Positions 1 through 64,000 of a DNA stretch of 64,000 bases are shown here, piece after piece. Position 1 is the first letter of the stretch. Every line of letters begins with the position of its first letter. This DNA is from Liolophura sinensis (lineage: Eukaryota > Mollusca > Polyplacophora > Chitonida > Chitonidae). The notes beneath the pieces are model-generated. The model did not search any database and was not told the origin of the DNA. It saw only the letters and a list, made by a program, of their open reading frames with translations. The DNA lies in NCBI RefSeq assembly GCF_032854445.1, contig NC_088303.1, positions 21,893,501-21,957,500 of the forward strand, given 5' to 3'. Made by a program: the position numbers and the translations under genes.

Positions 1-180
1 TTCAAGGTTTACTTTATCAAACCTTGTCTTTGTTAGTGTATTAGTAGTTCTACTGTATACTTTTCATTTTTACTTTTTTTCTGTTTGTGCAAAAAAAACA
101 CAGTTCACGATCTGGTGCATTGTGAATCAGTGATTTTATTTTCAACATTTCCTGAAATTTTTTTATTTTTCTCTTCCAAG

Positions 181-268
181 GCAAATAGTGGAAAAGACAC
201 AAATGGTTGTCAGTTTTTCATAACTTGTGCAAAGTGTGACTTTTTGGACTCAAAACATGTAGCGTTTG
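181..268 (+). CDS. PPIH: PPIH penultimate coding exon
   Basis: This 88-bp exon encodes 29 residues, ANSGKDTNG through KHVAF, plus the first base of a split Gly codon. It is preceded by a pyrimidine-rich AG acceptor and followed by the consensus donor GTAAGTAA. Residues QFFITC match the active-site strand of cyclophilins. Confidence 0.94.
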
Positions 269-1826
269 GTAAGTAAATGAAAATATACCTGTACATATAT
301 TTTCCCTTTGTTGTAAGTGTGACAAGTTAACAATGTTTTAAACCTTAAACTACGTGTACTTGTTTGATCTCTTCAAAGTTTCTATATCTTTCTCATCCAG
401 TGATCTGTCCGTCTGCTTGTCCACTCAATCGGTAATGTTAAGTCCACCTAAACTTTCTGTAATGGAATGTTTCTGTACATTGGACAGTACTGCTGTACAT
501 TGGACAGTGCTGCTGTACATTGGACAGTACTGCTGTACATCGGACAGTACTACTATGCATTGGACAGTACTACCCTAAAAGACCTAATATTTCACCCCCA
601 AAAATGCAGTTTTAGAGCCAGTATTAAAATGTTATAAAACAGTGGTCTAGGAAGTAGGGTTCGGGGTTGGAGATGCAGAGGGTCCTGTGCCCCTGCACTT
701 TCAAAAGTGGAGAAGCAGGGTAACATGTAAAAAGCTAACAATTTGAGTACATATTTTTGCAGTACGTTTCCTGGCTGTTTGCTTTTTTTTTTTTGTATGG
801 AAAGTATTAAGGTAGATAAAGTGGGGATGTGATCCAGTAACTGAATTTGTGTCAAAATGTGCAGGACTTAACTACATCTTCATTTTTTTCCTTTCAAAAT
901 ACGCTACACAGGATCCAAGAGCTTCCACAATTGAGATAGACCCCATCTCATGCACACACTTTTCATTTGCATTCTATGCTTTGGTATAATATCACATTAT
1001 CCTACCTTCCAAACAAACCACAACCTTTCTAAGATCAATCGAGCTTTCGAAAAAAAAGGGTGCAACTTTGTCAAGAACAAAATTTTAGGTCATTTACAAT
1101 GCATAATCTGTATTGGCCAGGCCTGCTGTGTCACTATGCCATATTTTTGGGATGTTTGAATGCTTCTGTCTATCTGCGTGTCAGAAAAGGTTTAGCGAGA
1201 GGGGGTGTCTCAATGTCTTAGACGTATTCTGACAAAATTAACATGGGAGAGATAGCGAAAATACGAGAAAATTGGAAATGAGACAACCTGAGTTCAATTT
1301 CTGACTAAATGTATCTGTCTGTTTGTTTGTCTGTCCATCGTCCATCTGTCTCTCTCTGTTCGTCCTTCCGTCCATTCGTCGATCACGTCTACCTTGTTAG
1401 TATATCTACCCTTCCTCATGTAGAGCATTATTTGTTGTTCAGTCAATTAATGGTCAATACTTTTCTTGCTCCTCTGTTGTTTTGTCTACTCTCATGAATG
1501 TACTGAATAAACATGGCTTACATGAAAATAACAGGTAAAATATAATTGATAGTTAAAAACTATACTACACTGTACTCAACGTTGTCTTGAATTTATAAAA
1601 TGTTTCATTTTCTGCGTATTATACATTGTCTGCAATGTAACTGTCCGTTAACTAACCACGTGTATTTATATTTGAAGGACAGTGCATGTGATTTAAATTT
1701 TTGATGTTTTTTGCAGGTAAAGTGATAGATGGACACTTGGTGCTGAGGAAGATTGAAAATGTGCCAACTGGACATAACAACAAACCCAAAATGGCTGTCA
1801 CTATTACACAGTGTGGGGAAATGTGA
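181..1826 (+). CDS. PPIH: Peptidyl-prolyl cis-trans isomerase H, last two coding exons (partial gene)
   Basis: Two exons, 181-268 and 1717-1826, join across a 1448-bp intron to encode the C-terminal 65 residues of cyclophilin H. The first exon carries the cyclophilin core NGCQFFITC and DSKHVAFG; the second carries [10 protein letters not shown] and ends in ITQCGEM and TGA (1824-1826). The CGEM terminus and the NNKPK motif are typical of PPIH rather than cyclophilin A or B. The acceptor is a CTCTTCCAAG tract before 181, the donor is GTAAGT at 269 and the second acceptor is TTTTTTGCAG ending at 1716; one Gly codon is split between the exons. PPIH catalyses proline isomerisation and in other animals binds PRPF4 in the U4/U6.U5 tri-snRNP in the nucleus. 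The N-terminal two thirds must lie left of position 1. No canonical AATAAA is obvious in the first few hundred bases after the stop. Confidence 0.95.
269..1716 (+). other. PPIH last intron
   Basis: A GT-AG intron between the two PPIH exons. It contains a short 20-bp tandem repeat at 474-571 and otherwise AT-rich unique-looking DNA. Short open frames here are broken, show no recognisable domains and are not annotated. Confidence 0.9.
474..571. repeat. 20-bp tandem repeat, about 5 copies
   Basis: The unit TACATTGGACAGTACTGCTG recurs about five times within the PPIH intron, with only scattered substitutions (a C for T, and ACTACTATG in the last copy). Confidence 0.9.
1717..1826 (+). CDS. PPIH: PPIH terminal coding exon
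   Basis: A 110-bp coding segment: two bases complete the split Gly, then 35 codons ([18 protein letters not shown] to QCGEM) and TGA. The acceptor is a T-rich tract ending in GCAG at 1716. The 3' UTR follows directly and runs towards the degenerate 88-bp repeat. Confidence 0.95.
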
Positions 1827-1974
1827 TTGAAGACTTTGTTCTTGTGTTTTATTACGGATTTCCAGGAGAGAGAGATTGTCTGAGCATTAAGGAATATGAT
1901 GAGAAACAGTATTCTCTTACTGAACGTCAGACTAAGTGTCTGGGTGAATTGCGAATATACTACGTACTAATATG

Positions 1975-2935
1975 AACAGTGTAGACTTTTCGTCCTGGAA
2001 CACATACTAGATTCCTTGTGAGCATGCAACATTGTAAATGAAAATATCAACAATCACATGCTTTATTCCTTCATGCTTGGAATGATCATCATACATACAA
2101 TATGTGTAACATGCAACATTGTAACCGAAAACATCATCATATTATTCATCCTTCATCCTAGAATTGGTTGTCTGCTAATCAGTCCTAATATCTTTGTGAG
2201 CATACAACGTTGCATTAGAGAACGTCAAGATAGTATTTATCCTTCATCCTAGAACTGATTGTCTGCTCACCAGTCCTAGTATCTTTGTGAGCATACAACG
2301 TTGTCACAGAGAACATCAACGTAGTATTCACCCTTCATCCTGGGACCGATTGTCTTCTCACCATTTTTTGGACATGTATTCAAATAGCTGTTCTCATGTT
2401 GATCTCACAGATTAAAGGAATTTCTAATGCCAAAATTCATCAAAAGATCACTGTTTGAGAACAACATGTTCACTCCCCATCTTTCAGCGGTTAGAATAGG
2501 GTGCAACAAGAATGATACGTACTCATTCAAGAATGAGCTGTGCTCTTTTTGCACATACACATCCACATCGTCCGACACGAGAACACTGCACTACTATGAA
2601 TTCGAATAAGCTTGTGGTTATTTGTGAGCATACAACATTGTAACAGAAAACATAAACATACATGTGCATGTAGTATTCTGCCTTCATCATAGGACTAATC
2701 GCCTGCTTACCATTCCTAAATTCATTGTGAGCATAAAACATTGTAACAGAAAACCTCAACCCACATACATTCATCCGAGGACTGATTGCCTGCTCTCCAT
2801 TTCTAAGTTAATTGTTAGCATACAACATTGTAACAGGAATCCTGAACATACAGACATTCATACTAAGACTAATTACCTGCTCTCCGTTCCTAAATTAATT
2901 GTGAGCCTACAACCTTGTAGCAGAAAACAACAGTG
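1975..2935. repeat. Degenerate tandem repeat, period about 86-90 bp
   Basis: The motif GTGAGCATACAACATTGTAA, followed by AGAAAAC and a CTTCATCCTAGGACTGATTG block, recurs near 2017, 2107, 2197, 2285, 2620, 2726, 2812 and 2898. Successive copies are 86-90 bp apart; about 260 bp of unlike sequence (2350-2610) interrupts the array. It lies just downstream of the PPIH stop, so the first units may be transcribed in the 3' UTR. Confidence 0.8.
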
Positions 2936-3065
2936 TATCATTTACTCACTGCTTAACATTTTATGCTTTTTTAACTGGGCAATGAGTTATTGCCAGGATA
3001 CTTTTTTTTTAACGATTAGCTTATTAGTCAGACAGTAACCTGCCTTGTTTAACCTTTTTTTCTCA

Positions 3066-3803
3066 GATCACTTCAGTGAGTAATTGTTCTGGTTTACCTT
3101 TTTATTGGCTCACTCGACACTTTTTAATTGTTTCGACTAACATTTTTGTACAGCTCACTCATGAGTGAGTAATTGTCTTTGTTAACCTTTCGGTTCACCT
3201 CACTCATCAGTGATTAATTGTTCTGGTTAACCCTTTGGTTCAACTCACTCATCATTGAGTAATTGTTCTGGTTTACCTTTTGGTCCAGCTCACTCATCAG
3301 TGAGTAATTGTTCTGGTTAACCTTTTGGTTCAGCTCACTCATCTGTGAGTAATTGTTCTGGTTAACCTTTTGGTTCAGCTCACTCATCAGTGAGTAATTG
3401 TTCTGGTTAACCTTTCTGTTCAGCTCACTCATCAGTGAGTAATTGTTCTGGTTAACCTTTCGGTCCAGCGCACTCATCAGTGAGTAATTGTTCTGGTTAA
3501 CCTTTCGGTCCAGCGCACTCATCAGTGAGTAATTGTTCTGGTTAACCTTTCGGTTCAGCTCACTCATCTGTGAGTAATTATTCTGGTTAACCTTTTGGTT
3601 CAGCTCACTCATCAGTGAGTAATTGTTCTGGTTAACCTTTCGGTTCAGCTCACTCATCAGTGAGTAATTGTTCTGGTTAACCTTTCGGTTCAGCTCACTC
3701 ATCAGTGAGTAATTGTTCTGGTTAACCTTTCGGTTCAGCTCACTCATCAGGGAGTAATTGTTGTGGTTAACCTTTTTGATCGGCTCACACGTCAGTGAGT
3801 AAC
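3066..3803. repeat. 45-bp minisatellite, about 16 copies
   Basis: The 45-bp unit contains GTTCTGGTTAACC followed by CAGCTCACTCATCAGTGAGT. Each unit holds two symmetric elements: the 8-bp palindrome GGTTAACC and the inverted repeat ACTCA-TCAG-TGAGT. Because 45 is a multiple of three, the minus strand stays open for 177 codons as a 15-residue repeat (MSELNRKVNQNNYSL). I read that as a by-product of the period: there is no non-repetitive flanking coding sequence, signal peptide or recognised domain. Outer units are more diverged than central ones. Confidence 0.93.
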
Positions 3804-4334
3804 TACTCTTGCTTGACAGGTGAATTGAGTTGTCAGGTGAATTGGAGTGGTTTCGCGAGTAAAACGTGTGGTGCCTGAATGTAACTGTTCACGGGTACAT
3901 ACGTATCAGGAGTTGCTTAAACAATTTCCCCAAACTGTTTGCAAATGCCTTCTTTTTTACTGCACGCAATAATACTGTTCACATAAGACATTACCATACA
4001 TTTTAAAGTTACTGCTCTTTCAAGATGGAATCTTGCCTTAAAGAAAACGAGAGCTTGTAATCTCAAGACATTCATTCTTTCATCTTTCAACGAATTTTAT
4101 ACATGAATCTTTGCACATTGGAAAACTGTTATGGACTATATCGGGGACATTTTGTGAATTATTGTGTAGGTTAATCCATGCAGATGAGCAGAAAAATCTG
4201 GACATGTCATGAACTTTAGCTGGGAACTTTTTTTTTTACATTTCCAGGAAATTCTTACCTTGACATAGAAAGATATTTTAATATTGAGCTCATAGAAATG
4301 CACTTGGGTAAGACCACTTGGGTGGTCCTGCACT
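3804..4334. other. No feature recognised
   Basis: AT-rich sequence without an open frame I can support, a repeat or an RNA gene. Only short chance frames are present. Confidence 0.6.
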
Positions 4335-4352
4335 GTGTTCTAATATTGGTAG

Positions 4353-4434
4353 AACACGTGCAAGACTTGTTTTAGCTGCACCACAGATTTAGGCATTACT
4401 ATCCGTGGTGCAGCTAACAAGTCTTGCACGTGTT
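4353..4434. repeat. Strong inverted repeat (82-nt hairpin)
   Basis: The left arm 4353-4388 (AACACGTGCAAGACTTGTT..., then AGCTGCACCACAGAT) is nearly the exact reverse complement of the right arm 4401-4434, with a 12-nt loop TTAGGCATTACT. The only departures are a two-base bulge and a mismatch near the loop. Immediately left, GTGTTCT and AGAACAC form a second small inverted repeat around 4336-4358. It could be a foldback-element remnant or a transcribed hairpin; the sequence does not decide. Confidence 0.9.
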
Positions 4435-4548
4435 GATTCTGTGGTAGTGTTAATACTTCGCATTTAATTGAATTGTTGTCTTATTTTATGGCTTCTTGAG
4501 ACAAATTATCATTATCCTGTTTTTTCACAAACTGCAATAGAGCAAGAA

Positions 4549-4746
4549 GGGCCTCCGAGGCCTAGGGTTAGCGTGCCAGAGTGCGGGACAGTGACCCATG
4601 AGCCTCTCACCAATGCCGTCGCTGTGAGTTCAAGCCCAGCTCACGCTGGCTTTCTCTTCGTTTCCTCAAACCATAATGTTGGCCACCGTCATATTAGTGA
4701 AATATTCTTGAGTACGGCCTAAAACATCAAATGAATAAAAAAAAAG
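4549..4746 (+). mobile_element. SINE-A copy with tRNA-like head, internally deleted
   Basis: SINE-A is my working name for the commonest SINE here. This copy keeps the tRNA-like head (box B GAGTTCAAGCCC) and the 3' module ending AGTGAAATATTCTTGAG with an A-rich tail. It lacks most of the middle segment that includes GGGCTCTGCCC. AGCAAGA-like sequence on both sides may be a short target-site duplication. Confidence 0.85.
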
Positions 4747-6042
4747 TATAAAGCAAGACCCAGAAAATGGGGAATATATATTTGTTATGTAATAATTGAT
4801 TCTTAAGAAAATTCCTGAAGTATGGCGTTTAAACAACATTAAAAGAAATATCTGCTGTATCTGATCAAAAAATTTACCCAAGAAACCCATTATAGAGATA
4901 AATAAAGGTTATGAAATGTTAACTTTGTTGTCAGTTTAGAACTCTGAATCCGGCAAAATGAGTAACTTTGTCTGAGACGCAGTCTTTGATCATGGGCAGT
5001 AAATATGTCAGATAGACTCCAGATGGATATCTTAACGACGTGCATCGGATATATTGTGGAGTCACCAGAGCCATTGGGCTGACATCCTGTGCATTGGCTA
5101 ATCGGGTCCAAGCTGAATATCCCTTCCCAAACTGTGAATCAAGAACACGTAACTGACAAGTCATAAGTAGTATTGTTGCAACCGGATGGATCAACCGGAT
5201 GTCCCACACATTGGTTACAAATGTTCTTTCTGTGACGTCATGACGTCGCAGTTGTTTTCTCCGGGAATGGTGTAATAGAATGAAAAGTAATTGGCCAATG
5301 TTCTTTTGCAGTGCACAAATAATGCGTTACTAGTTTGTCCACAAAATGTCATCATAAAACAGGAATATGTAATATAGATTATGCGACTTAAAGGGTCGAA
5401 TTATTTGAGGTGGGAAAGGTAATTCATCGGCTTTGTGTTATGATATGATTACCTGCGCAACCTCATCACACAGTGCATAGAATTACTTCAACTCTCTCAG
5501 AGAATCTCAGAAACCCTCCCAGTCTCAGTCACCGTTAGATACTCCAGACATGTGTCTAGTGCTACGGGTCAGTGGGTCTGTACTGTTATTTGAATGAGTT
5601 TTCGATAATTACTAACAACAAATGGTACAGGTACTTTATCCTCATAACAACCAGGTCATTAGTGAATGCTCGCGAAGGTCATCCCATAAAAAGCTAGCCT
5701 ATTATGAAAGCCGAAAAGCATGAAGCCCTAACGACGCCCTGGTCGATTGTAACTCGATCGAGAACATATTTTCGCTTGTTCTGTATATCTGTGTGACGTC
5801 ATATTGTGACGGTTATAAAATACATCAAAAGCACAATGAATAGTTGTGCGCCTCGAAGCCATACCCACATCCAGCGGCTCGTAGTTAATTTGGTCCCAGT
5901 AATCCGATCAGAATGACGTGGACGAGAAACTTGTCATCGATGATAAGGTATCGCATGTTCAGCACAGTTAAATATATGTCTATACCAAGTGTTCTATTAT
6001 ATAGTACCTTGAATACTAGAACAACTTCATTCTATTGATGCT
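4747..6042. other. No gene assigned; one weak minus-strand exon candidate
   Basis: The only segment of note is an open minus-strand frame at 4931-5209, discussed under findings. The rest is unique-looking AT-rich sequence. Confidence 0.5.
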
Positions 6043-6179
6043 GTATGTGGGAAATTCTGCCAGCCAGCTGCGGATGGTTGCGAGCACCCCGCTCTGCTCG
6101 GTTTTTTCTCACCATAATGTTGTCGTATAAGTGAAATATTCTAAAGTGCTGCGTAAAACACTATTGAAATAAATAAATA
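6043..6179 (+). mobile_element. SINE-A 3' fragment, diverged
   Basis: It starts at GTATGTGGGAAATTCTGCCAG and runs through CACCATAATGTTGTCG and GTGAAATATTCTAAAG to an AAATAAATAAATA tail. The tRNA-like head is absent (5' truncated) and the GGCCGCC stretch is deleted. Confidence 0.85.
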
Positions 6180-6417
6180 GATCATTCTATTCACGTTACC
6201 CGAAAAGTTTGAATTGTCTAAATGGCTGATAATTATGATATAGTTGCTGATTATGATATAGCTATGATTCTGAATCGTCAAACTTAAAATATTTACTTAA
6301 GTGGTGTACACTTGTTAAAAAGGAAGTTGTTTATGCAATCCACAATATAAATATCAACAAAACAGACTACATCGTATATCGCGATAGCTGGCACCGGAAT
6401 AGAGCCTATTATCAATT

Positions 6418-6960
6418 TACTTATTCCAACAGTTCATCTAAATGTTTAAATAGTATAGCAACTTACATGTCAAAGAGAAAAAACGGATATTATTCGCAAT
6501 TTGTTTGACGTCTGGGATTGGTGTAAGATTACACAGAATGCTGTGTTGTCGTCACAGCTTATAAACATCCTATGAAAACAATACAAAGGGATTAGGCCTC
6601 GGAGGGTGCTTAGTCCACCACCAGAACCTGACCTTATGCACGAAAAGACTTCAGTGTACAGGGTAAAACCAGAGTAGCCACGAGAGTGTGCTAGTTGGCA
6701 AATGGTCACACGTAACCGGTGAAATGGGGTCTCTTGCCAGTTAACCTTAGTTAGGGTTTTATTCTAAATGTCCATTTAAATGGTTAAATAGTAGCAAACT
6801 CACATGTCCCCTCTATCAACATAGCGTAAGCAAAATTACGTAAGAAAAAGTGCAATTAAATGATGTTAACTGCAATTTATTAGTCACTATATAGTCTATA
6901 ATTACTCAAAGTGCTGAGTGGTCATCACAATTAATAAACAATCCCATGCTCTTCCAGCAG
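6418..6960. repeat. Two diverged tandem copies of a dispersed repeat (period about 345 bp)
   Basis: Segment 6418-6590 aligns by eye with 6762-6960: both pass from TTTAAATAGTA and CACATGTC through a GCAATTT block to GTCATCACA-like and CCCATG/TCCTATG ends. The part at 6658-6744 (AGTAGCCACGAGAGTGTG, TTGGCAAATGGTCACACG) also occurs near 15115-15205 and, inverted, at 14200-14285. I call this family R350. Confidence 0.7.
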
Positions 6961-7280
6961 CGAAACAAGAGCTGATCAGCCTTGTTGTCAGATTCCTTCT
7001 AAACTTCAGAAAAAGTGCGCAGTTGTTCCAGTTTTATTGATTGTATTTATCCAAGTATTTGCGAGTTTACAAGTAATGTGTTCAGTGATTTATCACCTAG
7101 AGAAAGAAATCCATACTACACCTGTAGTTACACAATCAGCTTTTGTTTTGTAAGTCAATCTGCCTTATCTGTAAACAATATATATCCATCTTAAATCTCT
7201 TTTACCATTTAATGACCAAAGTGTAAAAAACAAAGTCTGAATCTATTTTCACCACATTGTGGGATCATGTGTGGTAAGCT

Positions 7281-7555
7281 GAATAGGGGAGATTTGAGTT
7301 TGCACTCTTTTATCGCTGAAGGTAAAAGACGTCCTACTTACCGTATCATGTGACTTGTCAGAAATGTTAGCCTACTATTTTCGAATACATTTACTGTAGC
7401 AAAATTTCCCAAAAAGTTGTTTAGATAACACGAATTATGAAAAAATATCAACAATTAAAAGTTGCCTAACATTTTTGACAAGTCACAGAAGTTTAATACA
7501 GAATGACTATTTTCGCCTTAGCGAAAAAGAGCTCGAACTCGAAACTTCCCTATTC
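7281..7555. mobile_element. Foldback/MITE-like element with long imperfect terminal inverted repeats
   Basis: The left end GAATAGGGGAGATTTGAGTT (continuing through ACTCTTTTATCGCTGAAGG) pairs with the right end, which reads GCGAAAAAGAGCTCGAACTC then CTTCCCTATTC. A second nested pair lies inside: GTGACTTGTCAGAAATGTTA at 7350 against TAACATTTTTGACAAGTCAC at 7467. It has no coding capacity. A shorter relative lies at 30235-30426. The pairing is by eye, with mismatches and small indels. Confidence 0.7.
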
Positions 7556-8243
7556 ATCCGAGAAGTTAATCGATCAGTCAGGTTAGGGGGTGCATTATTC
7601 CATCCACCAACCATTATTTTATTTCCGTAGACAAATTCTTAAGAAAACATAACACTAGGAAAGGAACACAAGCCATAAAATCACAATCTCTTTCCGAAAC
7701 TGATTTTATTTATTTTAGATTTTCCCAACACAATAAGTCATATAAAACAATGCTGTACAGTTGTAGTGGTAATTTCCATTTGAATTCATAGTGTTAGGCC
7801 CAGTCAGCTGTGAATTAATTTCTTGGCAAACCATTTTTAATAAAATTGCTTTACGGATGAATTAAGTATGGGCTAAAAGTTAGTAGCATGTAAACAAAAC
7901 GTTCATGGAGTAACGAAAATTGATGCTAAAACGCAAGGTAAGATATGGCCCACAAGTCAAGTTATGACTGTCACACTGTTACAAATACTAAACCGCTTGT
8001 TTGACAACTTCACCGTTTGATTTTAGAATATTTTAGGGAGGTTTTGCCATTAATTTATTCCCATACCGAAAATAAACATATAAATATCATCTATGTACCA
8101 AAAGAGAAACTCATATTTGAATTTTCACGTAAAAGAGAACATTTCTTCAAGTCAATGTAATTAATTCAATACGCCGTTTTCAGCCAAGTTATACACTGAG
8201 TGTTCATAAAATAAGCAGCGTATTCACATTCAGCCTGACACCT
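7556..8243. other. No feature recognised
   Basis: AT-rich sequence without a supportable gene or repeat. Confidence 0.55.
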
Positions 8244-8430
8244 GGGCCCGTATTCATCAAACGTCTTAGGACTTAAGTCAAAAATTCAGACACAGTTACA
8301 AATAAAATGTTTTGCTCTAGAACGTTCTTTAGTGGAGAACAATGAGGTAACCATAATTTGAGTTCTTTCCTGTTCTGAGTTTGGCTTTTTAAGAGCTTGC
8401 AATTTATGGCTTAAGTTTTAAGCTGTTTAA
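8244..8430 (+). repeat. Possible interspersed element starting GGGCCCGTATTCATCAAACG
   Basis: The start, followed by CTTAGGACTTAAGTC, resembles a non-coding interspersed repeat that I remember as common in marine invertebrate genomes. Only one good copy is present, so the right border is approximate and the assignment rests on recognition rather than on a second copy. Confidence 0.35.
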
Positions 8431-8974
8431 TGATAAGTACAATTATAGGGGGAGGCATTTATATTCTCATCTATATTACCATCGTGTCCAACCTATGCGT
8501 TATTATTGGGAGTATATATTACAAACCATGAGTATTACTACAATTAAAAGACCTAAACTACATTTTCAGGTAATTTCTGATATTCGTGCAATAAAAACAA
8601 GTATTAAATACGGTGGTCAAATATAGTCGCAGAACTAGAATCATTTTACTGATGACACAAGCTGTAATAAAAAGAGCGCGAAGCATGATAATCATCAGGG
8701 CTGTATGCCTTTTGCTCTGTATTAATGTTCAGGTATATTTTCACCTGTGTACGGAATTACACAAAATGTATCTATTGTGACTTCAAAATCTTGATCTCTG
8801 TCTCTCTTCCACCACCTGTGAATCACGTCAATAGCAATTTTCTCCACATATTTCAAATAATCAGTATCTGTAATGCAAAACTATAGATCGGCAGATGACA
8901 CAACCAGGATGTATGGAGAGTGGAAACGCAAACTGTGGAGCAGAGCCTTTCTGGTCCAGGAAGGTAGAGCGTGT

Positions 8975-9045
8975 AGGCCAACGCATCCACCGGTCCGTCA
9001 TCTAGTGGTAAGGGTTGTCAGACAGACGGATCTCATAACCGGGAT
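8975..9045 (+). other. tRNA-like segment, possible SINE head
   Basis: TCATCTAGTGGTAAGGGTTG resembles a tRNA D-arm/box A region, and ATAACCGGGATCTAC lies where box B would be. There is no clean cloverleaf and no recognised 3' tail, so this is not a functional tRNA call. Confidence 0.22.
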
Positions 9046-9235
9046 CTACCCTCATATTGTTCCTTAGGCAAGCTCCACTGTAAATGATCTGCAAATGAAA
9101 AAATACAAATCACGTAAATACGCAGCAACCAGTCCTTGGCTCTGCACAATACTGTTGTCATCATCAATATTATTACTGAACTTCGATTGTCAGAAGTCGA
9201 GGTTAAATTCGGACTAGCGAGTGTGATACACGTGA

Positions 9236-9667
9236 GATTATAAGTTAACATTAAACTGATGTTGGAATGTCAGTGAAAAACTGGCAATAAGTTGATGACA
9301 CATCTCTCTGACAGCAACAATTGACAATAAGTAGATGATGAAATCTGAGGAATGATGTGAACTATAAGGTTTTGCTAATATCTCGAAATGGAAGTTAGCA
9401 AAACACTAAATTCAAGGTGAATTGCATCGGTTTTGAAACAGTAGTCTCCTGCAATTGTATATTGTGAAAGCTTTCTTTGTGAAAACAATTCATGAAGTAT
9501 TTTTAATATAAGTGTTCGTAAAATTGCCCAGTATAATAATGTTGTAATATGAGATGATGTTGAAAGGTAAGAAGTTAACAGCACACAGATGGAATATTAG
9601 AATGAAAAGAAAACATTAAGTTAATACTGGAATATTAGAATAAAAGATAAGAACACGCTGATTCTGA
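9236..9667. repeat. Degenerate left flank of the 37-bp array
   Basis: Diverged echoes of the array unit (GGAATGTCAG, GCAATAAGTTGATG, GTTAACATTAA) recur at irregular spacing, suggesting an older, decayed part of the array that follows. Confidence 0.5.
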
Positions 9668-10170
9668 AATATAAGGATGGAAGTTAACAGTTAAGGCCAT
9701 ACTAAATGTAGGGATGGAAGTTAACAGTTTATGTCATACTAAATGTAGGGATGGAAGTTAATAGTTTAGGCCATACTAAATGTAGGGATGGAAGTTAACA
9801 GTTTATGTCATACTAAATGTAGGGGTGGAAGTTAACAGTTTATGTCATACTAAATGTAGGGGTGAAAGTTAACAGTTTATGTCATACTAAATGTAGGGGT
9901 GGAAGTTAACAGTTTATGTCATACTAAATGTAGGGGTGGAAGTTAACAGTTTATGTCATACTAAATGTAGGGGTGGAAGTTAATAGTTTATGTCATACTA
10001 AATGTAGGGATGGAAGTTAACAGTTTATGTCATACTAAATGTAGGGGTGGAAGTTAACAGTTTATGTCATACTAAATGTAGGGATGGAAGTTAACAGTTT
10101 AGGCCATACTAAATGTACGGGTGGAAGTTAACAGTTTAGGCCATACTAAATATAAGGATGGAAGTTAACA
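9668..10170. repeat. 37-bp minisatellite, subfamily 1, about 13 copies
   Basis: The unit is TAAATGTAGGGGTGGAAGTT followed by AACAGTTTATGTCATAC. Central copies are almost identical; outer copies read GGGATGG and TTTAGGCC. It is continuous with a second 37-bp subfamily to the right. Confidence 0.95.
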
Positions 10171-11040
10171 AAAAGCTATGTTGAAATGTTAAAATAGAAA
10201 TTAACAGTAGACATGCAGATGGAATGTCAGAATAGAAATAAACAATGAGTTGATGGTAAAACGTAAGAATAGAAGTCAATACGTTGTCAGAATGAAAGTT
10301 GCCAATAAGTTGATTCTGAAATGTGAGGATGCAAGTTAACATGAAGTTGATGCTGAAATGTGAGGATGGAAGTTAACATTAAGTTGATTCTGAAATGTGA
10401 GGATGCAAGTTAACATTAAGTTGATTCTGAAATGTGAGGATGGAAATTGACATTAAGTTGTTGCTGAAATGTGAGGCTTGAAACTAACACCAGGTTTATG
10501 CTGAAATGTGAGGATGGACGTTAACATTAAGTTGATTCTGAAATGTGAGGATGGAAGTTAACATTAAGTTGTTGCTGAAATGTGAAGCTTGAAACTAACA
10601 GTAGGTTGATGGTGAAATGTGAGGATGGAAGTTAACATTAAGTTGTTGCTGAAATGTGAGGATGCAAGTTAACATGAAGTTGATGGTGAAATATGAGGAT
10701 GGAAGTTAACATTAAGTTGATTCTGAAATGTGAGGATGGAAGTTAACATTAAGTTGTTGCTGAAATGTGAGGCTTGAAACTAACAGCAGGTTGATGGTGA
10801 AATGTGAGGATGGAAGTTAACATTAGGTTGATTCTGAAATGTGAGGATTGAAGTTAACATTGAGTTAATTCTGAAATGTGGGGACGAAGTTAACATTAAG
10901 TTGTTGCTGAAATATGAGACTTGAAACTAACAGTAGGTTGATGGTGAAATGTGAGGATGGAAGTTAACATTAAGTTGATTCTGAAATGTGAGGATGGAAG
11001 TTAGCATTAAGTTGATTCTGAAATGTGAGAATGGAAATAA
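10171..11040. repeat. 37-bp minisatellite, subfamily 2, about 20 copies
   Basis: The unit is GAAATGTGAGGATGGAAGTT followed by AACATTAAGTTGATTCT, also 37 bp and clearly related to subfamily 1 in its first half. Variant units reading GAGGCTTGAAACTAACAG recur every few copies, giving a higher-order pattern. Units at 10171-10330 are transitional or degenerate. Confidence 0.93.
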
Positions 11041-11681
11041 ATAAAAACATTGATGTTTGAATGTCCACGCAAATTTAATTCAACTTCAAGTCTTTCAATG
11101 TTTCCGTTGTTACTATTTCCTTACTACTGTAGGCCTACATAAACGTGAAATAGATGCATAGAAAAACATCTTTTGAAAAGTTTTGTTTCCAGCCTTAACT
11201 GCACCTAAATCAATGTCTTGGTATGACAGGCTGTTCATAACATTTATTTTAGAAGATCTGTAACATCGGCAGCATTGAATGGGCTAATTGATCACACAGT
11301 CAAGCCGGAGGTGATAAGCCAAAATGTAGCCCTCCCGTTGTCTGTTTAACAAGTGAAACACCTTAACGACATCTAGGCAATGGTAGCTGTATAGATGGTC
11401 TTTAGATTAGCCTGCATCCCAAAATATCCCTGCCATCGGTTTGATATTGCCTGATCACGAAGCTGTAATCAGCTTACTTCTTTACTTGGTCTGAGTTGTT
11501 TCGGTTTAGTTCACCAACGCCCAATTTCATAGAACTTCATAAATCCACTGCATGTCTCGTGGCCGGTTTGATATTCAGCCACATGTTGCCTTAGAGCCTT
11601 CGGGCTGAAGTGGAAGTTTTAGCGTTTATTTGACTTTCTGGGAAATCATAGAAACAAGCATTGGTAAGCGTATCAACTAAT
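11041..11681. other. No feature recognised
   Basis: Unique-looking sequence with no supportable coding exon. Confidence 0.55.
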
Positions 11682-11905
11682 ATGGATCTTCCAGATTAAC
11701 AATCCCAAGTCCATTTCTCAAAACGACGTTTAACATAAAGCACAAAATAACTAAGAAAAATCATAAAGTACGAAATTAAAATGGAATCACACAAAGAGAA
11801 GCAGGCAACAGTTCGCAATCGTGTTGGAAAGGCGTAAGGTATGTTCTAGGCGAATGCGTGAAATCAGTATTCAAGTCGAGTACCATGCTACTGTGCACAA
11901 AATTC
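11682..11905 (+). repeat. Dispersed repeat family R400, partial copy
   Basis: This stretch aligns by eye with 22556-22925 and 35912-36308. Shared blocks are ACGACGTTTAA, CATAAAGTACGAA, CAAAGAGAAGCAG, GTTCTAGGCGA and TCAGTATTCAA. It ends before the right third seen in the other two copies. Confidence 0.75.
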
Positions 11906-12460
11906 CGAAGTGTCACGTGTGTAAATAGGTATTAAGAATTTTTTTTCTAAAACGTATAGAGTAAGAAAAGAGGATATTTTTCTTGTGTCTACAGATGTAT
12001 GAAGATCCCGTAAGCTACGTTGCATACTGTTATGCATGTTTCCAGATTTTCCTACAAAAATATATTGACGACTTTCATTATGTTCTTTACCAGTAAGTAA
12101 AGTTTATAGAAATGTCATACTGCGTTCCATGGTAAATGCTACTGGAAATAAAATTTGCTCTTCCGCAAGAAGACAAGAAAATTCACAATGATTTTTTTAA
12201 TTCGTTATTCCCTAAGAGACCATCAACCGATGTAATCCCCAGCAAATAACAATGCGAAGAATTCTTAGGTGGTCTCCACGCGCAGCATCGAATTAATCTT
12301 TCATTAAGGTGACTCAACGCGTCAATGAACTGACTTAATGACTCACAGAAACGACTTTACAATAAACAGCAACTACAAAAAGATAAGCAAAAAAGAAGTA
12401 ACTGCCTGCAACGAAATGTAATTCCTTTGCCATCTACGAGCCATTTTTGACGGGATCTCT

Positions 12461-12751
12461 TTAAAAACTGTTTACAGCTTCGCGTCTTACCAAGTCGTAC
12501 GGATCTGTGACTTCTAAATGCCAATGTGCATCTAGGGCACGGTTGGATGACATGATACTGCTGATTCGACACTGTCCACGTCCTGTTGAGGGAATCAGAT
12601 TTCGCAGGAATTGGCTTATCTCCCCTGGAACATCTCGCGCCATAAGAGACCCAAACTTCCGTAAAGCCTTTAAAACATCCATGTCTGGTTCCTTATCGAT
12701 GGCCCCTTCAATTCTCCTGCCAAAGGCGTTGACTGTGAGCTTAATCTTCGG
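12461..12751 (-). CDS. Secreted prohormone-like gene, exon 3
   Basis: It starts PKIKLTVNAFGRR after the acceptor TTCCCTTTGCAG. It includes the amphipathic, helix-like stretch MDVLKALRKFGSLMARD and then EISQFLRNLIPSTGRG. A consensus donor GTAAGA follows DPYDL (exon end 12491); without splicing, VRREAVNSF and a stop at 12461 follow. Confidence 0.5.
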   Translation of the reverse strand, partial: PKIKLTVNAFGRRIEGAIDKEPDMDVLKALRKFGSLMARDVPGEISQFLRNLIPSTGRGQCRISSIMSSNRALDAHWHLEVTDPYDLVRREAVNSF

Positions 12752-15700
12752 CTGCAAAGGGAAGATAAAATGTGAGAATTTGAATTCTAATGTGAACAAT
12801 CTACTCACACACAACCACAATTACGAGTCTGTATCAACCTGCTCACAAAGTATCACAATCACAAATCTGTATCAAACTGCTAACACACTACAACAATCAC
12901 GAGTCTGTATCAACCTGCTGACGCACTACCACAATCACGAGTCTGTATCAACCTGCTGACGCACTACCACAATCACCAGTCTGTTCAACCTGCTCACGCA
13001 CTACCACAATCACGAGTCTGTTCAACCTGCTCACGCACTACCACAATCACCAGTCTGTTCAACCTGCCGATACACTACTACAATCACGAGTCTGTGTCAA
13101 CCTGCTCACACACTACCACAATCACCAGTCTGTTCAACCTGCTCACGCACTACCACAATCACCAGTCTATTCAACCTGCTCACGCACTACCACAATCGCC
13201 AGTCTGTTCAACCTGCCGATACACTACCACAATCACGAGTCTGTGTCAACCTGCTCACACACTACCACAATCAAGAGCTTGTGTCACCCTGCTCACACAC
13301 AACTACAATCACGAGTCTGTGTCAACCTGCCGACACACTACCACAATCACCAACGTGTGTCAACCTGCTCACACACAACCACAATCAAGAGCTTGTGTCA
13401 ACATGCTCACACACTACCACACTCACGAGTCTGTGTCAACCTGCTCACACACAACCACAATCAAGAGCTTGTGTCAACCTGCTCATACGCTACCACAATC
13501 ACGAGTCTGTGTCAACCTGCCGACACACTACCACAATCACGAGTCTGTATTAACCTGCTCACACACTACCACAGTCACGAGTCTGTGTCAACCTGCTCAC
13601 ACAATGGCACAGTCACGAGTCTGTGTCAACCTGCTCACACACTACCACAATCACGAGTCTGTGTCAACCTGCTCACACATTACCACAGTCACCAGCCTGT
13701 GTCAAACTGGTCATACATTACCACAATCACGAGTCTGTGTCAACCTGCTCACACATTACCAAAGTCACGAGTCTGTGTCAACCTGTTCATACAATAGCAC
13801 AATCACGAGTCTGTGTCAACCTGCTCACACACTACCACAATCACGAGTCTGTGTCAACCTGCTCACACATTACCACAGTCACCAGCCTGTGTCAAACTGG
13901 TCATACATTACCACAATCACGAGTCTGTGTCAACCTGCTCACACACTACCACAGTCACGAGTCTGTTTCAACCTGCTCACACACTACCACACTCACGAGT
14001 CTTTGTCAACCTGCTCACACACTACCACAGTCACAAGATTGTGGTAACATGCTCACACACTACCAGTCACGAGTCTGTGGCAACATTCTCACACACTACC
14101 ACAGACGGCTGCAGCACCTTGATACAGACGCTTTGATAAAGTGTTTAAATATTTGAAGACTCACATGAACAGTTAGAAGAACACCCTAACTGATGTAAAT
14201 TGACGAGAGGCCGACTTTTACCGCTTACGTGTGACCATTTGCCAGCTATCACACTGTCGTGGCTGCTCTGGTGTTAGTCTCCATTTTGTTGCCTTTTATA
14301 TCTAATTTTATGTGTCATATGGTGTATGTGGGAAGGTCTTCCAGCAACCTGCGCATGGCTGTGAGTTTACCCCGGGCTCTGTCCAGTTTCCTCCCACCAT
14401 AATGCTGGCCGCCGTTGTGTAAGTGAAATGTTCTTGAGTACAGCGTAAAGCACCAATCAAATCAATAAATAAATATCTTTGAATATTCAAAACACTTGTG
14501 GGATTAAAACAAGTAAATCATATTGGTTTGGGGCCCTGTAGTAACCTGGAAAAAACATTAAAGGTTTTCTACCTTTACCTTAGACTGTAACGAAAACAAT
14601 TGGTAAGCACTGATCAAATGTTTATATTTCCTTTATAGCGAAAATTTTACAATCTCAACCTCTAATGTCCGATGTATAGTTAAAATGGTAATAAAGTTGT
14701 AAAAAATGTAATTATAGTCGTTCTACCATTCCTAGCAAGAGAACAAAAGTTAATGAGCTGTGTCATATATGGACGTAAAATCCCTACATGGACCGCTAAA
14801 AAGATTATGAAACACAAGTTTGTCCGCATCTTTTAGACAACGTTTCCGCTCGGGTTGACACGGCTTGGGCAGGGTCCAGAATACGCATCCACTTCAATTG
14901 TTTGGTTGTACATGTATGTGTAAACTGTGCATTGTTGTATCCAAACTTTAAAAAACAAAACACAAAAACAACAACAGTATACATTTTTCTAACAAATCAA
15001 AAACTCCACCGTTATGACATTGTTATATATGGGTACCAGAGACACCATTCCCATGATTGTGACCAATATTCTGATGTACATCTTTTTTAATATGATAAAA
15101 GACTCCTAGCATACAGAGTAAACCCAGAACAGCGACCACAGAGTGATACTTGGCAAATAGTTTTCACGTAACCGTGGTGAAATCTGCCCTCTTGTCAATT
15201 GACCTCAATTATGGAGTTTTATTCTAACTTTTCATGTAAATGTTTCAATCATAGCAAACTACACATCCCCTAGCACCTTGGCTTAAGCAGAAGTGGGTAA
15301 AAAAAATGCAGTGATGTTAACTGCGAGCTATTAGACTTCACTGGTCTGGAATTACTCCTGGACCAACGATAGGCGATGGCGCATCCATGACTGATGTTTC
15401 CTCTGTTTTGATAACGACACATTCTCTATATGGCTGACGGTCACCTGCAACCTGTCGTTCCAGAGCTTTTAATTCAGTCAGGTAAAGACAAGCGACGGCG
15501 ATTTTCATAACTAACAAGACCTCAGTGAAATTGTGGTGTTGTTTCCGACATTATACCATTAATGTTGGTTAAATGACCATCACAGATGTGACTAGCGGGA
15601 AAAATCAAAATGGAGAGCAACCTGTAGTTGAACCAAACAGCATGGAAAAGGGAACAATGTGACCTTACAAAATACACTGCTTAAAGTGACCTCCGTAAAA

Positions 15701-18700
15701 ACAGCTATCGTTCTCTTATTTCAGGTGGGATTTTTTTTTTTTTAATTTTTTTTTAAATTTTTTGGGTTTGGGGGCTCTTTTTTTCAAACTAACAGGTAGG
15801 TTTTAGTATTATCCCTCTAAATTATACTATGATAGTCATGGGTTAGATCATCAGCTGAAGCGTTTTTAGAATGTACCTACATCACTGGGCGAAGCTAACA
15901 AAATCATACTGCATCACGCGAAATCCGGGAACCACAAATGAAGCCATACTGCCCGCATACATTTTTAATGTGAATGGAAGAAGAAAAATCACTGAATAAT
16001 GTGTCTTTTGACTATATGTGTCTGATAATACCGAAACTTCCGTGTCCTCCGGGATAAAATGAGTGATATGCTCCAATATTCAGACGACTAACAGCATACG
16101 CATACATAGCTAGTAACAATTCTGGCTTGTGCATCGGTATACAACCATCGATATTTTCTGTTACTACCAATTTATCCAGCGCTCATGGAGGGAACTGCGA
16201 ATCCTGTACTTCTGTTAGAATAGACAGGGCTCTGTGTCGAGTTTTTTTGTAACAGACTTTACACGGTCATGTAGCATGATGCTACGCGACGCCTGCTGAC
16301 AGCTTCGGTAGCCTGATGGTTACAGTGTCCACCTTGAAGTCGGGAGAAGTGGGATACCAAAGACTTCAAATATGGTATTTGTTGCTGCTTAGCTTGGCGC
16401 GCAGGTGCGACTTAAAACCACAAGCACGCACACATACATGCATACTCTCTTAACACACACCTGGTGACACAAATTTTGCAAGTGTTTAAATAATGCGTGT
16501 AAATATTATAAAATAATAGTGTATGCCAACATTTTAAAATCTTACGTCGCGTAATGACTGTTTTTAGGTTGTTTGTAACATGTTACATTACCGAATTTGT
16601 ACTAATTATAATGCGGATTATAAAAAGCTAAATGTGTTAATTTCATATAACATAGTGTCAAATTACAACATCATCCAACCATGCTGTATTTAAGGATTGG
16701 ATTTCTTAAATTTTAGACATTGTTAACGTAATATTATCACTACTATCAAAATGGGGCCCTAAGTTAGCGGATATAAACAGCTAACTAAACGGTAATTTGT
16801 TCTGAAAAAACACGCTGAAAGACAGGCTGGCATATCAGACATCGTGATGCTTACAATAATATACCTCAGGAATGTGGAATGAATAAGAACCTTACTGGTG
16901 GGGGTATCCCAAAAGGTCCTCCTTGGCGTAGAATTCGTAATTTCCCACTCTCTGCTTCCGATTCCAAGTCAGGCCATTGATAGGGCGTGCAGTCGGGGGA
17001 CAGCGACACGTCACATGGCAGAGCGTTGGAACTTTCTAGGACTGAAGTCTCCAAAGGGTATTCTCGGGAATAAGTGTCGTCTGAACTAAATCGACGATAA
17101 GGTGGTTTGTGGTCAGCAAATAGCTGAAAGGAAAAGAAATTGACTGAGATAAACAAAAGAGATTAATTGTCAAAACCAATTAATCTAATAAATGTACTCT
17201 AATGATCTGATATACATTGATCAGTGTTGTTCAAAAGTGTCTTAAGACTTAATACTAGTTTTAACTTTAGTCCAAGTCTTCAGTTTTGTACTTAGCCCAA
17301 AATTAATTTATTTGTTTATGTGATTGATGTTGTACGCCGTACTCAAGAATATTTCACTTATACGACAGCATTATGGTGGAAGAAAAAAGGACACAGCCCG
17401 GGGGAAACCCACGACCGATGCGCAGGTTGTTGGCAAACCTTCTCACGTACCAAAATTAATTGCGTAACAGTATATTAAATATGAACTAAATCTGCCGCTG
17501 TTCCACTTAATCTCGGTACAACTCTACTGGTTGCTGGGTTCTGCTAAACTTGTAAATATATACTATATAACCAACGTACGTGACTATATTTTTTTAACGT
17601 TAAAGTCCGAATTTTGGCTCGGAACGTCTATAATGTCTGACGCTTGCTATATGAATATTTTCCCGATGCCTAGAACCAAATGGCACGAAGGAAGGTCTGT
17701 CGGCACCCTGCGGATGATCGTGGGTTTCCGCTGGTCTGCCCGGTTTCCTCCCGCCATAAAGTGGCCGCCGTCGTAAAAGTGAAAGAACCTTGAGTACTAC
17801 GGAAAACTTCTGTCAAATAAATAAATAAATAAAAAATAATAACAAATGACAGATGTATCAGCCGGGTTCTTAAGTCTAATCAGTCGTGTAACAGTGCTTC
17901 ATCATTATGTCAAACTCCACATTACCAGGGTCCAACAGGAGGTAGTATCTGTATCGTTTTGAGTAAAATCTCCACGTTGAATATATGAACAACTGCAATC
18001 ACAGTTCAAACATGTAACAGACTTTTATTAACGACAACTTTTCTTAAGTCTGATCAAACTCGTCTACATTCTTGTCAAAATAATGGGTTGAAAAAGAGTT
18101 TAGAAAACACTTGTGTTTAAATGAAAGCGGTCGTAAAAAACAAAGCACATACGCAAATATGATTTGCGTGATGACAACAGAATTGTCAATGCAGTGCATT
18201 TTTGACGTGCTTTCAATAAAAAGCGTTAGAGTTTTTAAGTCCGCGTATAGTTTTAAAATAACGTGTGTTTATATATTTATAAAATACAATCACAAAATAT
18301 GTATGTTAATATCTTTCATCATTAGTTTTTCTTATTATGAAAAAGTCTCAAAGAAATCGTTCCTCTAAAGTTAACTTTTGGTTTTATATTTTATCTCTTA
18401 TATTTTTCTTTTTAAAAGTCAGCTTTCGCTACTCGTGAACAAGTCTTGTTCGCAAAATAAACAATTCAAAGTACAGTTAAAGCGTGACTGAGATGTTTTC
18501 ATTTCTTGGAGTGGTATATGGCGTAGTAACGGTGCACATATACTTTGAAATTAAGCTTGATCCGCCTTTCGTAGTTGGAATAGCGATAATGTCTTCCTGA
18601 CAGAACTGATGAAATGTGTATTAATAGTTAGTGTCATTTTCAAAATGCACGGCATTTCCACACATGATGACACGCGAAATGTCGGAAATATGTTTGAATT

Positions 18701-21700
18701 AATGAGGCATTAACTTGAAAGGGAAACAATTTTCACAGTCAAAATTCGAGCGTCTACTTTCGACCGTTAACGGGTGAGATCTCGGAATGCAGTTTATGAG
18801 TTGCTTTTAACCCTTGTTCAGACTGTAATGGGGTACATGTCTGTCTAGCCGAAAAAGACTGGTAGCAAAAGACTTCCTTGACGGAAATGGCCGTAAAGTA
18901 GTGCGCCTGTCCTTAACATACACTGTTGCCGGAAGCAACTCCGCGTGCACCTCATGATTACCTCAGATATGAAAGAGTGCACCCAGCCGAGTTAAATAAG
19001 AGGCTTTCAGTTAATGAGAATTTGAAAAAAAATTAGGGATACCAAAATGCTATAGCGCCTCTATAAATATAGTAGCTTTTGTTGAGAACAAACAGCTTTG
19101 TAGAGGATAGTCTATGTACGGCATTGGTTATTGACTCACACACAAAAAACACGGTCAAAGTTTACTTCAGTGAATAAATCTCGAAATTAAGTAAACATCG
19201 CTTCAAAGACTACATCAGACTGCTTCCCATATTGATTTTACATTTACTGAGTGAAGGACCTTTTGTGCACAAGTGTTTTGAAGCTGCATGTTTTTGCATA
19301 ACTGCCGGCGAGAGCTGTCGTGGAGAAATATTCTTGTTACACATCTTCGGGACATTTTCCCTTCTAAAAGCTTTATATACTGCTCACAAAAAAGTTTGTC
19401 AGTTGAGCAGGACTATCCATTAGTGAGAATAAGGCTATACTGAAAGAAAGTGTGAAATGGAATGAAAGCGATCTTTTAGAACATTTCTACATTTCCAGTT
19501 AAAGTAAGTCACAATCAGAGGTACAACCACTGCTTCCCAGGATGCGAAACCATACTGCATTGCAATCGGGAATTGGCAGTGTTAAGTGAATGATGTGATA
19601 ATATAAATGGCCTTCGTAAGACTTCACAATATGTAAGACTTTCGCTTTAAATTGACTGTTTTCTTCATCAGAGAAGAATATTTCACTTTTACGATGACAA
19701 CCCGTTTATGCGTGCAGGAAACCAAACAGAACTCGAAGCAAAAAACCCTTCGCTAGGTTCCTGATACACCTACTAACTTAAAGACGAAGCCCAAACATGC
19801 AGATGGAGCTGGAACCATTTTATCCCTCGACCTCAATGGCCGTGGAGCAACTCTTACTGAAATAAATTACGTTTACTGAAATAATTTTTTCAGTGCATTA
19901 GTTGAAATAATTATTTCACTGAGCGTTACATTGTAACTCCTAATGAAGTAACTATTCAATAAGTGTTGCAATGGGCCATGTTGACCTTTACTGAAATATT
20001 TTAGAATTATTGTTTGAAAAATTTACCCATATAAAACCATTTCAAGATGGCTTAGCAAATGGTTAACAACGGGAAAAAAATGAATTGTGAAGTGTTTTTG
20101 CTTGCATAATTGTCACTTGAATTCACTTTCCCTGTGGTTTTCTGAATGCATCGACTTGATGTATTTCCATGTGTTCGGGTGTATTTGTATTCTTTTACAA
20201 TTCATTTATCGGTACCAAACCGGTACCAGGGGGATTATATGTTTGCAGTCCGTCAGTCCATCACCAAAGCTTTCCAAAAGTTATTTGAAAACGATTCCTT
20301 TTTACTAAATTTTGCTTCACCATGACAAGTTATCAAATTCGAGTTTTATACCCTTATGTTCATTTTTGGGCTACATTATGACCGTTTTTGTCCAAGCAGT
20401 TTTCTGGACTTCTATTCAAAACAGTCCATCATTTTGGAATTGACAATCTACCTCTCGGCACCAAGCTGACCCCAACTATACACCCATCCACTCACATCAC
20501 CCCAACACACACCAACTTTAACACCAAACCCACCTGTTCCTTGGCTTTGTTAATTAATTTAGAAAAATTGCGAAAATGCGAAATCACATCCACCGGAAAA
20601 GTCCTGAATTTATCCTAATTACTTCAATTAGAGACTTTATATGCCATATCAGAAATTATGGAATGGCATTATTGAAATAAATACTTCAGTAAGCGTTGCA
20701 ATGGTAACCCTATTAAAATATTACAAGGTTGCCAATGGAACACTTTTTAAAATACACGTGTAATTATTTCATCAAGGGTCACAACGTAAAGCTTATTGAA
20801 GTAGTCATTTCAACAGAGGTAATTTATTTCATTAAGAGTTGTGTCGTATTCTGAGGAGCGCTTTTATTGCAAATGATTTGGCTATTTTCGCGCTGAGATC
20901 ACTGTAGCCACAAATCATGCTTCTTCGCCATTTAATGATATCCTGTGTGCCGGACCCTTGTTCAGAGAAAATATACTAAATGTAACATCCTTGGACATGA
21001 AAATAACACAATCTGTAGAAAAGAATTGTCTGTTGGACAAAACTGTCCCTTTGACGGAGAGAATTCAATGACCTGACAAAAGTATAAGGAAACGCGTTCT
21101 TTGAGCTAGGGTGAAGGAATGGTGGAGGGCAGGAGGCTGATTTACAGCTGTAGCACGCTTATCACCTACATGTAGCATGGCCTGCTGCTGTTTAGTGTAA
21201 CGCATTCTTTGAGCTAGGGTGAAGGAACGGTGGATGGCAGGAGGCTGATTTACGACTGTAGCACGCTTATCACTTACATGTAGCGTGGCCTGCTGTTGTT
21301 TAGTGTAACTGTGCCCTCACCACACGTTGTATAACAGAACCAAGAAAGTGAGCCTACATATTTAGCACTTCTGATGGACAACAGGGTGACATCGGTCAAA
21401 TTCCCGACCTCAATTCTGCGCTTCATGTAGGCGTGTCGGGATGGAAATCACTAGTTAGAGCTAAACAGTTACATGCATGACTTATGCGGTTTTGGATTAA
21501 TGACTTCTGCAACGAAAGAGTCCTTTGCTGGAGTAATCGACTGGAAGGTGGCATGCAACTGCCGCTGATCTATGGGTCTTGCCGCGAGATGTGTCTTTCA
21601 CAATGTTCATAAGTTAATCTTGTCTATGCGCTGAGCCGCTAGCAGATACGATTCTTAACGAATTCAGGTCGCTGTACGACATAATGAATCTCCACAATGG

Positions 21701-24700
21701 CTCCAGGGCATAGCCTTTACATGATCGGTAGCTGATGTCTGCGATAAATGGTTAATCGATATTCCGCCACGGCGTTGGTCAGCAGGCGACAGTCAGGAAG
21801 TTTGACAATGACATCACAAATTTCTGATCTTTCCACGTTTTCAGGATTACAAAATGGCAAGCTGCGTTATAGATGTGCTTCGAAAGCCTGTACGCAAGAC
21901 TACATCTATGTAAGCTTATTCGACTGTGGATGTAGTAAATCTTGAACTTTTTAAGTGATCGAACAACCGCTTCTTTGAAAGATCAGGCAGGGGAAACTGT
22001 AAACGAGCAGCCTTGGCTTGAGTAATGTAACTCTGATACATATTTCTCGTTTTAATCCCACTTTTGCTCACCGATGCTCTTAGCTACCCGTAATCCAATC
22101 TGTTCTCTGAACACATACCATATGACAAGGAACAAATGTCCGCCATTGCTAATCTTTGCATGTGGGCGGAAATGCACCTGGACATTCCGCGCTTTCTGCG
22201 CTCTTTTTATCGCTGTACAGGAAGCAAATATTTTTAAAGTGACATTCTTCTCTGCCGTGAAAAAAGCATTAGAGTTAAAAATTAAATTTAAATCTGTAAA
22301 CGGCTGGTCTGTCGAATGCGGGAGAAGTGGGAGAGGGAGATTCTGCCGTTCCGACTGACGTCATGCTAAAGAATGTCGCACTCTCTGAAACGCAGATGAT
22401 AGGCATCCTCTGATTGTTTACGGTACTTGAGCCCAGAAATTCAGGTATTGAAAGCGGATTTTTACCAGTGCAAATTCATTCATTTAAAATTGTTTATGCT
22501 TCAAAAGAAAAACTCATTTAAAAAGTCATTATAACAAAAAATACGATTTATGCATCGAAACAAACATTCGTCTGCCTGCCGTCAACCAAGATGGATGTTC
22601 CAGGTCAATAATCTCAATGCCAATTCCCCAGAACGACGTTTAATACAAACTACCAAAGAACTAAGACAGCATATAAAGTACGAATATAGGACGGCATCAC
22701 GCAAAGAGAAGCAGTAAACTTTTTTCAGAAATGTTCTTGGCGACCGAGTGAAATAAGAATTCAAATCGTGTACCATGCTAGAATATAAGTTGTCGATATG
22801 TATCTCAGTTGTGCTTTGATTGCAACTGTCCATACACCCAACGCAGCGAGCTAATTCAACACGATGAATATACAGTCACTAGCCCTGGGTTAAGCGGAAT
22901 TAGGAACAATCACGAAGCAGAGTGCCGAAGGTCCTGGACACTCTGTCCGTATTTACTTACAAATGAATTACACTCATTGTAAAGCTTAAGAAACTTAGAG
23001 AGAAGGCGTTTGATACATAAGTTTTTCATGCAAATAACTTGTGACGTTGATTGAAATCGTCGCATAACACACATGCTCTACCAAATACTAAGAGGCGTGG
23101 TTTCTGAACGTCATATGCAGGACCCTTCCTGCATTTTATCTTTGATTAAACGTAAATTTTATTGAATGCATTTGCGTCGAGGTTAGGAGGAAGCTAAACC
23201 GGGACCCAAGCCACTGGTCAGATAGGTAGAGTTTGTGCGTTTAGGTTAAGTGTCACAGTTACATATGAACCCACTTCTGTATGACAGGAAGGAGTATTGG
23301 GTTAAGTATCGAACAGATGGTGTGACAGTATTTATTATGCTAGATGTCAAACTATATGGGGTATGGTACAATGGGTGCATTACCGGGATTGATGTGATCA
23401 TCCGCACGCTATCGCCATTCAGTTCAAAGCGGCATTATCTTGGGTTCATTCCGGAATGACATTTCCTGCTTTTCGTATCAGTTTAGTTAGGTTGTGAACC
23501 AAATGCTGGACACAACAGCTGTAAGAGCGGCCCTTTGAGTATTTGAGTACAGTGATTGGAGCCATGTAAAGCCCATATAATTGTTTTCGGTCCTCTGCCG
23601 ATTAAGCATTTATCCATTTTCTTTATACTTATTTTAGCCCCTGTATTTTATTATACATTTATCATGTATAATACTTATTTCTAGAGTTTTCTGGTGGTAA
23701 TATCAAAAAGATTTTACTAATACGACGGCGGCCGGCATCATGGTGGGTGGAAACCGGGCAGAGCCCGGTGGAAAACTCTGAATTATCTGCATGTTGCTGT
23801 CAGACTTCCCACGCACGACGGGAGACTGGTGGTATGAGAGATAAAATTATATAGCTACCTGACAACGTTTTGAAGAAAATGATAAAATCCATTTAATAAC
23901 AATTTCTCTAATACTCTAAATGTTAACTGTTAAGTCAGGAAAATACAAGGAATGCTTTTTAAATAACACGTAATACGAGTGAATGTTATTACGTTTGATT
24001 GTCCACTGGTAAAACGACTGTTTATATTTCAAGTATAAATTGTCTAAATTTTTCTTGTCGTATTTCATTACATTTTCGTCAGTTTTTTGCGGTAAAATCT
24101 GTCAATAATCTGATAAACTAAGTAAGAATTTCATTCTCAGAAGTATACCCGGTAATAAAAAAGCCGAAATTTTGCTGCATCCTTCATGCCTGTAAAATCA
24201 ACATTGTATAGTAAACCTACATACATGTACGCTGGTTGTAGTATGTCTATATAACCACTGAGACATACGCGCTACCGCCTGAAAACCACTGAATGACGTT
24301 ACGAGTTACGTCACGGAAGAATAGTAACTACCGACAACTTAATGCCCACCTTTCGGTGAAGTGGCGTTCGACCGCTTTTTGGGTGAATAACTTTACATGG
24401 TAAAACTTTTATGACATTAAATATATTGAAAGTTTGCCTTATAAAGTATTGGGCCCAGTTTCATGAAACTTCACATGGGGACATTACTCTGTGAATATCC
24501 GTATTGAAGATGTAGTGACAACCGCTTCCTACATTCTTTCTGGCTGACACACTAGACTTTATGCTCCAAACATTCCAGTGACTCAAGACAAAAAAATCCT
24601 GCACATGAATCGTACCTCAATAGATGTAAAGAGAATCGCGATGGTGGCCTAATGGTTAGACATCCGCCTCGAAGTCGGAAGATTTCAGGATCAAAACCGG

Positions 24701-26555
24701 ATCGGGTCATACTAAAGATTTCAAAAAAGGCACTTGCTGCTGCCTCGCTTAGCGCTCAGAGGTTAGAGCAAGAAAACAGGGCTGGCTGACCAGGTGTCAA
24801 CATAATGTATTCCCCCGGGCTCTGTGGCTTTCCTGCCACCATAATGCTGGCTGCCGTCGTATAAATGAAATATTCTTGAGTACGGCGTAAAACACCAGCC
24901 AAATAAATAAATGAACATAATGTGACTGGGTGGGGTGTCATGTGTGATGTCTACGGCATGACACTTCAGTGGTGGCAGCACTTTGGCGGCATGGACTTGC
25001 CCTGCCACAAGAACACACAATATATGTACTCACACCTAATGACTCCTCATTCAAGAAATTCACCGTATGAGACATTCTTTTTTGAGATATGTTTTATTTA
25101 TAATAAAGCTTCAAATTTAAATAACCGAAACATTATGAAATAATTGAAGTTTTTATATTATGAATTTTCCTTTTAAATTGTATAACAAAGTTTCTTGAAA
25201 ATAATATGTCCTTAAATGACTCGTGAAAAAAAATTATTCTCTTCTATCACTTCTTATTGTTGAATTCATCAGGCACATTTCGAAGAAAAGATTTCACAAG
25301 AACCATTACAGCATATGCGTACATGAACTGTTTAAAGGTGGTATCTAATGCACGTCAACCTCAAACATAAGAAGATTCACAAAATATATTTAGACTCTCA
25401 TTTTTATCACTTGCAAACAAAAGCAGCAAGAATCAGCCTTTTTGTTGATAAATTATTAAAAGGTGGTAAGACGAAATACACAGCTCAAAAACTGGCTGAA
25501 AGGCAAAGTCAGTACTTACTCATACTAATGACGTCAAAATCAGGATTCCCATGATTTCTTTCGTTTTTTAAAGGAATTATCTTCACTGATGTTTCTCTTT
25601 TTTAAGCTGCTTTCGTTTGGCTTAAGCCAACTGAATACACGTGTTAAGTTGCTGCAAAAAACAGCTTAACTGTGGAAGTGATGAGCTTGGTGAGTGGCCG
25701 TGCTATAACCGCCACCTGTCAATCTACATTCCATTCATGTTGATTCACGGAGATCATTTTTGTCACATTTTTGTGCTTAATTTAATTATTAAGTTGTAGA
25801 ATAAATATTATCATGCACACGTTTCTCGTCATATTCACTTCACATGCAGTATTTATGTATTTACTTGATTGGTGTTTTACGATGTACTAAAGAATATTTC
25901 ACTTATACGATGGTAGCCAACATTATGGCGGGAGGAAACCAGCCAGACCTTCGCACGTACGCTCGGAGAGGAGACCAGCATGAGCTGGACTTCATTATAT
26001 ATGAAGTAATACTGAAAATAGTGATAGTTCTAGTAAAAATTCCAACATTCGATCCCCTGCAGACTAACATGGTCTATTTACCCTTCGGAGTCAGACACAA
26101 CTATGAAACCATATTAGATGGGCTTTGGAGAATAATCTCTTTCTACTCACACTAAAGAAACGCAAATATGGTTCGCTTATATCCATTGGATTTAAGCAAA
26201 ACTATATATAAAAAAAAAACATACTGAAAACATTTTGGAGATTTTGCAGCTGTTGGGATGTACATCGTTCTTTTCACGTATATCAAGAATGAAAAATAGA
26301 ATTTTGTAAATTGCATACCTGAGCGGAATTCCTTTGTTTTGAGGGAGGAGGGAGACCCACCGATCTGGTTCCGGTCCGACACCGGCCCACAAGGACACAG
26401 CTAAGGTACGGTTTCGCCAGTCGCAATAAATCTTCATTGGAAAGTTTCCCCTGTAGGAAATGTTTGGGCACGGACATGCCGAGAATAGGGGCGGCAAGAC
26501 TGAGTGCACAGCAGAGTTGGAGACAGTATCCATACGACATGGTCCATTTACACAT
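12461..26555 (-). CDS. Unrecognised secreted, prohormone-like protein (at least three exons)
   Basis: Exons 26555-26319, 17123-16896 and 12751-12461 (minus strand) join with all junctions in phase 0 and encode about 251 residues. The start MCKWTMSYGYCLQLCC continues into ALSLAAPILG, a plausible signal peptide; Met6 is an alternative start. Mature-region features: a CVLVGRC pair in exon 1; two Cys and acidic stretches in exon 2 with the dibasic site YRRF; and in exon 3 the site NAFGRR, which has the Gly-Arg-Arg form of an amidation and cleavage site, plus STGRG. A TATAAAG box lies at 26783-26789. The last exon may instead leave through a donor GTAAGA at 12490-12485 after DPYDL, in which case a further exon lies to the left; otherwise it reads on for nine codons to a stop at 12461. 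I do not recognise the family. Introns are about 9.2 and 4.1 kb. Confidence 0.55.
12800..14112. repeat. 38-bp minisatellite, about 34 copies
   Basis: The unit is TGTGTCAACCTGCTCACACA followed by CTACCACAATCACGAGTC; some 37-bp units read GTCTGTTCAACC. Since 38 is not a multiple of three, each strand frame cycles through the unit and long overlapping frames on the + strand are artefacts. A 190-bp (five-unit) higher-order block containing CAAACTGGTCATACATTACC occurs at about 13681 and again at 13871. The array starts about 50 bp upstream of exon 3 of the secreted-protein gene, inside its intron 2. Confidence 0.95.
14200..14285 (-). repeat. R350 dispersed repeat, inverted partial copy
   Basis: The reverse complement of this segment contains CCAGAGCAGCCACGACAGTG and GGCAAATGGTCACACGTAA, matching the core at 6668-6720. 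Confidence 0.75.
14323..14474 (+). mobile_element. SINE-A 5'-truncated copy
   Basis: It runs from GTATGTGGGAAGGTCTTCC through CCGGGCTCTGTCC and ATAATGCTGGCCGCCG to the AATCAATAAATAAAT tail. It lies in intron 2 of the secreted-protein gene. Confidence 0.92.
14475..15094. other. No feature recognised (intron 2)
   Basis: AT-rich intronic sequence with no supportable coding or repeat signal. Confidence 0.5.
15100..15357 (+). repeat. R350 dispersed repeat copy
   Basis: It shares ACTTGGCAAATAG, TCACGTAACC, GAGTTTTATTCTAA and GATGTTAACTGC blocks, in the same order, with 6655-6905. Confidence 0.75.
15358..16299. other. No gene recognised; T-rich low-complexity tract at 15730-15785
   Basis: Intronic sequence of the minus-strand gene. 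The only structure is a T-rich tract ending in GGGTTTGGGGG. No open frame here has splice sites or a recognisable domain. Confidence 0.5.
16300..16425 (+). mobile_element. SINE-B head fragment
   Basis: SINE-B is my name for a second tRNA-derived family. This fragment has GGTAGCCTGATGGTTACAG (box A-like) and ACCTTGAAGTCGGGAG, then CAAAGACTTCAAATATGG and TTGTTGCTGCTTAGCTTGG, as in the copies at 24640 and 63738. Confidence 0.7.
16896..17123 (-). CDS. Secreted prohormone-like gene, exon 2
   Basis: 76 codons, LFADHKPPYRRF to GPFGIPPP. The acceptor is a pyrimidine tract CTTTTCCTTTCAG and the donor is GTAAGG, both in phase 0. The sequence is acidic, with two Cys (ALPCDVS, SPDCTPY) and Pro-rich at the end. 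Confidence 0.55.
17309..17449 (-). mobile_element. SINE-A copy with 12-bp target-site duplication
   Basis: A 141-bp 5'-truncated insertion. CCAAAATTAATT flanks it exactly at 17297-17308 and 17450-17461, the mark of LINE-type retrotransposition. It lies in intron 1 of the secreted-protein gene. Confidence 0.93.
17686..17838 (+). mobile_element. SINE-A 5'-truncated copy, diverged
   Basis: It contains GAAGGTCTGTCGGCACCCTG, CCGGTTTCCTCCCGCCATAA and a degraded GTGAAAGAACCTTGAGTACT, then a (AAAT)n tail. Confidence 0.85.
17839..19671. other. No feature recognised (intron 1)
   Basis: About 1.8 kb of AT-rich sequence with only short chance frames and no repeat I could match elsewhere in the window. 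Confidence 0.5.
19672..19760 (-). mobile_element. Very diverged SINE-A remnant
   Basis: GAAGAATATTTCACTTTTACGATG and GCAGGAAACCAAACAGAAC echo the SINE-A 3' module in reverse orientation. The rest is unrecognisable. Confidence 0.4.
19855..20850. repeat. Scattered repeats of a motif built on TGAAATAAT and GCGTTGCAATG
   Basis: Forms such as TTATTTCACTGAGCGTTACA (19910) and CTTCAGTAAGCGTTGCAATG (20684) recur, together with reverse versions such as TAATTATTTCATCAAGGG (20760) and AATTTATTTCATTAAGAG (20820). Spacing is irregular. It may be the remains of one palindromic element; borders are unclear. Confidence 0.4.
21090..21306. repeat. 108-bp direct tandem duplication
   Basis: Two copies, each starting near AACGC(G/A)TTCTTTGAGCTAGG and ending TGTTTAGTGTAAC, lie 108 bp apart with about ten differences. 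Confidence 0.92.
21307..22555. other. No feature recognised (intron 1)
   Basis: Unique-looking sequence. Open stretches near 21750-21945 and 22075-22360 lack splice context and domain similarity that I recognise. Confidence 0.45.
22556..22925 (+). repeat. Dispersed repeat family R400, long copy
   Basis: It aligns with 35912-36308 along nearly its whole length: AACATTCGT, CAGGTCAATAAT, CAATTCCCC, CCAAAGAACTAAGA, ATATAAAGTACGAA, CAAATCGTGTACC, TTGTCGAT and a GAAGCAGAGT end. It has no tRNA-like head or A-rich tail and no clear terminal repeats. Confidence 0.85.
22926..23708. other. No feature recognised (intron 1)
   Basis: No supportable gene, RNA or repeat. Confidence 0.5.
23709..23820 (-). 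mobile_element. SINE-A fragment
   Basis: ACGACGGCGGCCGGCATCATG and GGAAACCGGGCAGAGCCCGG are the reverse of the SINE-A middle; the 3' tail is degraded to AAAAAGATTTTACTAA. Confidence 0.88.
23821..24639. other. No feature recognised (intron 1)
   Basis: AT-rich sequence. TGGGCCCAGTTTCATGAAAC near 24450 may be an edge of an interspersed element, but nothing else supports it. Confidence 0.45.
24640..25040 (+). mobile_element. SINE-B copy, interrupted by a nested SINE-A
   Basis: The tRNA-like head GATGGTGGCCTAATGGTTAG is followed by CGCCTCGAAGTCGG and CCGGATCGGGTCATAC, then GCACTTGCTGCTGCCTCGCT. After the nested insertion (24809-24913) it resumes with TGTGACTGGGTGGGGTGTCA and GTGGTGGCAGCACTTTGG. 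The 3' end, as seen at 32105, is missing or diverged. Confidence 0.88.
24809..24913 (+). mobile_element. SINE-A inserted into SINE-B, with 10-bp target-site duplication
   Basis: A 105-bp 5'-truncated SINE-A is flanked by AACATAATGT at 24799-24808 and 24914-24923. Removing it and one repeat restores a continuous SINE-B, so SINE-A was active after SINE-B had inserted here. Confidence 0.93.
25041..25850. other. No feature recognised (intron 1)
   Basis: AT-rich sequence without a supportable exon or repeat. Confidence 0.5.
25851..25991 (-). mobile_element. SINE-A copy with internal deletion
   Basis: In reverse it has the 3' tail, TGGTGTTTTACGATGTACT and GGCGGGAGGAAACC, then jumps to AGCCAGACCTTCGCACGTAC and ends in GAGACCAGCATGAGCTGGAC, part of the head. 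Confidence 0.88.
26319..26555 (-). CDS. Secreted prohormone-like gene, exon 1 (signal peptide)
   Basis: 79 codons from ATG at 26555 to GCT CAG before the donor GTATGC. A second in-frame ATG at 26540 gives MSYGYCLQL and may be the real start. The hydrophobic core is CLQLCCALSLAAPILG. An overlapping frame is also open on this strand, but only this frame leaves in phase 0, matching the next exon. Confidence 0.55.
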
Positions 26556-26782
26556 CGTGGCGATGGCAGACGAGGAGTCCCACACAGTCCGTTCAAAATT
26601 ACAAATGAAATTGACAAAAGTTATTTGTTACAACCTAGAGAAGTAAAATTCCAGAGTTGTGTATTCTGAAGAAAAGTTTCCCATCAAATCTGCAAGTCGG
26701 CTGAGGCAGTTAAGATTTGGTTGCGGTGGAAGTGCATGACTTCAAAGTGCCAACACCAACAATGTGCACAATGTAGACTGGG

Positions 26783-26789
26783 CTTTATA
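26783..26789 (-). promoter_or_regulatory. TATA box of the secreted prohormone-like gene
   Basis: On the minus strand GGTATAAAGCCC lies 228 bp upstream of the ATG at 26555. A start site would be expected about 25-30 bp further on, near 26755. A short upstream reading frame (ATGCACTTCC..., 17 codons) lies in the inferred leader. Confidence 0.5.
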
Positions 26790-26799
26790 CCAGCAAGCC

Positions 26800-28905
26800 T
26801 CCCACGCTCAGCTCAAAAGTCATTCAACAGAAAGACAAAAGATGATGGTACAGTCTAATATCTAAACGGGTGGCCACAAAGGGCGCTAATTAATACAGGT
26901 TCGAGTGAGCTCGTCCTTTTGGTATAGGAGATATCTTTTGTGGATAAACATTAAAAGAACATTCCCTGAGTGTTTCCAAAACAAAACAGAATGTCTGCGA
27001 TGTCTTAGCTTCACGAGATAGGAACTCGTCTTTTTGTTTCCGAGGACAAAACACGTTTTATTACTAGTCGGTCAGCATATTATTTTCATTCAACACTTTC
27101 ATTTTTGTATGCGAGATGACAGTGACAGTGTAAAGTTATCCAAAAAAGGTGCCTTTAGCCAATCGGTTTGTTCCTCTGTAGTAGCATATTAGTCGATGCG
27201 GGCGCACTCACTTCCGTCATATGCCCTACACGTAATTGTCAGAATGGCGCGTGGGTGTGAAATGCCCGGATGTGACTCACTCCCTCCACCTCCATCGCTA
27301 TGGCTGCCTCATCGTCTTGTCGATGGACTGACACAACACGTCTTTCACAAGTGGAAAACCTACAAAAACAAGTATCGACGATAGGAAAACAAAGCACTCC
27401 ATGGATTAGCAGCGTGTCTATGGTTGAGGCGGCCGTGCTGATCTGTCAGCACGTATTGATAAGCTTTACTCCCTGCTACTTCAGTGATGGTGCCTTATTA
27501 ATAGGAAGTGCTTGTCGTCAAGAACCAAGCGATCATGGCCAAGCGATCATTATCGGACGGTTCCAGTAGATCGGTTCCGTTTCCATCAGGAGTGGGTCGT
27601 TTATGGATGTGAATTATGTGCTTAATGCGTCTTTAAATCCCTTCTTTATATAAAAACATAACCAGGCCAAGGAGTTAAGGCATTTTTGAAATATATTTAT
27701 ATACATGTGAATAATAATTGCATCACACCACTTTGGCAATATTACAGCTAAATCTTGGTGAGGAATATATATGTATATCTAACTATTTGCTGCATATATT
27801 TGAACCACTAGCGGAATTTCTTCCTCTGTTTCGTTAAACAATAGGGCCAATAGATTAGCATTTTGTTGAATGCATACGTATAAAGCGATTTGTATTCTGT
27901 CCATAGGAAATGTAAACTCCAAAATTTAAATGGAATGTGCCGTATCTCCAATGGTTATGTCCAGGTACAAAATAAATCTCTACACAAGTATACCGCACAA
28001 AAATAACGACAAAAGTTTTTTTTTTATTTATTAATCCCAAGTGACGTATATTCAGAATATACCCAGATCGTTGCCGTGGTACCGGCAAGTCTCCTTTAAA
28101 CATCTCGTAAACATTTATCCGTATACATATGTCAACGCTTTTTGCTAATGGGAAGACTGAGATTTAACACCGCCATTTTTCATGTTGAGGTAATTTATCA
28201 GTTTTCTGATGAATTCTGTTTTTTTCCCTCTGTCTTTATTTAGCTGGAGGGGCTAACTATCACACTGCCGTCGCTGTACGGTTTTTCTCTCTATGTTCTA
28301 CGTCTTAATTAGATTTTACTAATCGTTGTTCTCGAAATTCGTCAAACGATTATTGCCAGCTTCGGTTTTATGTACGTCTCTTTGTTGTACGCGGGTGACA
28401 TTAGCTGTCAGTGTACGCTGTACACAGCTCTGTGTTCAAAGAATTTATTTATTAATGGGTAGAGTGAACTGGAAAGCAGGGGGAAAGCCACCGACGTTCC
28501 CACGTTCACGTGGCGTGCAGATCTATTGTTGGAAGACAAGTAGTCTTCAACACAAACGGCGACACGAGCGTGCCAACAGGTGTTTCAATACTGTCCAATT
28601 TACTCAATCAGTAGGTCTTATACTCATTTTTTAGTTACAGAAAGCAATTGACTAGATGGCCTCAATGTCTGTAAAGGGCAAAAAGCTTAGAGAAATCAGA
28701 GACAGTCATTTTGGCGATATTATTTTGATAACGTACGTGTACAACGCCTATGAGAGCAAAGCTGTTGAACCCCAGTGAGAGACTGGGACACGTTTTGATG
28801 ACAATTTTTGAGATGGAAAACAAAGTCACACTACATATGAATTCCCGTCAACAAATATTTAACATCATGTTTGTTAGACTGTTGGATAGGTTTTGACGGT
28901 TAATT
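26800..28905. other. No gene recognised upstream of the secreted-protein promoter
   Basis: About 2.1 kb with only short chance frames. CCACAAAGGGCGC near 26873 loosely resembles a CTCF-type motif, on the far side of the TATA box. Confidence 0.45.
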
Positions 28906-28908
28906 GAG

Positions 28909-28988
28909 ACGACGGGGCTTTTGTTCGCCGGGGGTTTTGTCCACCGGAGTTTATGTCCGCGGGGCTTCTGTCCGCCGGGGCTTTTGTC
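28909..28988. repeat. GC-rich tandem repeat, unit about 16 bp, five copies
   Basis: The unit CGGGGCTTTTGTCCGC, with variants such as CCGGAGTTTATGTC, recurs in an otherwise AT-rich neighbourhood. Confidence 0.85.
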
Positions 28989-29949
28989 TTGGATTCATGT
29001 ACACCTCCATTACGAATGGACTGAGACATATACATGTACCTTGCTATATATTGACAGAAGGTGGATTATCTGACGAAATTTACACATTCCCCGTTCAAGA
29101 CCGGATTTGAAAACTCTTGTGGTCGGCAAATCATAAAAAGCATCTGAACCGCCAGCCGACAATACGTAAAATTTGAATTTTGGGTAATGAACGGGATATC
29201 ACGCCTAAAACCATGTTTTTGGCCCTCATAAGTGGATTGGCTGCGTATTGACCTACGTTGTTTCCTTTAAAAGAATGGGAAAAACCATTCATATAAGCAC
29301 CATTATCATTGTCAACACACTGCGGTTGGTAAGACGGGTGTCATGTCAGGTGTCGTCGACAGGGACTTGCAACGAGGCAGCACCATGTCGACGTTGTGAA
29401 TGGCCTGTTACATTGAGTCATGGTACTGAAATGACAGAAAGTCCTCCAGACAAGACAGAGAGCGGGTAAATCTTAATCAAACAAATGCAGCGTTTTGAAC
29501 TGGATCGTACAATGATGATTTAAATCGCTAAGGAATGCAAAATGTCAAAATTTATACAGCGCAAATTGTTTCCTTAAATAACCCTGATTCCATTCACACC
29601 TGGCTTAACATGCAGACTGGGGTCGGTGGACATTACATACATCACTATGTAGTTATTCAAGTGGAATGCGTTTGCTGAAATTAACTCCGTCTGTTAGGAA
29701 TATCGCCATCAATCTTCCACACAGTGAAACGGCCAGAACTTAATTCTATTTGGAGACATAAACCATTTGGCCCAATATGAATTTTTCAGAGAACCCATTC
29801 ATAATTGATAGAAGTGTGAGAATCGCGAAAGTCATACACTGTAAGATCCAGCATCTGATCCATAAAACATACCTATGTTTACATTGCCACAAGCTAGTTC
29901 GTATAGTCCATAACATTTACAATGTATGTTTGTATGTGAATTTATTGTG
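28989..29949. other. No feature recognised
   Basis: No supportable gene, RNA or repeat. Confidence 0.5.
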
Positions 29950-30028
29950 AGGATGGGGTTGGGTGGGGGTGGGTGTGAGGGTGAGTGTGGATGGGGGTGG
30001 GGATGGGTGGGAACGGGAGTGGAGGCAG
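29950..30028 (+). other. G-rich, G-quadruplex-prone tract
   Basis: Many runs of three to five G separated by one to five bases (GGGTGGGGGTGGG, GGGGGTGGGG, GGGTGGG) on the + strand, sharply unlike the flanks. Confidence 0.75.
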
Positions 30029-30234
30029 TAAGGGAGTCCGGGATATGGAAAATTTATGAGTGACGAAGGGTCAATTTTCACATCGGTGAAACTTGGCTAT
30101 AGTCTACATCATTATATTTGCCTTTAAAAATTAAACAGTTTTAAATGTGGCAACCACAAATTAAATAAATAAACAGAACATTTTCTAAAATCACCATTGA
30201 CTTTGGGTGCACACCAAAATTACTATCCGTAACT

Positions 30235-30426
30235 AATAGGTGAGTATCGAGTTCGAGCTTGTGACTTGTCATAAATGTGACGTGACAATTTTTGCTGAAA
30301 TTGGTTTACCGATCACCGGTCTCATCCTGTTCCGGAGGCACAAATGACACCTCTTTCCTTCAGGAAGTTCTTTAACTCAGAAACCTTCAGCGATAAAAGA
30401 GTGCGAACTCTAAACCTCCCCTATAG
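30235..30426. mobile_element. Second, shorter copy of the foldback/MITE-like element
   Basis: It starts AATAGGTGAGTATCGAGTTC and GTGACTTGTCATAAATGTGA, and ends with TTCAGCGATAAAAGAGTGCG and AACCTCCCCTATAG. Ends and inner GTGACTTGTCA block match the element at 7281-7555. Confidence 0.65.
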
Positions 30427-31285
30427 CAGAAAGGTAAACTTTCAGTAACGGCGACAACAAAATAGATACATAGATGATACAAAGTAAGTGTAAAATGTAA
30501 TTCACCGGTACAGAAAACATGGAAGATATAAATAAAGATTAAACAGCGTCATTTTAGCATGTCATACACTTCCCACTGGCATGCATACGTTCACTGCAGG
30601 AGTCGAACAGGTACAAGTTACCGATGAACCCGACACCATAGCTGTTGAATATTAATGAATAAAATATCCAATCAAAAAGTGGTTTCCTTTATGATGGACA
30701 ATAAAGCCGAAACAGCAACAATAATGGACAGGTTGTCTGCAGGTTGTTCACGACCGATGACAGGTAAAACCCAATAATAATCTGTTAACGAATGGGCACA
30801 AAAACGCCCTTATCCAAAACGGCAGTAATAATTGGTTTCCTGCCATTAACTTGATGGCAGAATATTTCTTGGAGCTTTCGATCGCCTCCTCAAGTCAATT
30901 GGACAGCCAGTTGTTTAAAAGCTTTTAATATACAATTATACATTTGATTTATCTGACTGAAATTTTCGATTTTCATGAATTCTTTGCGCATTTGAGCATG
31001 TAAGTATCCGGTTGGGTAACGATGACGCTATGCTAAATTCTGCTATGAAGACTGTCACCTAGCGGTCGGATAAAGGGAGTAAACTTATAGTGACATAAAA
31101 CCATAGCGAAAAATTGCATAGCGTCTGTACGACCAACCCTTAAAAATATAGCAATGAACTGAGTGCTTGAATGCAATCTGAACACACCCAACGTCTGGGA
31201 AACCGCGTAGCTCACAACTCATGCCGCCATGCATGAGAAAGTTGCAGAAATGGTAACCGAAGATATGGGGAAGCGTGGTATTTTA
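30427..31285. other. No feature recognised
   Basis: No supportable gene, RNA or repeat. Confidence 0.5.
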
Positions 31286-31414
31286 TCCATTTATTTGACT
31301 TTTACGCCGTACTCAAAAATATTTCACTTGTACGATGGCGGCCAGTATTATAGTGGGAGGGAACCGAACAGAGCCAGGGGAAACCCACGACCATCTACAG
31401 GTTGCTGGATGGGA
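31286..31414 (-). mobile_element. SINE-A fragment
   Basis: In reverse: CATTTATTTGACTTTTACGC, ACTCAAAAATATTTCACTTG, GCGGCCAGTATTATAGTGGG and AAACCCACGACCATCTACAG. Confidence 0.9.
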
Positions 31415-32104
31415 AACTTGAAAAAGTCATTCTCAGTATAGGCCTATTTGGTATGGGAATGTATGTCATTTCGAGATGATTTTATGATAATAAAGAAATA
31501 TTTGATACATGTCGATGTTGAAGTTATGCAAGTTTGAAAAAGTAAGGGAGAACTATTTTCTCATCAGACCTCAATTCCAATCAATAGACATGATTTACTG
31601 GAATACGCTAATATGCTGATCAAGTACGGCTAACCTCATCATTATCAAAGGCTGCCGATCTACTGACTTTAGTTGATGACTGAATCAGATTTTACATTTT
31701 AAACTACAAAACTGTTCACTTTTATGACAATTATTGCCAATAGCTATCTTCTATTGTTATGAAAATACTTCACTATGCATTTTCATAAATATTTACGCTT
31801 GTTTTATGTAATATTGTAAAGAAATTATCCATCGCTCATCGCCCTTTGTTTTTAGAAACTTCTGACGTCCCTGGTTTGACGTCAGGATGTTCCAAAATCC
31901 ATGGAAAACAAACCATGGCGTTTTTAGCGTTTTTTTTAACTAATTGATTTTCTAGATTGTTATAGTTTATTTATATGGCCATACATATAGGCTGCAAATT
32001 GCATGTACGTATGTAAAATAATATAAAAATGTAACTCAAATCATCGTCAGGTATTTACTCTTCATAATTTTCAGTATTAGACGAAAAGGCATTCTATGTA
32101 TGTA
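31415..32104. other. No feature recognised
   Basis: AT-rich sequence without a supportable feature. Confidence 0.5.
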
Positions 32105-32480
32105 TGTACGTTTGGGGTTAAACGTCGTACTTAACAATTTTCCAGTCATATTACGACGGGGAGTCATTATTGTGTGTACCTATATTGTGTCTTCTTTTGG
32201 CATGGCGAGTCCATGCCGTCAAAGTGCTGCCGCCACTGAAGTATCATGCCAGAGACACCAGGCATGACACGATAACCGATCACATTATACTGACACCGGG
32301 CAAACCAGTCATGTTTCTTTGTCTAACCTCTCAGTGATGAGCGACAAGCGAAGCAGCAGCAAGTGTCATTTTTATAGTCTTTGGTATGACCCGATTCGGG
32401 TTTGATCCCGGGGTCTTTAGAACGAAAAGGCTTTGTAGTTCCCCTATAATACTTGCAGAGGTAGCGCCAGTTCCAAGCAT
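32105..32480 (-). mobile_element. SINE-B, most complete copy
   Basis: Read on the minus strand it passes from a tRNA-like head with box B GGGATCAAACCCGAATCGGG, through TGCTGCTGCTTCGCTTG, CCGGTGTCAGTATAATGTGA and GTGGCGGCAGCACTTTGACG, to a 3' module with TAATATGACTGGAAAATTG and ACGACGTTTAACCCC. This fixes the order of SINE-B parts at roughly 375 bp. Confidence 0.85.
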
Positions 32481-34727
32481 TCTCTTTCTGCAGTGTTCGA
32501 AAAGATAGCATATCACTCATCATATTTGTCGTGGCTGCTTTCATTTAATGTGTTGTTTTTTTTACCTTATGCACAGAATTTGATCCCGCCCCAGTCTAGA
32601 CTACATCACCAGCTCATCATTCGTCCACCCACGCGTGCAAGTAAAATATCGGTCAAGATGGTAAAAGGGGACAGACGGTTTCCACAGTTCAGGCCTGTGA
32701 AAACAAAGAGAAGCCACACAGCTTCCATTTCATTCATCGGGTCGATGAATGTGTGTTTTGTAACTGAATAGAAGCAGAACAAGTCGTCACATAAGGAAAG
32801 CTTGGTTTAACCACAACATTTTTTATTTCCGCCTTTTTTTAACGCTGCAGTCTAAAGCATCTTACTAGTCAAACTTTCTCTACTGCTCTCTTTGGTATTA
32901 AACCCATAATTCATTTCATGTTATATAATTCTTGAAAAAACGGTTCTCCTGGAATTTATTTTGCTTCATTTTTGGGGATTTTTTTTTTTGTTACAAGCCT
33001 TCAATGTGTTCAAATGTCCTAATGGGTTCTCGGATAGTCAGAACCGCGAAAAAATACAAGTATAAAAATAAAATGCCTGTTAATGACACTGAAAGCTTTA
33101 AAAATATGTTCACTTCGATTAATTTGATGTTCTAAATATGTCGTTTTATATAAAATATCAATTCTTGGCTAGTGAGTAGCATAGTTAGATGGAGAGCAAG
33201 GCTAATTCAGCTGTTTACAGGCTTATGTTAAAATCCAACTGGAATAAATGTTCTCTCAGAGAGGAGAGACGGTTACAAGACACATGCATCCTGGCCATAG
33301 TTGTCTAATTATACATGCAAACTGTATTATACCATTTTCACTGCCTCAGTGACAAACGGTGTCACATTGAAAGTTTCAAAGCCGTGTATCTGGCTATGTA
33401 TTGATTTTCGACCAATAACTTATGCTCCCATATGAAAGATGTAAGTGTACAGAAATGTGTATGGAAATTTGAAGTGAAAATTGCAGCTGCCTCCTTGACT
33501 TAGTGAGATATAGAATAGAGTAGATTGTAAGGGAGATGGTGGCAAAATTTTCCCCGACTTGACCGAATTACAGAAGGATTTAAACGCTAACCGTCTCCCG
33601 GCTGTATGATATGACGCAGATGTGTGTATTGGGCAGTTGAACGGCAAAGATGATTGACGTCGGGAAATGGACATTAGGCAGATTGGGCCGGGCTTGTATC
33701 GCTCACGCCAGTCAGTCATGTCAGAGTACGATTCCAGCTTATCGAATTTGTCACTTGATTAAAATTTTCTGAATTTAAATATTTTAAGGACGCTGCTTGG
33801 CGTAGTTTGATGTTCTGATCACTAATCTGGTCTTTTTACTTTCCTCTGATGCACAGTTTTGTCGCGAATTGCCATTGCCAAAAAGTGCAATTTTCCCCCA
33901 TATTTGGAGGTCACGTGACAGGAACCGCCACAACTGTAAAGCTGAAATGGCTGAGTGCAAAGGGCTATATGTGTATTGTATGTGTGCGGAAAATCGTTGA
34001 AGTGTCTTAATAAATGCGGGACTGACCTATTTTCTATCTACTGACCAATTTTTCAACTTCATAGCTATTACGGTGTATGTTCACGTGACACTTGAAAAAT
34101 GATGCTGAAATGAGCTATAATTGCAATTTAAAGAAAAACTATACATTGCAGGAAAAAACTAAAACCACGATATATTCAGCAAGCTAAACTACATCTAATT
34201 GACATTTTTTTTTCAAAATTCATCCACAGGTCATCACGTGACTAAAACGACCCACAGCGAGCTTCCACATTTCTCAACCTATTTGCATAATATTTTCAAT
34301 CCTGATACCCCCAGTAGTCTTTTACATGCTTATCAGTTCCCAAAGTAATCGGATCTGCGGTTCTGGAGAACAAGATTTTTTAGATTTCCATACTGCTTCA
34401 ATGTGGCCGAAAAGTGGGTCACAGGTGGATAAAGCTTTATACTCCAGCAGGTAGCCTAAACAATTTGGTAATGAACAAGTGTAGATAGTTAACATCTGTG
34501 ACATGCAGTTTTCTCGCCAAACGAAACAAAAACAGTTGTCAGAGAAGAAGAAAAATAACCTGAGCAAGAATAATAGTCTTCCAAGAGAAGCGAAGCTTGG
34601 AAGCTTAATGAGAAAAACTTGTAATAGAAATGTACGTTTGTAGGAAAATGAACGTCCGTGGCCGCTTAGTGTATTCGTATTTTAGTAGCCTCCCTTCTGT
34701 CTACACGTACTTACCCGTCGACAGACT
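32481..34727. other. No gene recognised
   Basis: About 2.2 kb. Open stretches at 32493-32771 (+) and 33420-33719 (-) lack recognisable domains, splice context or repeat partners, and I leave them unannotated. Confidence 0.45.
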
Positions 34728-35625
34728 CTACGGGATGCTTAACCTAAGGTTTTGTTTAACGTAATAAACTCCTACCTGCAGGTATGTACTTATGTAAATT
34801 TCGTGTAGTCGCAGCCCTAAGATCATAGTTTACCTTTGTATGTCAAAGGTTGAATGTATTTCATACAAAGAAATGTTGAGTTCATAATTAATTTTAGCGT
34901 TTATGCAGATGATATTCGTGTCACATGCGATCGCGTGCTATCGAGCGCGCTTTTCTTATTATTGTTTAAGTTGAGCATTTTGTAGAAAAACTTGCCAGTT
35001 AAAAGTTAATTCGGTAATGAAAATAATGTTTTCCTGCAGTTAGCGGGCGGAAATGTAGTCGTTTGAGTTTGTTATATTCATTCTAGCCTAGTCGTGCAGC
35101 TTAAATGAAAGGTAGCCAGTTTGGAACATATACCTGGGGTTTTAGGTTATTGTTTCACGATTTTAAATACGCTCGCTGATAAATTCATGTGGATATTGAT
35201 CTGATAAGAGTTATTTGTTATGATAAACGTCATTTGATATGATAAACGTCAAGCAAAAGTATATTCATGGAATTACTTTGTCTACAGAAGACTAGCGTAA
35301 CACAAACGCACCGAAAATCTGTTTGTGTAACAATACAGCGTTTGTTAATGTAACGGCAATTCGCCTGTGTAAAACAGTTAAGTGATCATGTAGTATTCGA
35401 GCCGTACTGTAAACTATGGAAAATCGATAGTGCCATACTGTTATGACATAAAGCAGAACATCATAATTATGGAAGATCAACAGTAACATATTGTTAGTAC
35501 ATTAAATTAAGTTAATTATGGAAGCGTAACTATAGCACACGCACCGGCCGGCCGGCATACTGTACGGGATGGTTCACATAAGGTTTTGTTTAACACAATA
35601 AATTCCTTCTTGCAGGTATTTCATG
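34728..35625. repeat. Pair of direct repeats (about 60 bp) 840 bp apart
   Basis: TACGGGATGCTTAACCTAAGG and TTTTGTTTAACGTAATAAAC at 34729-34790 match TACGGGATGGTTCACATAAGG and TTTTGTTTAACACAATAAAT at 35565-35625; both end TGCAGGTAT. They could be remnants of element ends; no coding sequence lies between them. Confidence 0.6.
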
Positions 35626-35911
35626 CATGTCCTGGAGACTTGAGTCGGCGTTGATCATTTACTTGCAAAGCTGCTAAGTACAGAAAATGGAGGACAAATG
35701 ACGAATGTTAAATATCTCCAAACCCACCAAAATCCTTCACAGTAAATATGACTGCTCTCGAATAGACTTGAGTAAGACTGCGAGCTGAACAACTCCGTCG
35801 CTCATATTTATAGACTGATGGGGAAAAAAATTCTGAACGGTTTGATGGTAAACTTGTTCACAACACCGATACATATTTCCAGAATACATACTGTATGTAC
35901 AATCTATCGGT

Positions 35912-36308
35912 CCAAACAGACATTCGTATAACAGCCGTAAACCAATAAGGACGTTTCAGGTCAATAATTGTAACACCAATTCCCCCAAAATGACGAATAA
36001 CAAAAAACACCAAAGAACTAAGAAAGTATATAAAGTACGAAAATAGGAATGAATCATCCAAAGAGAAGCAATCAACAGTTTTCGGTTATGTTGGAAAGAC
36101 GCACGGTGTGTTCTAGGCGACTGAGTGAAATCAGTATTCAAATCGTGTACCCTGCTAGAATATCAGTTGTCGATAACAAAATATTATCTTAGTTGCGCGT
36201 TGCTTGCAACTGTTCAAATATCCAACGTGGCGATCTAGTTCAACGCAATGAATATACAGCCCCTAGCCCCGGACTGAGCGGAGTTAAACACAATCATGAA
36301 GCAGAGTA
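35912..36308 (+). repeat. Dispersed repeat family R400, long copy
   Basis: It matches 22556-22925 throughout and 11682-11905 in part (GTTCTAGGCGACTGAGTGAA, AATCAGTATTCAAATCGTG). It ends in CATGAAGCAGAGT. Confidence 0.85.
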
Positions 36309-36654
36309 TGACACTAAACTCATGAACACCAAAGCCTCGGGATCGCTCGACAGCATTGTTTAACACGGTTATTTTATCCCTTTCTGTGCAAGGGAGGCTA
36401 CCCAGATTTATTTTCAATTCTTTTGTTTACAACTGAGAGTTATCCCCCCTATCCAAGAACGTAAGTGATACGACTTAGTCATCACTGAGATCCCAAATTT
36501 CGTTAGTGCGAACGCTGCCTTTGTGCTCTTAAAGTTTGTGATATTTACTAGATTTAAGGAATAACCACTCCAAACCACCAGAATCATGATAAATCATGAT
36601 AAGTCATGATAAATTAGACAATTTGTGAGATAGTATGTAAAACTAATTATGTGA

Positions 36655-37478
36655 AAAATTGTATTTTCGATCGATGATGTCACAATACCCATCTATACAT
36701 CCTGCAATGCAGTGAATGTTCCGAAAAATACTTTTTCCCTTTTTTATCATCATTTCGGTTAGCGTACATATATTTTCCAATGAACTGTTTATTTTATAAA
36801 CCATTCCGGTGTACGTCGGTGGAAGTTTAATGGCATGGTTATTGCATGATATTACATAATAGTCGTGAAAAGTGGATCTGGCCACTACCGGCCACGTGGA
36901 TGCCGAGATGGCATCGTAACGTAGAGAAATGTGTAACAAAATCCCATAGTTTTATCTGTGCTGATTATAGTACGATTAGTTGTTGTTCTTACTGTCACCG
37001 AGTTAGATACATGTATGCCACGAGACTATACAAGACTGTTTAATAGTCGTTAAAACACCTTCATGTTTAATCATGTATAGCTTCCAGAATGTATCAAGTT
37101 TAAAAAGCTAAAGGTGCCATCTTGCTAAATCACGTATAGCTTCCTAAATGAATACAAGTATGGAAGGTTACAGGTACCATTGTGTTTAGATATGCTCACT
37201 CATAGGTTATGGAAGACCGCTTAAAAGCTCAGTAAGCAAGTAACTCCAAATTCATATAACTTCACGCATAGTTAACTTCTTGATGCATAAAAGTATGGAA
37301 GTCGAAAGGGCTCATCATGTTTTAAGACATAATCCGACAAAGTTTACAAACCGGCTGATAGCAGTGAGCATTCTGTTCTTAAGGTCAAGATGACGTCACA
37401 ACACCGATCTTTACATCCTGCGATACAGTCAATGGTCCGAAAAATACATTTTCCCTTTTTTGTCATCATTTCAGTGTC
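36655..37478. repeat. Pair of 90-bp direct repeats with degenerate repeats between
   Basis: 36671-36742 and 37388-37470 share GATGTCACAA/GACGTCACAA, ACATCCTGC, GGTTCCGAAAAATAC-like and TTTTCCCTTTTTT with ATCATCATTTC. Between them, about 37050-37330, a diverged unit of roughly 65 bp with CACGTATAGCTTCC recurs two to four times. Confidence 0.65.
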
Positions 37479-38879
37479 CTGAGTGTGTTAATCTTGATTG
37501 CAACCCTCTCTCGCTATACCCGCAAGGGTAACAACTACCGACACGGATATAACGTACAAAGAGGGAAAATGTAGGCCAGACACTGACCCCATAAGCTCAA
37601 ATTATAGAATATTTGTGAAAGATGTAAAATTCGGAGCTCATTTAGCTAGTCTCCCCAGATAGTCGGTCTGTTTGACCACAGGTTGTGTATTGCGTTCGCA
37701 TGTGTTATCATATTCTGAGATTGTAAGTAACAAAGCCAAAGCGGTTCATATTTATTCTTTTTGTTTTGTCACTTGTCCCTTTTGCATAATTGTTTATTGT
37801 TCTGTCTTTGTCTTGTAGTTTTTACCGAGCAACGAATAATAAACGGCTTCTGTACCAGAAAACATTTGATGTTTGCTTTCTGCGACCCTGTGGTCAACCC
37901 AACCGAGCTAAACGGGCCGTTGTTATAGCAAAAGCGCTCTGCACTGCAGATAACCTGTGACGGTAGCGACACCGCGTGCGTGGGTGTGTTGTGTGCTTGC
38001 CAACAGACAACAGTAAGTGGCTACCCGAAGCAGGGATTACACAGCAAAGCGAATATGTGACAGAACTTTGATGTAATTTTCCGACTGAATCTGGGAAAAT
38101 TTACACGGGGTGTTGATACTGGTGAGAAACTTTTATTCCCACCCCTGTGTTCAATCATATCAGCACTACATACCCGGACTGCTGTTATGTAATCTGTTAC
38201 AGGCTGAACTTTTAAATAATTGCCATGTGTGTGTGAACTGTGCTTCAAATCAGATTGCATGCCATATTCAGTACAAACTGAAATCTACCACTGAATACAG
38301 AATTTCCAGACATGACTTTATATCATGGACCTGTGATTTCCCATTTAGTCGTCGTTGAGAACAGCTTACTGACTGGACAATGGACGTTGTGTACCTAGCC
38401 TATAGCACCAGGTAGCTTCAGCTTCAAACTGGACACTAAATCATTTTATCAGATTTTACTAAAGTTTGTTACCTGATTGTTTAACGGTAAAAGGAATCTT
38501 TCTACTGATATTTAGCAATATTTCATCTGGCAACTAGGCCCTTCTTGAGCCCTATATTGATAATGTACTGTAATATACAGACATGCATTATATACTGATG
38601 TTGTAAAATAGTATATCAGTGTGTGTTGAATACCTATCCTTCCTTTTCCGAACAATATTGAAGTGATTTGTCAGCACAACATTGTGATATGTTGCCACAA
38701 ATTCAGATCTAGTGTTGCTTAATCAACCCTTACCGTTGAGAAAAAAATAATGTCATTTAAATTTATTTCCGTCTACTTAACTGTTTAAAATAAGAACATT
38801 ATGATACTAGTCATTCAGGCGTGTTCACTTGGCAATAAGGAGTAATCTGTGTATGAAATTTACTCCTAAAAAAAGTTAC
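37479..38879. other. No gene recognised
   Basis: Contains AATAATAAA near 37830 in a segment that looks somewhat like a retroelement end, but there is no partner copy in the window. Otherwise featureless. Confidence 0.4.
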
Positions 38880-39054
38880 AATTTATTTATTTATTTATTT
38901 GACTGGTCTTTTACGCCGTACTCAAGAATATTTCACTTATACGACGGCGGCCAGCATTATGGTGGAAGGAAACCGGGCAGAGCCCGGGAGAAACCCTCGA
39001 CCATCCGCAGGTTGCTGCCAGACCTTCTCACGTAGGGCAGGAGAAGAAGCCAGC
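38880..39054 (-). mobile_element. SINE-A 5'-truncated copy, well preserved
   Basis: Starts with five ATTT units (the reversed tail), then CTTTTACGCCGTACTCAAG, CGGCGGCCAGCATTATGGTG, CCGGGCAGAGCCCGGG and GGTTGCTGCCAGACCTTC, with a remnant of the head at the end. Confidence 0.93.
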
Positions 39055-39280
39055 ACCCTAAAGTTACAAGTAATTGGAACGTAATGCTTAATAACTATTT
39101 TACGGCTTGAAATTATTCGGCTATTATCCATATATCCCTAATTTAAAATTTTTTACTATATTTCACAATACTCTACATAATCAGATGTTCGCTTATGATC
39201 CTTCTGACCATATTTAAGCATTTTATCTTCCATTTCTATTTGCCATTCAGTCATTCATGTGCAGGTTCTTCTTATATGTA

Positions 39281-39550
39281 GGGGCCGCCGTGGCTCAGTC
39301 GGTTAGCGCGCTAGCGCAGTGTAATGACCCAGAGTCTCTCACCAATGCGGTCGCTGTGAGTTCAAGTCCAGCTCATGCTGGTTTCCTCTCCGGCCGTACG
39401 TGGGAAGGCCTTTCAGCATCCTGTGGATGGTCGTGGGTTTCTCCCGGGCTCTGCCCAGTTTCCTCCCCACCATAATGCTGGCCGCCGTCGTACAAGTGAA
39501 ATATTCTTGAGTACGGCGTAAAACACCAATCAAATAAATAAATAAATAAA
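39281..39550 (+). mobile_element. SINE-A, full-length reference copy with 14-bp target-site duplication
   Basis: A 270-bp element. The tRNA-like head starts GGGGCCGCCGTGGCTCAGTC (box A TGGCTCAGTCGG), with box B GAGTTCAAGTCC near 39358. A GGCCGTACGTGGGAAGG junction, a GC-rich middle and the conserved 3' module with (AAAT)n follow. TCTTCTTATATGTA flanks it exactly at 39267-39280 and 39551-39564, so it is a recent, complete insertion transposed with LINE machinery. Confidence 0.96.
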
Positions 39551-39564
39551 TCTTCTTATATGTA

Positions 39565-40053
39565 TCATTTTTATGCATTAGAACCCTGTTCTTTTAGGAC
39601 GATTTTCAGTTTACAATCTGAAACTTATTATTTATATATTTAATTGGCTAGATTCAGCATTTACTTTAGTGCCATATTGCACTGCATGATCTTGTCCTCG
39701 TCAAGTACTATTGTGATTATTCTGTGTTTTGAAGACTTTAGGTAGACGACCAACTGTACTTTTTGTTGTTGTTGCTTTGTTTATGTCACGTGACAGTGTT
39801 GCCGTTCCCACTAACAGCTGTTCGTGGTAAATTTTACAATGACAAAAGCACAAGTGACACAAGATAGCAGTTGTCAGGGTAACGCTCTTAACGGGGAGGG
39901 GGAAGGGGAAGGCATCCATTTCTGAACATTTCTGTCGGTCTTGTGGGCTAGAGGCCTAAGGTTCCTACCGAGCAATGTTTAGAGTGGCGGATTGGTCAGC
40001 TTGAGCAGAATTTCCTTTCACCGTGTCGCAAACTGGCGACAAAATTATAGTTC
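39565..40053. other. Non-coding, upstream of the BEL/Pao relic
   Basis: No open frame. AACTGGCGACAAAATTATAG near 40030 resembles the primer-binding-site region that follows a 5' LTR, so part of this stretch may be LTR, but no second LTR was found. Confidence 0.35.
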
Positions 40054-42280
40054 ATGCTGCCAGAATGGGCAGATATTTTGTCTCTAAAACAAGCGCGTGA
40101 TGAGCTGATGCGCTACATGGAAAATGTCGCCGCTGCTTATGAGAGGTATCAAACGTTGCCTCCATATGTTGATAAACGGGATATCTTCGATCGGTATGAC
40201 GTCACTGAAACTGACACTCATCTTTTAGTTAAACAATGTCCCGAGAAGATAAGAGAACTGAATCGCATTGATAATTCAGACAGAAAGTCAGTGGCGCCCA
40301 GTAAGACCAGGAAAGGTGGGTCTTCACAAAGTTCTAAACGATCCCAGTCGTCTATCGCTTTCCAAGGGCCTTAACTTGGAAGCTAAGGCTCCAGTTCTGA
40401 AGGCAAACTGCAAAATATGGCAACTGTTGAGATTAATGAGTAGAGTTGGAAAGAAAGCGAACCGAATTAGACAGAGATAAAAGTCTAGAGGAGCTAATTC
40501 TGACAGAAGCAAGGTTTAAGTACCATCAAAGGTGCTAATATTGTCGAATCTGATATAAAGCCTTCACTACCTACAGAAACGCTGCCTTCAAAGGCAATAG
40601 TAGAGCAATTTTGGTCAGATCTGAGGTGAACTCCTTTGTCCAATCTGATATGACTCCAAATCGATTTGAGAGGCCTACGTCACAGGACATAGCTTGCAGC
40701 CAGTTTGTCGGGGTACTGATTTCGTGGAGTGCGGGAGTGATATCCCTGACTATACAGTTCCACACCAGTCAACCACCCATTCTCTGTCCCTTTCTAGTGA
40801 CATTGCTCTTCCCCACGTGCCACGTGAGATCATCCAGCGACACTTTAATGCCAGTCAGTTTAAGCCTAAGGTTAAAGCACCTGAATCCTTTCCTAAACTG
40901 CACAATTATCAACCACAGATGCCGAGTCCTGATAACTACACCACGAATCAGTTGCGAGACAAAATGAGTATTGGTAGGCTTCCGACACATGAACCTGGTG
41001 TTTTTAATGGAGATCCTTTGTCGAACCAGCTGTGGAAAAGCTCTTTCGAAAACCTGATTCGTCAGAAGGGAATACCTCATGGAGAGAACAAATTTTGTTA
41101 AAGAAGTACTTAAGAGGTGAGGCCAAAGAAGTCGTTGAGGGCTTTTTTTCCTCTCCAGCGATGAATTTTATTTTGAGGCCATCGAGTTATTAGATACCCT
41201 CTATGGAAATTTTTTCGTCATAGTAAATGGGTTTACAGGTAAATTAGAATCCTGACCTAAGTTACCAAGTACAGATGGCCAAACACTGCGAAGATTGGCG
41301 GACTTTTTACGTCAATGTTTAACAGCCATGGTAAGTATTCCTGGTTTACAGTGCTTAAATGACAAGAGAAAATCGGACAATTTTGATGAAACTTCCGGTT
41401 AGCTAGTGATAAGGTGGAGTAGTAGAGTAGCAGAATGGAGAGATAAGTATTTGACATTTTCTCCCTTTGCAGAGCTTGTTAGTTTTGTTGTGAGGGAAGT
41501 CAATACTGCATGCGACCCTGTCACTTCATTGCAAACCGCAAAGTCGAAGAATAGCGAATATGAACGCCACAGATCAAAGGCAGAGCGGAGCCGTGACACA
41601 GAAGTAAGTACGTTTGCAATAGGGGTCATGTACACGTTAAAACGTGCTACCTTTGTAGGTTGACTCATGAGACTGATGGCCGTTATCTCAAAAATTCTGT
41701 TCGAGCAAAAACAGTTTGCTAAAGAATGTGGTCTGTACTTCCCATGCCTTGTTCAAGGTCATTGCCCTAAATGGTGCAGAAATAGGAAGGTGTGTAATAT
41801 TTGTTCTAAAAGGGCATCCCATTTCTGCATGGGGATGGAATTAACAAAGATGGCGAGCCTGATCATACGATGAGTAAGACTGTTTTTGCACGACGATAAC
41901 CTTACCTGTATTGGTGGTTGCAAAAGCTCTACGATCTTGTGTGCTTTTGTCTCTCACGTAGACAATCCAAAAAAGGAAATGATGGTCTATACGCGTGACG
42001 TAATGCCTGCCAATAGGTCACAAATTCCTACGCCACATATGGCAAGACGTTGCCAAAAATCGAACAAATCCTAAAGCCTCTTCAGAATGTCCTTGTCGAC
42101 CTCTTAATTCGTTATAATTGTTTTCGTGCGCTCGTTCCTCGTGAGGTTGTCCTGTTGGTAGGGAACGAGCCGCATGCTCAGAAAACATGTCTGGGGTGGG
42201 GGATTGTAGGCATAGTTGGGTCACATGACGAGGACGTCCGGGATTCGATTGGACTAATTAAGTCACTCTGTGTTAGGTAA
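40054..42280 (+). mobile_element. Decayed BEL/Pao-type LTR retrotransposon fragment (gag and protease part)
   Basis: Broken, successive + strand frames keep family-specific stretches. 40054-40374 is an N-terminal gag-like coding segment (LKQARDELMRYMENVAA). 40690-41250 is the gag region typical of BEL/Pao (FNGDPLSNQLWKSSFENLI, then YLRGEAKEVVEGFF). 41406-41663 has AEWRDKYLTFSPF and ACDPVTSLQ. 41690-41830 is a Cys/His zinc-knuckle-like stretch (CLVQGHCPKWC). 42050-42280 resembles the A17-type protease region (LGWGIVGIVG). Frameshifts and stops separate these parts. Reverse transcriptase, RNase H and integrase are absent and no LTR pair was found, so the copy is dead. Confidence 0.8.
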
Positions 42281-42719
42281 CGAAGCATCCCATGTTGGCA
42301 AAGTTTAATCAATGCTAGCTAACTATCTCAGTGATAGTCATGCGCACAGCTGTGAAGGAAATCATCACTCCAGTGGATATCTCAATATCTCAAGGTATTT
42401 ACAAACAGAAACATTCTGATATTATCACTAATATGAATCGGGCGGTAATAAAACTCCAAAAGAGCTTGTTCTATCCCATAATATAGAAAAATTTGAACTT
42501 ACAGGATCCAAATTTTATGTAAACGCCCATGTTTTCTAATAATATGGGCCTTCAAAAATATGTCCAGACAAAACGCTACCAAACAAGACCATTCGTGCAA
42601 ACTGAGCAACAATCGAGTGACCCTTGACGGTAGTATAAATAAGTACAGCGTGATGGATAATAAACAACAAGGAAAACAATGCTCAAGTAACAGACTAAAC
42701 TATAACAGTGATTTGTTAG
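42281..42719. other. No feature recognised
   Basis: The expected reverse-transcriptase region of a BEL/Pao element does not follow here; the sequence is unrelated. Confidence 0.5.
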
Positions 42720-42975
42720 ACATTGAACAAGGTGACGTACAGCGAGATAAGTGACGGGAAGTAGTATGGCAATGAGAGTAAAGTGACGGACAGTACTCTT
42801 GGAACTATGAAGGTGAGAAGACTTACAATGTATCTGGACAATGAGAAAAGTGACGAACACTAGACCGAGACACAGATAAACGTAACAAACAGCAGACTAA
42901 GACAGAGGTAAAAGTAAGGCAGTAGACTGAGACAGAGGGAAAAGTAACAGGCAGTAGATTCAGAGAGATTAGTAT
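42720..42975. repeat. Degenerate tandem repeat, period about 33-45 bp
   Basis: Variants of GACTGAGACAGAGGGAAAAG with AAGTGACGG or AAGTAACAGGCAGTAG recur five to seven times with poor conservation. Confidence 0.6.
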
Positions 42976-43963
42976 CATTTGCCGAAGATTGGAATGTCTG
43001 TATTGTAAAAATAAACTCGAGCCCAAGGGTTGTGAATTGGGTCTATTGCTTTGCCCTATTTTCATTTTTCTTGTAACTTAAGAACAATTATCATTAGTAC
43101 AATTCATTGGTCTTCTCCACCCATAAAGGGCCCATCAGTTAGTCAGTCTGTAATGCATTGAATGCGTTGCACCAGAACGTCATATTATGATATATTATAA
43201 GATTGTAGACACTTTCCTGATTTCGTTACCATTTCTCTTTGTTCGATTAGTGTGAGCATGAAAATCTTATGCAATATATAGCAACAGATCAAGGCAATAT
43301 TTTGTAATACAATACATGTCTTGGTCCTTACATTGTATGGTTGTATCTCAACAGTACAAATATGTCAAGGACACATAAAGTGCATGTACAGTCTATCCAC
43401 CTTTTTTTCGATCTTTTTAGGATTATGTCCAAATCTTCATCACATATAGCAAACTTATAATAAGTTTGTTGGTATTCACGCAATTAGGAAGATCAAATAT
43501 TGGGCAAAGGTCAAGCAGTGCTACAAATAATTTTCAGTATTAGTGCGGTACTCCCTACATTTCCAAGAGAGGGAGTAATGGGTAAGCCTACCGAAGTATA
43601 CATTTTTTGAAAATACTCAACACTCCACTATTTTGGGTCCCCAGCAATACACCTGAGAAGTGTGAAGTTAGCTGAGTGAAGCGGGTCGAGAAAATCGAAA
43701 GACATACATATGCATTGGCCTACATGTGCATACATGTATAGACCTACCGGTACAGAGATTCTTCTAATTACACACAGAACTACAGGTATATGTACGTACA
43801 TGTGGATTGCCCACAATTACGACTTGTCATTACATTCTAGAATAAATTAATTATTTCAGCTCTTCCTCACGAGGAACGAATCTGAATGACGCTCATAGGC
43901 CTACATTTATCCATTACACCTCAACCTGTAGGCCTACTGGGTTTATTCCAATAACACTCTCGC
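42976..43963. other. No feature recognised
   Basis: AT-rich sequence with only short frames. Confidence 0.5.
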
Positions 43964-44230
43964 AGCCTCCGTGGCTCAGTTGGTTTACGCGCTAGCGCAG
44001 CGTAATGATCCAGAAGACTCACACCAATGCGGTCGCTGTGATTTCAAGTCCAGCTCATGCTGGCTTACTCTCCGGCCGTACGTTGGAAGGTCCTTCAGCA
44101 ACCTGCGGATGGTCGTGGGTTTACACCGGGCTCTGCACGGTTTCCTTTCACCATGATTCTAGCCACCGTCGTACAAGTGAAATATTCTTGAGTACGGCGT
44201 AAAACACCAATCAAATAAATAAATAAATAA
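43964..44230 (+). mobile_element. SINE-A, full-length copy
   Basis: The head GCCTCCGTGGCTCAGTTGG, box B-like ATTTCAAGTCC, GGCCGTACGTTGGAAGG, and the complete 3' module and (AAAT)n tail are all present. It aligns with 39281-39550 along its whole length. A target-site duplication is not clear. Confidence 0.94.
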
Positions 44231-44578
44231 CTCACTTACTGACAGCCTTTACGTTTTCATTTTGTTTTTATAGCAGGGGTTACAGTATAACTTCATTCTA
44301 TGGGAACTTGCCTAACTAGAATGGTAATTTGTTTTTACGTGTCGAAACATTTCTGTATACACGAATAACTGCCGGTTTGGGATCAAAACATGCTACGTTT
44401 GTTATGCTAAATCCAAATATAGGCCTACATCAGAAGACAAAAATTTATTCTTGTGCTTTATTTATTGGCAGTATATGGTATAAATCTAAAGTGTCTCTAA
44501 ACACCAGCTGTTTTCGTGATAGTTGTATTTCATTGCATTAGCGTCCGTCCTCGGAAATCATCAATGCATGTAGGCCTA
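44231..44578. other. No feature recognised
   Basis: No supportable gene, RNA or repeat. Confidence 0.5.
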
Positions 44579-44850
44579 CACGCTGGAAACTGGACCCTCG
44601 ATGACACTTTAACATTGCACAAATAACTGATGATCCGCTTAGAATTAAAACCATGCATTGGGAGCGATATTAGGATGATTTAATCCACCTCTGTAGCAGA
44701 ACTTGCTGTATAGTCACGCTGGAAACTCGACCCTCGATGACACTTTAACATTGCACAAATAACTGATGATCCGCTTAGAATTAAAACCATGCATTGGGAG
44801 CGATATTAGGATGATTTAATCCACCTCTGTAGCAGAACTTGCTGTATAGT
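44579..44850. repeat. 136-bp direct tandem duplication, almost perfect
   Basis: 44579-44714 and 44715-44850 start CACGCTGGAAACT and end GCTGTATAGT. I see one difference (GGAAACTGG against GGAAACTCG). Such identity means a recent event or an assembly duplication. Confidence 0.96.
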
Positions 44851-45574
44851 CACCCAAATGAACATTTTTAGCCCTTGCTACATCTTCTTCATGGCAAACA
44901 CTAGATAATGTCACAAATATCATGGTGGTCATTCTCCAGGACTACGGGTAGTGGTACATACCTTTTGTTGTGACCTTCAGTTCCTGAAAACTAACACGTC
45001 GTGGAGAGCGTCGGGCACGTAAACTACTTTGAAGATCTACTTCGATTTTCATATGACTGTTTGCTTTAAATCTCACCTATACGCTATAGTTTTCAGGAAT
45101 TTAGGCGTACACACAAATCGTCATGCGCTGCCTAAATATTACTGGGAGTTGTTAAATATATGAACGTAGGCTACGTCACATGGTGTAAACCTATTTGCTA
45201 CATACGCTAGACACAAGCGGTCAAGGTACCGACTGGTATAAGACATTTACCATCACGATCGTCAATACAGCGCAAAGGCGATCGACAATCTTTCGTGACA
45301 CGACACTAAACGAATAATAAATGAAAGCACGACTCCAAACATAATTAAATTTTCATTCAATGCATAATCATAACATATAAATTCCAGCAAAACGATGAAG
45401 GAAACATTCCAAAAGGAAGCTTATATTTGACCATAACACACGATCTATTTCGTTAAGCGCACTGACACGTCATAGTTGGGTGAAACTACTTCCGGCAATT
45501 TCTTCACATTTTTTCATGCCTTTGTAATGGGCCTCTGACGATTCTTACCAATAAACCCATAAAAAGAGCACCGA
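44851..45574. other. No feature recognised
   Basis: No supportable gene, RNA or repeat. Confidence 0.5.
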
Positions 45575-45850
45575 GTTTTATATGACACAATATATAGTGT
45601 GACACAGCAAAACAAATGTGTGGAAAGAACTATGAGGGTACTGTAGGGATGTATTACAACAGGAAAGCGCAGGCTGTAAACACCGGTATAGACCCATGTA
45701 TGGCAATAACCGAGATTTATATGACACAATAAATAGTGTGACATAGCAAAACAAATGTGTGGAAAGAACTATGAGGGTACTGTAGGGATGTATTACAAGA
45801 GGAAAGCGCAGGCTGTAAACACCGGTATAGACCCATGTATGGCGATAACT
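45575..45850. repeat. 139-bp direct tandem duplication
   Basis: Two copies run from TTTATATGACACAATA to ACCCATGTATGGC(A/G)ATAAC, 139 bp apart, with about six differences. Downstream ATAAGCCCAAATAAATCATG is single-copy. Confidence 0.95.
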
Positions 45851-46468
45851 ATATAAGCCCAAATAAATCATGAACAAAAGATGAAAATTAAAGGCGGTTT
45901 TACATTTAGAGTCTGGCTTGTATGCATTTAAACACATCGGACTTCATGCCTATTCAGTTGAAAATGTGAACAGTCATGTAGCCCAAGCAGTAATTTCTTA
46001 CCTTCTTTTTTACCAGTCAGTTCACTGTGCATTGAAACGATATCTCATAAACAAGTAAGATATAAATCAGCAGAGCCAAGGTCACTACTCTCCTTTCACC
46101 CGCTGATATATTTGCCTGAAGACTGACGCAGGGGGAAGTAGGAAAAGTCACTTCATCTATAGGCCCTAAGCACAACATAAACCTGTATGCACTGAATAAA
46201 AAATAGAAATAATCGAAAGGAATGAATAAAGCAAAAAAAATGGTTAGGATCGAAAGATCTTGATGATTAATGTTTGCAGATGTAACGATGTGTTTAAAAT
46301 AAAAGGGAAAGCAGTCAGGATAACGTTACTCTCCATGATATTTGGACTCTAGTGACGTTCCAAAGGAATTAGGTAGCCGACTTAGTCACTTTTCAGTGGA
46401 AGGAAATACATTGTGGGTGGACTCATTACTCTTGTTAAATGTTATGATAATCAAACCTTCCCCTCCAG
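45851..46468. other. No feature recognised
   Basis: Sequence upstream of the EF-hand pseudogene. No further EF-hand exon could be found in any frame here. Confidence 0.45.
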
Positions 46469-47025
46469 ATAACCACGAAAGCTTACAGGAAAAAGAAATG
46501 GGGAATAGTTTTCGACTACTTAGACAAGAAGCGTCGCGGGGTTTTAGACTATGACGAAATAATGGCCTACCAGAAACATCTTATGGCTGCCGGAAAACTG
46601 GACAAAGGGCATCGTCTTTCACAGTGCTACCAGGAGCTCTAAAGAAGACTGTGCGACTGCCTTAAGCTTCCGAGAGACTGTAACCGCTTAAACAGAGCTC
46701 ACTGGATAACAGGCGTAGGCCACCTCCAAGGAACCGATTGGTTTGCTAACACCTTCTCGGTCACAGTTGCTGAGGTGTATTTCGATTCCATTGATTGTAA
46801 CCACGATTGGTTTATATCCATGGAAGAATGGCGGCGCTAGCAAAAAAAAAAAACAAAAAAAAAACAGGGGCAACGGCGACGAGGCGATAATAGAGGATAC
46901 CTTCAAACAATTGGGCAGAGACGTGAACGGATGGATGTCGTGAGGAGTTCCAGTACGCCTTCGTGCAGTTTTGTCGTGGAGACGATTCATCTGAAGATTT
47001 TTCTTTTTTCTATAAGAGCAGTTAA
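46469..47025 (+). pseudogene. Broken EF-hand protein gene, sarcoplasmic calcium-binding protein/calexcitin-like
   Basis: After an acceptor-like CCTTCCCCTCCAG, one frame reads KKKWGIVFDYLD with an EF-hand loop DKKRRGVLDYDE (46523-46558). It meets an in-frame TAA (46640-46642) and continues in the same frame to FDSIDCNHDWFISMEEW, a second loop (46793-46828). A TAG (46838-46840) and an A-rich stretch (46842-46864) follow. Coding resumes in another frame with DTFKQLGRDVNGWMS, a third loop lacking its first Asp. It then shifts frame again, giving EEFQYAFVQFCRGDDSSED and a TAA at 47023-47025. Spacing of the loops and the acidic tail resemble invertebrate sarcoplasmic calcium-binding protein or calexcitin, cytosolic calcium buffers and sensors. 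Two stops and two frame changes mean a pseudogene, or sequence errors in a real exon. It abuts the 29-bp minisatellite. Confidence 0.75.
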
Positions 47026-47184
47026 AGCCCTAACAATTAATCATACACATTGTGACCTTGGCGTTCTGACTTTGGAAATAGAAGTACTGAACATATATGT
47101 CTATAGGTCTAGGAGCCTTAAAGGCCTGGCCGATGTAGCATGGACATCCCCTGTGTCTGACACCACTGACTTTCACTCACATCT

Positions 47185-48990
47185 ATCAACTTGTCTGTTC
47201 TATACCGACACCTGTCAACTTCTAACAATCCACTCTGTATTCTTACGGTTTTCAATCAATTTGTCTGCTCTATATCCATACGGTCACCTATCAACTTCCC
47301 TACTCTATATGCATAACTATCAACTTGTCTTCTCTATATCCACACCTATCAACTTGTCTACTCTATATCCACACGGTTACCTATAAACCTGTTTACTCTA
47401 TATCCACACGGTTACCTATCAGCTTGTCTGCTCTATATTCATACGGTTACCTATCAACTTGTCTGCTCTATACCGACACCCGTCAACTTCTAACAATCTA
47501 CTCTGTATTCTTACGGTTTTCAATCAATTTGTCTGCTCTATATCCACACGGTTACCTATCAACTTGTCTACTCTATATCCATACGGTTACCTGTCAACTT
47601 GTGTGCCCTATATCCACACGGTTACCTATCAACTTGTCTACTCTATATCCATACGGGTTACCTGTAAACTTGTCTGCCCTATATTCACACGGCTACCTAT
47701 CAACTCGTCTACTCTATATCCATACGGTTACCTCTCAACTATTTATTCATTACCTATCTACTTGTCTACTCTATATCCACACCTATCAACTAGTCTACTC
47801 TATATCCACGCCTATCTACTTGTCTGCTCTATATCCTTACCTATTAATTCGTCTACTCTTTATCCACACCACTCAGTTTGTCTGCTCTGTATCCAAACCT
47901 ATCAACTTATTTACTTTATACCCACATCAATCAATTTATCTACTCCATTTCTATAGCTATCAACTTGCTTATTTTATATCCAGACCTATCCACTTGTTTA
48001 CTCTATATCCAGACCTATCTGCTTGTCTACTCTATATTCACACCTATCTACTTGTTTCCTCTATACCCACACCTATCAACTAGTCTACTCTATATCCATA
48101 CCTATCAACTTGTCTACCCTATATCCACACCTATCAACTAGTCTACTCTACACCCACACCTATCAACTAGTCTACTCTATATCCATACCTATCAACTTGT
48201 CTACTCTATATCCACGCCTATCAACTTGTCTACTCTATATCCATACCTATCAACTTGTCTACTCTACACCCACACCTATCAACTTGTCTACTCTATACCC
48301 ACACCTATCAACTAGTCTACTCTATATCCATACCTATCAACTTGTCTACCCTATATCCACACCTATCAACTAGTCTACTCTACACCCACACCTATCAACT
48401 AGTCTACTCTATATCCATACCTATCAACTTGTCTACTCTATATCCACGCCTATCAACTTGTCTACTCTATATCCATACCTATCAACTTGTCTACTCCATA
48501 TCCACACCTATCTACTTGTTTCCTCTATATCCACACCTATCAACTAGTCTACTCTACACCCACACCTATCAACTAGTCTACTCTATATCCATACCTATCA
48601 ACTAGTCTACTCTATATCCATACCTATCAACTTGTCCACTCTATATCCACACCTATCAATTTGTCTACTCTGTATCCACACCTATCAGTTTGTCTACTCT
48701 GTATCCACACCTATCAACTAGTCTACTCTATATCCATACCTATCAACTTGTCCACTCTATATCCACACCTATCAATTTGTCTACTCTGTATCCACACCTA
48801 TCAACTTGTCTGCTGTATGTCCATATGTATCAACTTTTCTACTCTACATCCACACCTATTAAATTAGCTTGTTTACTCTATATTCATACTTATCAGCCTA
48901 TCTACTCTATACCCACACCTATGAACTTTTCTGGTCTATATCCACACTTATCAACCTGCCTGCGCTAAATCCATGTCGGTCAGCTTGTCC
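47185..48990. repeat. 29-bp minisatellite, about 60 copies
   Basis: The unit is CTATCAACTTGTCTACTCTA followed by TATCCACAC. Units in the left third carry an extra GGTTAC (35 bp). Because 29 is not a multiple of three, long overlapping + strand frames appear; they are artefacts. A 232-bp (eight-unit) higher-order block recurs at about 48071 and 48303, and a block with TTCTTACGGTTTTCAATC recurs at about 47240 and 47508. Confidence 0.96.
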
Positions 48991-49120
48991 ACTCTGTATA
49001 CACACATCATTTTTTCAAATAAATGTATTTCGGTAAATACAACTATATTAAATAAGGTGATATGCAAGGAATGGTTGGCTACTTTGCTTTTCACTAATAT
49101 TCCTTCGTAGATTCTTGTTT

Positions 49121-49291
49121 ATTTATTTATTTATTTATTTGATTAGTGTTTTATGCCGTACTCAAGAATGTTTCACTTATGTGATGGGGGCCAGCATTAT
49201 GGTGGGAGGAAACCGGGCAGAGCGCGGGGGAAACCCACAACCATCCGCAGGTTGCTGCCAGACCTTCCCAAGTACGGCCGGAGAGGAAACA
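49121..49291 (-). mobile_element. SINE-A copy with 12-bp target-site duplication
   Basis: A 171-bp 5'-truncated insertion, flanked exactly by AGATTCTTGTTT at 49109-49120 and 49292-49303. Sequence identity to the reference copy is high. Confidence 0.95.
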
Positions 49292-49684
49292 AGATTCTTG
49301 TTTCACACGACACTCTAAAATTTTTCACTTTATGAGTGGAGGAAATCGGATTGCCTTGTGTAAATCGCAAGCCTTTAAGTGTGTTATTGACGACTTACAC
49401 AGCAGATACTGGTAGAAGGCAAGTGGCCCTCAACTGTCTCACGATAGCTGCCGACTGCTTATTGTCTTCAAAGCTCCACAATCAGTCAGAGCCAATGAAT
49501 AAATAAATTCTCTTTCCAATACCAGGATTGACCCTACATCCTGTCTGTGCCTTTTGGCTAGCCACTGAGAAACGTCCTGCTTCCACTGATTATAAATGTG
49601 TATACGATATACTTTGTAATAGACCAACTGGACATTGTTCATCGAAGAGCATAAGCTTGAAAGCTAGATCCACTTAAGTCAGTT

Positions 49685-50130
49685 GTAAGGGTACTTGCCG
49701 TTCGATGATCATAAGCTGGAAGGCAAAAACCGTTCATAACACAAGAGTCCTTGATTTCCGATGATAAACATTTGTTAGAAGGCTAGAGGCGTTCACAACA
49801 CACGAGTCCTTGATTCTCACTGATAGATAAACGTTAGCTAGAAGGCTAGAGGCGTTCATAACGCTCAAGCCCTTGACTCTCACTGATAGGTAAACATTAA
49901 CTAAAAGGCTAGAGGCGTTCATAACACATGGGTCCTTCATTCTCACTAACGGATAAACATTAGCTAGAAGCTGAGAGCCGTTCACAACACACGAGTCCTT
50001 CATTCTCACTGATAAATAAACATTAACTAGAGGGCTAGAGCTTTTCATAAGACGAGTCCTTGATTTACGCTGAACATTAGCTGGAAGGTTAGAACCTCTC
50101 ATAACACACGAGTTGCAGATGGACGAACAT
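49685..50130. repeat. 63-bp minisatellite, about 7 copies
   Basis: The unit includes GTTCATAACACACGAGTCC, TTGATTCTCACTGATA and AAACATTAGCTAGAAGGC. The period is a multiple of three, so the minus strand is open for about 120 codons as a 21-residue repeat (VNVYLSVRMKDS...). No unique coding flank supports a real protein. Confidence 0.9.
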
Positions 50131-50230
50131 TAGCTGAAACGCTGGGACGAAGAAGAAAACTAGCTTATAACATTAGATCTTTAATTTATTTATTTAATAG
50201 AACTTGTGGGCAACTGGGCACAGGTACTTA

Positions 50231-50353
50231 ATTTTATTTATTTACTTCATTGGTGTTTTTGCCGTACTCAAGAATATTTCACTTATACGACGGCGACCAG
50301 CATTATGGTGGGAGGAAACCGGGTACAGCCCGGTGGAAACCCACGATCATCCA
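50231..50353 (-). mobile_element. SINE-A 5'-truncated copy
   Basis: In reverse: TTTATTTACTTCATTGGTG, GCCGTACTCAAGAATATTTC, CGACGGCGACCAGCATTATG and CCACGATCATCC. Confidence 0.92.
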
Positions 50354-50954
50354 GCTACTTTACTACTTGGTAATGTTTAAAGTGCACATGAAATGATTTG
50401 TTTTTATTTCCTAATGTGGAATTTAGGATGTGGCCCAACATATTAAAATACAAAATAGCTTCTTGGCATTTTTTTTTTGGGGGGGGGGGGTGGGGGGAGA
50501 GGGTGAGTAATGCTGTGGTGATAGCTATCAAAAGAACTTTGCTGGGGAACGAACTCGAAGCTGGGACGCTAAGCTGGTCCCCTGTCCCTAGTATGTTCAT
50601 CGATTTCCGAATATCCAGGACCATAGACATAAGATCTGCATAAAATACAGGGGTTATCAAGAAATATAAAATATGTTCCAAAAATGGGAAATTTTAGCTT
50701 TTGCATTTGGCATACCTTTCATCATCCATACTCTTCGTTTTATAGTACCTTTTCATATATTCTTTAAAACCAAGTCAGAGAAAATACAGCTTGCTGTACG
50801 GGATACATAGCGATGCCCTGTGTTTTCTGTGTGCCTGCCATCCCTCTTTTTTCCTAAACTAAGGAGATGCCTTTTCCCTTGAAAGTGCAACATGAGTCCC
50901 AGCTAAACTGACATTTTTCTCCGGCAATAATGTGCTAAGATGATAGACAATCAC
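50354..50954. other. No gene; long T/G homopolymer tract at about 50469-50512
   Basis: A T run passes directly into a run of about twelve G, then TGGGGGGAGAGGG. Otherwise featureless AT-rich sequence. Confidence 0.55.
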
Positions 50955-51780
50955 ATATCCTCAAGATATTAGGACACCACAGTGAAGACACCAGATATGA
51001 CGTGAATCCAAGCTGAGTACACTAACACCAGAACAGTACACTGAAAACACCAGACATGACACCCCACCCATGCTCTGTACACGAACACTAAAATATCACA
51101 CTGAAGAAACCAGATATGACACCCATCCAAACTCAGCACACTTAACATTAGAACAGCTTACTAAAAACAGCAGGTATGACATTCCACCCATGCTCAGCAC
51201 ACTGACAATATAACAGCACACTGGAGTGAGTGAGTGAGTGCTTGGGGTTTAACGTCCTACTCAACAATTTTTCAGTCATATGACGATGAAGGAATCCTTA
51301 GGGAGCATGTATGTGTAATGTGCCTCCTTGTTGCAGGACGGATTTCCACCGGTCTTTTATTTAGTTCAGCACACTGGAGACACCAGGTAAGACACCCCAG
51401 CCATGCTTAGCACACTAACAATAGAACAGCTCACTGAAGACAACAGGTATGACACCACACCATGCTCAGCATACTAACACTAAAAAAACACACTGAAGAC
51501 ATCAGATATTAAACGTATCTAATCTCAGCACACTTAAACATCAGAACAGCTCACTAAGGAAACCAGGCATGACACCTATCTAATATCAGAACACTTAAAC
51601 AGCTCACTGAACACATCAGACATGACAACCCACATATGCTCAGCACACTAACTGAAGACACCAGATATGACACCCATCTACGCTCAACACACTTTAACAC
51701 CAGAAAACCTCCCTGAAGACACCAGGTATGACATCCCAGCCATGCTCAGCACACTAACACCAGAAGAGCACACTGAAGTT
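50955..51780. repeat. Minisatellite of about 59-60 bp units, about 12 copies
   Basis: Variants of CACACTGAAGACACCAGATA, TGACACCCACCCATGCTCAG and CACACTAACACCAGAACAG recur in order, with indels between units. It is split by a SINE-B insertion at 51227-51366. Confidence 0.9.
51227..51366 (-). mobile_element. Truncated SINE-B 3' end inserted in the 59-bp array
   Basis: TGAGTGCTTGGGGTTTAACG and CTCAACAATTTTTCAGTCAT match the reversed 3' module of the copy at 32105. CAGCACACTGGAG occurs on both sides (51214-51226 and 51367-51379) as a 13-bp target-site duplication, although the array itself is repetitive. Confidence 0.8.
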
Positions 51781-51825
51781 TAACCACTAGACACATCTAA
51801 TCAATGCACATGTTCATCCTGAGTA

Positions 51826-52620
51826 TATGTCCATCCACAGCACAGGTCCATCAACAGTACAAGTCTATCCACAGTACATGTCCATCCACAATACAGGTCC
51901 ATCCACAGTACAGGTCTATCCACTGTACAGGTCCATCCACAGTACAGGTCTATCCATGGTGCAGGTCCATCCACAGTACTTATCCATTCACAGTACAGGT
52001 CTATCCATGGTACAGGTCTATCCACTGTACAGGTCCATCCACAGTACTTATCCATTCACAGTACAGGTCTATCCACTGTACAGGTCTATCCACAGTACAG
52101 GTCTATCCACTGTACAGGTCTATCCACAATACAGGTCCATCCACAGTACAGGTCTATCCACTGTACAGGTCCATCCACGGTGCAGGTCCATCCACAGTAC
52201 AGGTCCATCCACAGTACAGGTCTATCCATGGTACAGGTCTATACACAGTACAGGTCTATCCATGGTGCAGGTCTATACACAGTACTTATCCATTCACAGT
52301 AAAGGTCTATCCATGATGCAGGTCCATCCACAGTACTTGTCGATCCACAGTACAGGTCTATCCACTGTACAGGTCCATTCACGGTGCAGGTGCATCCACA
52401 GTACTTGTCCATCCACAGTACTTGTCCATCCATAGCACAGGTCTATCCACTGTACAGGTTCGTCCACAGTACAGATCCGTCCACAGTACAGATCCATCCA
52501 CAGTGCAGGTCCATCCACGGTACATGTCCGTCAACAGTACTTGTCCATCCACAGTACAGGTCCATCCACAGTACTTGTCCATCCACAGTACAGGTCCATC
52601 CACAGTGCAGATCCATCCAA
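51826..52620. repeat. 17-bp minisatellite, about 46 copies
   Basis: The unit is GTCCATCCACAGTACAG, with common variants TCTATCCACTGTACAG and TCTATCCATGGTACAG. Units of two or three alternate in higher-order patterns. Open frames on both strands are products of the repeat. Confidence 0.96.
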
Positions 52621-52792
52621 CTACTGCACATGCCAAACCACTGCCTTAGCAATCAACCATGATCAAAATAATTACTATTTCAAAAAAAAACCCATTAAAC
52701 AAGTTACAATGAAATATTCTCTCAGAGTTTTAATTTGGCAATCATGAGGTGAGCTACATAACTACAACAGCTTACAATACATGGATATCTCA

Positions 52793-52809
52793 ATATATAT
52801 ATCTATATA

Positions 52810-52842
<33 letters not shown>
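52793..52842. repeat. (AT)n microsatellite
   Basis: Alternating A and T with a few ATCT interruptions at the left end. Confidence 0.95.
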
Positions 52843-52845
<3 letters not shown>

Positions 52846-53286
52846 TCTGAGATGATACTGTGCAATTATTTCCAGGATATGATAAGAAAAAGACAATACT
52901 TAAAAATGAGTAACAAGATCATCATGACTTGGGTTTGAAAGACCCATCACAGATATACACTGTACAGACAGTACAGCAATATATGACACTATGATTAGCA
53001 CTTCTTGTTAAGAGCTACTGTACTGCTTTCATAATTATTCAAGTATTGATTGTTGATCAACATCATAAGCAATAAGTTTCCACTTCTACATGGCTTTCAA
53101 CTTTATGGGTAGAGAAAACAGGACTGCCTGGGGTAAACCACCAACTTTTGGCAAATTACTGATGAGCTTTCGCAATGGATGACGTACAGACATGCATACC
53201 ATATCTGTGGAAGACAAGCGATTTTCAATGAATATTTGGCCGTGCGAACGGACACAAGAGTGTCCCCAACCACTGATTGTGAGTCA
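52843..53286. other. No feature recognised
   Basis: Sequence between the microsatellite and a SINE; only chance frames. Confidence 0.5.
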
Positions 53287-53451
53287 ATGGGAAGGTCTGC
53301 CAGCAACCTGCAGATGGTTGTACAGTTGATGGACCTGTACAGTGGATAGACTCTGCCCGGTTTCCTCCTACCATAATGCAGGCCGCCGTCACATAAGTGA
53401 AATATTCTTGAGTATGGCGTAAAGCATAAATCAAATAAATAAATAAATAAA
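53287..53451 (+). mobile_element. SINE-A copy carrying an inverted piece of the 17-bp minisatellite
   Basis: Typical SINE-A sequence on both sides (GGGAAGGTCTGCCAGCAACC and ACTCTGCCCGGTTTCCTCC), but positions 53321-53349 are foreign. The reverse complement contains CTATCCACTGTACAGGTCC, which occurs verbatim in the array at 51826-52620. The usual GGGTTTCCCCCG is missing at that place. Confidence 0.9.
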
Positions 53452-53811
53452 CTTATTGTCACCAAGGCCCCACAAGCACTGAGGGAGCGAGGGAATGTGC
53501 AAATTTCCTGTCCGTGGTAAGGTTGGCACCTATACCTTAGGTGCCTGAATGAACTGCAGGCAAGCACCTTTCATCCATGACTAACTTGCCCATTTTTCCT
53601 GATTCTGATCCTGATGCCTTTTAAATTTGCATACATAACTGTTTCTTATTCGCAAAACTGCACTTGACTGGATCCTCAGCATTACACAGATCCAGCGTGA
53701 AGTCATTCAGATGAAGAGTTGTGGGGAAAGCTCAGACATACACAGATTTTCCTTCCCTGATAGTTAGGTATTTCTGGCTCCTTAAGATATAAATCATCAC
53801 CTTGAAATTCC

Positions 53812-61257
<7,446 letters not shown>

Positions 61258-61270
61258 CCACTAGAGGGCG
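61258..61270 (+). promoter_or_regulatory. CTCF-like motif
   Basis: CCACTAGAGGGCG matches the core of the metazoan CTCF consensus. It lies about 600 bp upstream of the SRM start codon. Binding is an inference. Confidence 0.4.
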
Positions 61271-61352
61271 TTATCTGGTAACTCCTGTCCCCCAATTTTA
61301 TCAGTGTGCGCAGTATTACAAGACAGTGTAATTCCCAGTCGCCATGGGGTGG

Positions 61353-61403
61353 CTGAGTTAAATTGTGATTTAATTATAATTATATAATTACAATTTAACT
61401 CAG
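61353..61403. repeat. Perfect 14-bp-arm inverted repeat with AT-rich loop
   Basis: CTGAGTTAAATTGT (61353-61366) is the exact reverse complement of ACAATTTAACTCAG (61390-61403). The 23-nt loop is itself AT-rich and partly palindromic. Confidence 0.9.
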
Positions 61404-61695
61404 TTATAATTCATGTACAACGCACAGAGCATATTCCTGCAATCGCTGCCCTTCACAACTATACTTTTACTTTAGTTTCAATTTTTGCTTTCAGTACTTG
61501 TTTACAACATAAAACACGGATCAAATGAATAATGTAATCAACTCATGTGTACGTACATTTATGTTGGCACGTTAACTTACAAATCTTGTAGGTAAGGTGC
61601 ATTAGTCAGGGCTTCAGGTCACCGGGTGTTGCTCTGAGTGGCTGTGTAAACAAACATATGTTTCATTGACAACTGGGTTCCACGGCAGTGTATAT

Positions 61696-62060
61696 GTGTA
61701 ACTGGAGCAGCTTTCCAGTGCTTATACTAGCAGTAGTTAGCAGGAATTGCCCTTTAGCTCAGTTGGTAGAGCGCTGGACATCAGCTGCAGAAACCCGAGT
61801 TGGAATGTGACCGACGTAGTGAAATCTTTCAACCATTCCACTGGTACCTTGACCTAAAAGGTTCCAAGAAGCGTGGAGCTCTGAGCCAGTGAACGTGGGT
61901 GTGTTTTGGGAGAGAGGGGAGGATTTAAGTGGGGAGGAGTGTAACAGGAGCAGCTTTCCAATGCTTATACTAGCAGTAGCTAGTGGAAATTTCCCTTTAG
62001 CTCCTGGGTCGGCATTGGACGTCGGCTTGTGTCACCCACATAGGGAAATCCTTCAGCGAT
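61696..62060 (+). repeat. tRNA-derived segment, partly duplicated 243 bp apart
   Basis: GAGCAGCTTTCCAGTGCTTA, TACTAGCAGTAGTTAGC and CCCTTTAGCTC at about 61696-61760 recur at 61939-62001. The left copy continues with GCTCAGTTGGTAGAGCGCTG, a clear tRNA box A region (61754-61774). ACCCGAGTTGGAATG follows as a poor box B. It does not form a convincing cloverleaf, so I read it as a SINE or tRNA pseudogene rather than a functional tRNA. Confidence 0.55.
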
Positions 62061-62582
62061 CACATAGGTACATGTAAGCAAGTTGTACACTCATTCCAAG
62101 TTGGTAATTCTTAACTTGATGTATTGTTATCATACATTACATCCAGGCTACCATATTTTATCCTGGCCAAACAAAAACTCTCTGTGTATTTCACACTTGT
62201 ACCTGTAATGTGCTGTCAAATATCTCAATTCACTGGAAACAACCTCAGCATTCTGCAAATAAGTATTAAGTTATGTTACAAAATTACCACTACACATTGC
62301 TTTCAAATTCAGTTTCATAAAGGTCAAAGGGGAAATGACAGCCATTTTGGAATAATCACTTCTCATTTCTCATTTCGTTATGTGCATGGGCAGTTATCTG
62401 CTGTAAATTTCACTCAAGTTCCTTTATATCAAACTTTTTCTGATATTATATGTCAAAAATTCAGGCTTGTTTGTACTCTTTATTTTTTTTTGTGTGTATA
62501 ATTTAAACGTAGTAGTTGAACTATGTCTAGTTATGTTAAGCGTTTATATACTGTGTATTCCATAACTGTTTTCTTTCCTACC
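62061..62582. other. No feature recognised
   Basis: A 125-codon open stretch on the + strand (62124-62501) has no domain, signal or splice context I recognise. Confidence 0.45.
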
Positions 62583-62597
62583 TATAACCTAGAGTTT

Positions 62598-62763
62598 CTC
62601 TTTAGCCGTAAGTGGGAAGGTCTGTCAGCAACCTGCGGATGGTCATGGATTTCCCCCGGGCTCTGCCCAGTTTCCACCCACCATAATGCTGACCACTGTC
62701 GTATAAGTGAAATATTCTTGAGTACGGCATAAAACACCAATCAAATAAAATAAAAGCAATAAA
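62598..62763 (+). mobile_element. SINE-A copy with 15-bp target-site duplication
   Basis: A 166-bp 5'-truncated insertion, exactly flanked by TATAACCTAGAGTTT at 62583-62597 and 62764-62778. Confidence 0.95.
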
Positions 62764-62778
62764 TATAACCTAGAGTTT

Positions 62779-63599
62779 TACTTTACATACTACTTAAGCT
62801 AATAATCAGTTTATTACACACATATTTTCTTTTCTACCATTTCATCATTTGTTTTGTATGCACGAGTAATTCAGCTGCCAATATCATTTTAATGTCTAAA
62901 CAGTGTTTCAAATTCTTGGGTGACAAAATAATAGTAACAAAAATAATAACAAAATAGGTGATCCCCTTCATATGGAGCCCACCAATTCTCTAAGCTGATG
63001 TGTCTAACTACTCAGTGCTCACAAGTGGTGGAGCTGTGCAAACTTGTCCTTGGAGAGTTCAACATTGACTGATACAGGGGGTAGTCACCTAATTGTTTTT
63101 CAACTATTCATCCATATTGTTTGTGCTTCATTTTTACATATTGCTTAGTTTGTAAGGTTGTTTGTCTTGTAAGTACATCTGTAATCAATACTCATCTTAA
63201 TTTAGGTTTAAAAATTTTTGGTTATCAGTATTTGTCATACAGGTGTGCCATTTAATGTGTTTGCTTTCAGCATACAATTTAATAATAAGGGTCATACTTA
63301 GTATCTTCACATTTCTTTGAGGTATTATAATCCATTTAAATGTTTTTTGCTAATGTAATTTTCTGTTCATACACTCCCTCAAAATTTTCTTATCTGCATC
63401 AGTGGGGAACTAGTTCACGCCTGAATCAAAACATTCCCAAACGTGAACTCCTTTATGTTTTGTTCTTTCCTTTATTAAACCACAGTTGTCAGGGACAGAA
63501 GAAAACAGTGCATTTTAGTGTCATTGAGGGCTTGTGTGTAGCTCATCCTCAAGTCTCCCATAATAGTGTATGTTGTTCAGGCGTAAGCATTTCACAATG
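62779..63599. other. No feature recognised
   Basis: AT-rich sequence. The open stretch at 63340-63675 runs into a SINE remnant and is not supported as coding. Confidence 0.5.
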
Positions 63600-63686
63600 G
63601 CCTTTGTGGCAGAGGGTTTATCTCTGTCTGTTTTCCTCCCACAATAATGAATCTTCAGTAATCATGATAAAATAAATAAATAAACA
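63600..63686 (+). mobile_element. Diverged SINE-A 3' fragment
   Basis: TGTTTTCCTCCCACAATAATG followed by an AAATAAATAAATAAAC tail; the conserved TTCTTGAG block is lost. Confidence 0.5.
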
Positions 63687-63737
63687 ACTGTTTCACATAT
63701 ATCAGTTTCAGTCTGTAGCATAAATTTCCACATTGTG

Positions 63738-63990
63738 CAACCGCTTCGCTGGCCTAGTAGCTACAGCATCCTCCTCGATGTCAGGACAGCAGTCCTGGGG
63801 ACAAACCCAGGTCAAGTCATACCAAACATTTTATACATGGTACTTGTTGCTGCCTTGTTTGATGCTCAGCACTGACAGGTTACAGAAAGTAAACATAAGT
63901 GGTTGGGCCCAGTGTCAGTACAATGTCACTGCATGAGATGTTTTGTGGCATTACACTTAAGTGGCAGCATGTACTCACCCTTCCTCAACA
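63738..63990 (+). mobile_element. SINE-B copy, running to the window edge
   Basis: The head GCTGGCCTAGTAGCTACAGC and CCTCCTCGATGTCAGGAC are followed by GTCAAGTCATACCAAAC, GTACTTGTTGCTGCCTTG, GCCCAGTGTCAGTACAATGT and AAGTGGCAGCATGTACTCAC, in SINE-B order. Confidence 0.85.
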
Positions 63991-64000
63991 ACAGATACTC

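Follow-up and report, generated by a model that had tools for sequence, protein, structure and literature searches.

A minus-strand gene that looks real lies in the window (the whole 64-kb stretch of DNA analysed here), and a reading of splice sites and open frames across the window gives it four exons, all joined in phase 0 (Table 1). We favor, with a probability of about 0.6, the interpretation that this four-exon gene, with a TATA promoter, specifies a secreted chain of about 270 residues with up to three disulfides, acting whole outside the cell rather than as short amidated peptides. On this proposal, an animal gene would be transcribed from the TATA promoter, and its product of about 270 residues would enter the secretory pathway by way of an N-terminal signal peptide of some 26–28 residues. 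It would be released as a single folded chain, in which six cysteines (two from exon 1, two from exon 2, and one each from exons 3 and 4) could form up to three disulfides, and the whole protein would act extracellularly as a ligand, an inhibitor, or a matrix component. The exon chain carries an open frame with a hydrophobic start, and prohormone-type cleavage sites in its product do not exceed chance. The earlier note had inferred a peptide-hormone or secreted-signal gene of a family it could not name; the splice-site and first-exon tests support a gene for a secreted product, for which no family was found, whereas the hormone part of the claim is not supported by the cleavage-site tests.

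Table 1. Positions of the gene, its putative control elements, its neighbors, and repeats in the window
Feature	Position	Strand	Remarks
Cyclophilin exon	181-268	+	Pfam PF00160
AATAAA, second poly-A candidate	begins 8059		consensus match only
ATTAAA, poly-A-like hexamer	8426..8431	-	first after the exon 4 stop; consensus match only
Exon 4	9002..9088	-	28 codons + stop; acceptor tttgcag; cysteine 249; moderate support only
Minisatellite, 37-bp unit	9593-11036		covers about 1.4 kb of the last intron (3.4 kb)
Exon 3	12491..12751	-	87 codons; phase 0-0; acceptor cctttgcag; donor TTG/GTAAGA; NAFGRR; cysteine 216
Minisatellite, 38-bp unit	12797-14103		second intron; reaches to within some 50 bp of the acceptor of exon 3
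Dispersed repeat, about 85-173 bp	e.g. 14324-14475, 38882-39055, 39376-39551, 44058-44230; further copies 49122-49293, 53351-53451, 62595-62749	both
Exon 2	16896..17123	-	76 codons; phase 0-0; acceptor ttcctttcag; donor CCA/gtaagg; cysteines 116 and 124; RR at 89-90
Exon 1	26319..26555	-	79 codons from ATG (gccacgATG); signal-peptide-like start; donor CAG/gtatgc, phase 0; cysteines 53 and 59
TATAAAG box	26783..26789	-	234 nt upstream of the ATG
Open frames	40051-41660	+
Spermidine synthase gene	54488-60118	-	several exons, e.g. 58561-58408, 56750-56667, about 55048-54903

Exon structure and transcript ends

The three open minus-strand segments with phase-0 splice sites described in the earlier note were all recovered, with the donor of exon 1, both sites of exon 2, and the acceptor of exon 3 in place. 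Splice sites were scored with generic weights that were not trained on this genome. When an acceptor score of at least 6, a donor score of at least 2.5, and a length of at least 200 nt were required, exons 2 and 3 were the sole candidates for internal exons in the window, both strands included. Markov nulls yielded no phase-0 internal exon in 60 strands of order 2 or 60 of order 4, and 0.017 per strand when any phase was allowed; these rates are illustrative because the thresholds were set with the exons already known. Searches for extra exons gave nothing convincing, either in phase 0-0 between 12.76 and 26.31 kb or in any phase across the whole window. An internal-exon scan with a donor cut-off of 3 returned nothing, and a cut-off of 1.5 returned three candidates: exon 2, scoring 9.9, and two of 17 and 18 residues that scored 6.7 and 4.0.

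The third segment had been drawn to a stop at 12461. Its acceptor at 12751 stands, but a GTAAGA donor at 12491 preserves phase 0, and about 3.4 kb past this donor, beyond the minisatellite array, lies the acceptor of a further exon. The three segments of the original three-exon model look real, but it appears to have missed a last exon (9088–9002), which would bring the total to four. Candidates resembling exon 4 arose 1.35 times per 64-kb null strand, which by our own arithmetic gives about 0.07 in the 3.4-kb span from donor to acceptor, a chance background of about 7%; three more last-exon candidates of the same type occur elsewhere in the window, outside the gene. That exon 4 belongs to the gene has moderate support. 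A three-exon transcript ending at 12461 through intronic polyadenylation, either beside the four-exon form or in its place, would account for the frame running 9 codons beyond the exon 3 donor to a stop and for an ATTAAA hexamer beginning at 12201. We judge it rather improbable, however, given the internal, phase-preserving GTAAGA donor, the phase-0 terminal exon downstream, and the odd number of cysteines that it would leave in the mature chain.

At the 5' end, exon 1 was the only stretch on either strand of the window to qualify as a first exon (ATG to a donor scoring at least 4, at least 60 codons, phase 0), a second in-frame ATG at 26540 being counted as the same exon. An order-3 null of 80 strands produced 0.39 such candidates per strand, and 0.0375 per strand when an equally strong hydrophobic stretch was also required. 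The TATAAAG box reported upstream of the start codon was found where it had been placed; the window holds 16 copies of this motif on both strands, so that 300 nt of a single strand would be expected to hold 0.04. The position of the box and this low expectation support a promoter and have no bearing on hormones; neither TATA boxes nor phase-0 exons are hormone-specific. If the gene were not secreted, or if its true first exon lay elsewhere and exon 1 as drawn were wrong, the two ATGs that lie upstream of the start codon, but downstream of the transcription start presumed from the TATA box, would find a place, as would a second open frame that overlaps exon 1 with an equal coding score, codon content not setting the exon 1 frame apart from it (−0.8 versus 0.0 bits). 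Against this reading, which we consider distinctly improbable, exon 1 has no competitor in either strand of the 64 kb, is in phase with exon 2, and has a hydrophobic start that is rare in the null.

The composition of the exons was also compared with that of their surroundings. The window has a GC content of 39%, with split genes of eukaryotic type and many minisatellites, and the exons have 46–52% GC versus 34–41% in their flanks. No 16-mer of any exon is found a second time in the window (0 of 222, 0 of 213, 0 of 246, and 0 of 69), and the exons are therefore neither the dispersed repeat nor the minisatellites. A codon score derived from the average composition of proteins placed the seven full 28-codon blocks in exons 1–3 between the 71st and 99th percentiles of 3000 open windows and exon 4 at the 88th percentile of open windows; the score is a weak test, because two of three control exons from the spermidine synthase gene scored lower per codon than all four exons of the gene. 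A simple test of 3-base periodicity gave no signal (0.333 versus a window mean of 0.368; 54% of random stretches reached 0.333 or more). The flat periodicity, together with the failure to find a homologue, would suit open frames that arose by chance or through decay, with no gene present at all, yet the low null rates for internal and first exons and an intact chain with matching phases make this scarcely credible.

The predicted secreted product

The four exons encode 270 residues, of which 242 form the predicted mature chain. The latter contains cysteines at positions 53, 59, 116, 124, 216, and 249, whereas the three-exon reading contains five, so that addition of the fourth exon makes the count even; the few cysteines mentioned earlier thus become six. 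The signal-peptide-like start was borne out as a hydrophobic N-terminus, with a maximum 11-residue mean of 2.17; on hydropathy only, 20 of the 216 frames in the window that begin with ATG reach this value, the gene's own among them. Such a start is suggestive of secretion and falls short of proof. We infer secretion and disulfide bonding because of this hydrophobic start and the even number of cysteines, and by extension the protein would act extracellularly. No N-glycosylation sequon occurs in the product, which is neutral. A single-sequence structural model of exon 3 alone had a mean pLDDT of 49.6 and placed GRR in a hairpin, at the turn and the beginning of its second strand; the model is too poor to lean on.

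Cleavage sites and comparison with prohormones

The NAFGRR and YRR sites to which attention had been drawn are present, and the abundance of such sites was compared with shuffles of the same residues. The 242-residue mature chain contains three dibasic pairs versus 4.1 in the shuffles, where the probability of at least two is 0.94, and its one GRR is of a kind (Gly-dibasic) found in 24% of shuffles. No KR pair occurs in the product. These features of a hormone precursor are no more than chance level. It had been suggested that residues around NAFGRR could yield an amidated peptide; cleavage at both RR89-90 and GRR166-168 would release a single one of 75 residues, neither short nor repeated. 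The product was also compared with simple regular expressions, written from the names of 18 neuropeptide families (GNXQN, PXRX, FYFY, GSWN, GWE, IWMP, LXRYamide, RTLF, SLRFamide, WGAG, CCWamide, CLCCY, HFAamide, PRXamide, PXXXamide, LASGL, RFamide-type, and Wamide), and contained none of these signatures. A published filter for mollusc proneuropeptides, given in the excerpted text of PMC6425005 as ten cleavage-site patterns, had no match in either the four-exon or the three-exon product.

A true prohormone would be cut by a convertase at RR89-90 and GRR166-168, releasing the 75-residue peptide with a C116–C124 ring and a C-terminal NAF-amide, and the signal-peptide-like start, the correct order of RR and GRR, and the two cysteines inside the peptide are what such a precursor would display. 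Even so, dibasic pairs fewer than in the shuffles, the frequency of Gly-dibasic sites by chance, the lack of KR and of a match to the published filter, and the absence of six peptide or amide strings from the 5.39 million papers searched lead us to regard it as unlikely. That the gene founds an undescribed lophotrochozoan family of secreted signalling proteins, processed to this ring-bearing NAF-amide peptide of 75 residues, is very improbable. The peptide-hormone reading of the gene is not supported, and a secreted chain that acts whole is preferred.

Molluscan proneuropeptides comprise 65 families in the excerpted text of PMC6425005, and oyster precursors are described in that of PMC8398477. 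With the lophotrochozoan proneuropeptides covered in these excerpts, the product shares a signal-peptide-like start, some cysteines, and the lack of a known folded domain, but unlike them it has no cleavage-pattern match, no KR, none of the 18 signatures, and one GRR at chance level. The excerpts of PMC8398477 also report molluscan orphan precursors that are small, secreted, and cysteine-bearing, some with long Cys peptides; predicted secretion, few cysteines, and the lack of a database family are common to these and the product, which differs in being cysteine-poor (6 in 242 residues) and without GSWN, FYFY, GWE, or CCWG. The product was not recognized among the peptides described in the excerpted parts of PMC6425005, PMC8398477, and PMC8557429.

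Family searches and genomic surroundings

Searches of family and structure collections were uniformly negative. Pfam returned no family at an E-value of 10 for both whole products and for exons 3 and 4 together, and none at an E-value of 1 for exons 1 and 2; NCBIfam had none above the cut-off (best E-value 0.072), PDB had nothing significant (best E-values 0.11–0.15), and Rfam gave no match at gathering scores. Scans of genome_contigs with exons 2 and 3, and of viral_contigs with exons 1, 2, and 3, revealed no relative, which says little because these collections are prokaryotic and viral and the gene is animal. We use the term orphan in the sense of an apparent absence from Pfam, NCBIfam, PDB, and the contig collections searched, among which there are no animal proteomes.

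Several named families were considered and rejected. Calcitonin-type peptides have a C-x5-C cysteine spacing, and a calcitonin-like or adrenomedullin-like peptide would fit the spacing of C53 and C59, but the next dibasic site, RR89-90, has no preceding Gly; the exon 2 pair, with its C-x7-C spacing, does not fit. PTTH/Trunk was dropped on its cysteine number. According to the excerpted text of PMC8398477, prohormone-3 has 12 to 16 conserved cysteines, a number that rules it out, and prohormone-4 has six cysteines in an LDL-receptor class A domain; Pfam found no domain of this kind in the product, nor did a loose spacing pattern match it.

A cyclophilin exon lies on one side of the orphan gene and a spermidine synthase gene on the other. 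For the former, PPIH (U-snRNP cyclophilin) was the third-best PDB match among the best 60 of 114, and the two matches above it are named only as peptidyl-prolyl isomerases. For the latter, the best PDB match had an E-value of 2.7e-73, and Pfam N-terminal domains were found.

The window is also rich in repeats. On the gene strand, the 37-bp minisatellite contains 15 copies of the acceptor-like CACATTTCAG, and six of the eight acceptors listed downstream of exon 3 fall within it; these acceptors may be decoy splice sites. Long open frames, including some of 387, 291, and 200 codons, run along the plus strand of the 38-bp minisatellite and are liable to mislead gene finders. The dispersed repeat, which we take to be SINE-like, occurs in both orientations, and the 25 longest of its 43 inverted pairs are mostly 77–96% alike. 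The plus-strand open frames at 40–42 kb presumably resemble gag remnants of BEL/Pao type, and for the three pieces searched, Pfam gave no family above the cut-off.

As known here, the gene is an ordinary one, and its small, putatively secreted product belongs to no recognized family. The corrected model, with its fourth exon and six cysteines, is what cloning would require. Should its frame prove to be conserved in molluscs or more widely, the gene would represent another secreted orphan awaiting a receptor or a function.
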